DNA from: Beroe forskalii
Taxonomy: Eukaryota; Ctenophora; Nuda; Beroida; Beroidae
Reading direction: 5' to 3'
Length of the DNA: 64,000 bases
Assembly (NCBI GenBank): GCA_011033025.1
Contig: WFMF01000002.1
Location: 1-64,000, forward strand
Shown piece by piece: positions 1-64,000 of the stretch. Position numbers and translations under genes: made by a program. Position 1 is the first letter of the stretch, and each line of letters starts with the position of its first letter. The notes under the pieces were generated by a model. That model was given only the letters and a program-made list of their open reading frames with translations, did no database searches and was not told where the DNA came from.

Positions 1-59
1 ACTGGACTCAACGTTCCACCCTTTTTTATTTTGTGGAACCATTTTTTGTTGACGATTTT

Positions 60-300
60 TGGCCGTTTTTTGAAATGGTACCATTTTTGATTGATGATTT
101 TCGACCCTTTCTGAAATGGTACCATTTTTGTTGAAGATTTTCGACCCTTTTCTGAAATGGTACCATTTTTTGTTGATGATTTTCAACCCTTTTCTGAAAT
201 GGTACCATTTTTTGTTGATGATTTTCAACCCTTTTCTGAAATGGTACCATTTTTTGTTTATGATTTTCGACCCTTTTCTAGAATGGTACCATTTTTTACA
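60..300. repeat. 42-bp subterminal tandem repeats with palindrome AAATGGTACCATTT
   Basis: About six imperfect 42-bp units each begin with the perfect palindrome AAATGGTACCATTT followed by a T-rich and TTGATGATTTT-like stretch. The same array recurs in the right arm (7255-7490) and the third arm copy (about 23030-23260). Regularly spaced palindromes near the ends of a transposon are often protein-binding sites, but binding here is inference only. Confidence 0.8.
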
Positions 301-535
301 GATTTTTGGCTTCACTTTTCTTCCTTTCTTCGCTTCTTAGTTTAAATCCGCATTTAAAATCGAGCAAGGATTGCCAGAATTACACATTTTCACCACAATA
401 GAGCCATTTTTGTCTGAAATTTTGATCATTTTGGAAATGGTACCTGGAAAATTAAACCCCCATAAACCCCCAAGTGGATATCAAAAAAGGCAAATGGGGG
501 TTAAATTTTTGGGGGTTTATGGGGTTGCCCCCCCA

Positions 536-1074
536 AATTAGCTGCTTCCTAACTGCTTCCTGATTGCTCGTGTAGAGAGTGTCACGTGACTGTGAAAGAT
601 AACACGTGGGACTTGGGAGGCAGTTAATTACACAGCTGATTGCACTAATGAGATTAGGTGGGAGTCCCAAGGAGTTATATAAGAGACCTCATAAGACAGA
701 CAACATAGAAGTGTGTTCAACCGGAAATCTCTACGTGACACCATGTAGCTTGTAGATTTATTAAAAGCTCATCCATGCCGATTAGATTAACAGACACCTC
801 AGTTGTCTGTCTAATGAGGTTTCCTATTCCTCGCACCTTATCCCATTAGCGATAGTTTAGCCGCACGGCGTCCAGTCATGAGTAATTAGCTGCTTCCTAA
901 CTGCTTCCTAACTGTTTCCTGATTGCTCGTGTCACGTGACTGTGAAAGATAACACGTGGGTAGTTTATCGGGGGACAGCTAATTACACAGCTAATTACAC
1001 CAATGAGATTAGGTGGGAGTCTTATGGGGTAATAGGAAACCTCATTAGGCAGACATAAAAAGTGTCTTGAACCG
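536..1074. repeat. Two diverged direct copies of a promoter-like block (CACGTG pairs, TATA)
   Basis: Positions 536-724 and 884-1074 are imperfect direct repeats about 350 bp apart. Each has paired CACGTG boxes (583-588 and 603-608; 933-938 and 953-958) and a block reading ATTAGGTGGGAGTC. The first also has a TATATAAG box at 676-683. Both are mirrored in the right arm. The layout looks like RNA polymerase II promoter architecture, but no downstream reading frame was found, so function is unproven. Confidence 0.5.
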
Positions 1075-1197
1075 GCTGGTATTTCCTTCTACCTCTGTAT
1101 CGGCTGCTTTTCTCGTGTATTTTCAGTGGCATATATCGTCTTGATTGTCACTGGTTTCTGTAATTTGGACGTACCTTAGTACACTTAAGAACGGCGT

Positions 1198-1240
1198 CAC
1201 TTAATTAGTGCGGTTTGGAAAAAACCGCACTAATTAAGTG
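1198..1240. repeat. Near-perfect hairpin inside the arm
   Basis: CACTTAATTAGTGCGGTTT is followed after a three-base loop by its reverse complement. The right arm carries the same hairpin near 6328-6364, and a decayed relative lies at about 10003-10100. It may be the remnant of a very short element whose two ends are fused. Confidence 0.75.
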
Positions 1241-1384
1241 TATAGTATTTAAGTGCACATAAAATTAATGTTTTTATTCGGACATGAATTAATGAATAAC
1301 TATACTACCGGATTTAAATGTATAGTACTTATAGTGGCCAAAACAATAAGTACAATTATAAAGTGACTGTTAGCTAAAACTTAA

Positions 1385-2749
1385 AGGACGAGTAAAGCGA
1401 AATTTAAGATTTCATATTATGATAGGTATCATAATTAAAAGCACTTTAGTCAAAGTCCGATGTTTCTATTCACTTCCTACCGCACGCTACTGCTAAATCA
1501 AAGAGCAATTCAAGGCGCAAAATATGATGCAGTATGGTCCCCAGTATCAAATTACACCCTGAGTTCACTATGTAAACACAGTATATATTGCACTGTTTTT
1601 GACGGTTTTTGTTGATTTTTTAACGCCTCGATTACTAATTAGATAGATTTGTTGGTTTTATTATTGACTCAGAAAATTGAGAATTCCTCTAGACGAAACA
1701 AAACGGTGTTTAATCACTCATATGCGATGGATAATTACCTTAGTGGTAGAAATTAAGAAGTGTACTATTTAAGGTAGTAAGCAATTTTACTGTCTTAAAT
1801 AGTACACTCCTTAAATTCTACAAATCTTAATTTCTACATACCGTAATTTGTACAACACCAAAATTTTAGAAAATTTTGTTCAAGTAAAGATTTGTACATC
1901 CTTACCTATCTTTCCTTTCACTACAATATTAAGGCATTCTATTTTCTCTCAATACAGGTTCAGAATTTTTCAGCGAAAGCATCAGTGCAGACAAATCAAA
2001 TTTGATATGATCAACAATTATCAATGGATAAAAATTATAGGGATTTCTTCGGCTTTTACGTCTTCCTGCACATCTTCCATATCTTCCACCTCAAGCCCAA
2101 TAAAACCATCTTCGATATCTTCGATGTTTTCATCAGGAAACAAGACCTTCAAAATTTCAGCAGAATCATCGGCCAATCTTTCATCAAACGGAGGCAGTGA
2201 AACATTGCAAAGAACATGGTGTTGACTCTAGGATGCTCATTGACCCGTTTGCTAATCTGTTTCTCTAGAACGCCTAGCTTTAGTTTTGTCTATATTTCGT
2301 AGATCCCAAATAAATTGAATTCAATGGAAAAATCTGCCCTTTTCTTGTTTTCACATCGGTATTTTTGGTTGAAAATTGGTGAAACGACGTGAAATTTAGT
2401 CCTAGAATTGCCTGATTTTTGTAGAAATTTTACTGCCTTAATAAGTACACTTCTTAATTAGTACGTCCTTAATAAATACACATCTTAATTTCTACCACTA
2501 AGGTATACCAAAACGCAAGATAAATAACATGCAAAGTACATAACATGCAAGGTCGCGTGGATAGGAAGGGGACCAGATTTCGGCATCAAGTGCATGTTAT
2601 GTATGATAAATATATGGAAGGGAATATCTCGTCTTGTGGGTGTGGTAGAATCTTCGTTTTTCCATGATTAGATTAGAGAATTGCCTTAGATTCTGTAAAC
2701 AACGTCTCAGAACGATATTTGAACAAAATTTCTTCGCTTTACTCGTCCT
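1385..2749. mobile_element. Nonautonomous DNA transposon with TTAA target duplication
   Basis: The element has perfect 17-bp terminal inverted repeats, AGGACGAGTAAAGCGAA at 1385-1401 and its reverse complement at 2733-2749. TTAA flanks both sides (1381-1384 and 2750-2753). The uninterrupted target sequence exists in the window at 10258-10261, where the two flanks join with a single TTAA. TTAA duplication is typical of the piggyBac and Kolobok superfamilies; the termini do not let me choose. The interior carries a second nested element (1738-2503) and no transposase frame. Confidence 0.85.
1738..2503. mobile_element. Nested TA-flanked element with about 28-bp inverted ends
   Basis: CCTTAGTGGTAGAAATTAAG starts at 1738, and its reverse complement ends at 2503; the match continues for about 28 bp with one mismatch. 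Both ends are flanked by TA (1736-1737 and 2504-2505), the target preference of Tc1/mariner-type elements. The inside contains further AAGTGTACTATTTAAG-type palindromic sequence. A 125-codon frame at 1848-2225 is serine-rich and unrecognised. This is a MITE-like insertion inside the TTAA element. Confidence 0.7.
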
Positions 2750-2753
2750 TTAA

Positions 2754-3248
2754 ATAGTTTAAAGAAATAAAGTGTAATGGATACTATAACTTATTACTGT
2801 AGGAAATTTGATTTATTTTCAAAATTGCAAAATTTTCGATTGTTGGTCCTATGAATAATACGCAGGTCTGAAACCAGAACGTTTCACTGAGTATCTCTGA
2901 CATCAGGACGTGACACTCCATGTACTAGGTATCTGAGTAATATTAAACCGTGCCATCACATATGTACATAGACTATATGCATTTCGTATCTAAAACCAGT
3001 ACATCAGACTACGCGTGAAGAATCAAAGAAACCTGGTCTGGCACAAGAACAATCACATTTCATATTAGAAAAAATAGCAATTTGTTGACCTATATTGTCT
3101 TGCTTAATATTCCTTGTTTAGTTGACCTTGTCTCTTCCATTTTGTTTGATATACTTTTAGAATTCCCATATAGTGATGTATTTGACTATATGAAATAGTT
3201 TTAAGGTTTTAGAATGAGTCCCATGTTGAAGTGACGTCTCCAGCAGAC
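2754..3248. other. Spacer without genes
   Basis: The first hundred bases repeat, in reverse complement, the sequence next to the empty TTAA site at about 10150-10257. They represent the older DNA into which the 1385-2749 element inserted. The rest is AT-rich with no supported feature. Confidence 0.6.
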
Positions 3249-3376
3249 AAATGTCCCACTTTGTCCCGCAATGTCCCGCTTTGTCCCACTTTTGTCCCGT
3301 TGCTCACCTGTTTTTCCGAACGGGACATTTTTTGGAGCGGGACAAAGCGGGACAAACCGGGACAAAGCGGGACGTT
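3249..3376. repeat. Inverted array of GTCCCGCTTT / GGGACAAAGC units
   Basis: Several GTCCCGCTTT-like units on the left are answered by AAAGCGGGAC-like units on the right around a centre near 3310. Either strand could form a strong GC-rich stem. It directly abuts the CACACC array, so it may be the edge or nucleation point of that array. Confidence 0.7.
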
Positions 3377-5047
3377 GGCCCCCCCGCCCACCCACACACC
3401 CACAAACACCCTCACACACCCCCACACACCCACACTCACCCACACACACCAACACACCCCCACACTCCCCCACACACCCTCACACACCCTCACACACCCA
3501 CACACACACCCATACACACCCATACACACCCACACACATCCCCCCACATACCCTCACACAACCCCCACACACCCCCACATACCCTCACACACCCAAACAC
3601 ACCCGCACACACCCATACACACCCACACACACCCCCACACACCCCCACACTCCCCCACACACCCTCACACACCCCACACACACACCCATACACACCCATA
3701 CACACCCACACACGCCCACCCACACACCCACAAACACCCACACACACCCACACACACCCACACACACCAACACACACACACACACACACACACACCCACA
3801 CACACCCACACACACCCACACACACTCCACATCCCCCACACACCCCTACACACCCCAAACACCCCCACACTCACCCCCACTCACCCACACTCACCCACAC
3901 ACACACACACCCACCCACTCACCCACACACACCCACACACACCCCCACACACCCCCACACACCCACACACACCCCCACACACCCCCCACACCCCCACACA
4001 CCCCCACACACACCCACACACACCAACACACACCAACACACACCCACACACACCCAAACACACTCCACATCCCCCCACACACCCCTACACCCCCACACTC
4101 ACCCCCACTCACCCACACTCACCCACACTCACCCACACTCACCCACACACACCCACACTCACCCACACTCACCAACACTCACCCACACACACACACACCC
4201 ACTCACACACCCACACACACCCCCACAAACCCACAAACACCCACACACACCCCCACACACCCCCACACCCCCACACACCCCCAAACACCCCCACACACAC
4301 CCACAAACACCCACACACACCCAAATACACCCATACACACCCACACACACCCACCCACACACCCACAAACACCCACACACACCCACACAAACCCACACAC
4401 CCACACACACCCGCACACACACACACCCACACACACCCACACACCCCCACACACCCACAAACACACACCCACACACATACCCACAAACACCCACACCCCA
4501 CACAACCCCACATACCCTCACACAACCCCTACACACACCCCCATATACCCCCACACACACCCACACACACCCAAACACACCCACACACACCCACACATAC
4601 CCACACACACCAACACACCCCCACACACCAACACACCCCCACACACCACCACACACCACCACACACCACCACACACCACCACACACCCCCACACACCCCC
4701 ACACACCCCCACACACACCAACACACACTCCACATCCCCCCACACACCCTACACACCCCCACACACCCCCACACTCACCCCCACTCACCCACACACACCC
4801 ACACACACCCACACTCACCCACACTCACCAACACTCACCCACACACACCCACACACACCCCCACACACCCCCACACACACCCCCCACACACCCACACACA
4901 CCCACACACACCCACACATACCCCCACACACACCCACACACACCCAAACACACCCACACACCCACAAAGTACACCCACATACCCCATATCAAACACATTG
5001 GTGAAACACCCATTTTGTTTGAACACACACCCCCCACACACCCACAC

Positions 5048-5080
<33 letters not shown>
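3377..5080. repeat. 1.7-kb CACACC/CCCACA simple-sequence array
   Basis: The plus strand is almost entirely C and A (CACACCC, CACACAC and variants), with rare T. The complementary strand is thus GTGTGGG-rich and could form G-quadruplexes. Higher-order segments recur: blocks with CACACTCCACATCCCCCCACACACCC-like islands reappear near 3820, 4065 and 4730, so the array grew partly by block duplication. Reading frames of hundreds of codons exist on both strands only because the base composition excludes stop codons. I do not annotate them as genes. Confidence 0.95.
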
Positions 5081-5083
<3 letters not shown>

Positions 5084-5385
5084 ACACAGTACACTCTAAT
5101 TATGTGCCCCAAGATATCCTGAAAGTTTGGTGAAAATCGGTAAGAGAAATTTTGAGTAAATCGACTTTTTCGAAATTTGTACGCATTCAAAATATATCCT
5201 TGCGTTTCAAGTCATATCTCGGATTTGGCACATAGAAATTCCTTGAAACTTACACAGTACACTCCAATTATGTGCCCCAAGATATCCTGAAAGTTTGGTG
5301 AAAATCGGTAAGAGAAATTTTGAGTAAATCGACTTTTTCGAAATTTGTACGCATTCAAAATATATCCTTGCGTTTCAAGTCATAT
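5081..5385. repeat. 168-bp tandem duplication
   Basis: The block starting CTTACACAGTACACTC at 5081 is repeated from 5249 with only a few changes. The second copy is cut short where the 13-bp array begins. Confidence 0.85.
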
Positions 5386-5700
5386 CGACGAATCGTCGAA
5401 TCGAAGAATCGAATCGAAGAATCGAATCGAAGAATCGAATCGAAGAATCGAATCGAAGAATCGAATCGAAGCATCGAATCGAAGAATCGAATCGAAGCAT
5501 CGAATCGAAGAATCGAATTGAACAATCGAATCGAAGAATCGAATCGAACAACCGAATCGAACAATCGAATCGAAGAATCGAATCGAAGAATCGAATCGAA
5601 GAATCGAATCGAAGAATCGAATCGAAGAATCGAATCGAAGAATCGAATCGAAGAATCGAATCGAAGAATCGAATCGAAGAATCGAATCGAAGAATCGACA
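5386..5700. repeat. 13-bp minisatellite (GAATCGAATCGAA)n
   Basis: About 24 copies of GAATCGAATCGAA occur, with occasional GCATCG or ACAATCG variants. Because 39 bp is 13 codons, repetitive frames occur on both strands and have no coding support. Confidence 0.95.
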
Positions 5701-6125
5701 TCTGTGTTAGCCGTGAGGCAACTATTTCATATTAAACTGTATGAAATAGAAATATACATACAAAGCCAAGTCACAGAGCAGTAACGTCAGACTTATAATC
5801 ATAAGGTATTCATAGATCTAGGTTCTAACTAACTAGAATTCTAACTTTACGATGAAATGAAATAATCAAGACTTGTCTACAAAATAATGTTCACTTTTAT
5901 TGAGCGATTCATAAAATCTAGTGTCTAAATTCTAACTAACATCTAGCTCTGCAATTGAAAAAAAAATATCAATGTCAAGCTGTGTTAGCTGTGAGGCGAC
6001 TGTGTCACTGTGTCATAGCTAACTGTATGAATATTGTGTGGCATTTTGTGGTGGCATTTTGTGGTGCTAATCGTACCTTTTTAATGGTTTTAACAATTTA
6101 CAATGCTGTACCTACTGCGAATTTT
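5701..6125. other. Spacer without genes
   Basis: AT-rich interior DNA of the foldback-like element. A short segment mentioning GTGTTAGC(C/T)GTGAGGC occurs twice (about 5703 and 5982), suggesting a small old duplication. Nothing else is supported. Confidence 0.5.
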
Positions 6126-7696
6126 AAGTTTTAGCTAACAGTCACTTTATAATTGTACTTATTGTTTTGGCCACTAAAAGTACTATACATTTAAATCCGG
6201 TAACTGTATAGTTATTCATTGATTCATGTCCGAAAAATAACAAAATCGAAAAAACGCAAAATTCAGAGAATTGTTCACTTAATTAGCATACACTTAATTT
6301 TATGCGCACTTAAATACTGTACACTTAATTAGTGCGGTTTTTTCCAAACCGCACTAATTAAGTGACGCCGTTCTTAAGTGTACTAAGGTACGTCCAAATT
6401 ACAGAAACCAGTGACAATCAAGACGATATATGCCACTGAAAATACACGGGAAAAGCAGCCGATACAGAGGTAGAAGGAAATACCAGCCGGTTCAAGACAC
6501 TTTTTATGTCTGCCTAATGAGGTTTCCTATTACCCCATAAGACTCCCACCTAATCTCATTGGTGTAATTAGCTGTGTAATTAGCTGTCCCCCGATAAACT
6601 ATCCACGTGTTATCTTTCACAGTCACGTGACACGAGCAATCAGGAAACAGTTAGGAAGCAGTTAGGAAGCAGCTAATTACTCATGACTGGACGCCGTGCG
6701 GCTAAACTATCGCTAATGGGATAAGGTGCGAGGAATAGGAAACCTCATTAGACAGACAACTGAGGTGTCTGTTAATCTAATCGGCATGGATGAGCTTTTA
6801 ATAAATCTACAAGCTACATGGTGTCACGTAGAGATTTCCGGTTGAACACACTTCTATGTTGTCTGTCTTATGAGGTCTCTTATATAACTCCTTGGGACTC
6901 CCACCTAATCTCATTATAGTGCAATCAGCTGTGTAATTAACTGCCTCCCAAGTCCCACGTGTCATCTTTCACAGTCACGTGACACTCTCTACACGAGCAA
7001 TCAGGAAGCAGTTAGGAAGCAGCTAATTTGGGGGGGGCAACCCCCATAAACCCCCAAAAATTTAACCCCCATTTGCCTTTTTTGATATCCACTTGGGGGT
7101 TTATGGGGGTTTAATTTTCCAGGTACCATTTCCAAAATGATCAAAATTTCAGACAAAAATGGCTCTATTGTGGTGAAAATGTGTAATTCTGGCAATCCTT
7201 GCTCGATTTTAAATGCGGATTTAAACTAAGAAGCGAAGAAAGGAAGAAAAGTGAAGCCAAAAATCTCTAAAAAAATGGTACCATTCTAGAAAAGGGTCGA
7301 AAATCATAAACAAAAAATGGTACCATTTCAGAAAAGGGTTGAAAATCATCAACAAAAAATGGTACCATTTCAGAAAAGGGTCGAAAATCATCAACAAAAA
7401 TGGTACCATTTCAGAAAGGGTCGAAAATCATCAATCAAAAATGGTACCATTTCAAAAAACGGCCAAAAATCGTCAACAAAAAATGGTTCCACAAAATAAA
7501 AAAGGGTGGAACGTTGAGTCCAGTGAGGATCGTACACTGCTGTCAGGTATGGACTGTCGACTGGTGTCTAGTTGGAAGTTGGGACGTAAATTAAGGCTTG
7601 AAATTAGCACTTTTGTACTTTCCAACTTGATACCAACTGTCTATATTCCACCAGTCTACATTAGTGTCAGAGTGAGATTCTTAGGGGTGTCATTAT
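6126..7696. repeat. Right arm of the long inverted repeat
   Basis: This is the reverse complement of 1-1384, including the hairpin, the two promoter-like blocks and the 42-bp palindrome array (7255-7490). It extends about 170 bp further to a terminus near 7696, fixed by comparison with the third copy, whose end is near 22791. Its inner boundary falls exactly at the TTAA that received the transposon in the left arm. Confidence 0.75.
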
Positions 7697-7875
7697 ACAA
7701 CTGATAGTTGGTACATGAGGTAAGAACATAGGCATAGCAGGAGAACTGTATTTAGACGAGTGTTGGCATGAAAAATTACAAAAAGACATAACAATTAGCA
7801 TCATGGACCATGGTAACACGTATGAAGTGAATAAATTGGACATCCTGACCGGTTATGATACATTGGCTCTCCCAG
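7697..7875. other. Spacer
   Basis: Unique DNA between the foldback arm and the inverted duplication starting at 7876. No feature seen. Confidence 0.4.
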
Positions 7876-8198
7876 TCCCCCAACTTGCCAGCCCAATTAA
7901 AATTTATTTGATTATTCTTGCAATCTTACCACTTAATTAATGGTTGTTTTCAAGAAAAGGTGCTCAATTGAAATCAAAGACTGAGGGAGCTTTTGCCATA
8001 GCTAATTTCATCAATAATTGCCAGCTGGATAAATTGCAGCTCGGCCATCCTAAGCGATTTACAAATGAATAACATTCAGGAATCGGACAGCTATGAAATT
8101 GTTTGCTGCGTTGACTTGATGCAGAGCGAAACGTTCACTATTTGTGCGCTAAGAATGCGCGCAATCCTCAGATCCGCGGATTAACAGTGATCATAGCC
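7876..8198. repeat. Inverted duplication, outer pair, left copy
   Basis: About 320 bp is present almost unchanged in reverse complement at 18452-18768, more than 10 kb away. It includes the run CGCGCAATCCTCAGATCCGC. No coding sequence is evident. Confidence 0.85.
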
Positions 8199-8965
8199 TG
8201 TGCCCTTTTGAAAAAAGTTCTCGGATTTTTCCGTTTCAGTGCTAATTATGTTTATTGGGTCATTACAAAGTACTGTGCAAAGTTTTAGATCGAAAAAATG
8301 AATTTAAATGGTTCGTCGGCCGCACCTCATTTTTAAACGAAATATGGTCATATCTCAGCTACCTATGGGGTAAAAATTACCAGAGAAACGGGCAAATTCC
8401 TATTTTCTTGTTTTAAACGCGACACAATCAAAATGAATTGGACTCTGTTCATTCTTCTGTGATTTGATCTACTGCTGCAGCATGTTCATGATGCTCTGCT
8501 TAACTTAATTAGGGCTCGCTCGCACTCCGCGAGTAGTCACGTGATTAGCCTGTACTGGCCCGAGTCACGTGGGTAGTTAGGGAGGTGGGAACTGCGGCGT
8601 TGTTTGTGTTTCGAGGATCCACGCAGTGTACAAGGCGAGATAATGTTTCGATTGCCTCATAATCCTACCAATTCCCGCATAGGATAAACTGACGGTTCAA
8701 CAACATTAACATACCACATTGAGCTCTGATAGTGATGTCATCTCGTCCACATATTTATCGGTATCCAGTGCACATATTCGAATACACTCGAGAGTACTGT
8801 AACTGTAAATGTCAGCTATCATAGGTAAAATTGTAATATGGGAAAAGTCAAACTAATTACTAAACGACATTCAGTAAAACTAAAATGAATAAATTATAAA
8901 TGGATTCAATGATTCAAATTAAACTGACTGAGACTCCACTGGACGGCTCCAAAAAAGACTGCACT
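8199..8965. other. Spacer without genes
   Basis: Mixed-composition DNA. Two CACGTG-type boxes (near 8538 and 8573) sit in sequence resembling the promoter-like blocks of the foldback arms. No reading frame is convincing. Confidence 0.4.
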
Positions 8966-9085
8966 TCACTCGACTCGACTCGTCGAGTCGATTCGTCGAG
9001 TCGAGTCGAGTCGTCGAATCGAGTTGTCGAGTCGAGTCGAGTCGAGTCGAGTCGAGGAGTCAAGTCGTGGAGTCAAGTCGTCGAT
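8966..9085. repeat. TCGAG-type pentanucleotide array
   Basis: Runs of TCGAG and TCGTCGAG occur. The right part (8990-9090) is the reverse complement of 19629-19705, including the distinctive CAAGTCGTGGAGTCAAGTCG segment, so the two arrays share a common origin. Confidence 0.9.
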
Positions 9086-9087
9086 TC

Positions 9088-9250
9088 GTAACATATGAAC
9101 TCGTAACATACACCTATGAACTTTAAACATACCCCTATGAACTCGTAACATACCCCTATGAACTCTAAACGTACCCCTATGAACTCTAAACGTACCCCTA
9201 TGAACTCTAAACGTACTCCTATGAACTCATAGCATACTCCTATGAGAGTA
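9088..9250. repeat. 21-bp minisatellite, reverse orientation
   Basis: Seven or so units of the CATACCCCTATGAACTCTAAA type occur, the reverse complement of the 10350-10860 array. It joins directly to the TCGAG array. Confidence 0.9.
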
Positions 9251-9294
9251 TGAGTTAAATACAAAAAAATTTTTACCTAGTAGGTACCTAATTA

Positions 9295-9385
9295 ACATCA
9301 AAATGTTGCAAAAGATGTTATACTGTCGCATAAAGATGTTATACTGTTGCAAAAAGATGTTATACTGTTTCAAGTAAGATGTTGA
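9295..9385. repeat. Short tandem repeat of AAGATGTTATACTGT
   Basis: Four units of about 22 bp with the core AAGATGTTATACTGT. No further function is apparent. Confidence 0.8.
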
Positions 9386-9640
9386 GCAAAACGGTATAGA
9401 ATTGAGTGAATTCAAGCCACTTTAACCCAGCACCTATACGACTTACTACTGTAGACTTACTACTGTAATTTGTTGACTCAACAAGATGAGAAGATGGGAT
9501 TGTCACTCAATCAAGTTGACATCGTTGAACGTTTCACAATTGACACTAGTGCATGTTCCACACTGCTCAATTTTACGTTTCACACTTGGCACCGGTCTAT
9601 GTTCGACACCTTACTCTACAGTGGAACCTAGAGTGAAGTG

Positions 9641-9795
9641 CTGATCGAACACTGGTGTCAAGTGTTGAACGTAGGTACCTACGCACAGTGTTGATTGATT
9701 GATTGAAAACCCTCCGTGGAGGGGTGCCGCTTTTATGGGCAAAGAAAGGTACCTATTTTACAATCATATTATTTGAATATATGGTAACAATATAA
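9641..9795. repeat. Inverted duplication, inner pair, left copy
   Basis: Reverse complement of 17709-17868. It contains an internal palindrome-like stretch (TTGATTGATTGATTGA, then CCCTCCGTGGAGGG). The palindrome suggests the end of a mobile element. Confidence 0.8.
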
Positions 9796-10349
9796 TCATA
9801 ATATTATAATTCACTCATTGAACACATATTATTAATAACAACTAGCGTTTGCCCGCGAAAATTCGCGGAAACAATTAGCCTGATATACCTGTGGCAAGTA
9901 GCTATCAGCTACTTGCTTCATGACGTCATCTTTGATTAGATCACCGCTACCGCTTACCGAGGATTAAAGATATTCGCCGAAATGCAACTCACATTACCGT
10001 ATACCTTAGTACACTTAAGACTTTAAGAACGGCATCACGTAATTTGTGCGCACTTGAAGATCGGAGCACTTTATTAGTGCGGTTTTTACTAGATAGAAAA
10101 CGATGTGGAAATTTGAATAAATTTGAAATTTTGCTTTTGATTGCAGGACATCATATTCATAGGACCAACAATCGAAAATTTTGCAATTTTGAAAATAAAT
10201 CAAATTTCCTACAGTAATAAGTTATAGTATCCATTACACTTTATTTCTTTAAACTATTTAAGTTTTAGCTAACAGTCACTTTATAATTGTCCGGTAACTG
10301 TATAGTTATTCATTAATTCATGTCCGAATAAAAACAAAATCGAAAAAGG
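9796..10349. other. Spacer holding foldback-arm fragments and the empty TTAA site
   Basis: About 10003-10100 resembles the arm hairpin region. About 10130-10340 matches the arm interior and the DNA next to the TTAA transposon. Here AAACTATTTAAGTTTTAGC is uninterrupted, which is the pre-insertion state of 1381-2753. A fragment CTAGCGTTTGCCCGCG occurs near 9842. No gene was found. Confidence 0.65.
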
Positions 10350-11106
10350 GGTATGCTACGAGTTCATAGGGGTATGCTACGAGTTCATAGGGGTATGTTT
10401 AGAGTTCATAGGGATATGTTTAAAGTTCATAGGGGTATGTTAAGAGTTCATAGGGGTATGTTTAGAGTTCATAGGGGTATGTTAAGAGTACATAGGGGTA
10501 TGTTTAGAGTTCATAGGGGTACGTTTAGAGTTCATAGGGGTATGTTAAGAGTTCATAGGGGTATGTTTAAAGTTCATAGGGGTATGTTAAGAGTTCTTAG
10601 GGGTATGTTTAGAGTTCATAGGGGTGTGTTAAGAGTTCATAGGGGTATGTTTAAAGTTCATAGGGGTATGTTAAGAGTTCATAGGGGTATGTTTAGAGTT
10701 CATAGGGGTGTGTTTATAGTTCATAGGGGTGTGTTTAGAGTTCATATAGGTATGTTTAGAGTTCTTATGGGTATGTTAAGAGTTCGTAGGGGGTATGCTA
10801 CGAGTTCATAGGGGTATGTTTAGAGTTCATAGGGATATGTTTAGAGTTCATAGGGGTATGTAAAGAGTGTGATAGGCTAACTTAGGAGTGTGATAGGCTT
10901 ACTCAAGGGTGTGATAGGCTAACTTAAGAGTGTGATAGGCTTACTTAGGGGTGTGATAGGCTTACTTATGAGTGGATTAGGGTGGGTAATGAGTTGATTG
11001 GGATGGGTTATGAGTGGAAAGGGGTGGGTTATGAGTTGATTGGGGTGGGTTATGAGTAGATTGGGGTGAGTTATGAGTTGATAGGGGTGGGTTATGAGTT
11101 GATTGG
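10350..11106. repeat. 21-bp minisatellite, three successive variants
   Basis: From 10350 to 10860 the unit is about GGGGTATGTTTAGAGTTCAT with A. From 10861 to about 10970 it becomes GTGTGATAGGCTAACTTAAG-like. To 11106 it becomes GGGGTGGGTTATGAGTTGAT-like. The shared 21-bp period and related sequence indicate stepwise drift within one array. Open frames through it reflect 7-codon periodicity only. Confidence 0.92.
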
Positions 11107-11594
11107 GCCACCTTAGTTTGTTTTCTAAAATTTTATACCAAATTTTGGGCGAATTCCATTTTCGGCCGATTATGGCGGAAAAATCCGGCCTACTTTAGAG
11201 TTAATTTTCGGGTACTTCCCGTTGAGCTAGGTCAAGAATTCTTTCATTTCTCCGTGTTTCGTGAAATTCCAGTCTAGAAACAAGTGAAAACTCGATGTCG
11301 AGTTTTCGGCCCCAAAAATTTCATTATTTCGATTAATTTACGTCATTTTTAGCATTTTGGATGAGGTTGCCGTCGGTTTTGAAGTAACTGTTTATTGTAG
11401 TATGGTCGACTGGCTATTGATGTTGTATAAAATATCGTGGTTTAGTGGTTGCACCTGGACTCCACGAGCCTTTGAAATTGGGCCTCCTGAGGGCCGAAAA
11501 AGGCCGATTTTTTGGCCCTATCGTCACAACTAACAATCTACCCCCATGTATTTTTGAGCGCTGAGTCGAATGCCGTTGGAATTTTTCACCTAGC
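11107..11594. other. Unique island between minisatellite blocks
   Basis: About 490 bp of nonrepetitive DNA with several short palindromes (for example GGCCGAAAAAGGCC near 11493). The flanking arrays are in opposite orientation, so this island marks a switch point. No gene. Confidence 0.5.
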
Positions 11595-12985
11595 TACATA
11601 ACACACCCCAGTTAACTCATAACATACCCCAATCAACTCATAACATACCCCTATCAACTCATAACATACCCCAATCAACTCATAACCCACCCCGATCAAC
11701 TCATAACATACCCCTATCAACTCCTAACCCACCCCTATCAACTCATAACCCACCCCTATCAACTCATAACATACCCCTATCAACTCCTAACCCACCCCTA
11801 TCAACTCATAACACACCCCAGTCAACTCATAACATACCCCTATCAACTCATAACCCACCCCTATCAACTCATAACCCACCCCTATCAACTCATAACATAC
11901 CCCTATCAACTCATAACACACCCCAGTCAACTCATAACATACCCCTATCAACTCATAACATACCCCAATCAACTCATAACCCACCCCTATCAACTCATAA
12001 CCCACCCCTATCAACTCATAACACACCCAGTCAACTCATAATACACCCCAGTCAACTTATAACATACCCCTATCAACTCATAACCCACCCCTATCAACTC
12101 ATAACCCACCCCTATCAACTCATAACATACCCCTATCAACTCCTAACCCACCCCTATCAACTCATAACACACCCCAGTCAACTCCTAACATACCCCTATC
12201 AACTCATAACCCACCCCTATCAACTCATAACACACCCCAGTCAACTCATAACACACCCCAGTCAACTCATAACATACCCCTATCAACTCATAACATACCC
12301 CAATCAACTCATAACCCACCCCTATCAACTCATAAAATACCCCTATCAACTCATAAAATACCCCTATCAACTCCTAACACACCCCAGTCAACTCATAACA
12401 TACCCCTATCAACTCATAACCCACCCCTATCAACTCATAACCCACCCCTATCAACTCATAACATACCCCTATCAACTCATAACACACCCCAGTCAACTCA
12501 TAACATACCCCTTTCAACTCATAACATACCCCAATCAACTCATAACCCACCCCTATCAACTCATAACCCACCCCTATCAACTCATAATACACCCCAGTCA
12601 ACGCATAAGATACCCCAGTCAACTCATAACACACCCAGTCAACTCATAATACACCCCAGTCAACTCATAACCCACCCCTATCAACTCATAACATACCCCT
12701 ATCAACTCATAACCCAACCCTATCAACTCATAACACACCCCAGTCAACTCATAACATACCCCTATTAACTCTTAACACACTCCAGTCAACTCATAACACA
12801 CCCCAGTCAACTCACAACATACCCCTATCAACTCATAACCCACCCCTATCAACTCATAACCCACCCCTATCAACTCCTAACATACCCCTATCAACTCATA
12901 ACCCACCCCTATCAACTCATAACACACCCCAGTCAACTCATAACATGCCCCTATCAACTCATAGCCCACCCCTATCAACTCATAA
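11595..12985. repeat. 1.4-kb 21-bp minisatellite, reverse orientation
   Basis: About 66 units of AACTCATAACATACCCCTAT-like sequence with CACACCCCAGT and CCCACCCCTAT variants arranged in higher-order patterns. It is the reverse complement of the 10976-11106 variant and matches 14006-14403. Minus-strand frames of 60-90 codons with 7-residue repeats are by-products. Confidence 0.95.
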
Positions 12986-13879
12986 GGATCCTTCCATTCA
13001 GTTTGAAATTTGAATTAAGTTTGAATAAGTTTGAATAAATTGTTATGGGTTTTCTTGGACGAATGTGCGACAACCGGAGAGTCATGTGACAGGCCAAGTG
13101 GCATGACGTCACGAAACAAAAAGGCCAGTGTCCAATTTCAAAAAGTTTGAAATATTCGTGATTGCAGCTCACTGAGAATTGAGAATGCGATCTACCAGAT
13201 AATATGTGGGCCTCAAACACCTTGCAAAAAGCTGCACCTTAGCACTGAGAGTAGAAATTATGATGTGTATTAATTGTTATGACGAATTGCGAATTAAATT
13301 GTGATCGGTACTAATTATGATCAAAAATTTTCAGCAATTTTTAATATTTCGGGTCTTATCTTGAAATTTAGAAATTTCATGCTAAGGCTCGGAAATTAGG
13401 TTTTTGGTCATCAAAATCGAGTGAAATCGAATGAATCAGACACACTCTGATTCATGGTGGAAATTAACCATATGGATGTCCTCAAAAATACTATTTAGAG
13501 AAATTAGAGGTGAATGTACGTTTTATCTGAGCACGACATTTCAAGTCGCAATACCTTATAAGTTTATAGTTATAGGTAGTCTACAGACTTACAGACAGGT
13601 TACGGCCTCGATTAGGATTATAGCTAGGGTTTTGGTCACTGGTGAGAGGTAAAGCTTTGAGTAAGGTAAGGGTATAAGGATTGCTAAGGTTAATAAGATC
13701 ATCGATATAGTTAAGAATTTCAAAAAATCAGATGAAGTCTGTCGGGATTTTATTAAGGTTTGGTCGAGATTTGATCAAAGAAATGTTGATTTTTTGGTCG
13801 GGATTGTTAAGAAACGTCGAGGTGGCTCTTGTCACAGGATTACCTCATTTACAGAGGCTCAGTATTTTGAATTTTATTT
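12986..13879. other. Spacer without genes
   Basis: Unique AT-rich DNA between two blocks of the same minisatellite. Small frames at 12975-13220 (minus) and 13431-13652 (plus) match nothing I recognise and have no supporting signals. Confidence 0.4.
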
Positions 13880-13995
13880 TTTTGTATATATTTGTATTTT
13901 TTTGTATTTTTTTGTCCAAAATGTACCCTATTTTTGGAAGTTGGACAAAAAATGGTTGGACAAAAAAATACAAAAAAATACAAAAAAAACATGGT
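13880..13995. repeat. Large T/A-rich hairpin
   Basis: TTTTTTTGTATTTTTTTGTC on the left is mirrored by GACAAAAAAATACAAAAAAA on the right around a short loop. It lies at the edge of the next minisatellite block. Confidence 0.75.
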
Positions 13996-14005
13996 CCCCG
14001 CCCCC

Positions 14006-14403
14006 ATACCCCAATCAACTCATAACCCACCCCTATCAACTCATAACCCACCCCTATCAACTCATAACATACCCCTATCAACTCCTAACCCACCCCTATC
14101 AACTCATAAAACACCCCAGTCAACTCATAACATACCCCTATCAACTCATAACCCACCCCTATCAACTCATAACACACCCCAGTCAACTCATAACACACAC
14201 CCAGACAACTCATAACATACCCCTATCAACTCATAACATACCCCAATCAACTCATAACCCACCCCTATCAACTCATAACCCACCCCTATCAACTCATAAT
14301 ACACCCCAGTCAACGCATAACATACCCCTATCAACTCATAACCCACCCCTATCAACTCATAACACACCCCAGTCAACTCATAACATACCCCTATCAACTC
14401 TTA
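14006..14403. repeat. 21-bp minisatellite, second block
   Basis: About 19 units of the 11595-12985 family in the same orientation with the same variant mix. Confidence 0.95.
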
Positions 14404-14449
14404 CAGACGTAATTTGATTAATCAAATATGAATTCGCACTGTTTCCCTT

Positions 14450-14540
14450 ATACATAAAGCAATTGCCTTAGGCATAAAGCAAAGTCCTTATGGATAAGGA
14501 AAATGCCTTATGCGTAAGGACTTTGCCTTATAAGTTTAGG
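14450..14540. repeat. CCTTA/TAAGG palindromic cluster
   Basis: Alternating CCTTATGGATAAGG and CCTTATGCGTAAGG palindromes lie just upstream of LINE copy 1. Stem formation is likely; function is unknown. Confidence 0.7.
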
Positions 14541-14707
14541 GTTTCTCTTAAATTCATTGTCAATTGTAGGTTACGTTGCGCGTCTGGTAGCTCCTGCTTT
14601 TCTGCGCGTTGTTTGACTTCTACCCACCTACACACATCAACTTGTCCCAGCTGACACCTAATACCTAACAAGCATCAACCTCCCCGAGTTTGCCAGTGAT
14701 CTTCATC

Positions 14708-15799
14708 ATGTCTCAAAAGTCCAGGACTCAAGCAGTGAATACCCGGAGTAGGTCACGAGATGCTTCACCTTCAGCTCCCTCCAGCGTCCGTGGCAAGCAG
14801 GTACCCCCAACCCCGGGGGCGACAGCCAGCCTAGGAGACAGTCAGCCGGAGTTCGACGTGGAGAAACTACTCAAGGAAACTGTAGACATCCCTGCTGAAG
14901 CTATCGGAGGAGACCCCCAGCAAGCCATGACTAAGCTACAAGATGACTTTAATAACTATGACTGGGAAAGGCTGGTTTATCAAGAATCTAACATTGACAC
15001 TGCTGTTGATAACTTAATAGATACACTGCAAACTCTACTTGATTCACATGCACCTCTAGTTAAGATACCGGCAAGACGTGTTAAATACTGTTACAAACCG
15101 TGGATAGATAAGGAACTTCGCGAACAGATAGCTGAGAAAAATAGATTATTTAGTATCAAATCCTCCATTCCAACTGAAAAAAATCGTGTTAAATTTAAGA
15201 AGTATAATAACTTTGTCACTAATGAACGTAGAAACAAAAAGAAATGTTATCTTAAAAACTATTTTACTAAACATAGGCGGGATTCTTGTAAAATGTGGCA
15301 AGGTATTAACTTCGCACTTGATTCTACTAAAGCAAGAAAACAGATGCCGTTAACCGTAAAAAACGTGAAAAATGAACTTATGTCTGACCCACAGACTATA
15401 TCGGACAGTTTTGCTGAATACTTCGAGGCGGTACCTGAAAAAACTAGATCTAAAATACATCCGCCTTTAACTGAAGATAACAAGTACCTAGATCATTTAC
15501 ACAAGAACAGACCAGTAGATAGATATCTTATATTAGAGGATACGAATAGCTACGAAATAGGGAAATTGATTAAATCTCTTAAAGATAGAAGTAGTCCAGG
15601 TCCATTAGTTATACCAAATAAATTCATTAAGATGCTTAACTCAGCTCTATCGCCTATAATGGCACACTTAGTTAATATCGTCATGAGAACTGGTTATGTA
15701 CCCCTACGTTTTAAAGTTGGTAAACAAACCCCTGTTTTTAAAGAAGGTGAAGTACGAGTTAATAATTTTAGACCAATAACAGTATGCAATAGTCTCTAA
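14708..15799 (+). pseudogene. In-frame ORF1-ORF2 fusion of LINE copy 1, truncated by frameshift
   Basis: The ATG at 14708 is the start shared with ORF1 of copy 2; the upstream in-frame codons lack an earlier ATG. The first 74 or so residues are the ORF1 N-terminus (basic, SR-rich, MSQKSRTQAV...). At 14929-14931 the frame passes directly into the ORF2 region that follows the endonuclease. The deletion therefore produced an open fusion lacking the coiled coil and endonuclease. A 2-bp loss near 15794 compared with copy 2 creates the stop at 15797 just inside the reverse transcriptase. Confidence 0.85.
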
Positions 15800-17284
15800 A
15801 ATACTTGAAAAGGTAGTACGAGATCGGCTTCTAGATCACGTTAAAGAATGTAAAATCTTGACTACGTCACAGTATGGCTTTAGGAAAAAACATAGTACCG
15901 TTCATGCCATGATTAATCTTCTAGATACCACATTAGAAGCTCTAGACCAAGGCCTTAAAACTGGGAGTATTTTTCTTGATGTTAGCAAAGCTTTTGATGT
16001 ATAGTTCCTCACAGAATACTTTTACGTAAGTTAGAATATTATGGTGTAAGAAGTAATGCTTTGATGTGGTTTGAATCCTACCTATCTGACAGGACGCAAT
16101 ATGTTGCAGTAAGAAATAAAGCATCTAAAAAATATAAAAATCTTTTTGGTGTTCCTCAGGGAGGAACCTTAGCGCCAATTCTTTTTATCTTATTTATGAA
16201 TGATATCATTAACAGTTCAAATCTGCTCGATTTCTCAATTTATGCTGATGATACCTGTGTTATGATTTCAGTCTCGAGATCAGAATATGATAAGACCATA
16301 AAATGCGAACTCGGCAAGGTATTTCAATGGTTTCACTCGAATCAAATGCTTACTAATGTAGATAAAACAGGATATCTCTTCCTAGGGCCCAATCCTCATA
16401 AAGTATATGTTAAAGGTGAGATTGATCTCTCCGATCTTCATTCTGTAGCACCTGATTATCTATTTAGTACTGATGACCCAGTAGACCCTGATCATCGAAT
16501 TGTTAACTCTAAGGGAGAATTTGTACTGCATGAGCTACACAAGATATGCCCGAAGTACATCATAGACGAATTTATAGAATTAGACGATGGTACAATCATA
16601 TATGAAAATGATGTAATCAAGTATCTCGGCATTCACTTTGATAGCTCGTTATCGTTCCGAAAACAGACTTCTTTAGTATCATGTAAAGTGAACAGAATGG
16701 TAAATGCCTTTTGGAAAATGCCAAATATAGGAATCTCAACTAAAAAATTGATTTACCACAGTTTAGTTGAATCTCACCTGAATTATGGAATTGTTATTTG
16801 GGCTTCCTCCTTGAGTAAAAATGTACTGTCCGATTTCTTCAATGATAATATTCCAAATAATCTAAAAAACGTAAAAAAATCGCAAAACAAGGTTATTAGA
16901 GCCATTTTCCGTCTCCCGAAATTTGATAAAAGCAAACAAGAATATACTAATATGGCCGATCTTTACAAGAAGTTAGGGGTCCTTAAATTAAGAGATCTGT
17001 ACTGGTTTAACATAGCCACCACTTGCTACGAATATTTTTACAATAAGGAGTTTCCCGAAAAACTGAAACGTAATTTCACTAAAAAGAGTGATATGTATTC
17101 AATCTCCACCAGGACAACTGGAATGGATCTATACTACAAATGTCCTAAATTAGTTAGCACTTATAAAAAACCAAGTCTATGTGGGTCTGCATTCTGGAAC
17201 TCTCTACCAATAGCACTGCGAGAATCACTGTCGCTTTCTGTTTTTAAGGATAAATTACGATCTTATTTTCTGGGAAAGTATTAA
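15797..17284 (+). pseudogene. Reverse transcriptase and C-terminal domain of LINE copy 1
   Basis: Continues the reverse transcriptase after the 2-bp loss. A second lesion is a 2-bp gain near 16001, after which the frame is open from 16061 to the stop at 17284. The fingers and palm segment, the YADD catalytic box (16240-16251), and the thumb and C-terminal region are all present. At the two A-run sites where copy 2 is frameshifted (about 16128 and 16744 here), this copy is intact, so each copy is damaged at different places. Confidence 0.9.
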
Positions 17285-17708
17285 ATAACTTCAGGAATTC
17301 TGAATGATTAAGTACTTTTTGTTATCTCGATGTATCGTTACAAAATTTTCTCTCTGTCATACAACTTCGTATGGGTAGCGGGATTGGGCGCGCTTCGTAA
17401 CTAATGCATTGATAAAATGGAAAACTGGTGTAAGCGTTTGCTAGCTCGTAGAGCTATTGCTTCCCCCAGTCAGCTAATTTCGCTCCTTCTTCGTCTTCTT
17501 ACAAAGTGCCTCTAACTCATCTTTTAATCTTTAAGTACTTAACTTTGTAAGAACATTTTTAAATTGGTCTCTATTTTTATTTTTTAGAGGAAGAGCGATA
17601 TGAAACTTTGATTGTAATCTATAATAAAATGATTATTTATTTATTTTATTTATTTTATTTATTTTTATTTAAATACCTAAGAGATTCCCTAGTTATGCAT
17701 ACCACCCA

Positions 17709-17868
17709 TTGTTACCATATATTCAAATAATATGATTGTAAAATAGGTACCTAATACCTTTCTTTGCCCATAAAAGCGGCACCCCTCCACGGAGGGTTTT
17801 CAATCAATCAATCAACACTGTACGTACTTACGTAGGTACCTACGTTCAACACTTGACACCAGTGTTCG
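17709..17868. repeat. Inverted duplication, inner pair, right copy
   Basis: Reverse complement of 9641-9795. It begins just after the tail of LINE copy 1. Confidence 0.8.
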
Positions 17869-18451
17869 ATCTCGCTAAGGAGCACCTTAAAATCGCCTTA
17901 AAGGAGCACATTGGGTAATACGGAATTTTAAGGTGGACCTTAAACTGGAGTTTTGGCCGTTTTAAGGAGCACCTAGGGCTTAAGGTTGACCTTAAACGGT
18001 TGTGTAATCCGGCCCTTTGTTTGGATAACATTATCTTCATCTGGATATTTCACCTACATTCAGTAACATGCACTGATTAGGTTAACTTGGGGACAAAAAA
18101 TTGTGTATAGCTGTGTAGTGTGTACTGTGTAGTGTGTACTGCGTGTGCACTTATGTTCCTCAGATTGATGCTTTATAGTCTCCTCTTCTGTTTTGATCTA
18201 CCTGGTAGAAATTAGTGGTAGAAATTATGATGTGTACTTATTATACTCTAGTAGCTAGCCCAAGATGAGTATGCACATGCCCTTGTAGAAGGTTCCTCAA
18301 CAGGATATGCTAGTTTGATGCCTTGGGGTACTGCCCCATGTTGCAAGTGGTAGGACCACGCCTTAAATGACCACGCCCTTTAAATGTATTCAGATTCCAC
18401 TACACAGTAAACAGTAGGTACACCTGCACCATAAAATTTCGAACGTTTTAC
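17869..18451. other. Spacer without genes
   Basis: The first 150 bp are built of CCTTAAA and TTAAGG motifs in both orientations (for example TTAAGGAGCACC). The rest is unremarkable. A TAGAAATTATGATGTGTACT-like fragment near 18225 resembles the ends of the TA-flanked element at 1738. Confidence 0.45.
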
Positions 18452-18768
18452 CTATGATCACTGTTAATCCGCGGATCTGAGGATTGCGCGCATTCTTAGC
18501 GCACAAATAGTGAACGTTTCGCTCTGCATCAAGTCAACGCAGCAAACAATTTCATAGCTGTCCGATTCCTGAATGTTATTCATTTGTAAATCGCTTAGGA
18601 TGGCCGAGCTGCAATTTATCCAGCTGGCAATTATTGATGAAATTAGCTATGGCAAAAGCTCCCTCAGTCTTTGATTTCAATTGAGCACCTTTTCTTGAAA
18701 ACAACCATTAATTAAGTGGTAAGATTGCAAGAATAATCAAATAAATTTTAATTGGGCTGGCAAGTTGG
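18452..18768. repeat. Inverted duplication, outer pair, right copy
   Basis: Reverse complement of 7876-8198. Together with the inner pair it places 8-18 kb inside two nested inverted duplications. Confidence 0.85.
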
Positions 18769-19291
18769 GGGGGGAGTGAGATAGGTTTTTTCCCTTTGGT
18801 TTTCATGCTCGTTGCCATGCGGTTGTGCATTTGTTGGAGCGCCAGACTCTAAGTCAACTTCCCCATATCTCAGCGAACCGGTGGGTAAGCAGCACACTGA
18901 TTCAGTGTGTTGGGTATGGGATAGCGGCGCGAGTGTCCATAAACGGATGCGTAAACCCCCTTGTCAATCGGACTTCGGATCCGTCGGCTTAGTCTACTCA
19001 CTTGGGGCTGCTTTTGTTACGACTTGCATGGTAGTGAGTGTGGATAGGGGACTGAAGTAGGAGATGCCTACCCTATTCCTTCTATTTTAATCTTGTCCCA
19101 TATTTTATTTAATAGTTTATCTCTTATAACACCAAAGATTTTAGCAGTTGTATATTTAACAAACCAATATTTGTCCTTTAAACCAACATTAGTCACTTTA
19201 GCATCAAGATTTTACTCTCCCACTAGTCCTCCACTTCTTTTGAATTCTATGTCCTTCCTCCCCTTCAGCTCTAAACTGTGATGCTCGGAAT
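18769..19291. other. Spacer; one unrecognised small frame
   Basis: Contains an 82-codon plus-strand frame at 18812-19060 of more balanced base composition than its surroundings, with no motif I recognise. I do not call it a gene. Confidence 0.3.
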
Positions 19292-19705
19292 TTCCGGACT
19301 CGACGACTCGACGACTCGACGACTCGACTCGACTCGACGACTCGACTCGACTCGACTCGACGACTCGACGACTCGACTCGACTCGACTCGACTCGACGAC
19401 TCGACGACTCGACTTAACGACTCGACGACTCGACGACTCGACTCGACGACTCGACTCGAAGACTCGACTCGAAGACTCGACTCGAAGACTCGACTCGAAG
19501 ACTCGACTCGAAGACTCGACTCGACTCGACGAATCGACTCGACTCGACGAATCGACTCGACGAGTTGACTCGACGACTCGACTCGACGACTCGACTCGAC
19601 GACTTGACTCGACGAGTTGACTCGACGACTCGAATCGACGACTTGACTCCACGACTTGACTCCTCGACTCGACTCGACTCGACTCGACTCGACTCGACAA
19701 CTCAC
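19292..19705. repeat. CGACT-type pentanucleotide array
   Basis: Permutations of GACTCGACTCGACGA over about 400 bp. Its right end is the reverse complement of 8990-9090. Frames on both strands (Arg, Ser, Asp, Glu, Val rich) follow from the 5-bp period. Confidence 0.95.
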
Positions 19706-20289
19706 GGGTGCGCAATGAGATTCTGAATCACTTGGTAAGGTTTTTTTGAAAAGGTGATAACTCGAATTATCACCTTTTGATTTGAAGGTGACGATATGTT
19801 ATAGGTCCTGGTATTGCGGATACTGAGGTATGTTTATTTTTTGTCTATGTTGCTTTTTTATGGATATAGGAGCACTTAAAACTTCAATTTTGAAATAGGC
19901 ATACATCTGTAGGATTAACTCACTGATCTTCACTTCTTTGATGAACATGCTAGCAATTGCCTATATTAGTTCCCTGAGCCAGATTATTGGACATATAAGG
20001 TGCAATTTTCGTGGATAAAGTAAGACTAAATTTTCTGTAGTTTATTCATTTAATTTTACATCGAAAACTTAATAATCTTTTTTGATCAAAAATCACACAG
20101 TAACTTCAAAGTACATACTAACAAATTAATTATCTATTTTAAACTCAGCTATGCTGAATGTGCTTAAATATGGACACAAAGTTTGGTAATATGCCACGAT
20201 TCTATAGAAATACTCTTAAGTGTAATTTAGAACCTTTTGGAACTAAATTTTCAATGGAATTTGTTCACAAATCAATATTCTTAGGTTAT

Positions 20290-20960
20290 CCGGCATTCAA
20301 ATGATTTTCAAAGTTGAAATTATGGATAAAATGGCCATGAAATAAGTTAAATAATAAGGAGCCAATTCTTGAAGCTTTTCGTGTGAGTTTAGGTCAGGCA
20401 AATTATTAGAATTGTTCGCATAATCTACGAAATTAATCAACGAGTTCTTAAAGATACAAAATATAGTCATTGTGCTGAATATATGGATATTATTTCGGCA
20501 TCAATTAATGCCCTATTAATTTCTCACACAAAATGGTCATAATTTCAGGCAAATTGGCAAGGTTATATTTACAAGAATATGTATTTAATAAAACACCAAC
20601 ATGATAATGGAAAAGTGCGTAAATTGTGGATAAAATGACCATAAGATAGGGTAAATAATAAAGGAGCCAATATTTTTCGTGAATCAAGGTCAAGGATACT
20701 ACTAGAATCCGTCACATAACCTATAGAATTATCACTGGGTTCTCAAAGGTGCAAAATAAAGTTATCGTGCTGAAAATAAGGATATTATTTCGACATCAAT
20801 TGATGACCCTAGTAATTTATCACACAAACGGCCACAATTTCTGGAAAACTGCAAGGTTACCAACGTATTATATTTAGAAAATGTGTATTCAATGAAACAC
20901 CAACATGATGATGGAAAAGTGCATAATTTATGGATAAAATGATCCTAAGATAGGGTAAAT
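20290..20960. repeat. About 305-bp AT-rich tandem repeat, family 1
   Basis: Two full units, starting near 20320 and 20625, share blocks such as GGATATTATTTCG and AACACCAACATGAT, with a partial third. Identity is moderate, so the array is old. Confidence 0.8.
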
Positions 20961-20964
20961 TATT

Positions 20965-21835
20965 AGGAGCGACTTATGGGTATCTGGAAAGGCAATTAAT
21001 CTTGCAAATTCTACTGTTCGACCTGTATCATTTCATTTAGGAATTTATCCATGAAAGAAGCACAATTGATTAACGAAAGTCGCTGTGTTATAGCTCACAG
21101 CCCTGCTTTGATCATCGATATGATAGTCATAACAGTGCTCAACAATAAGAAATGGCAGAAATATGAGCTTTTCATGTTGATATCCACATTTTTGCTCATT
21201 TTGAGCCCTGTTATCCATTAAAAAGTTACATATTTCAACAGATTTCAACAGATTTCAACAGATTTCGTCCATAAAATTTGCATAATGTAGCAATTCAAGC
21301 GACTTATCTGGGAAAGGCAATTAATCTTGCTAATTTCATTCAGAAATTTATCCATGAAAGAAGCACAATTGATTAACGAAAGTCGCTGTGTTATAGCTCA
21401 CAGCCCTGCTTTGATCATCGGTAGTCATAACAGTGCTCAACAATAAAAATGGCAGAAATATGAGCTTTTCATGTGGATATCCACATTTTTGCTCATTTTG
21501 AACCCTGTTATCCATTAAAAGTTACATATATGTACTTAACTAGCATATTTCAACAGATTTCATCCATAAAATTTGCATAATGTAGCAATTCAAGCGACTT
21601 ATCTGAAAAAAGGCAATCAATCTTGCTAATTTCATTCAGAAATTTATCCATAAAAGAAGCACAATTGATTAACTAAAGTCGCTGTGTTAAATCTTAGAGG
21701 TCTGCTTCGATCATTGGTAGTCATAGCAGTGCTCAACAATAGAAAATGGCCGAAATATGAGCTTCTCACGTGGATATCCACAATTATTGCCCATTTTTAA
21801 GCCTGTTATCCACAATAAACTAACATATATTGGAT
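20965..21835. repeat. About 300-bp AT-rich tandem repeat, family 2
   Basis: Three units start with GCGACTTAT near 20970, 21299 and 21594. Each contains AAGAAGCACAATTGATTAAC and GATATCCACA. They are closer to one another than family 1 units. Confidence 0.85.
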
Positions 21836-22650
21836 CATATGGCATAAAGGACCAGATACCTGTCGAAAATTTTGATTAATTCGAATAAAATTCATGCATT
21901 TTAGACCAAAATCTGTTTATAATTATGAGTACAGAAGTGTCCATATTTATTTGACCAAAATTGTCCACAAAAATAGCACCTTGTTCATAGCAGCAAAGAG
22001 AAACAGTTAATGAGGCATCAATTCATCCTAAAAGTTACCCAATACTTCCGGATAAAGGTTTTACCTTCCCAATAAGAGCTTTTGAAGTGGATATCCATGT
22101 TTTTAGCTCGGATTTTTATGAGATATCCACAAAATGAGCTCAATTTAACATTCACTTTGATCATATCCATCAGCCAAAGCCCTAAACAATAAAAATTATC
22201 TTTTTATTGAGAAATGAGGGTCTGAAATTCCGATCTTCAAACTGGTTCTACCCAATGAAAGAGATTGTCAGTTATCCATGAAAATTGCACAAAGTTTTTC
22301 GACTTGGTCAATTCTGAATGATGCAGGATGCTTGTATGGTCTGTTGGTATTGCAATAAAGAATATAAGTGATATTCACTTCTCATTACAGCACTTGACAT
22401 TTTTTATCCACATTTTGGTGCATTTGATGAGATTTATCCATAAAATTACAACACTAGAAATAGAAATCAATCCTTAATCATAACAATCCATCAAAAATTA
22501 TCCCGAAATCTGGCACACTTTTCAAGCAATAATTTTTGAATAAACCCAATTGAGGAAAAAGGTGTTATCCATAAAGGATTTATCCATAAAAAATGCACTC
22601 AAAGTAAACTAAAATTATACTAGCAACAAGCCTAATTTTGAATTTATTTT
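21836..22650. other. AT-rich DNA dense in TTATCCA motifs, no gene
   Basis: TTATCCATAAA, TTATCCACA and their reverse complements recur every 50-150 bp here and through the arrays to the left (from about 20300). The whole 2.3 kb may be one decayed satellite domain. No frame of interest. Confidence 0.55.
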
Positions 22651-22790
22651 TTATTTTAAAATAATGCCTCATCCATCTAGATTGCTATACAATTCTTGTT
22701 TTGAAAATATATCCATCTGATTGGTCACAAAGTGCCATTTATATGGAGAAGTGAAAATGTCACACAGGGGTATGTTTGATTTGATATTGA

Positions 22791-23425
22791 CCAATGACAC
22801 CCCTAAGAATCTCACTCTGACACTAATGTAGACTGGTGGAATATAGACAGTTGGTATCAAGTTGGAAAGTACAAAAGTGCTAATTTCAAGCCTTAATTTA
22901 CGTCCCAACTTCCAACTAGACACCAGTCGACAGTCCATACCTGACAGCAGTGTACGATCCTCACTGGACTCAACGTTCCACCCTTTTTTTATTTTGTGGA
23001 ACCATTTTTTGTTGACGATTTTGGCCGTTTTTGAAATGGTACCATTTTTGATTGATGATTTTCGACCCTTTCTGAAATGGTACCATTTTTGTTGATTTTC
23101 GACCCTTTTCTGAAATGGTACCATTTTTGTTGATGATTTTCAACCCTTTTCTGAAATGGTACCATTTTTTGTTGATGATTTTCAACCCTTTTCTGAAATG
23201 GTACCATTTTTTTGTTTATGATTTTCGACCCTTTTCTAGAATGGTACCATTTTTTTACAGATTTTGGCTTCACTTTTCTTCCTTTCTTCGCTTCTTAGTT
23301 TAAATCCGCATTTAAAATCGAGCAAAGGATTGCCAGAATTACACATTTTCACCACAATAGAGCCATTTTTGTCTGAAATTTTGATCATTTTGGAAATGGT
23401 ACCTGGAAAATTAAACCCCCATAAA
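22791..23425. repeat. Third copy of the foldback arm, truncated
   Basis: Includes the arm terminus (22791), the extension missing at the window start, and the 42-bp AAATGGTACCATTT array (about 23030-23260). It runs to the sequence equivalent to position 461, where the 20-bp array begins. A solo or truncated arm. Confidence 0.85.
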
Positions 23426-23426
23426 G

Positions 23427-24868
23427 TGGGTCTGTTCTCTACAAAGTGGGTCTGTTCTCTACAGAGTGGGTCTGTTCTCTACAGAGTGGGTCTGTTCTCT
23501 AACGAGTGGGTCCGTTATTAACAAAGTGGGTCTGCTGTTCTCTACAGAGTGGTCAGTGGGTCTGTTTTCTACAAAGTGGGTCTGTGCTCTACAAATTAAG
23601 TCTGTTTTCTACAGAGTGGGTCTGTTCTCTACAAAGTAGGTCTGTTCTCTACAGAGCGGGCCTGTTCTTTACGAAGTAGGTCTGTTCTCTACAGAGTGGG
23701 TCTGTTCTCTACAAAGTGGGTCTGTTCATTACAGAGTGGGTCTGTTCTCTACAAAGTGGGTCTGTTCTCTACAAAGTGGGTCTGTTCTCTACAAAGTGGG
23801 TCTGTTCTCTACAGAGTGGGTCTGTTCTCTACAGAGTGGGTCTGTTCTCTAACGAGTGGGTCTGTTCTCTACAAAGTAGGTCTGTTCTCTACAGAGCGGG
23901 TCTGTTCTTTACAAAGTAGGTCTGTTCTCTACAGAGTGGGTCTGTTCTCTATAAAGTGGGTCTGTTCATTACAGAGTGGGTTTGTTCTCTACAAAGTGAG
24001 TCTGTTCTCTACAGAGTGGGTCTGTTCTCTACAGAGTGGGTCTGTTCTCTACAGAGTGGGTCTGTTCTCTACAAAGTGGGTCTGTTCTCTACAAAGTAGG
24101 TCTGTTCTAATGTTCTATACAAAGTGGGTCTATTCTCTACAGAGTGGGTTTGTTCTCTACAAAGTGGGTCTGTTCTCTACAAAGTGGGTCTGTTGTCTAC
24201 AAAGTGGGTATGTTCTCTACAGAGTGGGTCTGTTCTCTACAAAGTGGGTCTGTTCATTACAGAGTGGGTCTGTTCTCTACAAAGTGGGTCTGTTCTCTAC
24301 AGAGTGGATCTGTTCTCTACAAAGTGGATCTGTTCTCTACAAAGTGGGTCTGTTCTCTACAGAGTGGGTCTGTTCTCTACAGAGCGGGTCTGTTCTCTAC
24401 AGAGTGGGTCTGTTCTCTACAGAGTGGGTCTGTTCTCTACAAAGTGGGTCTGTTCATTACAGAGTGGGTCTGTTCTCTACAAAATGGGTCTGTTCTCTAC
24501 AAAGTAGGTTTGTTCTATACAAAGTGGGTCTGTTCTCTACAAAGTGGGTCTGTTTTCTGTGGGTCTGTTCTCTACAAAGTGGGTCTGTTCTCTACAAAGT
24601 GGGTCTGTTCTCTACAGAGTGGGTCTGTTCTCTACAAAGTGGGTCTGTTCTCTACAGAGTAGGTCTGTTCTCTACAGAGTGGGTCTGTTCTCTACAAAGT
24701 GGGTCTGTTCTCTACAAAGTGGGTCTGTTCTCTACAAAGTGGGTCTGTTCTCTACAGAGTGGGTCTGTTCTCTACAAAGTGGGTCTGTTCTCTACAAAGT
24801 TGGTCTGTTCTCTACAAAGTGGGTCTGTTCTCTACAGAGTGGGTCTGTTCTCTACAGAGTGGGTCTCT
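23427..24868. repeat. 1.4-kb array of the 20-bp unit GTGGGTCTGTTCTCTACAAA
   Basis: About 72 units with AGA/AAA and other single-base variants. Because 20 is not a multiple of 3, a 613-codon plus-strand frame runs through it by cycling three phases. It is not a protein gene. The array is sandwiched between the truncated foldback arm and the tail array of WASF copy A. Confidence 0.95.
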
Positions 24869-24875
24869 TCTCTTT

Positions 24876-25350
24876 CCTCAGTATCACTATCAGAAACCCT
24901 TCCCTCAGTATATCTAAATACTCCCATCCCTCAGTATCACTATCAGAATCACTCCCATCCCTCAGTAATACTCATCAGAATCACTCCCATCCTCAGTACT
25001 CAGATGTCCAATCACTCATCCCATCAGTATCACTATCAGAAACTCCATCCCTCAGTATCACTTATCAGAGATCACTCCCTCAGTATCACTATCAGAATCA
25101 TCCCATCCCTCAGTATCACTGTCAGATCACTCCCATCCTCTAATTATCACTATCAGAATCCTCCCATCCTCAGTATCACTATCAGAATGCTCCCATCCCT
25201 CAGTATCACTATCAGAATCACTCCCAATCACTATCAGATCACTTCCCTCAGAATCATCCCATCCCTCGATATCACTATAAGAATCACTCCATCCTCAGGC
25301 ACTCACTATCAGAATCACTCCCATCCCTCAGTATCACTATCAGAGTCACT
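24876..25350. repeat. 31-bp tail array, WASF copy A
   Basis: About 15 units of the type CTCAGTATCACTATCAGAAT plus CACTCCCATCC. On the minus strand a unit reads GATAGTGATACTGAGGGATG then GGAGTGA, which encodes Asp-Ser-Asp-Thr-Glu-Gly-Trp-Glu-stop. The array thus looks like amplification of the acidic-tail coding end of the adjacent WASF exon. It matches 41650-42220. Confidence 0.9.
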
Positions 25351-25451
25351 GTCACTGTGTTGTCCTCCATCAGGTATTTGCGTCGCTGCAAGATCGACTG
25401 CGTCTTCCCGTAGGTTGCGTATGTTGGTTCAGGCTGCTTGTTCTTGGAGGG
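25284..25451 (-). CDS. wasf: WASF copy A, last exon (central/acidic region)
   Basis: The exon follows an acceptor reading AAACGTTTCAG on the minus strand. It starts in phase 0 and runs to a stop at 25284. Its beginning (PSKNKQPEPTYATY) and SILQRRKYLMED are shared with copy B at 42156-42332. Copy A lacks two codons and has lost the GKDVA that in WAVE proteins forms part of the Arp2/3-binding central helix (family form DVATIL). The acidic end is DGSDSDSE-rich but lacks the terminal Trp seen in copy B. It is separated from its WH2 exon by 11 kb of retrotransposon. Expression and function are uncertain. Confidence 0.65.
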   Translation of the reverse strand, partial: PSKNKQPEPTYATYGKTQSILQRRKYLMEDNTVTVTLIVILRDGSDSDSECLRME

Positions 25452-25908
25452 CTGAAACGTTTCAGGGTAGAAACAAACACAAAAACAAAACCAGAACCTT
25501 ATTGATTGTAGGTATGCTCTATCAGACTGAGTGGTAATTTGATCGTTGTTGCTTGTATTAACTTTGTATCCAGAATTGCTGATCAATCTACAAATCTTTG
25601 TGAGAGATATGCCACTAGGTCTATTCGTCTGGTAGAGTGAAATAACAAAAGAATTTGCCACCATCTCAGCTCTTCCCTACTAAGTGGAAGGTAGCTGCAC
25701 AGTGCTGTTTGAAGCAGCAGGTGGCTCTATGAGGAATTATAATATAGGTACACGTACTCTCATTACTTGTACTACTACTTTTAGTTGTAGCAAGGCTTTA
25801 ATGTGAATATAAAAGCGTTCACTGCCGTCAAATTAAAAGTATGAAATTTGGAGAGGTGCGTGATAGTGCCATGTCACGAGTGATTGTACCACGCGCGATA
25901 AAATTACG
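25452..25908. other. WASF copy A intron, left part
   Basis: Homologous to 42333-42980 in copy B. The 20-bp GTGATAGTGCCATGTAACGC array, with about 11 units in B, is represented by only about two units here (25858-25900). It ends at the LINE insertion. Confidence 0.75.
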
Positions 25909-26058
25909 CATTGTCAATTGTAGGTTACGTTGCGCGTCTGGTAGCTCCTGCTTTTCTGCGCGTTGTTTGACTTCTACCCACCTACACACATCAACTTGTC
26001 CCAGCTGACACCTAATACCTAACAAGCATCCTCCCCGAGTTTGCCAGTGATCTTCATC

Positions 26059-26910
26059 ATGTCTCAAAAGTCCAGGACTCAAGCAGTGAATACCCGGAGT
26101 AGGTCACGAGATGCTTCACCTTCAGCTCCCTCCAGCGTCCGTGGCAAGCAGCAGGTAACCCCCGGGGGCGACAGCCAGCCTAGGAGACAGTCAGCCGGAG
26201 TTCGACGTGGAGAAACTACTCAAGGAAACTGAGACATCCCTGCTGAAGCTATCGGAGGAGACCCCCAGCAAGCCATGATGAAGCTTCTGCTGCACATTGC
26301 GAAGACCCAGGATCAGATTCACAAGTCGCTACACTGCCACCAGGAGGACATCAGCCTGCTGAAGAAGGAGAACCGTGAGCTGAAATCAGAGGTGAAGTGC
26401 CTCTCCGAGGACCTGGTTAGGATGGATCAGTACTCAAGGAAGTCGGTGATGACGGTGACTGGACTCCGCTTCTCAGAGGGTGAGACTCCCGCCTCCCTGG
26501 AGACCGCAGTGATCAGCATGCTCAACGAACTGAGCACCTCATCGGGTAGAGCTGCGTTTACGAGGTATGATTTTTGTGCTATGCATAGGAACAAGAGGTC
26601 CAATAGACCCAGCGAGAGACCACCCACTATTACCGTTAAGTTTTTGAGATATACAGATAAGGACATGTTTTTTACTAAGACTGTTACTGCCCAAAGGAAA
26701 AGTGCTTTTCCTGGCGTTGGCTTTCACCACAACCTGTGTCCGCGTCTAATTGAGGAACAAAAACTTATTAGTGAACATAGTGCAGTAAAATTTGTGCAAT
26801 ATCAAGGATCTAATAGGTGGTTCTCTGTGTGTTTGAATAACTCCAATACGTTCTTAAACTTCATCAGATCCTACGATCATTTTCTGAGTGAGTTTGATAA
26901 TGAGTCTTGA
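26059..26910 (+). pseudogene. LINE ORF1 (coiled coil plus RRM-like nucleic-acid-binding protein), frameshifted
   Basis: The ATG at 26059 matches copy 1. The first part breaks in the 26150-26235 region, where indels relative to copy 1 shift the frame. The main part is open from 26275 to 26910. It contains a heptad-like LLKKENRELKSEVKCLSEDL segment followed by MDQYSRKSVMTVTGL, typical of the junction between coiled coil and RRM in CR1/L1-like ORF1 proteins, then a C-terminal domain. The product would bind LINE RNA. No zinc knuckle is seen. Confidence 0.75.
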
Positions 26911-27178
26911 TCTTGGTGTTTATTTTATATTTAAGCTATTGGATAGCATTAATAACAGTTTCTTATGCCTTACTGCACATTATAGTTCTACTGAAATGTA
27001 TGGATTTGATATTTCATCTGTAGTTTTAACAGTTTTTAACGATTTTCAGTGATATCTAGCATGTTAATCTTTAACATTCAGGCGTTTATTCAAGAGCCCC
27101 ATTGTACCATACGATTTTGTGAACAATTTTACGCGCTTTTGCGCGGCTCTCATGAGTGCTGAAAAGTCATTTTTATTT

Positions 27179-27385
27179 TGCTTTGTATTCATATTATTGA
27201 TTTTATTTCATAATATTTAACCTGAATATTTATGATTTTTCATGTTACTAACCAGTATATTTTCCTAGTGTTAGCGGTCCCTGCCTGGTGTATTTTGAGA
27301 TTGGATTAACCTAGTGTGCAATTTTATTCCTCTTTATCAACCCGTTGTTTTACGCTGTACTCAATCCAAGCTGAGCAATAAAGCA
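27179..27385 (+). repeat. 5' LTR
   Basis: Begins TGCTTTGTATTC and ends AATAAAGCA. The AATAAA near the 3' end may act as the polyadenylation signal. It matches 32092-32298 with only a base or two changed (for example TTTCATAA versus TTTGATAA). Confidence 0.95.
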
Positions 27386-27400
27386 ATGGCGACGTTTAAT
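27386..27400 (+). promoter_or_regulatory. Primer-binding site overlapping the gag start codon
   Basis: TGGCGACG starts at 27387, one base after the LTR, as expected for a tRNA primer site ending in CCA. The preceding A makes ATGGCGACG, which is also a plausible gag ATG (27386), so there is essentially no leader. Which tRNA primes is not determined. Confidence 0.65.
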
Positions 27401-28235
27401 ATTGAAGAACTCACGATAAACAGTGACGATCCAAGTATTGTTTCTAGACTGGATCGAGACTAGAACAGATGGTTACTATAGCCATCTTTAATGCTGCCTC
27501 AAATCTACCAGAAGAAGAAGCAGAGAAAACGGCTAAGATTGAAGAAATCAAGAAAAGCTACCTTCTTTCCAGCTTAGGAAGCAATGCTTACAAACTATTG
27601 AAGTCATACTGTGCGCCAGATTTACCAACAACGAAAACATTTGCTCAGCTATTGGAAATTCTGAAATCGAAACTTGCACCTGCACCAAATGCAGTTTCTG
27701 AACAGTACAGATTCAGCTTAATCAAACAAGAGGACAATGAAACACTTGCTGTATTCATGGGACGTATAAGGGAAGCAGCAGTTAACTGTGGGTTTGGAGC
27801 TTTGTATACGATGATGGTGAAAAACAAGTTCATTGGTGGTCTGAAATCTGAAAAAATCAGAACTGCTTTATTGTCAGACTGCAATGAAACTACGACATTG
27901 GACCAAGTGTATCAGAAAGCCGTTTTGAAAGAACAGGCTAGTCAATCCAATTCTGTGATGCATCCGAATAGCAGTGTTAATTCGGTTGGTCAAAGCCATT
28001 TACACCCAACTACAACAGGTCGGGTGGTAATGGAAAGAAACAGTTTTCACCTAAGCAGAACCACAGTTCAAACAGTACTCCGAAAACATCAGTTACGTGT
28101 GATAAGTGTACGCTGAGGGGTCATGTTGCTGCAAACTGCTTTACAAAATGCAGGTTTTGTAAGAAGCAGGGGCATATCAAGAAACAGTGCCCCAAGCTTC
28201 ATAAGAGGAATGCACACCAGGTCGGGACCAATGGA
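27386..28235 (+). pseudogene. Gypsy gag with two CCHC zinc knuckles, broken
   Basis: A short N-terminal frame from 27386 stops at about 27461. A capsid-like frame is open at 27469-28116. A further shift leads into two adjacent CX2CX4HX4C knuckles at about 28100-28190 (CDKC..H..C and CRFC..H..C). The knuckles are in the same frame as the protease downstream. Gag forms the particle and binds the RNA. The lesions mean no intact product is made from this copy. Confidence 0.85.
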
Positions 28236-28784
28236 GATGTTGATGGCATGGCTATGGGGAATGAATCAGATGGAGATGGCGGTATTGAGGTTATCGATCA
28301 TGGCTACGGATCAGTGGCTACGAATTACATCCACAGAGTGAAAGTCGCAGGTGATTCTGAAGAGATAAGTGAGCACGATGGTGAGTCGTGTGATTGTTGT
28401 TCAGTTGTGAACAAACCATTGAATCAGACTTATGATTCAAATTTTAACTCTTCAGAAACGATTGATTATAATTCTATTGCCTGCGACAATGATAATCATA
28501 TTGATTATAGTGTAGATGTTAATTCTGTGAATTTGAAATTAGGTAAACCATTCCTCAATGTTAAAGTCAATGGTAAACCATTGAAAATGGAACTGGATAC
28601 GGGTTCCACGCTATCTTGTATAAGTAAATCTGATTTTGAAAATTTGAAATTGGCCAATTGTAAGTTAGAAAACTGTACTGAACAGTTGTGTGTGGCTAAT
28701 GGCCAATTTGTTAATTCCTCATGCAGAGCCATCGTAGTTGTAGAATTCAAGGGTAATAGATACAGGTTGCCGTTATGTGGTTGA
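28236..28784 (+). pseudogene. Gypsy pol: protease region
   Basis: The open frame at 28248-28784 contains an aspartic protease active site DTGS (about 28596-28607) in the context MELDTGSTLSC. It ends at a probable 1-bp loss near 28780, just before the reverse transcriptase. Confidence 0.85.
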
Positions 28785-29640
28785 TGCTAGGTTTCCACCC
28801 TCTTGGGAAGGGACTGGATCCGTGTTATGATGGGGGGATGACTGGTTAACCAAGATGGTTAATTTGACTGTGAACCACGTCAAATCCAGGAAAGAGTTCG
28901 TTGAGTCCATCAAACACAGCAGTGTGTTCGATCCAGGTGTTGGGGAAGTCAAAGGATTTGAGGCATCGCTAGACCTCAAACCAGATGCGAGGCCGAAGTT
29001 CTGTAAGGCCAGACAGATCCCGTTTGCTATTAAAGATTCTGTCGGTGAAGCTATCGATAAGTTGGTCGAGTCAGGTTTATGGAGGCCAATTAGCTTCTCA
29101 GAGTACGCATCACCCATAGTGCCAGTTAAGAAAGACGATGGAAGCATCCGGCTCTGTGGCGACTATAAGACAACCGTTAACCCCAACATTGATACCACAG
29201 TCTACCCTTTACCCTCCATGGAAGATTGTTTAGCTGAATTGGTCGGAGGAGAGTTATTTACCAAGCTAGACATCAAGCAAGCATACAACAACTTGCGACT
29301 ACGAGAGTCTGACCAGCTGTTAGTAGCAGTTAATACGCACAAGGGATTGTTTGCACCAGTCAGGTTACCCTATGGAGTGAGCTCAGCTGGAGCCATATTC
29401 CAGAGGAAGATAGACCAAGTTTTACAGGGTATACCAGGTGTGACTTGTAGAGTGGATGATATTTGCATTACTGGGCCAAACGATGAAGTTCACATGAAGA
29501 GTTGAAGAGGTTGGTTGTGGACAGGCTGGCCGAGGCAGGATTCCGATGCAGAGTTGATAAGTGCAAGTTCATGCAGCCATCCATCACCTACTTGGGACAC
29601 AACGTGAGTGGACTGGGAGTCAAGCCATTGAAGTGTAAGA
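28785..29640 (+). pseudogene. Gypsy pol: reverse transcriptase
   Basis: The main frame is 28855-29505, with the fingers and palm blocks in order and a catalytic box reading VDD (canonical YxDD or FxDD). The domain continues in another frame after about 29500. The Val at the first position of the box, plus the frameshift, argue that the enzyme is dead. Confidence 0.9.
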
Positions 29641-30300
29641 GTTGATACAATCCTGCAAGCTAAGTACCTAGAATGCCTCAGAGTTAGTGTCGTTCTGGGA
29701 GCTGCACAATATTACTCTCCTTCATCCCGGACATGTCAACAGTTATAGAGCCTTTGAACAAGCTGAGATCAGAAGAATTCTTGGAAGTTCGGTGTGGAAG
29801 GAGAGCTGACAGCTGACGAACTAAAGAAAGACTGGCATCGAACAGAGTGTTGACATTTTACAACAGCCTTACCTGTCAAGTTGGATGCTGACGCCAGTAA
29901 ACACGGATTGGGAGCAGTGTTGAGCCATGTATATCCTGATGGTACAGAAGCCAGTCAGATTCATATCAAGGACCCTGGTAAGAGTGAACGCAATTATTCT
30001 CAGATTGAAAAGCATTGTCGGTGTGGTCTATTAAACGGTTCCATCGTTACCTGTTTGCTAGAAATTCACCTTGGTGACAGACCACAAACCCTTGAGTTCA
30101 TCTTCCATCCACGCAAAGGGAATACCAGAGATGGGCGTCAGTCGCATCGTGAGATGGGCGTTGTTCCTCAGCTCATACCAGTACGACATCATGTTCCGAC
30201 CCACTGGTAAACATGCCAATGCTGACATGTGTTCCAGATTCCCGCTAGAGAGCCAGGAGACTGAAGAATTCGACTCAGGAGAGGCAACAGCTCTGGTGTT
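29641..30300 (+). pseudogene. Gypsy pol: RNase H
   Basis: DADASKHGLGAVL (from about 29881) is the typical RNase H start in Gypsy elements. VTDHKPL near 30071-30091 and a later HANADMCSR motif (about 30210-30240) lie in different frames, showing at least one frameshift. Confidence 0.85.
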
Positions 30301-30539
30301 TACAGTTTCGTTAGTGATTCCGAGGCATCAGTTCCATCTTCACAGTGCACTATCTGGGAGATGATGTACACTCTTTTGAATTCAGAGGACATAGCAGGAC
30401 ACACACGGAAAGACCCAGTGCTAAAGTAAGGTTTTGCATTTCATTAAAGAAGGCTGGAGCGAAAAAGGAAGACCGGAAAAGACGATTTAAACCGTACACG
30501 ATGAGAAGAACTGAATTGTCAGAAGATTCAGGTTGTGTC

Positions 30540-31310
30540 TATGGGGATCAAGAGTAGTGATTCTAGGACGTTGCGTGGTAACATACTTGAGCTACTGGCA
30601 CGCACATGGGAATAGTGTCTATGAAGGCATTAGCCAGGAGCTTTGTTTGGTGGCCCGGCTTGGATGCTTCCATTGAACACACATCCCATTGCATGCAGTG
30701 TATGCCAGTTGAACCAACAAACCTCGAAGTCTGTGCCCCCATCCATGGGTTACTCCCAACGGTCCGTGGGAGAGAATCATCTGGATTTTGTGGTCGATCT
30801 TTGGCCACATGTGGATGGTGGTGATTGATGCGTTCTCAAAGTGGATAGAGATTGTGCGGATGTCGAATATTCAGGCTGCAACAGTGATTCAAAATTTGAG
30901 AACCTTGTTTGGGAGATACGGAATACCAGTCTGCATGGTATCGACAACGGACCACAGTTAACAAGTCTGGAGATGGCGAGTTTCACCAAGAAGAATGGAA
31001 TAAACCATATTTATTCCAAGTTGCCATCCTGCGAGTAAGCTTTGCTGAAGGCCTTGTAGGGAATTTCAAAGAGCAATCAGAAGATGCAGATGAGTAAACA
31101 GGACTTGATGGGTAATGTTGCTCGTTGGCTATTGATGTACCCGAAACACAGTCCACCCTGCTGGGAAAGAGCCAGCAGTGGCGATGCTTGGAAGACGAAC
31201 TCGCAGTGCATTCAGCATTCTACACCCCGCTGAATCAGCCAGAAACAGACATGTACACAGTCAAAGAAAGTGATCAGCAAGGAGCGGACAAGCAGGCAGT
31301 TCGGTGAAGG
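30540..31310 (+). pseudogene. Gypsy pol: integrase, heavily broken
   Basis: Short frames carry pieces of the zinc-binding N-terminus (an H-x-x-x-H-like stretch and CMQC-like Cys pair near 30690-30710) and the catalytic core (VVIDAFSKWIE near 30815-30850 and a following GIP...D segment). The frame changes several times. Confidence 0.75.
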
Positions 31311-32091
31311 AGAGAATCATGTATTGGGATGAGCACCATAAGACTTGGTACAGAGGCGTCATAAGCGGATTGGAAGGCTCAAAAGATGTTCGTGATTGAG
31401 GAGAGGAATGGTAAGACACGCAAACACCTTGACCAGGTTGTCAGAGTGTTCAACGGATCAGGACACCTTGCCCAGGAAGAGCAGTCTTCTGCTAGGAACC
31501 TACTTACCAAACCACCACACAGCACGGTAATCTTGAGCATGAGCACATGGCTTTTGATTTAATGAACTAACGTGATAACCTGTCACTGCATTACCTGATT
31601 GCAAATCATTCTAACACTCAAATTCCAGCTAAACCTGTGATTGAAACTACCGGGATTTGCCTGCGAACTAGCACTAGAATTAGCAACCAGTTGATCGGCT
31701 GGAATATTCTAAATTAGGTGGGTAAACGGTTTAATCTTGTTTCCCTGATCTGAAGTATCAATAAGGGAAATTTAAGTCAAGAAACATTTTAATTGTGTGT
31801 TTTTAAAAGATTTATAACAGATTTACAACTCACGTTGTATGTGAGATCCAAGTATTTATTATTTCTGAATTGTGGCATTTTGCGCGTTTTGGCAATTTCT
31901 TGTATATTCGGAAGGCGCACAGATAATATTGTAATGAAATTTACCATTAATTGTGGTTTATAACTTATTTTAACGCCGCGCACGCGAGTGGTAATTAAAA
32001 ATTTTGGTATTTGTTATGATTTTCGAGGGCAGACCGCAATGATAATACTTTGCTCAATGAGTAAACTCAAGCTTTTTTTACAAGGGGGAGA
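31311..32091. other. 3' internal region of the Gypsy element and polypurine tract
   Basis: No convincing open frame; an integrase C-terminal end may decay through 31311-31500. The polypurine tract (about 32082-32091) primes plus-strand synthesis in this family. Confidence 0.6.
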
Positions 32092-32298
32092 TGCTTTGTA
32101 TTCATATTATTGATTTTATTTGATAATATTTAACCTGAATATTTATGATTTTTCATGTTACTAACCAGTATATTTTCCTAGTGTTAGCGGTCCCTGCCTG
32201 GTGTATTTTGAGATTGGATTAACCTAGTGTGCAATTTTATTCCTCTTTATCAACCCGTTGTTTTACGCTGTACTCAATCCAAGCTGAGCAATAAAGCA
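32092..32298 (+). repeat. 3' LTR
   Basis: Same 207-bp sequence as 27179-27385. It is followed by the TATTT target duplication and then LINE spacer DNA. Confidence 0.95.
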
Positions 32299-32959
32299 TA
32301 TTTTCCTCCCCATAACCGGCCTTTCAGTAATTAATTGCTAGATTCTTCCCCGTACTTGTTTATCTTATTTCTGACTGCATTGACATCAATTACATTTGAC
32401 CATTTACACACCACTTACCACTCTTAATCTAATTAGCTCTCTCCATCCAATGTTCACTATTTACTACTGCAACTTTCTGTAACCCTGCATTCGCGCACAT
32501 TCCATCACAAACACTTCGTACACTGTGACGTACCAACAGTCTATAACTACATTCCACCACATACGTACACTGTGACACACTCACCATTCAGGGGTACATT
32601 TTCGTACATTGTACATTGCACATCAGGAGTCAACTGCACTCCCTGCTTCACCTTATGTCTGATAACATTATCGATATCACTTTTTTAGGTTTTAGTTTCT
32701 AAATTTTGAGCCATTTTTCTTTGACTTAAACTCTTGAATTGAATGCCTGACGGTTTAATTGCTGTGATCACTCCTTGAAGTAGCAAGAGATAAATAATGT
32801 TTATTATATGAAGCTAGATAGATTGGTTTCAGGTGCTTGGTTAATGTTCAAATTCCATCTCAATGTCTTACCACACGTATTGTGTGCCTTCTAATTTTAA
32901 TGGACTTATTATTGAACATTCTTTGCAAACTCGGGGTAGGTTGAACTTTGCTATTCTGT

Positions 32960-35900
32960 ATGAATAAGGACAGAAACGACAGTAACGATACGTCGAGAAA
33001 TACTGACAATTTTGTTGAATTTTATAGAGAGACAACCTCAGATGGCTCAGATCCCAGTAGACCGCACTTTCCCAGACTACTCAACAATTGTATTGATACC
33101 TTTGATAACTATAACATTGAGAGTTTTAATGCAAATATCAAGGTTAACTCAGATGACCTAAGTGTTCTTAATCTAAATGTGAGGGGGATAGCGTCAAACT
33201 TTGATAATTTTATTACTTGGCTTAATTCTCTCGATTTGAAGTTTGACGTTATAATCCTTACTGAGTGTCACATAGACAACGAAAGCACCGATAAGAAAAG
33301 TATAGAAAAATTGTTTCCAATATCTGGTTATAGTAAGTTTTATGTTATCAGTAATATAAAATTTGGTGGAGTGCTGATTTATGTAAAACATAGATTTGAT
33401 GTCGTAGAAATCCCGAACTGTACTGGTAGTGACAATACAGCGGACATATGTTCTTTATTAATCAAAGATAGGAGTTGCCTTAACAATAAAAGTAATTTTT
33501 CAACGACCATTTCCGGTATTTATAGGCACTGTAAGAAATCTAGTGTAGATGTGATTAACTTTATAAATAAAATGGATGATTACCTCGGTAAAATTGGATC
33601 CAATAAAACTAAGTCAATTGTTGCTGGTGATTTTAATATCGATCTTATAAAATCCGTCTCTAATAATGACTCCTTGTGCTTCTTGAATACATTTCTAATG
33701 CATGAATTTGAAAATCATATTTTCAAGCCGACAAGGGTGCAGTTCTATAAAAATAGTCTACAGGTTCGCTCTGCCACTCTTATTGATCTAATATTAACTA
33801 ATTTACATGAGTACGACTGCACTGCTGGGAACCTGTTATATCCTGACTCTGACCACCATGCCACATTTACCATACACAGGAAATGCCTTGATGGCACTGG
33901 TAATAGTAGTGATGATGTATTTCGTAGGAAAATTAATGATATTGAGGAAACTAAGCTACAAGATGACTTTAATAACTATGACTGGGAAAGGCTGGTTTAT
34001 CAAGAATCTAACATTGACACTGCTGTTGATAACTTAATAGATACACTGCAAACTCTACTTGATTCACATGCACCTCTAGTTAAGATACCGGCAAGACGTG
34101 TTAAATACTGTTACAAACCGTGGATAGATAAGGAACTTCGCGAACAGATAGCTGAGAAAAATAGATTATTTAGTATCAAATCCTCCATTCCAACTGAAAC
34201 AAATCGTGTTAAATTTAAGAAGTATAATAACTTTGTCACTAATGAACGTAGAAACAAAAAGAAATGTTATCTTAAAAACTATTTTACTAAACATAGGCGG
34301 GATTCTTGTAAAATGTGGCAAGGTATTAACTTCGCACTTGATTCTACTAAAGCAAGAAAACAGATGCCGTTAACCGTAAAAAACGTGAAAAATGAACTCA
34401 TGTCTGACCCACAGACTATATCGGACAGTTTTGCTGAATACTTTGAGGCGGTACCTGAAAAAACTAGATCTAAAATACATCCGCCTTTAACTGAAGATAA
34501 CAAGTACCTAGATCATTTACACAAGAACAGACCAGTAGATAGATATCTTATATTAGAGGATACGAATAGCTACGAAATAGGGAAATTGATTAAATCTCTT
34601 AAAGATAGAAGTAGTCCAGGTCCATTAGTTATACCAAATAAATTCATTAAGATGCTTAACTCAACTCTATCGCCTATAATGGCACACTTAGTTAATATCT
34701 CCATGAGAACTGGTTATGTACCCCTACGTTTTAAAGTTGGTAAACAAACCCCTGTTTTTAAAGAAGGTGAAGTACGAGTCAATAATTTTAGACCAATAAC
34801 AGTATGCAATAGTCTTTCTAAAATTCTTGAAAAAGTAGTGCGAGATCGGCTTTTAGATCATGCTAAAGAATGTAGAATCTTGACTACGTCACAGTATGGT
34901 TTTAGAAAAAAACATAGTACCGTTCATGCCATGATTAACCTGCTAGATACCACATTAGAAGCTCTAGACCAAGGCCTTAAAACTGGGAGTATTTTTCTTG
35001 ATGTTAGCAAAGCTTTTGATGTAGTTCCTCACAGAATACTTTTACGTAAACTAGAATATTATGGTGTAAGAAGTAATGCTTTGATGTGGTTTGAATCCTA
35101 CTTATCTGACAGGACGCAATATGTTGCAGTAAGAAATAAAGCATCTAAAAATATAAAAATCTTTTTGGTGTTCCTCAGGGAGGAACCTTAGCGCCAATTC
35201 TTTTTATCTTATTTATGAATGATATCATTAACAGTTCAAATCTGCTCGATTTCTCAATTTATGCTGATGATACCTGTGTTATGATTTCAGTCTCGAGATC
35301 AGAATATGATAAGACCATAAAATGCGAACTCGGCAAGGTATTTCAATGGTTTCACTCGAATCAAATGCTTACTAATGTAGATAAAACAGGATATCTCTTC
35401 CTAGGGCCCAATCCTCATAAAGTATATGTTAAAGGTGAGATTGATCTCTCCGATCTTCATTCTGTAGCACCTGATTATCTATTTAGTACTGATGACCCAG
35501 TAGACCCTGATCATCGAATTGTTAACTCTAAGGGAGAATTTGTACTGCATGAGCTACACAAGATATGCCCGAAGTACATCATAGACGAATTTATAGAATT
35601 AGACGATGGTACAATCATATATGAAAATGATGTAATCAAGTATCTCGGCATTCACTTTGATAGCTCGTTATCGTTCCGAAAACAGACTTCTTTAGTATCA
35701 TGTAAAGTGAACAGAATGGTAAATGCCTTTTGGAAAATGCCAAATATAGGAATCTCAACTAAAAATTGATTTACCACAGTTTAGTTGAATCTCACCTGAA
35801 TTATGGAATTGTTATTTGGGCTTCCTCCTTGAGTAAAAATGTACTGTCCGATTTCTTCAATGATAATATTCCAAATAATCTAAAAAACGTAAAAAAATCG

Positions 35901-36302
35901 CAAAACAAGGTTATTAGAGCCATTTTCCGTCTCCCGAAATTTGATAAAAGCAAACAAGAATATACTAATATGGCCGATCTTTACAAGAAGTTAGGGGTCC
36001 TTAAATTAAGAGATCTGTACTGGTTTAACATAGCCACCACTTGCTACGAATATTTTTACAATAAGGAGTTTCCCGAAAAACTGAAACGTAATTTCACTAA
36101 AAAGAGTGATATGTATTCAATCTCCACCAGGACAACTGGAATGGATCTATACTACAAATGTCCTAAATTAGTTAGCACTTATAAAAAACCAAGTCTATGT
36201 GGGTCTGCATTCTGGAACTCTCTACCAATAGCACTGCGAGAATCACCGTCGCTTTCCGTTTTTAAGGATAAATTACGATCTTATTTTCTGGGAAAGTATT
36301 AA
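32960..36302 (+). pseudogene. LINE ORF2: AP endonuclease and reverse transcriptase, two frameshifts
   Basis: I choose the ATG at 32960; the frame upstream uses TTG. The endonuclease domain is complete: LNLNVRG, ILTECHI (catalytic Glu), VAGDFNID, DLILTN and SDHHATF in order, about 33160-33870. The reverse transcriptase follows, with FRPITVCNS, the FLDVSKAFDVVPH block and YADD at 35260-35271. The frame breaks in an A-run near 35150 and again near 35765, both one A shorter than copy 1. The C-terminal segment is open at 35766-36302. The product would nick target DNA and copy the LINE RNA onto it. Confidence 0.9.
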
Positions 36303-37408
36303 ATAACTTCAGGAATTCTGAGTGATTAACTACTTTTTGTTATCTCGATGTATCGTTACAAAATTTTCTCTCTGTCATACAACTTCGTATGGGTAGCGGG
36401 ATTGGGCGCGCTTCGTAACTAATGCATTGATAAAATGGAAAACTGGTGTAAGCGTTTGCTAGCTCGTAGAGCTATTGCTTCCCCCAGTCAGCTAATTTCG
36501 CTCCTTCTTCGTCTTCTTACAAAGTGCCTCTAACTCATCTTTTAATCTTTAAGTCCTTAACTTTGTAAGAACATTTTTAAATTGGTCTCTATTTTTATTT
36601 TTTAGAGGAAGAGCGATATGAAACTTTGATTGTAATCTATAATAAAATGATTATTTATTTATTTATTTATTATTTATAAAAAGGTGCAAATTATCCGTTG
36701 ATCTTTCATTCTTAACTTACATAATACACAGAAAGCATTGACAGTTGATCATGATATATGGTTATTATAGTTCTCCAAAATCTCGCACATTTAAAACGTT
36801 ACATTTTGTTTGTTTATGTGAAACATTTTAGTGCGGTAGTCACTCCAAGAGGTGATAACAAAATGTATAGGTACATGTTTACTGATCTTACTTTGTTTTG
36901 ATTCGAATATTTGATGTTTATTTTCATCAACATTTTCAGTACTACAGCACAAAGGTGCTGCAAAATAGTCAGCCATGTCTCAATACAATTAGTGGAGAGG
37001 TAAGTAAACAAGCCCATAATCTCATGTGTTAAGGTGTTACAAGGTACATGTTACAGGTCTCCATGGCAGAAAGGGATACATGAGGTTAAAAATATTGCAG
37101 ATTGAATGTGAAATAGAAATTTGATGTGTGATCATGAATACTCAGCAATGCTAACTCACTAACACAAAGAAAATAAGTTTTGTTTATTGTATACGGCTGA
37201 TGGCAGGGATGAATGCTGAAAAGTTACTTAGTAAGCAGAAATATGGGGCTGTTGCGGGCAGTTCCGGGGGAGATCAGTATACCATTTAGAAATTAGAATT
37301 CTTATGAACATCCGTGAACATGCGAATTATTTGATATACAGCTGATGTAAACTTCGAAGTTCAATACGATCTGGGGATCCTTCATATCTCGAAATATGTG
37401 ACTTTTGG

Positions 37409-37527
37409 CAACTGTCGTTTGGAGCTTGTTATCAATAAGCGATAATTATCGCAAAAAGCGGTAATTACCGCTTTTTTGGAAAAAGGTCGTTAATAAACTG
37501 CTTCCGAAGTGCACCCAACGACAGCTG
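37409..37527. mobile_element. 119-bp MITE-like insertion specific to copy A
   Basis: Absent at the matching place in copy B (near 43748). It has imperfect inverted ends (CAACTGTCGTTTGGAGC versus CAGCTGTCGTTGGGTGC read inward). Inside are two perfect palindromes back to back: GCGATAATTATCGC (37439-37452) and a 24-bp one centred on GGTAATTACC (37453-37476). No clear target duplication. Confidence 0.7.
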
Positions 37528-39057
37528 CCTAATTTTCATCTACAAACCACAGAACAGAAGTGCTGTCATACTCAAACACGTCAGGTATCACATCAGGAAA
37601 TTTCCGGAATCACCATGAATGATGGAAATGCGTGTACGATGTAATTTCATCAGCCCTAAATTCTTAAATTGTACCAAGGAGCATTCCAGTGCATTGGGTT
37701 ACAAGGACTAGATTAATAACGTCACAGTGTATTGGTTAGTGGCCACTTCCCTCAAGTACCTCCTCCCAACTTGTATAGTTTGTACTGATAAAGTGTGTAC
37801 ATTTCACACTGTGTACATTTCCTCCCAACTTGTATCATTTGTACTGATAAAGTGTGCACATTTCAGAGTACATTTAGTCGTATAGATATTATCAAAGTAT
37901 AAATAAAGGGGACATTTAGTGCACTGTGCAGGGTATGATAATGCCTATGTTACAAGCGACGTGTACAAGGTTCACAACAGATGTCAATTAAATATGTAAC
38001 TTATTATAGCTATACAATATACATACATAAGTACATAGATATTAGATGCATGACACCTTCACCTGATACATTCCGCAGGATCTGTGGGAGGATATGCTGC
38101 ACAAAATGTCAATATCCTGTTATCAGGGACATATGCGATGCTCTTATCATGATTATTTTGAAACGGATGACTTGCGAACATAAAAGGGAGGAGGGGAGGA
38201 GGGCCTAGGGTCAGCTAGGCTTCACCAGGGGTTCACGTAAGGGTCACTGCCTGACATTGGCATACTTTCATCCTCCACAGTCGCTTCTCCACAGTCTCTT
38301 CCTCGCAGATCTCCGCAGTTATTAGCAGAGTTATTAGCAAAAAGAGCGTTAACAGTGACCAGAGACCAGAGAGGTGGTTGCAGTGAGTGAAGGGATGCAA
38401 GCTAATCACAAAAACAGTGCGAGCTCTGGAGAAAGCTATAGTCTCTGCTGTTACGGTGTGACCTTTTACTACTTTACTACACGGCTAATGTGCTCTTAAA
38501 ACGCAGTAAGAGTGTTATCTTGAGAGTTCAATTTGATATGCCTTCAGTTATTGCTTTCTTGGAATTTCATCTTATCGCCGATAAAAATATGTTAGACTAC
38601 GGCGTAGTAACGCTATCAGTAGAATATTATAACACGTTTTTAGTGCAATTAAATGAAAGTATTGGTATTAATAATATTGATTAAGATGAAAATGAAAAAA
38701 TGATTTTTGTGTTCCTTTCTCTACACTTTGTGAAACCTGGTCAGTGTAGACTGTAGATAGGGCTATGTTAAAGATTTAAAATCAAATGATTCCTGCTGTT
38801 GCCATGGACTCATGGATTAGAGCTAAGGGTCATTGCATTTGTACAAGTTTTGTGGTGTATTGTTACGGAAAAGTAATTTCCGTAATTTTTGTAAATCATA
38901 CAATTTTAAATACTGTACTGTTATATTTATCATGAAATACGAGTCCCTAATAAACTGTTGCCGAATGTAAGTATGTAAGATGTTTAGGAAGAGCCGGCAA
39001 CAATTCATCATCGGCATTTTGAAAGGAATAGATGCTTTAGATCTTTAGATGATAACA

Positions 39058-39478
39058 AATTTCGTTATCAAACATTGTTTATATTCGACTAACCACATTT
39101 CGGGATGATTGGGGCAGATTATCAGGGTCAAAAATCGATTTTTCGTATTTTTACCTGTCTAAAAAGGGGCGTGGCCGAAAGTCGGGTTGGGCGTGGTCCT
39201 AGAGAGTCGGGACCAAAAATAAACGAAATGCTTTCCTACGGTTTATATTCGACTAACCACAATCCAAGATGATTGGAGCAGAGTATCAGGGCCAAAAATC
39301 GATTTTTCGTATTTTTACCTGTATAAGAAAGTCAAAAAACAGGGCGTGGCCATGTGCAGGGGTCAAATTTTCGACTTTCGACCTGAAATTTTTTTGGTGG
39401 CTATTGAGCCCCTTGGTCAACATATAATCACTGTCTGAAATTAATTCGAGTAAAAAATTGGTTTTTGAACCTCCCTAT
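39058..39478. repeat. About 420-bp insertion specific to copy A, 163-bp repeat
   Basis: The GTTTATATTCGACTAACCAC block at about 39077 recurs at 39240, and each unit carries GGGCGTGGCC-like sequence. Copy B joins the flanks directly near 46310-46325. Confidence 0.7.
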
Positions 39479-40103
39479 GACAAACAATTTTGGGTAATCA
39501 TAATGTTACACATTTTTCTTATGATATGCATGCAAATGGTGACCAACCTTGTCGAATATATTATAAGGTGGCAACTTACAACTTAAGTTAAATATTTTTG
39601 TACATACTATTTACATTAAAAAATACACATACTTTCATAGTCATTAACTTATAAGTAACAATATATGTATTTCAACAGAGGGTACATAATAGAAACTTAT
39701 GATATACATACATACACGTATACAATATACATACATTTGTACAAACGCATTGCATGCCACTGACTCCATATCAAATGAAGTACAACTTGACAAACATGTA
39801 CAGTATTGAGGCACGACAAAATATCCAGGAGCGCACATTTCACACAACGCTAGTACACTTGGCGTGTCATCAAATTGACGGAATGTTTTGAATAAAAACG
39901 TGACCAAGGATGATCAAATACCGTATACTTCCATAAGAGGTAGGCATTTTCTACCGAACATGAATGGACGTTCTTTCTGCCAGGTGTAATGTAAGTGTGC
40001 GTGCACATTACATGTTGACATGAGTGCTCGGATGATCTCAGCCATGAAATGTCGTAGAACAACTGAACATGAAAATGTGAGTTATAATTCCAACTTCCCA
40101 ACT

Positions 40104-40214
40104 TAGAAACCGAGACAGAATTGAGACACTCACCACAGGAGACAGAATTGAGACCCTCACCACAGAAGACAGAATTGAAACACTCACCACAGGAGACAGG
40201 ATTGAGACACTCAC
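40104..40214 (-). repeat. 27-bp splice-donor array after WH2 exon, copy A (4 units)
   Basis: Read on the minus strand, the exon end AACATG is followed by GTGAGTGTCTCAATCCTGTC plus TCCTGTG, repeated four times, so a consensus donor (GTGAGT or near) recurs every 27 bp. The frame stays open, and each unit would add nine residues of the VSVSILSPV type. Copy B has two units. Confidence 0.85.
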
Positions 40215-40405
40215 CATGTTCCTAGAACCGACGGGTTTCAGACTAAAGCTGCTGGATCGAATCATCTCCAACAGGACATCCCTATCCCGGGCCTGGGGCA
40301 CGACGTTCGTTCTCAGGACTCGCTGCATGGGCGTCAGTTCGGGAGGCTTGATGGCAATGTCAGGAACCGGTGGAGGCAGGAAGGGGGGCGGGGAGTTCTC
40401 CGGTA
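40215..40405 (-). CDS. wasf: WASF copy A, proline-rich end and WH2 exon
   Basis: 191-bp exon with acceptor CTTCTTCAG and donor GTGAGT on the minus strand. It encodes a PENSPPPFLPPPVPD proline stretch, then RDVLLEMIRSSSFSLKPV, which fits the WH2 actin-binding pattern LLxxIRxxxxLKxV of WAVE proteins. Six nucleotides differ from copy B (47888-48078) and all six are synonymous. It begins with 2 nt of a split codon and ends in phase 0. The bound partner in the family is actin monomer, delivered to Arp2/3. Confidence 0.8.
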
Positions 40406-40605
40406 CTGAAGAAGGAGGGTGAAGGGGTTAAAGGGGGAGGGGTAAGGGGTTAAAGAGAAGATGTAGGGGCGAAAGACTTAGGTGTCATATTTTAAAGATG
40501 CGACCGTACTTCATCAGAACTGTAAACTTGTCACCACAACAATAGGTGTTATAACCCTCAGAACCACTCCCACTCCTAATTTACAGAAAGCTCATTGCAA
40601 CTCAC

Positions 40606-40737
40606 ATTTTTTGGCTGAAGGAGGGGCAGTTTTCGGGAGAGGGGGAGGAAGAGTGGGAGGGAGAGGAGGAGGAGGGGGAGCAGACGATGGTTTGGGTGGC
40701 TTCAACTCCAACGAGATCTGATTCACGTCCACGTGAT
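40606..40737 (-). CDS. wasf: WASF copy A, proline-rich exon
   Basis: 132-bp exon starting after a CTCTCAG-type acceptor and ending at GTGAGTTG. It encodes HVDVNQISLELKPPKP followed by a run of prolines (APPPPPLPPTLPPPLP), the profilin/SH3-binding type region of WAVE proteins. Both differences from copy B are synonymous. Enters with 2 nt and leaves 1 nt, matching its neighbours in phase. Confidence 0.8.
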
Positions 40738-41359
40738 CTGAGAGGGATTTAATTGATTAGATGTGTATTGTGTAACATTAATAGTTTATTTAAACTATTG
40801 AAATTCGGATGTTACCACTAGTGAATTATAGCTTGAAAGTTAAAATAAGAAAGTAAACACTGAACTTATAAAATTTCTAGTACAAACAAGAACTTCATCG
40901 TTCTATTTGATTTGTTGAAATATTGAGAAGAATGCTTCGATACCTGTCCTTAGGCAGCTACATAAGGACATGAGACTAAGCATGATAACTTATCCACATT
41001 TGATTGAAGTATTAGATGTGGTAAAATAATATGTAATGAGTTGTTATTTATAGATGTGGATTGTAATAATGTGATGTCGTATGGCACCATCGACAGTCAA
41101 CTATCGTACTGGACATCGTGATGAATATTGAAGCCATAACCACTTCTCACCACTAATTGATCAGTCATAAACCAATAAAATACCAAAGCGGTTCAGGCTT
41201 TCACAGGAATTGGCCACATCTTATTTGGAATGAAATGGATTAATGATTATACAGTCATCCATTTCATGCGCACTTATAGCAAAGAATCCATAGAAATGTA
41301 AGTATAAATTATAACCTCAAACTCGTACCATATCATATAACAATTCATCTACAGTCATA
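40738..41359. other. WASF copy A intron
   Basis: Matches 48511-49140 of copy B with small changes. No separate feature. Confidence 0.6.
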
Positions 41360-41640
41360 GCGCTAAGTGGTGTCAGTAGAGACATACCATGAGTGGTTGT
41401 AGGGGTGGTGTCAGTAGAGACATACCATGAGTGGTTGTAGAGGTGGTGTAAGTAGAGACATACCAAGGGTGGTTGTAGGGGTGGTGTCAGTAGAGACATA
41501 CCATGAGTGGTTGTAGGGATGGTGTCAGTAGAGACTTACCATGAGTGGTTGTAGGGGTGGTGTCATTAGAGGGACTTACCAGCAGAGTTGGTTGTAGGGG
41601 TGGTGTCAGTAGAGAGGACATACCATGAGTGGTTGTAGGG
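41360..41640 (-). repeat. Splice-donor-bearing 38-bp array, copy A end (about 7 units)
   Basis: Same family as 49145-50590, here with GTATGT as well as GTAAGT donors. The array ends abruptly at the duplication junction (TTCCCTAAAAG at about 41641), immediately followed by the copy B tail array. The exon that should precede it is missing in copy A. Confidence 0.85.
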
Positions 41641-41649
41641 TTCCCTAAA

Positions 41650-42220
41650 AGATCACTATCAGAATCACTCCTCATCCTCAGTATCACAGAATCACTCCTC
41701 ATCCTCAGTATCACTATCAGTATCACTACCTCCCATCCTCTCAGTCACTATCAGAAACACTCCCATCCTCACAGTATACCATCAGAATCACCCCTATCCC
41801 TCAGCATCACTATCAGAATCACTCCCATCCTCAGTATCACACCAGAATCACTCCCATCCCTCAGTATCACTATCAGAATCACTCCCATCCCAGTCAGTAT
41901 CCTCACTATCAGAATCACCCCATCCCACAGTGTCACTATCAGAATCACCCCCATCCCTCAGTATCACTATCAGAATCACCCCATCCCTTCAGTACTATCA
42001 GAATCACTCCCATCCTCAGTTTCACTATCAGAATCACCCCATCCCTCAGTATCACTATCAGAATCACCCCATCCCCTCAGTATCACTATATCAGAATACT
42101 CCTGCATCCCCGCATCACTATCAGAATCACTCCCATCCTCAGCATCACTATCGAGTCACTCCCATCCCACAGTGTCACTATCAGTACTTTCACCATCATC
42201 CCTCAGTATCACTATCGGAG
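41650..42220. repeat. 31-bp tail array, WASF copy B
   Basis: About 18 units of the acidic-tail-derived repeat, matching 24876-25350. The first units overlap the coding end of the last exon (stop at 42156). Confidence 0.9.
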
Positions 42221-42332
42221 TCACTGTAATCACTTTGTCTTCCATCAGGTATTTGCGTCGCTGTAAGATGGACGCCACATCTTTTCCCGTGTAGGTTGCG
42301 TATGTTGGTTCAGGCTGCTTGTTCTTGGACGG
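42156..42332 (-). CDS. wasf: WASF copy B, last exon (central and acidic regions)
   Basis: 177-bp coding exon: acceptor AAACATTTCAG, phase 0, then PSKNKQPEPTYATYTGKDVA, SILQRRKYLMED and an end reading DDGESTDSDTVGWE-stop. GKDVASILQRR corresponds to NDVATILSRR-type central regions of WAVE, which bind Arp2/3 with the acidic tail and its tryptophan next to the C-terminus. The gene's main stop is most likely here. The residues between MED and DDGE (VITVTPIVIL) are unusual and hydrophobic for an acidic region, and may reflect an old frame slip in the repeat. Confidence 0.8.
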   Translation of the reverse strand, partial: PSKNKQPEPTYATYTGKDVASILQRRKYLMEDKVITVTPIVILRDDGESTDSDTVGWE

Positions 42333-42719
42333 CTGAAATGTTTCAAGGTAGGAAACAAACACAAAAAACAAAACCCAGAACCTTATTGAATGAAGGTATG
42401 CCTATCAGACTTGAGTAGTAATTTGATCGTTGTTGCTTGTATTAACTTTGTATCCAGAATTGCTGATCAATCTACAAAATCTTGTGAGAGATATGCCACT
42501 AGGTCATCACGCTCTGGTAGAGTGAAATAACAAAAGAATTTTGCCATCATCTCAGATTTTGCCTACAAAGATAAAGGCTGGTAGCTGCACACCGCTGTGT
42601 GAAGCAGGTGGCTTTAGAAGAATATATACATATAATCTCGATAATTGCGTACTACTTTTAGTTGTAGCAAGGCTGTTATGTGAAATTAAAAGTGTGAAAT
42701 TTAGAGACATATGATAGTT

Positions 42720-42960
42720 CATAGTGCCATGTAACGCGTGATAGTGCCATGTAACGCGTGATAATGCCATGTAACGCGTGATAGTGCCATGTAACGCATG
42801 ATAGTGCCATGTAACGCGTGATAATGCCATGTAACGCGTGATAGTGCCATGTAACGCGTGATAGTGCCATGTTACGCGTGATAGTGACATGTCACGGTGA
42901 TAGTGACATGTCACGTGTGATAGTGACATGTCATAGTGCCATAGTCACGTCACGTGATAG
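42720..42960. repeat. 20-bp minisatellite GTGATAGTGCCATGTAACGC
   Basis: About 11 units in the last WASF intron of copy B; copy A has about two (25858-25900). The expansion therefore happened after the duplication, or contracted in A. Confidence 0.92.
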
Positions 42961-44440
42961 AAAAGCCATGTCCGCGCGCGAAAAAAAAAAAGCAAATTAT
43001 CCGTTGATTTTCATTCTTAACTTACATACACTGAAAGCATTGAAAGTTGATCATGATATAGTGTGGTTATATAGTTCTCCAAAGCTCACACATTTAAAAC
43101 GTTACATTTTGTTTGTTGATAAGAAACATTTTAGTGTGGTAGTCACTCCAGAGGTGTGATAACAAATGTATAGGTACATGTTTACTGATCACTTTGTAAC
43201 GATTCGAATATTCGATGTATTTTCATCAACATATTACAGTACAAAAGTGCTGCAACATAATCAACCATGTCTCAATAATGGGCAGAGCCCATATAATAAA
43301 CAAGGCATCCTCATGTTTCATGAATGATTTTATATAGGGCAAGTGACAATGTTTAATTTGTTGTGTATACTGTTTTTGATTTTGAACAAAAATAGAACAA
43401 AAAACAGGTCTCCATGACAGAAAGGTATACATGATGTTAAAAATATTTCAGATTGAATGTGTAATTAGGCAAATTTGAAATTTGACGTGATCATGAATAC
43501 TAGCAATGCTATCGAAAGTAAATTTCGATTATTGTAAAATGTAAACGGCTGATGGCAGGGATGAATGCTGAAAAGTAAACAGAAATATGGGGGCTGTTTC
43601 GTGTGGTGATCAGTAATGAGTAAAACCATTTAGAAATTACAATTTATGAACATCCAGAACAGTGAATTATTTCACATGCAGAATCTGAAAGATCAAAGTT
43701 CAATACGATCTGCGAATACGTCATATATCTCAAAATACGCAATTTTAAATTTTCATCTACAAACTGTTGTGTACTGTAAACAGAAGTACTGTCATACCCC
43801 AACAACACGTCAGGCTCCTACATTAGAAATTTCGAATCACATGAACGACTGAAATTCGTGTACGATGTAATTTCATCAGCCCTAAATTTCTAAATTGTAC
43901 CAAGGAGCATTCCAGTGTGCATTGGGTTTCAGATAATAACGTCACAGTGTACTGGTTAGTGGCCACTTGCTCACTACTGATGTATGTAGATAATAATAAT
44001 ACTTCTCCCAACTTGTATCATTTGTACTCATAAAGTGTGTACATTTGTACTGATAAAGTGTAACATTTGTACTGTGTTCATTAGTTCCTATAACTGATAA
44101 ATTGTGTATATTTCAAAGTACATTTAGTCGTGTACATTACATTTTATCAATAAAGGACATTTTGCAAGGTATTAAATTAAACCTAAGTGTTACAAGCGAC
44201 ATGTACAATTACAAGGTGCAAAAAAGATGTGAATATGTGAATAACTAATATAGTTATACATGATACATAATTACAGTTATATACATAATAATAAAGATAC
44301 ACACACAGATATTATTAGATGCATGACACTTCCACCTGAAACATTCCACAGAGGCTGTGGGAGGATATTATGCTGCACGATAGAGAATATGTCAAATGTC
44401 AATATCCTGTTATCAGGGACATATGCTCTTATTATCATGA

Positions 44441-45273
44441 CTAGTCGGTTCCCGTCCTACGGACGGCGTAGAATGATGGCAGCCGCATGAGCTTTTACGG
44501 CCACATGTCCCTTTGACAGTGATTTGACCGAGCGAGTTTGGAGGGAAATTGAAACTTTAATTTCTGCGAAAAAAAGCCCCTACTAACGGCAACCTAACCC
44601 AATATTGCCGACAATATTCTCACAAATTTTACTCATCATAAGCAACTCCATAGCGAAGGAAATTTGAAAAATTAGAAAATCTGTTTTGAAAAAAAGGGCG
44701 GCCTCCCCTTGCCCCTTAGGGTGACCCGGACACAAAAAAAATTTTCAAACTTTTATTCATCATAAGTAACTTGATGGCGAAATGAATTTTGGAAAAATTC
44801 GAAAGTTTAATTTTTTTTGCTAGAAAAAGGGCGTGGCCTCCCACGCTCCTCAGAGTGACCCAATAATTCGGACAAATTCTCAAAATTTTTATTCATCATA
44901 AGCAACTCAATGGCGAAGAAATTTTGAAAAAATTCGAAAGTTTAATTTAGCGAAAAAAGGGCGTGGCCCCACGCCCCTCAGGGTGACCCAATAATTCCGG
45001 ACAAAATTCTCAAAATTTTTATTCATCATAAGCAACTCGATGGCGAGCAATTTTTGGAAAATTCGAAACTTTAATTTTTGCGAAAAAGGGCGTGGCCCAC
45101 CACGCCCTCAGGGTGGCCGAAAAAATCTCATATTATTTTTCTGATTTATTATAAAGTTTTTGCAACACGATGAAAAAAGAATTTCGTTGCCTACTTGAAA
45201 ACGAATCGCCATAAATAAATAAATAAATATATATATATTAACAACACGCATTATATATAGTAAGATAAGATAA
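44441..45273. mobile_element. 833-bp insertion specific to copy B with about 125-bp internal repeats
   Basis: Copy A runs straight through TCATGATTATTTTGAAACGG near 38149-38168. In B the flanks are split by this DNA. It begins CTAGTCGGTTCCCGTCC, holds four units of about 125 bp with TTCATCATAAGCAACTC and GGGCGTGGCC, and ends in ATAAATA and TAAGATAAGATAAG tails. A tail-ended insertion suggests retroposition, but no coding sequence is seen. Confidence 0.65.
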
Positions 45274-46729
45274 GATTATTTGATACGGATGACTTGCGAA
45301 CAAAACAGGGCGAAGGGTATCATCAATACAACAAGTACATCAATACAACAAGTACATCAATACAACAAGTACACGACGTTATCTAGGTACTTCAAGAATA
45401 CGCACTTTAAGAAAAACCACACATCATGAGGGAACATATCTGCTCGGTCAGCCAGGGGTCAGCTTGGCCTCAAACGTCACAAAGGGGTCACGTTAAGACG
45501 TTAGGATCATTGCCTGACATTGGCATACTTTCATCCTCCACCGTCTCATCCTCGCAGATCTCCGCAGTTATTAGCAGAGTTATTAGCAAAGAGAGCGTTA
45601 ACAGTGACCAGAGACAAGAGGCAGTGAGTGAAGGGATGCAAGCTAATCACAAAAACAGCGAGCTCTGGAGATAGCTCTGCTATTACGAGAAGTCTCTGCT
45701 GTTACGGTGTGACCTTTTACTACTACACGACTAATGTGCTCTTAAAACGCAGTGAGAGTGCTATCTTGAAACTTCAATTTAATGTACCTTCAGTTATTTC
45801 TTCCTTGGAATTCCCCCGATAAAAAGTTAGACTGTAACGGTAACGGTTTAGTGTAGTTCTTTATTTAAGTGACTTCATCAGTAGAACATTATAAGACGCT
45901 TTTGGTGCAATAAAACAGAAGAATTGGTATAAAATAGTGATTATGTCGAGATTGAAAAAATGATTTTTTGAGTACCTAACTCAATATTTTATGAAACCTG
46001 GTAAGCGTAGACTGCAGGGCTATGTGAAAGATCTAGAAATCAAAAGATACTTGCTGTTGCCATGGACTCATGGATTAGAACAAAATTCATTGCATTTGTA
46101 CATGTTTTATGGTGTATTGTTACGGAAAAGTAATTTCCGTAATTTTTGTAAATCATACAATTTTAAATACTGTACTGTTATATTTATCATGAAATACGAG
46201 TCCCTAATAAACTGGTGCCGAATGTAAGATGTCTAGGAAGAGCCGGCAACAATCCATCGGCATTTTGAAAGGAATAGATGCTTAGATCTTTAGATGATAA
46301 CAACAACTTTCGAATTTCAAACAATTTTGGGTAATCATAAAGTTGCACATTTTGGCACATTGATATACATGCAAATGGTGACAGTAGTGTCCATAGTCCA
46401 ACCTGGTCGAACATAATATTATAAGGCGGCAACTTACAACTTAAGTTGAATCCTTAAATATTTTTGTACACACTACATTACAAAATACACAATAGACATA
46501 CTTACATAGTACATACACATTAACTTACGATTTACAAAATATGTATTTTAACAGATGGTACATAATAGAAACTTACACACAATATACATACATACACGTA
46601 TACAATATACATACATCTGTACAGACGCCTTGCATGCCACTGACTTCGTATCGAACGCAGTACAACTTCACAAACATGTACAGTATTTGAGGCACGACAA
46701 AATATCCAGGATCGCTCTATTTGCACATA

Positions 46730-47568
46730 CACTCAGTTTTTTTCATAAGAAACTGTCTATAAGAAACTTAGCCTAGGATTTCCGAAAATTTAAGAAACTT
46801 AGCCTAGAATTTCGGAAAAATTAAGAAACTTCACTGATTTACAATTAAGAAATTAAGAAAACTTCTAGCCTAGAATTTTGAAATTTGTGTATAAAATCCT
46901 ATTGCAACTGAAATTCTTTTAACATGATACGTCTGGCTTTCGGGGCTGCGCCCCAAGACCCCCATTTTTTGATTGTGAACATTCCGAAACTAATCTAGTA
47001 CTTCTATTGAACTTCTATTACAGTATTACACTGGATATGTGATGATTGATCATAATATAGAATAGAAATTTAGAAAATGAATCTTTCATGATTTTTCGGT
47101 TTAAAGTAACATGCCAGATACTAAAGCACAAAACAGAAATTTAGAAATTGTTGTTGCGACAGGACACTATTACAGTTCCATATCTATTTCCAAAAGTTCC
47201 AAGCATTATAGGATTTAGATATTATCTAAATTTCAAAATTTCAAACTTTTTTGGAAGAACATTTGATGAAGATCCCTGAACATTATTGTATACAGCTGCA
47301 CAAATCTTTTAAGATAGGTACATGCTTAAAAGTGTATAATTTAACTGAAAATATCAGAAGGTTCGATTCTAATCCTCAACTACAGTCTACAGTCTACACA
47401 GTAGGTTAGTAGGTTCCTATGTTGGAAATTTCGTAGACATTTTTCGTACGGTATGTCGGTATGTAGAATTAAGAAACCGATTAAGAAACTTTTAGGCTCA
47501 AAATCGTGAAAAAATAAGAAACTTGTAGCCTAGGATTTCAATAAGTTTCTTATAAAAAAAACTGAGTG
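46730..47568. mobile_element. 839-bp TA-flanked element specific to copy B
   Basis: Terminal inverted repeats CACTCAGTTTTTTTC...GAAAAAAAACTGAGTG-like continue with TTATAAGAAAC-type sequence for about 24 bp, flanked by TA on each side (46728-46729 and 47569-47570). The matching place in copy A (near 39835-39845) is uninterrupted. The TA target and CACTCAG ends suit a nonautonomous mariner-type element. Internal blocks AAGAAACTTAGCCTAG recur near both ends; no transposase. Confidence 0.82.
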
Positions 47569-47832
47569 TACACAACGCTAGTACACTTGGCGTGTCATCA
47601 AATCGTCGGAATGTTTTGAATAAAAACGTGACCCAGGATGATTAAATACTCCAGACTTCCATAAGAGGTAGGCATTTTCTACCAACATGAATGGACATTC
47701 TTTCTGCCAGGTGTAATGTAAGTGTGCGTGCACATGGCATGTTGACATGAGTGCTCAGATGATCTATGCCATGAAATGTCGTAGAACAACTGAACATGAA
47801 AATGTGAGCTATAATTCCAACTTCCCAACTTA

Positions 47833-47887
47833 GAAACCGAGACAGAATTGAGACACTCACCACAGGAGACAGAATTGAGACACTCAC
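47833..47887 (-). repeat. 27-bp splice-donor array after WH2 exon, copy B (2 units)
   Basis: Same unit as 40104-40214. Two donors (GTGAGTG) stand 27 bp apart right at the exon end. Confidence 0.85.
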
Positions 47888-48078
47888 CATGTTCCTAGAA
47901 CCGACAGGTTTTAGACTAAAGCTGCTGGATCGTATCATCTCCAACAGGACATCCCTATCCCGGGCCTGGGGCACGACGTTCGTTCTCAGGACTCGCTGCA
48001 TGGGCGTCAGTTCGGGAGGCTTGATTGCGATGTCAGGAACTGGTGGAGGCAGGAAGGGGGGCGGGGAGTTCTCCGGTA
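47888..48078 (-). CDS. wasf: WASF copy B, proline-rich end and WH2 exon
   Basis: 191-bp exon with the same protein as copy A: PENSPPPFLPPPVPDIAIKP, a linker with MQRVLRTNVVPQA, and the WH2 motif RDVLLEMIRSSSFSLKPV. It starts with 2 nt of a split codon (completing the T left by the upstream exon) and ends in phase 0, joining in frame to the 42332 exon. The acceptor is preceded by a 21-bp polypyrimidine unit repeated three to four times (48093-48168), of which copy A has about two and a half. Confidence 0.82.
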
Positions 48079-48092
48079 CTGAAGAAGGAGGG

Positions 48093-48168
48093 TGAAGGGG
48101 TTAAAGAGGAGGGGTAAGGGGTTAAAGAGAAGGGGTAAGGGGTTAAAGAGAAGGGTAAGGGGTGAAAG
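48093..48168 (-). repeat. 21-bp polypyrimidine-tract repeats before the WH2 acceptor
   Basis: On the minus strand, TTACCCCTTCTCTTTAACCC-like units are repeated just upstream of CTTCTTCAG. Copy A (40420-40475) has fewer, diverged units. They multiply the acceptor's pyrimidine tract. Confidence 0.8.
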
Positions 48169-48378
48169 ACTTAAGTGTCAGTTAAAATTAAAGACCGTAC
48201 TTCATCAGAACTGTAAACTTGTAAGGACTTAAGGAGCAGGGGGCCAAAGAAGTGCCGCAGAGCGTGCTGTGATGCTAGTAGCAAACATTTTAAACCCGAA
48301 TTTCAATCACAAAAATAGGTGTTATAACCCTAAGAGGACCTCTCACTCCTAATTCACAAAAAGCTCATTTCAACTCAC

Positions 48379-48510
48379 ATTTTTTGGCTGAAGGAGGGGC
48401 AGTTTTCGGGAGAGGGGGAGGAAGAGTGGGAGGGAGTGGAGGAGGAGGGGGAGCAGACGAGGGTTTGGGTGGCTTCAACTCCAACGAGATCTGATTCACG
48501 TCCACGTGAT
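48379..48510 (-). CDS. wasf: WASF copy B, proline-rich exon
   Basis: 132-bp exon, acceptor ACTCTCAG, donor GTGAGTTG. The protein is identical to copy A. The AT at its start completes GAT with the G left by the 50591 exon, and its final T joins TA of the WH2 exon, so three exons chain in frame. Unlike most neighbouring exon edges, these two edges are not arrayed. Confidence 0.82.
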
Positions 48511-49144
48511 CTGAGAGTGATTTAATTAATTAGATGTGTAACATTAATAATTTATTGAAACTATTGAAATTTCGATGTTATCACAAGTGAATTTTAGCTT
48601 GAAAGTTTAAGAAAGTAAACACAGAACTTACAAAAATTCTAGTATTAACAAGAACTTCATCGTTCTATTTGATTTGTTGAAATATTGAGAAGAATGCTTC
48701 GATACGTGTCCTTAGGCAGCTACATACCTACATAAGGACATGAGACTTAGCATGATAACTTATCCACATTTGATTGAAGTATTAGATGTGGTAAAATAAT
48801 ATGTAATGAGTTGTTATTTATAGATGTGTATTGTAATAATGTGATGTCGTATGGCACCATCGACAGTCAACTATCGTACTGGACATCGTGATGAATATTG
48901 AAGCCATAACCAATTCTAATTTCTAACCACCAATTGATCAGTCATAAACCAATATGCTATCATAGTGGTTCAGACTTTCACAGGAATTGGTCACATCTTA
49001 TTTGGAATGAAATGGATTAATGATTATACAGTCATCCATTTCATGCGCACTTATAGCAAAGAATCCATAGAAATGTAAGTATAGATTATAACTTCAGGCT
49101 CGTACCATATCATATACCTAACAATTCATCTACACTCATAGCAC
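48511..49144. other. WASF intron, unique part
   Basis: Matches 40738-41359. No gene or RNA seen. Confidence 0.5.
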
Positions 49145-50590
49145 TAAGCGGTGTCAGTAGAGACTTGCCATGAGCGGTTGTAGGGGTGGTGTCAGTAGAG
49201 ACTTACCATGAGTGGTTGTAGGGGTGGTGTCAGTAGAGACTTACCATGAGTGGTTGTAGGGGTGGTGTCAGTAGAGACTTACCATGAGTGGTTGTAGGGG
49301 TGGTGTCAGTAGAGACTTACCATGAGTGGTTGTAGGGGTGGTGTCAGTAGAGACTTACCATGAGTGGTTGTAGGGGTGGTGTGAAAGAGTGGGTAGGTGG
49401 TTGTAGTAGAGACTTACCATGAGTGGTTGTAGGGGTGGTGTCAGTAGAGACTTACCATGAGTGGTTGTAGGGGTGGTGTCAGTAGAGACTTACCATGAGT
49501 GGTTGTAGGGGTGGTGTCAGTAGAGACTTACCATGAGTGGTTGTAGGGGTCGTGTCAGTAGAGACTTACCATGAGTGGTTGTAGGGGTGGTGTCAGTAGA
49601 GACCTACCATGAGTGGTTGTAGGGGTCGTGTCAGTAGAGACTTGTGGGGTGGTGTCATGAGTGGTTGTAGGGGTGGTGTCAGTAGAGACTTACCATGAGT
49701 GGTTGTAGGGGTGGTGTCAGTAGAGACTTACCATGAGTGGTGTCAGTAGAGACTTACCATGAGTGGTTGTAGGGGGTGGTGTCAGTAGAGACTTACCATG
49801 AGTGGTTGTAGGGGTGGTGTCAGTAGAGACCATGAGTGGTTGTATGAGTTGAGTGGTTGTAGTAGGGGTGGTGTCAGTAGAGACTTACCATGAGTGGTTG
49901 TACGTAGAGACTTACCATGAGTGGTTGTAGGGGTGGTGTCAGTAGAGACTTACCATGAGTGGTTGTAGGGGTGGTGTCAGTAGAGACTTACCATGAGTGG
50001 TTGTAGGGGTGGTGTCAGTAGAGACTTACCATGAGTGGTTGTAGGGGTGGTGTCAGGTGGTGCCAGAGACTTACCATGAGTGGTTGTAGGAGACTTACCA
50101 TGAGTGGGGGTGTCAGTAGAGACTTACCATGAGTGGTTGTAGGGGTGGTGTCAGTAGAGACTTACCATGAGTGGTTGTAGGGGTGGGGTGTCAGTAGAGA
50201 CTTACCATGAGTGGTTGTAGGGGTGGTGTCAGTAGAGACTTACCATGAGTGGTTGTAGGGGTGGTGTCAGTAGAGACTTACCATGAGTGGTTGTAGGGGT
50301 GTCAGTAGAGACTTACCATGAGTGGTTGTAGGGGTGGTGTCAGTAGAGACTTACCATGAGTGGTTGTAGGGTGGTGTCAGTAGAGACTTGCCATGAGTGG
50401 TTGTAGTAGGGGTGGTGTCAGTAGAGACTTACCATGAGTGGTTGTAGGGGTAGGGGTGGTGTCAGTAGAGACTTACCATGAGTGGTTGTAGGGGTGGTGT
50501 CAGTAGAGACTTACCATGAGTGGTTGTAGGGGTGGTGTCAGTAGAGACTTACCATGAGTGGTTGTAGGGGTGGTGTCAGTAGAGACTTAC
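49145..50590 (-). repeat. 38-bp splice-donor array, about 38 units
   Basis: The minus-strand unit is CTCTACTGACACCACCCCTA plus CAACCACTCATG then GTAAGT: the last 32 nt of the adjacent exon plus the first 6 nt of its intron. Thus the intron opens with about 38 further copies of the same exon end and consensus donor, with small deletions in some units. Using a later donor adds 38 nt per unit, which changes the frame except every third unit. Copy A keeps about seven units (41360-41640). Confidence 0.92.
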
Positions 50591-50917
50591 CATGAGTGGT
50601 TGTAGGGGTGGTGTCAGTAGAGGTTTGGGAGGTAGTAGTAAGGGGCGTGCTGGTACACTGGTGGTACGTCCTACTGTTAGGGTCCGCAGGAGCGACAGCT
50701 GCAGACGGAGGTGAGAAGTAGCCGTCCTGGGAGGAGACGGTAGGGGACCGGGATCCGGGATCAGGGGACAGAGCTGAAATAGAGAGGAGTGAGGGATCAG
50801 GGGACAGAGCTGAAATAGAGAGGGGTGAGGGATCAGGGGACAGAGCTGAAATAGAGGGGAGTGAGGGATCAGGGGACAGAGCTGAAATAGAGGGGAGTGT
50901 GGAATCAGGGGACAGAG
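50591..50917 (-). CDS. wasf: WASF Ser/Pro/Thr-rich linker exon with acceptor-bearing 36-bp repeats
   Basis: Ends CATG before GTAAGT at 50590. Its start can be the most upstream acceptor (CTCCTCTTAG, exon to 50917, 327 bp) or any of four further acceptors TCTATTTCAG spaced 36 bp, the last giving an exon to 50773 (183 bp). All choices keep the same frame, because 36 bp is 12 codons of the ALSPDPSLPSIS type. The unique part reads PTVSSQDGYFSPPSAAVAPA then a TTTS-rich end. It leaves 1 nt, in phase with 48510. No domain is expected here in WAVE. The join to the upstream exon is one phase off, so a small exon may be missing. Confidence 0.7.
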
Positions 50918-51519
50918 CTAAGAGGAGAGATAGAATTAGCTAGTTAGAAGGGACCAGGAAAGAGGGTGCTTGGATACAGAGTCAGGGTAGAGATGAGTTC
51001 TAGGTTGAGACCAAACAAAGGTTATAACCGGATGAGAGAAAGCGTTGAGAGATGGGGTGAGAAAGAAACAGAGTAGTCAATTGTGAAGGAAGAAAACATT
51101 CTAACATCCAATTATCGAATTAACCATGGAATTGATGGAACAATAAGTGCATGAGCAAGAATTGTAACCGATATCGTGGAATAACTATTATTTTTCTTTT
51201 TACGTTAGCTTGGCTGTATTTCAAGTTTTATCATAATAGGCAGTAAGTCTTAGATCACTTATTATAGCTTATAGCTATAATATTGTACTATTGTAGCGCT
51301 GTAATTAAAGAATCCTCACAAAACTAACACAGTACAAAATCTGGAAGAAAACCTGGTGAATACTGAAGCCCTGAATACAGAATACATGCTGGAATTTCAG
51401 AGCAATAAGTCAACTTTATCTTATCAATGCAGTGTGTCATGATTCCATGATTCCACTGACAATGACCGAATTATAACCTTGAGCCTCATGATGCAGAAAC
51501 ATAACTCGAAGGGATTAAC

Positions 51520-51578
51520 CTGCTGAAGGTTTGGGGTCTCCGTATTTCTTGCGGTTGAGGGGATGACTATTGACTAAC
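51520..51578 (-). repeat. Duplicated exon end with second donor
   Basis: The last 38 or so nt of the 51579-51705 exon (CTCAACCGCAAGAA...) plus donor are repeated once about 59 bp downstream, ending in GTTAAT. This is another exon edge copied into its intron. Confidence 0.8.
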
Positions 51579-51705
51579 CTGCTGCAGGTTTGGGGTCCCC
51601 GTATTCTTGCGGTTGAGAGTGGCAGAGTGAGACATCTCCTCGGTCTCGTTGAGACCTCTGAGGGGCAGAGTGGCATACTGCGGGGCCACGTCCACCATCA
51701 CATAC
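51579..51705 (-). CDS. wasf: WASF exon following the SHD region
   Basis: 127-bp exon, acceptor CCACTGCAG, donor GTTAGT. The frame YVMVDVAPQYATLPLRG is chosen because it fits the 2 nt left by the 51895 exon. It ends in phase 0, whereas the next identified exon wants 1 nt, so an intervening exon or a sequence error is possible. The sequence is not recognisable as a known domain. It is close in position to the WAVE linker after the basic region. Confidence 0.65.
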
Positions 51706-51894
51706 CTGCAGTGGAATTAGAAAAGGTGGATAAACTGATAATATACCTAATGATTAGCTGACTTTTGTAAGATTGTACTTGAAGTTTCCTAGCTCAAGAA
51801 ACTGAAGTTAGGGGTAGATCAAATTGGAAAATTCAACGTTTGGAAAAAGTTAAACCTATTGTTAATACTTAATATTTATGTACGGAAAGCTTAC

Positions 51895-52093
51895 GTTTTG
51901 CTCTTTGGATCGTGAACCTTCTTCTTCAAGGTGGCTATCTTTCCAGCTGGGTGGTCTTCCTTGGACCTCTTGAAGGATCTCTTCCTGGCCTTCTTGAACT
52001 GCTCGCTCTCCTTCTCCATAAGATCTACCCAGGCGTTGAAGAACAGAGCAGGATCGGAGTAAAGTTTGTGAGGATGTGACATGTTGGGATAGA
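51895..52093 (-). CDS. wasf: WASF exon: end of SHD and basic region
   Basis: 199-bp exon. LYSDPALFFNAWVDLMEKE corresponds to the very conserved FYTDPSYFFDLWKEKM block of WAVE proteins. It is followed by a Lys/Arg-rich basic stretch (KKARKRSFKRSKE, then KKKVHDPKSK) that binds phosphoinositides in the family. This is the strongest single piece of evidence for WAVE rather than WASP. It leaves 2 nt at donor GTAAGC, in phase with the next exon. The upstream join to 53288 is off by one nt. Confidence 0.8.
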
Positions 52094-53287
52094 CTAAAGC
52101 GAAAAAGTCGGAATAAGTTGAATAGGTACCTCCAATGACCCATCCCTTGCTGTCTCTTTCACCCGTTTTCTTATTATATGCCCCAGGCCCATACGGCTAT
52201 GTGGTAGCAAATGATTACGTCGTCTTTGAATGCACGTATTTTTCTTGACATGTATGCCATTTGTAACACAGAGTCCAGAGATATGGACGGATAAAATCAC
52301 AGCACTTCTGTACTGTGGTTTGTAGATTGAAATAATTTACGGGAGCATGTGAGCATAGTGCGTTTCAATGGTTTTACGATCTATACCATTTGCAATATAC
52401 CTCTATAATCAGCTAGTTATGCAACGCAATATTATACCTCACATTCTCAGCTCATTAATATTAAGTGGAGCGTGTGATATAATGTATAATCAGGTGGCTC
52501 ATATTATCCTAATACCTTGGGATCAATGGTAGAAATGATTCATTATTGAGTGTAGGTATACAACAAAAGCCCAAGTGTACGTGTGTACACTGCATTCAAA
52601 TATCTATATGATCAGTTCATGTAATGGTGTCATGTAAGTATGTTAACGTCTGTATGAACTATGAGTGTATACAAAATAAAATTAAGGTATGCTTCTGAGA
52701 CCTGTTCATACTGCCAATATATAGCTATCCAACAGCGTATGAGAGTATGATGTATATTATGTACGCAGCAAGTATGTTAGTTGATAGAAGGGTTGATCTA
52801 GAGTAGCAGAGCCATAACAAGAGCTGGTCCATGTGTTCAAGTGTTGTATGTTGTGTGTAAAGGTGTTGATGGCATATTAATATATTCCATAGTGCAACAT
52901 CAATAATATGTATACTGCCGTGTATTTATTACAAGTCAGGAGTAAATAAGTCAGGAATTGGTACTGAAGTTGATATGTGGTACTGAAGTTGATAGGTGGT
53001 ACTGATAGTTGGTACTGAAGGTGATATGTGGTACTGATGGTTGGTACTGAAGTTGATAGGTTGTACTGATGGTTTGTACTGAAGTTGATAAGTTCATAAA
53101 GGGATGAGATCATGTTTGAGTCGCTCAACCCTCAGGGGATTAGGTTTTTGTAATTGGTGGTTGAGTAATGAGTATCATTGAGTAACTATCTGACGTGATA
53201 CCTTTTACGAAAAATCTTGCATTCTTGCAAACAAAATACTTAAAATGAAAGTGCAAATGTCAGATTGAACTCGTTGTTTGAACTTAC
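52094..53287. other. WASF intron with a minisatellite
   Basis: 52961-53095 holds alternating GGTACTGAAGTTGATA and GGTACTGATGGTT units. On the minus strand each has a TTCAGTACC acceptor-like core. Otherwise AT-rich. A small missing exon could hide here, judging from the phase mismatch of its flanking exons. Confidence 0.55.
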
Positions 53288-53386
53288 GTGAGGATGGATT
53301 GACCTATCCATTTCATCGAGAGAAATGTAGTCCAGGAACTCATGGAGTGGCGGCTTGCTTTCGCAACATTCGTAATACTCTTTAAC
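53288..53386 (-). CDS. wasf: WASF SHD exon
   Basis: 99-bp exon in phase 0, acceptor ATTTCCAG, donor GTAAGT. VKEYYECCESKPPLHEFLDY matches the family segment before the FYTDP block (IYNQSDKPPPLNILTPYR in vertebrates), including the PPL motif. The SHD assembles WAVE into its regulatory complex with Abi and HSPC300. Confidence 0.78.
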
Positions 53387-54127
53387 CTGGAAATAGACAA
53401 ATAGGATTATACAGTGTAACAATTGTATCCGTGGTGTCTCAACCTTTGAGGCGCGGCGTATTACGTCGCCCTTGGGTACTTTTTAAATTTTTAAGGCTCG
53501 TTGCATTAAAAGTACTTTACGCCCTGTCAAGTGCTGCAAAAAGCATCCAGGTGCAACCTCTTACCTCAAATTGTCCAAGTGGCAAAAACTTATGCCACAT
53601 CAATCAGAGTACGAAAATAATGAGATAGAAACAACTAAATTGAAAATGCATATTGTGCGAGCAATAAGTTGCACGGCCAATCTTTCTGTGTGCGTTGTCA
53701 TGATGCGTTACGTAAGAACACAACACGAAAGAACACGATTTTATAGTAGAGCAGGCGGTAAACAAGTGGTCAATGTTTTAAGTGGTGGTTGACTTAAAGA
53801 CTTAGAAAGTGTGAACGTATAGCTTAATCATTGTACACTTATGGTAAACTTGTGGTTACATTAATACATTATGGTAAACAGCGGCAGATGACAGAATTGC
53901 CATTATTTTCGTTTCAAATTATTATGAAACTATGAAACAAAGACCCATCACTCATAATTCATGTTATACTTTAGGTATTTTAATGACTTTTAATCTTGTC
54001 ATATATATTATGATTTACAAGATTCAAAGCAAAAAGCTATAGGCAGCCCAAAACTGACAATTTTTCGGCAGCTGGGACTTGATACAAAGTATTAAAGTAT
54101 AGACTTTTTGCTGCACGCAGTACTCAC
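53387..54127. other. WASF intron
   Basis: AT-rich, no feature recognised. Confidence 0.4.
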
Positions 54128-54287
54128 ATTATCAGGTCTGGTTGATTTGGCAAATATAGATTGCTGCTTCACCACAACACCAGGGCCTGCTCCTGGTTTA
54201 CCATCTTGTGGTAGTAGAGAACCATTAATCAGACATTCATTCAAAGTGGAAACCTTTTGGTGCAAAACGTTTGTTCGCTCAACAGTT
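54128..54287 (-). CDS. wasf: WASF SHD exon
   Basis: 160-bp exon, acceptor CACCTCAG, donor GTGAGT. TVERTNVLHQKVSTLNECL aligns with the helical QDRIDRLAVKVTQLDSTV segment of WAVE, and KQQSIFAKSTRPDN with the following QQVVSKNSIPNP part. It joins the 53386 exon in phase 0. It needs 2 nt from upstream, which the 56548 exon does not supply. Confidence 0.75.
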
Positions 54288-56547
54288 CTGAGGTGATTCA
54301 ATGTTACATTCAAAACTTATATTTCCCTCTCCGACACCTTTTTGTCTTACAAAAATGCATTGAAGAGGGTTGACAGAGATCGTGGTTGGAAAGTTGAGAA
54401 ATGGGATATGTGTAAAGCAGGTCCAGATTTGCAATAGAACTACAAGCAGAACTACTGTAATTTCTGAACAAACTTATTTTTGAGGGCCCAAAAGGAAGGG
54501 CAAAACATCCAAAGTTTGAATAATTGAAATAGGAAAAAAAGCTCCGTACTAGTTAATATTTTATTAATAATACGAATAACTGCAAGGCAATATTAAGAAT
54601 TTCATGGTGATTAGTATACATTATCCCTCACTCTTTTGCAATCTCATGAAGACCAGAAAATATTTCCTCTGCATGGGTTGCAATATCGCACAGCTGCTTC
54701 ATCAACCCTGTGGAGAGGAAAACCAATATAATAATGATAATTATAATGACAGAATTGTGCCTTCCAGCACAATTCTTATTGTCCATTGTTCCCGAATGCA
54801 TTGTTCCCGAATGCAGATAATGATATAGTAATTAAGTAATTACTGAGGATGGACCCTGATTCTGCATTTACCAGATATTAAAAGCATCATATGGGTTTCT
54901 CCTGCTGCAAGTTTTGCTAGTAGTTAACATCAAAGAATGAGTGGATGAATGCACATGAATTGACTTTGTTTTCAACACAGTGGACAATTTAGACCCTCTG
55001 AGACCCAATTTTCTAAGTTTTCCATAACATGCTCATTCTTCATTTGTTTCACAATAAATAATAGAACTGTAATTGTATATAAGACATTTACAAATCTTAA
55101 CTATAATTTCGTGTTTTCTGTATGTCACACCCCAAGATAATGGGCAGTGGGCACCCAGAAGGAAAAGTGCACAGTGAAAGGAGCATGGGGCATTGGTGCA
55201 TGACTGATTGCACACAAGACCAGTGCAGTAATAATTATGCTGTTTTGAATATTTCAGTTCTCATAACTGTCGTTCTGATTGATATTTTTGATGGGATAAA
55301 AAGAATGATCGTTTATCAGAAGAATGGGAACATTTGAAACCATTGAGGGAGGTAAGACTAAGTACTAAACAATGTGGTGTTGGCCATCATTGAATGCTCT
55401 GCGTGTCCTGTGATCAGAAGTGGAACTTCTAGTTAAATGTAAACACTAAACAGGCATTTAAAATTGATGACAATTGTGCAAATGAAATTTCACAAAGTTG
55501 CATAGAGCTGTATGTGAATATGTGATTAGGTATATAATTTATTTTCAGCTGATTTGATTCAATTCAGTTTCAATCATATTAACAATACACTATTTTACAA
55601 TTGATATAATGAATTTGATGCAGAATTTCATAAGCCAATGAATTTGAATTGCACCTTCACAAATTTTTGGTTTTCTAATTAATAACATTATCAAACTACC
55701 TAGTGTACCTATCAACATAATTAATGTATTCATAAAATAGTTCAGCACCCAATGATGGTTTGCAAACAAATGAACAGAAGGTATCATCATGAACTAAATC
55801 AGTTATATAGTTATACCTAATAACAATAGTATTACCCAGCAAAGCAATGTAGTTTGTTTCTTCGAGGTTGTGGGTATTTTGAGATAATTCAGAGTTTGAA
55901 CTATTTCCAGTGAGATGACTTATCTGACATATTCGCAGTGGTCCAACATCACGTCCCAAGACAGTCATTCTTTTTCTTTAATATCTCACACCTCATTCAT
56001 ATTATGGGACTATCATTGATGCCAAAGAATCACCATACTTGACCTCAAGAAGTATTATAATTATTATTAAATCAAGATAACACATAATATAAATCAACCT
56101 CTTAATGTAGGCATAACATACTATTTAAAAGTAATCTATTGTCTGTGAACACAAATTAAATCATTATCTTACTACGTTGCCTCTTGGTCTAACTGGGGCC
56201 ACCACTATAATAAAATTTTTTCAATTATAATAAAATTAATTTAAATAAACAGCTTGTCATACAATAAATATGAAATAACAAAATTGAATTTGAATGGAGC
56301 AGCATACAAATATGAGGGAAAACATAAAACTAACAGATCCTAAAAGCCCCAGTCAGTTTTTTGCAGGATGCAGTTGGTATAGGAGGTGTCCAACTCCTGC
56401 CACACAAAACATACAATAAATATCATAATATGAGTCCATTTGGGTGGATTAGAAGATCCAGTCTTTCTTTTGGAAATCGTTGAAACGATTAAATCAACAA
56501 GCCCAAAGCCCTGTTACCCTGGATTTCAACAACAATACAGAGCCTAC
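54288..56547. other. Presumed WASF intron, no exon identified
   Basis: 2.2 kb of AT-rich DNA. Minus-strand frames at 55590-55790 and 55696-55968 are open but have no recognisable similarity or splice logic. I leave them uncalled. Confidence 0.4.
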
Positions 56548-56590
56548 CTTGGAAACAAGGTAGTAGGCCTCCCCCAGGAATGAACTGAAC
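56548..56590 (-). CDS. wasf: Probable small WASF SHD exon
   Basis: 43-bp exon, acceptor TTTTTATAG, donor GTAGGC. FSSFLGEAYYLVSK resembles the IFGELFNEANSFYLRA helix, and the residue spacing to the 54287 exon equals that of the family. Phase does not match the next exon by 2 nt, so either a base error or a different donor is involved. The first exons (with the MPLVKR-type start) were not found. Confidence 0.5.
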
Positions 56591-57025
56591 CTATAAAAAT
56601 AAATTGTCACACATCAAAAACTTAGCTCTCTCATTGGATCTAATATCCCTCAATAATGTTATCCATAATTCAAGTCTGTGTGGAATTATTTGCCTCCAAT
56701 ATACATTTTAATGAGAAATTGGGAATGAGAAGCGAAATAATCATTTGTTCTATTCTGAACTTTATCTTCCCTACACTGGATAAAGACATTGATGAACTTA
56801 ATTTCCTTTATGGATTTGTAGCTTCTGAAACTAACACAACATTTTTTGTTGGGGGAGCGTTGGGCACCTGTCAAATGCATAAGATAAGATAAGATAAGAT
56901 AATATTTTTGACATATCATCAACTCAAATATTCAAACTAATTTCACCATATTATATCACTACAACCCTCAACATCGTCGTAAGTCCATGTGCCACAGTGT
57001 TAGCAGGTTAGCTTTCAGTACAACA
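56591..57025. other. Spacer with (AAGAT)n
   Basis: AT-rich; a TAAGATAAGATAAGATAA microsatellite lies at about 56880-56900, like the tail of 44441-45273. A 78-codon plus-strand frame (56656-56892) is unsupported. Confidence 0.4.
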
Positions 57026-57518
57026 TATGAGGCGCCTGTAACGTTCGTCGGTCAATCGAATGGAATTGGTCGATCGATCAACTCAAATTGAACGAATGAT
57101 GTGTTTTAATGCTCCCTGTTGACTTGAATCGTGTTTAAATGAGCAATATTTAGTTGTTTCCCTACTAGCTTAAAGATTTCAATTAAAGGATCCTCCATCT
57201 TTATCACAGGCAATACAATGAAACAGTAAAACTCTGTAATGAAATGAATGGATGAATATGAATCGAACCCGTCTTCAGGATCTCCGTTTGGATGTTAGCC
57301 ATCCTGATCAATTGGATCATAAATTTAAGAGTTGAAATGTGAAACACACAATGAATGAAGGTGAAACCATGTGAACTGAATGCTTTAATACAATTGAATG
57401 GAATATGCAAAAAAACTAACATCAAAAAATGTGATACCTACTGAACTTTGAAAATGTATATGAAAACATAATGAAATGAACCTATTATGGTAAATGGATG
57501 TGACAAACCAAAAAATTT

Positions 57519-57866
57519 TCAGTGTCGCTGGTTCTTATACCCAGCTGATCGACGACACATTATAGAACTGATGGAATCAATAACTCCACCAGGGATTTCT
57601 TTATTCAGCCCAAAAGGCCTCATAGTCATGAGTCTGTTTGCCCACTTATTTTCAGCTGAATCCAAGTTTCTGTGGGCCAAGTTCAAGAATAGTGAATGTG
57701 TAATTGCTATTGAAAGCCTCAGGTGAGTTCTGCCTATGAGATTCATGGAGATGTTCAGCCAATGTGGCCTCATCTGAGTCTGGGTCAAATGAACTTTCAC
57801 CAACATGAGATCGATGTCCATTGATTGGCTTGGTATGATTTGAAAATTGAAATCAAAATAACTCAA
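57519..57866 (-). pseudogene. GIY-YIG endonuclease, C-terminal piece
   Basis: Contains ENKWANRLMTMRPFGLNKEI, the E-x-x-W-x-x-x-L-x-T-x-x-P-x-GLN signature that ends Penelope-type GIY-YIG domains. A neighbouring frame (about 57735-57800) gives AEHLHESHRQNSP followed by a F-x-x-x-Y-x-F-x-ILE pattern, showing a frameshift within the domain. Confidence 0.65.
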
Positions 57867-57869
57867 ATT

Positions 57870-58980
57870 TAGATAAATGCATCTCCTTCATCCGTATAAA
57901 ATTAACCCTGCCCCCAATTTTCCCCATTTCCTTGCCCTGTCTCTTCCCTTGGTACCCACCTATTATATGCCTCATTAATATATTATGACAAGCAATAAAC
58001 CTTCACTAATTTGCATGTGCCATTCTCATAATTTTTTTTTCTTGCTTAATTTTATCCATCTATGATCCCACCCACTGTCCCAGGGATGTGATTAAGCTGA
58101 CAAGGCGAGAGCATCCTTTAGCTGCAGTGAAGTGTGTCACCCAAAAGTTGAAACTATCAAAATAATATAATACTGAACTGGGATTGCCTGAATTATTGGT
58201 TTACTTAAGCCAACAAGGCATCTCTTGCATACTGAATAAGTACCATAGACACCTAGGCCTAAACTAGGATCAGTCGATTAAGAAATCAAGATCTCAGATC
58301 AATTATCCTACCCTGAAGCCTGAAACAACTACTCAATTTTCCTTTTCTTTTCCTTGCTATCCTCCCAAAAACCTCCAAACCATCCTCAGATTAATACCCA
58401 GATTAATCTCAACCCTGTATTAACTTAATGCAAACCAACAATTTTGCTATTCAGTTAATCTGCAAGGCTGAGTCCTTTCAGTAAAAATATCTCTATCTGT
58501 ACTATATCTGTACTCTTGAAGTTCTTGAAATTTCTGTTTAAAAAGGGTGCCATTGAAAACGATATTTGAGATTTCATACCAGATTTATTTTTATTATTCA
58601 TAGTCTTTTGCTTATACTTAGGGTTTATTAATTCCATTTTAGATCTGTTTTCTTTGAAATTCTTATGTATATATTTGAATGTTTAGTTTTCACCACATTT
58701 TAGGGCTTGAATTTTTAATAACATATATACTTTCTCTCATAACATTGGTTCAACTTGGTATTTTGATATTCATTTTGATTTTGTTTCACCTTATAAATCA
58801 TATCATTGGTTTTCACATCATAATCTCAGAATGTTGTGTTACACTATGTGGAGATCCTGAAGAAGAAATATTTAATTTCGAAACTGACAGTCGATTAGTG
58901 GTATACATAGTGTGTGGGTTTGATATCATTTTTGAGATTTGTGTTTCACTGCATCAATGATCAATCACTTCAAACAAGAT
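57870..58980. other. 1.1-kb segment separating the two GIY-YIG pieces
   Basis: AT-rich, pyrimidine-rich in parts. A hydrophobic 93-codon plus-strand frame (58679-58960) is unsupported. Near 58853 the plus strand reads CCTGAAGAAGAAATATTT then CGAAAC, a layout often seen next to such retroelements. It may be an insertion or an intron. Confidence 0.4.
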
Positions 58981-59214
58981 TTATTTATTACTGTGTTTTT
59001 CAATAAAGAAATTCTGTAAGCTATAAAGATTAATCTTTGTTTCACTAATCTTTGTTTCACTGATTCTACACTGAAGTTTATTGCTCGATTTTCCAACATA
59101 TTGCCTTCCACACAAAAAACACTCTGCACAGTATATCACACTTCGGGACTTGCAGTTACCACAAGGAGTGACATATGTCTTACCTGAAGTCCTTGATTTT
59201 TCTATTAAAAACAC
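58981..59214 (-). pseudogene. GIY-YIG endonuclease, N-terminal piece
   Basis: CGNCKSRSVIYCAECFLCGR followed by QYVGKSSNKLQCRI gives the V-I-Y...Y-V-G core with the Cys pairs and Leu-x-x-Arg typical of Penelope-like endonucleases. The frame then runs into unrelated residues and stops. Confidence 0.7.
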
Positions 59215-59288
59215 ATCAGTCGATCAAATGAAGTTGATCGATCGACCAATTCCATTCGATCGACCGACGAACGTTACATGCACCTCAT

Positions 59289-59740
59289 TTTTGGTGGCTC
59301 ATTCTTTATTTGGATCTGCTCTCTGATGAAGGTATTTCTTTCATTGATCTTATCAAAGTAAAAATAAAAATAAAATAAACAATTTTGATATTACATCAAC
59401 AAATTTCACACAACTGTTTCTATGATTCACTAGGCATTTAACCGGATCTTCCAGACCACACTAAGTATAGAAAATTAACATTGGGAAAAAAGCAAGCCTA
59501 ACAAAAGTACCAGGTTCATCATGGAACTCACAAAATTATGAAATTATAAAGAGTTAAAAAGCTTTACCATGAGCATGCATAAAAATAAATACTTGAGAAT
59601 TAATAAATTAAATTAACTATGGTTGGACTTGTTAGAGAGTTCTGTGGCTTGAATACAAAGATGGCTGTATTTGTTCTATAAAGAAGATTTTCTATTCTGA
59701 ACATTTGTTTCATTCTGATATGTATATGTGTACACTTAAG
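59289..59740. other. Spacer without genes
   Basis: AT-rich, nothing recognised. Confidence 0.4.
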
Positions 59741-60180
59741 TCAAGACAACATAACAAATACATTGCATTGCCAATTGTTGTCTGGCCCAGATTGTCGTAC
59801 GATGTATGACCATGACCCTGATTCTCGAGAGGGTCTGTCAACGTCAGACAACCTTCGACGGGCGCGCGGGCGATTAAGCAAGCGCGAGCATCCGCTGAAA
59901 TAATGGTCAGACAAAAGTGTATTGTAGGATGTTACCCTACCCTCCGCCGCGCACAAAACGTTAATTTCTTGCCGGACGTTGCCGGCCTGCCGGGGCGCGC
60001 GCAGGGGGTCAGGCAACGTCTGGCAAACGTTTTCCGCGGGGACCCTCCAAACCTCCGAGTGTACTTGCTGGGTGCGCGCTAGGGATGGCAAAAATCGGTA
60101 TGTCTCCCATATAAACGGCTCCGAGTGACGTCACAGATCTAAAATTCGGCGATCGCGCGCGGCGTCGTGATGGATTTAAT
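59741..60180. other. GC-rich, CpG-rich island between WASF and the oxidase
   Basis: About 440 bp rich in CGCG and GCGCGC within AT-rich flanks, with a TGACGTCA site at 60127-60134. It lies between divergently transcribed genes (WASF minus, oxidase plus), so a shared promoter is possible. The pieces GGGATGGCAAAAATCGG and repeated GCCGGACGTTGCCGG also suggest a mobile-element relic. A 116-codon minus frame here is not recognised. Confidence 0.4.
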
Positions 60181-60834
60181 GAAATTTGCAACGGAATCGC
60201 ACGATTTATTGAATTATGGTATGACCGCCCTGATATTCGATACTGTGTGTAATGTAGTGCGTGTCTACTGTCTGTGCAGCCTTATAGTTATACATTGTTA
60301 CGTCATGATTTCAATTTCATGCACACATCATATCCATATCCGTATGGTTCTAGCTATAAAACCTGAACCTACAACTAAAAGAAGCTCAACACAAGATTTT
60401 TTTCAAATGTTAAACGTAAGTTCCAAACAGAAACTGAAAATAAACTCACAAATTCCATCTGCATAGCGAAATATTTTAGTTTTTGAATATCAATAATAAC
60501 CTAATATTAATAATATCTATACCATGTTATCAAGTTTTAATCCAATTCCAAAACTCCGAACACCATGGTAAATAATAAAATCCGATGATCAAAATATACC
60601 GTTCATATGTTCTATTTTATTATAGTGATAAGAGTAAGACCACACGTATTTAAAACGCTCATTTGATATTTTTCAACTCAAACTCTTAAAGTAAAAACTC
60701 GGCTTGTACTATATGTGAAAAAGTTGAGCTACGTATTTTCATTTGCCGTCTTGCCGTCTAATTGTTCTCTTGTAGTTGTAGTTGTAGTTGTACCGCTCGC
60801 ACACTCATGATTGTAAGATAGCCGTCTAACGTAG
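60181..60834. other. Upstream region of the oxidase
   Basis: AT-rich; a (TTGTAG)n run near 60772-60800. I could not find an exon with the N-terminal dinucleotide-binding motif of the oxidase here. Confidence 0.4.
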
Positions 60835-62142
60835 GGAGAGGAGACGGCTAAGTCTGCAGACGACATCATGGAGGAGATCTACAAACGTGTCCTGGACGAA
60901 AACAAGTCCAAAATCCAGGAGAGATTCCCGGATCAAGCCGATGTGATCCTGGCCCACGAAGACAAGGACCTTCTGCAGAAATACCTGGATCACACGTACT
61001 GGTCCTTCTTCAGGAACAAGTTCACGTGGAAGGTGGGAGCAGACGATCATGTCCCTCTCAAGAGATTCTCAATGGAAGCCTTGCTGATCATCATGGGGTA
61101 CTCACATGGGTGCATCATGATGATGAAGAGGACCTTGGGATTCCTCCAGGACATCCTGTCAGGAGGGAACGCAGGGTCAATCCTGCAGGATCTCATGACC
61201 TTCAACATAATCTGGGATCGTCTGTACCAGTTTAAGAAGGGCTGGGGTCAAATGATCAAGAAAATGGTATCATCCATCAAGAAACAGAGTGGAACAAATG
61301 GTGTCGAGGTAGAGATGGTTAAACAATGCGAAGTACAAAGAATAACCACTACTGACGGTGGTTTCCGCCTGGAATTTGACGATCACAGAGTGGCCGTGAA
61401 GCGGCTGATCATGACACTACCCCCAGCTGCAACGGAAAAGATCATCGACATGGAGGACACAGACGACCAAGAAGATCTACAGGAAATCTGTCGCTCTGTC
61501 ATTGGTTTTGAAATGACGAAGATCAACCTCTACTTCAAAGACGACTGGTGGAACAGAGTGGAGGGAGTAAAGATGTTCGGGCCTAATATTACCAGCCTCC
61601 CATGTGCATTCATATACCCCTTCTACGCTGAATGCAAGAAGAATGGGTGTGAAGGATGTGAGAAGTGTCAGAACGATGAGTGCCCTGCAGCCCTAACGAT
61701 CTACGCAGACATCAAGAATTCCCAATTTTGGAGTGGACTGCAGATTCTAGGCTCCAAGTTCCATTCACCGCTACAGAGACGCCACAAAGACTTCCTCGCT
61801 GCATCGGAAGCTGTGGTCAACGAAGCACTGAAACAGTTCAGGGAGGTTTTTAACATTGAGGACATCCCCCAACCCATCCTCACGAGTTACAGGTGCTGGG
61901 GAGGCATGGATCTCTCAACTGCTGACCCACAACCCAACGCCAACTTCGGATACGGTGTCCACATGTGGCGGATTGGGGTGGACGACTATAAGATCCGGAA
62001 GAAAGTGGCTAAACCCTTCCAGAATAAGCACCTGTACATGTGCAATGAGGCGTGGAGCGAGTACCAGAGTTGGGTGGAGGGCTCACTGCTGTCCACTGAG
62101 GCAGCCATGAAGAAGTTCTTCAAGGACCTACAAGCTGAATGA
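60835..62142 (+). CDS. Flavin amine oxidase / L-amino-acid oxidase-like protein, C-terminal part
   Basis: The frame is open from 60835, just after a TAG that can serve as an acceptor AG, through an ATG at 60868 to the stop at 62142. The in-frame upstream residues GEETAKSADD read naturally into MEEIYKRVLDENKSK, so I treat it as a 3' exon of a longer gene rather than a protein starting at the ATG. It has the substrate-domain helices, RLYQFKKGWGQMIKKM (the hydrophobic G-x-G/W-x block), and near the end NKHLYMCNEAWSEYQSWVEG, which matches the FAD-binding C-terminal motif of the family (aGE..s...GwveGA). The N-terminal GxGxxG domain is absent in the window. A cysteine-rich insertion lies at 61627-61680. 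Confidence 0.75.
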   Translation, partial: GEETAKSADDIMEEIYKRVLDENKSKIQERFPDQADVILAHEDKDLLQKYLDHTYWSFFRNKFTWKVGADDHVPLKRFSMEALLIIMGYSHGCIMMMKRTLGFLQDILSGGNAGSILQDLMTFNIIWDRLYQFKKGWGQMIKKMVSSIKKQSGTNGVEVEMVKQCEVQRITTTDGGFRLEFDDHRVAVKRLIMTLPPAATEKIIDMEDTDDQEDLQEICRSVIGFEMTKINLYFKDDWWNRVEGVKMFGPNITSLPCAFIYPFYAECKKNGCEGCEKCQNDECPAALTIYADIKNSQFWSGLQILGSKFHSPLQRRHKDFLAASEAVVNEALKQFREVFNIEDIPQPILTSYRCWGGMDLSTADPQPNANFGYGVHMWRIGVDDYKIRKKVAKPFQNKHLYMCNEAWSEYQSWVEGSLLSTEAAMKKFFKDLQAE

Positions 62143-62345
62143 AGAAGAAGGACTCATAAGATAGAGACTTATCGACGCAATCAATATCAGATACAATTCA
62201 ATGATTCTCCAGCGAGAGTCAGACTGGCAGACAGAGATTTCGCACTATTTTTAAATGTATTTAGTAAGGGATGTATCTGCCCCAGGCTGTAATGCAGTGA
62301 ATGTGATGCTGAATTTCTTTTGAAATAAATTGGATAACTTGATTA
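62143..62345 (+). other. Oxidase 3' UTR with polyadenylation signal
   Basis: AATAAA lies at about 62322-62327, 180 bases after the stop. Nothing else notable. Confidence 0.65.
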
Positions 62346-62739
62346 AGCATAGAAATTGGTCTTGACGGACGGTGCCTGAGCATGCAGCTGTATTCTCATG
62401 ATAAATAATTATAGCGGTCAGCTGAGCATCGCAAAGGCATCGTCTTCGATAGGTCAATCAGTGTTTAAGTTTTAGTAGTGCGTAAAGACTAGATTGGATC
62501 GAGCTCCGGTGCGTTCACCTGACTGCCATCTACCAATTGCATCTCAGGTTGCGCGTCAGGTGATCTGCGCCGGGGTTCGGACCAATTAGGTCCAGAGCAT
62601 ACCCTGTTTTAAACACTGATTGGGAGGTCACGGTGGCCTGCCACTGATTACCCGACGACCATCCTAGATCGGCAGTTGATAAAATATACAAATTTGTCTT
62701 GTCGTGGGTTCTCAGGGCTAGGCCCTTAGGGGCACTGTG

Positions 62740-63159
62740 ACCTTTCATCTAAGTGTTCTCTGTCTCTATGGAAATGCAGTTCATAGTTAACTATTCCCGA
62801 GAGTTCAAATTTGCCAGCATATAACTAAGCCACTTCTAGGCCTTTTTATGCTTATGTTACTTAAACTAGTTTTGCGGAGTTGCTAAACTATAAATTGCTA
62901 AACTATAAATTAAAAGGGGCAAAGTCGAACTGGTACTGTATTTCCTGCAATGCGTGATACGTATATCTTGATCCCTGTATAATGTTCTGTAAATATTAAT
63001 TCATGACTACCCCGCCAGGTCGCCATAAATCTTATTCTATTCGTTCTAACCTAAGAATTTCTCTTGTCATTCGTGGGTCCTTATAAATTCACTAGTTTCA
63101 TCCTTTGGAATCTTAATTATACGATAAAGTAGACTTTCCAGCCATAGACACAACGTACA
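62740..63159 (+). repeat. Probable 5' LTR of a second LTR retrotransposon (left edge uncertain)
   Basis: Inferred from the primer site and gag that follow. Two CTAAACTATAAATT boxes near 62884 and 62898 could act as TATA elements. The partner LTR is outside the window, so the left boundary is a guess. Confidence 0.4.
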
Positions 63160-63161
63160 AC

Positions 63162-63179
63162 TGGTGCTGCGACCAGGAT
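63162..63179 (+). promoter_or_regulatory. Primer-binding site
   Basis: TGGTGCTGCGACCAGGAT resembles the tRNA-complementary site that follows the 5' LTR in many LTR retrotransposons, two bases after a CA terminus. Confidence 0.6.
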
Positions 63180-63299
63180 CCAATTGTATATTTTCAGAAC
63201 CTGGGTCCTGGACGTGTCACCGTTTGTGCAACTCTCACCTTTGCTGCATTGCCTTTGTTGTGTTGAGACCCTTTCTAACTTTATTTCCTCGAGTCAAAC

Positions 63300-64000
63300 A
63301 TGGATGACACACTTGAAGCACTTGAAGCCCTGACACCTGAGCAGAGAGACGCCCTACGAGCCGCCCATGCCGCCGGAGTGAGAGCCGAAGTAGCTGATGC
63401 AGTCACCCAAGCCAGAGACGTGTTCCGAGCTGGAGTAGCAGGAAGTAGAAAACCGGAGATTTTTGATTCAAGTAAGGTAAGCATTCAACTTTTTATTGAG
63501 CCTTTCGAGCCTTTTAAAGATATCATGGGTCTAGAAGGTCGCCCTGCCATGAACGCGTTTATGACGTATCTTGACGTATCTTGATTGATAATGGCGCTTT
63601 AGAGCATGAGGGTTGGAATGAATTTAAACGTCACGTCATCCTCACGTTGGAGGAGCCCCAAGCCGCGGTGAAAGCCCGTTTTGAGTTGAAAAAAGCGTTC
63701 CAGCATGTAGACGAGACCGTTTCTGATTTTGGTGAACGATTGCGTCAGTTAGGAAAGCAGGGATACCCAGGCCCGGCCGAAAACCACGCCCGCGATTCTG
63801 CCTTGAAGGATGCGCTGTCTGCTGGGGTTTGTAGGGATGAACTTGCTGTCCACTTGATTAACATACGTGATGCCCCTGATACAGACTTCAACCTTCTGCT
63901 GAACGAGGCCATCAAGCGTGATTCGTCTTATAGAACCAGGGAGACCTTCAAGTCCAATGAACAGTTCAACGTTGCAGTTATGAAAGCGTCTGCTGATCCT
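63300..64000 (+). pseudogene. gag of a second LTR retrotransposon, frameshifted, running off the window
   Basis: Starts ATG at 63300 after a short leader. The frame is Ala/Glu-rich (EALTPEQRDALRAAHAAG) and stops at 63584. A 10-bp tandem duplication (GACGTATCTT, about 63562-63581) explains the break: beyond it another frame is open to the window end with a capsid-like LEEPQAAVKARFELKK and VDETVSDFGERLRQLG pattern, typical of retrotransposon Gag. It differs from the gag at 27.4 kb, so this is another family. Confidence 0.75.

Follow-up and report, generated by a model that had tools for sequence, protein, structure and literature searches.

Minisatellites that span the 5' and 3' boundaries of exons have been described in amphioxus, where they are termed “mirages” (PMC3087553). 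According to two reports, mirages occur in the Adh3 gene and in the globin genes BflGb6 and BflGb9 (PMC3087553), a similar mirage is present in lancelet PGBD5, with troponin C named too (PMC3902484), the units in the published cases measure 10-160 bp (PMC3087553), and regular splicing is not disturbed by the repeats (PMC3087553, PMC3902484). In these accounts, a globin mirage has 6 units on one haplotype and 3 on another, and copy-number instability has been seen among alleles, individuals and tissues. The gain of introns via duplicated AG/GT proto-splice sites is also discussed in the first report (PMC3087553). On that account, duplicated splice-signal segments are the raw material of an intron, as they are found in the arrays presented here, yet the process yields a new intron, whereas the arrays in question are known as repeats only. 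Finally, a human interferon-induced transcript reported by Turri in 1995 and said to derive from the gene G1P3/6-16 reportedly contains a minisatellite with multiple splice donors. This minisatellite likewise multiplies a splice donor, and to judge by the title of the report, the transcript itself offers the additional donors.

In this study we analyse a 64,000-nucleotide stretch of DNA from the ctenophore Beroe forskalii (“the window”), which forms the start of a 2.26-Mb contig (WFMF01000002.1) in an assembly of 216 Mb and 1134 contigs (GCA_011033025.1). On its minus strand, the window harbours a WASF (WAVE/SCAR) gene, identified by PDB hits of its joined and translated exons to human WAVE1 chains (best E 4.8e-9) and by a named WASF3 relative (E 2.8e-6); two WASF pieces searched against Pfam gave no match. 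A genome search, in which 18 candidates were scored, returned 12 WASF matches, all on the contig of the window, and found no other WASF gene. The features of the gene are listed in Table 1, where exon 9 is named after a motif that we take to be WH2.

Exon 7 of this gene is flanked on both sides by arrays of its own splice sites. In their anatomy, the two arrays are like the amphioxus mirages, as these are characterized in the two reports: the units span the exon boundary, are of minisatellite size (36 and 38 bp) and contain splice signals. The Beroe locus differs from those accounts in that both boundaries of one exon are arrayed, one of them with as many as 37 donor-like sites. The earlier note knew of no described case, a statement that fails for the kind of structure, given what the amphioxus papers already document (PMC3087553, PMC3902484). 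In the open-access literature we found neither an exon arrayed on both sides nor a mirage outside amphioxus; one further candidate, PMC9071541, was set aside, as “mirage” is the name of a transposon there. The host lineage is also a different one: the chaperonin gene CCT5 of the genome is 74% identical to Branchiostoma, as opposed to 88-92% to its nearest relatives, the closest full-length matches being 92, 92, 89, 89 and 88% identical, compared to 62-76% for named animals, which include sponges, cnidarians, Branchiostoma and vertebrates, among the best 120 of 7251 matches. Boundary-spanning minisatellites thereby extend from amphioxus, the sole host found in the open-access literature, to a distant animal lineage, and they are present at several genes of one genome.

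Table 1. Features of the WASF gene in the window (positions count from the first nucleotide of the window; a slash marks the exon-intron junction; TRF, copy numbers given by that program).
Feature	Position	Strand	Remarks
Exon 6, upstream of the linker exon	51579..51705	-	Donor CAG/GTTAGT; end as assembled out of frame relative to P0018
Exon 6 end, second copy, 59 nt further on	51520..51578	-	Donor-like CAG/GTTAAT
Linker exon (exon 7 of the gene model); 183 nt in its minimal form, bounded by the last acceptor and the first donor	50591..50773	-	
36-bp acceptor array	50757..50919	-	Four CTATTTCAG acceptors; open in exon 7 frame
38-bp donor array	49150..50622	-	Unit is the last 31 nt of the exon plus GTAAGTC; 37 donor-like sites
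Exon 8, poly-proline	48379..48510	-	
21-bp tandem repeat adjoining exon 9 acceptor	48090..48169	-	
Exon 9, WH2-like	47888..48078	-	
27-bp unit, two copies, each with GTGAGT donor, at exon 9 end	47839..47892	-	Identified by eye
Exon 10, central-acidic end; stop falls within 31-bp array	42156..42332	-	End coordinate derived by hand
31-bp array over the acidic tail and past it	41652..42225	-	
Donor array, shorter second copy	41367..41640	-	TRF 7 copies; five CATG/G sites, four GTATGT and one GTAAGT
Exon 8 duplicate	40606..40737	-	
Exon 9 duplicate	40215..40405	-	
27-bp donor array at duplicate exon 9	40112..40216	-	TRF 3.9 copies
Duplicate of exon 10 start	25362..25454	-	Conserved C motif altered

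The donor array comprises 38.3 copies of its 38-bp unit (TRF score 1879) and the acceptor array 4.5 copies of its 36-bp unit (score 291), and the units straddle the junctions, joining the exon end to the intron start on one side and the intron end to the exon start on the other. On the minus strand, exon 7 ends with CCACTCATG/GTAAGT at 50591. The earlier note had described an exon flanked by arrays that each multiply a consensus splice site, which both the sequence and TRF confirm; its figure of about 38 donor repeats holds as regards the presence of the array, but a precise count, including the exon's own site, gives 37 sites of the form CATG/G followed by T or C, 33 of which are intact with an exact GTAAGT. 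Perfect 38-mers make up 21 of the units, and the spacing of the donors is mostly 38 nt, with a range of 24-86. The four CTATTTCAG/ acceptors precede exon starts at 50881, 50845, 50809 and 50773, and a fifth, weaker acceptor (CTCTTAG/) was spotted by eye near 50917. With up to 4 mismatches allowed, the 24-mer that spans the donor of exon 7 has 34 recurrences in a stretch of 1600 nt, and the acceptor 24-mer has 3 further copies. No other splice site in this test showed recurrence: the donors of exons 6 and 9 gave 0 and are looser cases than exon 7; the random control of 304/1500 is itself raised by the arrays.

The last exons of the gene are tandemly duplicated across 24875-48510. Donor sites number 37 in one WASF copy versus 5 in the other, whose shorter array the earlier note leaves out, and the duplication may have taken part of the array only. 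Between the copies of exons 8 and 9, 8 of 106 codons differ synonymously and 0 non-synonymously, and the encoded protein is identical, so that WASF may have a choice of two 3' cassettes; this pattern suggests that both copies are constrained, while gene conversion may be an alternative source of the likeness. The second cassette encloses a segment (25909-36677) both ends of which match 14555-17662 in two pieces of 96 and 99% identity, a pattern that looks as from the insertion of a mobile element with a shortened second copy. Upstream in the gene, the intron that separates exon 4 from exon 5 (52068-53287) starts with GTAAGT, has an apparent AC end and is flanked by the 9-nt direct repeat CATCCTCAC.

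The closest comparison for the exon itself is a relative, P0018, of 466 amino acids and 77% identity over the whole query. The alignment with P0018 corresponds to the last acceptor and the first donor of exon 7, without extra units. P0018 is probably derived from an mRNA, since the longest contig there measures 2532 nt and thus is far shorter than the WASF gene described here. The comparison supports the innermost pair of splice sites as the ancestral junctions; it bears on ancestry and says nothing on usage in Beroe forskalii.

We regard it as probable that both arrays are minisatellites of the “mirage” type, in which the innermost splice sites are most likely used and the outer copies are near-neutral passengers. 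Short tandem duplications would arise often in the genome, and some of them would be seeded on an exon-intron boundary. A duplication that covers a junction could then lengthen on its intron side, since no copy but the one adjacent to the exon body must stay functional, and the outer copies would be free to multiply and decay while the array grows outward, with slippage or unequal exchange as the presumed process. The pair used in splicing is most likely the acceptor at 50773 and the donor at 50591, as exon definition would favour the exon of minimal length; occasional use of an upstream acceptor unit may lengthen the protein in steps of 12 residues, and outer donors, if used, would lead to a premature stop. 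The model predicts that the length of the array is unstable, that splicing is regular for the most part and that outer donors rarely give products. An argument against this reading is that competition would be anticipated among 33 identical strong donors in a single intron.

The GTAAGT letters are preferentially kept neither in the donor array (7/226 substituted, versus 17/1224 elsewhere; Fisher p 0.08) nor in its second copy (5/42 versus 7/224). Furthermore, exon 7 is not the only arrayed exon of this genome. Among the myosin genes (78 matches in the genome, 30 loci cut out and used), one locus (L055) carries an acceptor array with a 34-bp unit (TRF 8.1 copies) and another (L068) has two donor units of 22 bp. 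A CCT gene contains an acceptor array with a 31-bp unit. Two CCT paralogs, which lie in inverted orientation on one contig and are identical at 2797 of 2981 aligned bases, are reciprocal in this respect: the acceptor units number 4 versus 1 and the donor units 1 versus 3. These paralogs allow a matched comparison of boundaries that have extra units with boundaries that lack them; use of the outer sites of the 31- and 37-bp units would shift the frame. At boundaries supported by homology, the eight unit lengths are 36, 38, 27, 59, 34, 22, 31 and 37, two of which are multiples of 3, and therefore no frame logic is apparent.

The background against which such arrays are to be judged was assessed at exon edges and by motif counts. 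An edge was scored when an array with a period of at least 10 lay within 20 nt, the edges being those of homology matches rather than confirmed splice sites. Arrays were found near 6/60 myosin edges, compared to 39/480 flank positions and 0/30 mid-exon positions, and accordingly the myosin edges are not enriched over the flanks. For CCT (45 matches, 23 of them in the four stretches tested and 6 in the paralog), the figures are 1/46 edges and 0/23 mid-exon positions, and 2/12 edges of the paralog. Genome-wide, the acceptor triplet TTTCAG yields 6302 matches and is not special when set against its controls, 7290 for the permuted CTTGAT and 1910 and 1087 for the reversed triplets. The donor triplet GGTAAGT yields 2266 matches versus 1056, 1009 and 493 in three controls and is hence 2.1-4.6 times commoner, uncorrected for the frequency of the single motif, which is also commoner in a sequence sample (121 versus 46, 21 and 25). 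The excess of donor triplets could hint at more than chance; the counts are matches and not arrays, long arrays weigh heavily in them, and each motif was permuted once.

The consequences of site choice for the protein were derived by joining exons 7-10 in silico, with the frame set by P0018 and the downstream exons. The first donor leads to the full C-terminal part, whereas donors 2-37 (36 of the 37) all run into a premature stop and yield a truncation of one and the same length; all four acceptors remain in frame, each unit contributing 12 residues. The proposal in the earlier note that acceptor choices stay in frame (12 codons per unit) while donor choices shift it (38 nt per unit) is upheld by this exercise. 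The outer donors would thus truncate the protein in the P0018 frame, a point on which the array may differ from the human interferon-induced transcript. A rival view is that the array is a regulated poison switch, in which splicing to an outer donor would cut WASF short ahead of the C-terminal end that regulates actin, and array length together with splicing factors would set the amount of active WASF. The single truncation length, the in-frame acceptors and the 33 intact donors are in keeping with it, but the donor letters lack preferential conservation, the unit lengths at other boundaries are without frame logic, and CCT and myosin genes, in which a switch of this kind makes less sense, carry similar arrays; we judge it unlikely. 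It is decidedly unlikely, too, that the donors, which give one truncated WASF, and the in-frame acceptors act as a length-tunable off-switch, with the array length as a heritable and possibly somatic dial. If this were true, array length would dial the output of an actin regulator.

The earlier note also considered that the arrays could allow many isoforms, and in that case they would generate a family of WASF proteins with linkers of variable length. On the donor side this is not supported, since 36 of the 37 donors truncate in silico and one full-length product is left; because donors 2-37 all give one truncation length, no protein repertoire would be expected from them. The acceptor array, open in the frame of exon 7, could by itself contribute short steps of 12 residues. 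Given also that P0018 is without extra units, an isoform generator appears quite improbable. The arrays might, as the earlier note further suggested, act as decoys or tune splicing through their length.

U1 snRNP protects transcripts against premature polyadenylation, and tandem donors might recruit it along the intron, either as such a guard or to strengthen exon definition. The 33 consensus donors within about 1.5 kb would suit this role, and so would the genome-wide count of consensus-donor triplets above three controls; the donor letters, however, are not preferentially kept, and acceptor arrays would need a separate reason. This explanation is very unlikely in our estimate. It is highly improbable that the array was inflated or scrambled through sequencing errors, for although frame disagreements with P0018 at exons 6 and 10 suggest errors at the base level, WASF contains a second array of the 38-bp unit with variants of its own, the partial and variant units and the comparison of the CCT paralogs look biological, and the contig extends over 2.26 Mb.

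As to these disagreements, exon 6 as assembled and joined to exon 7 is out of the P0018 frame, and so is exon 6 extended to its second donor. The full-length product of the first donor therefore assumes the P0018 frame. Either a sequencing error or wrong assembly, or a decayed, disturbed gene may account for the discrepancy, and if the assembly is literally right, WASF itself is disturbed at exons 6/7. Read alone, the duplicated end of exon 6 (51520-51578) fits P0018 better. The acidic end of exon 10 leaves the P0018 frame after YLMED in both cassettes (42156-42332 and 25240-25454).

An exon that sits between 33 identical consensus donors and four identical acceptors represents a natural experiment on site choice by the spliceosome. 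Further instances may exist in this genome: two loci (L017 and L019) present open frames that end at donor arrays, and a third (L046) has an array beside a putative exon. All three were excluded from the counts, and two short translations from this set, L017 itself left out, gave no PDB match and nothing over the Pfam cut-off. A long array of roughly 30-bp units (G000:C1:1948118-1949179; L020-L029) contains repeated GATCAAG/GTAAGT donors. Two myosin loci (L053 and L073) carry 16-bp arrays (TRF 17.2 and 54.5 copies) that lie no more than about 20 nt from the 5' edges of exons and do not span the acceptor; these arrays may multiply branch-point-like sequences. The motif CCCTCGTGTTTCAG, which appears in two unrelated arrays, was considered as a mobile family of acceptor repeats and discarded, as it occurs only 15 times genome-wide.

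Beyond the WASF gene, the plus strand of the window contains an amine-oxidase-like open frame of 424 residues (60868-62142). Its relatives mostly measure about 530-610 residues, and since it is shorter than most of them, it probably represents the last part of a gene. The best named relative is from Mnemiopsis leidyi, with 47% identity, and ranks below eight others.
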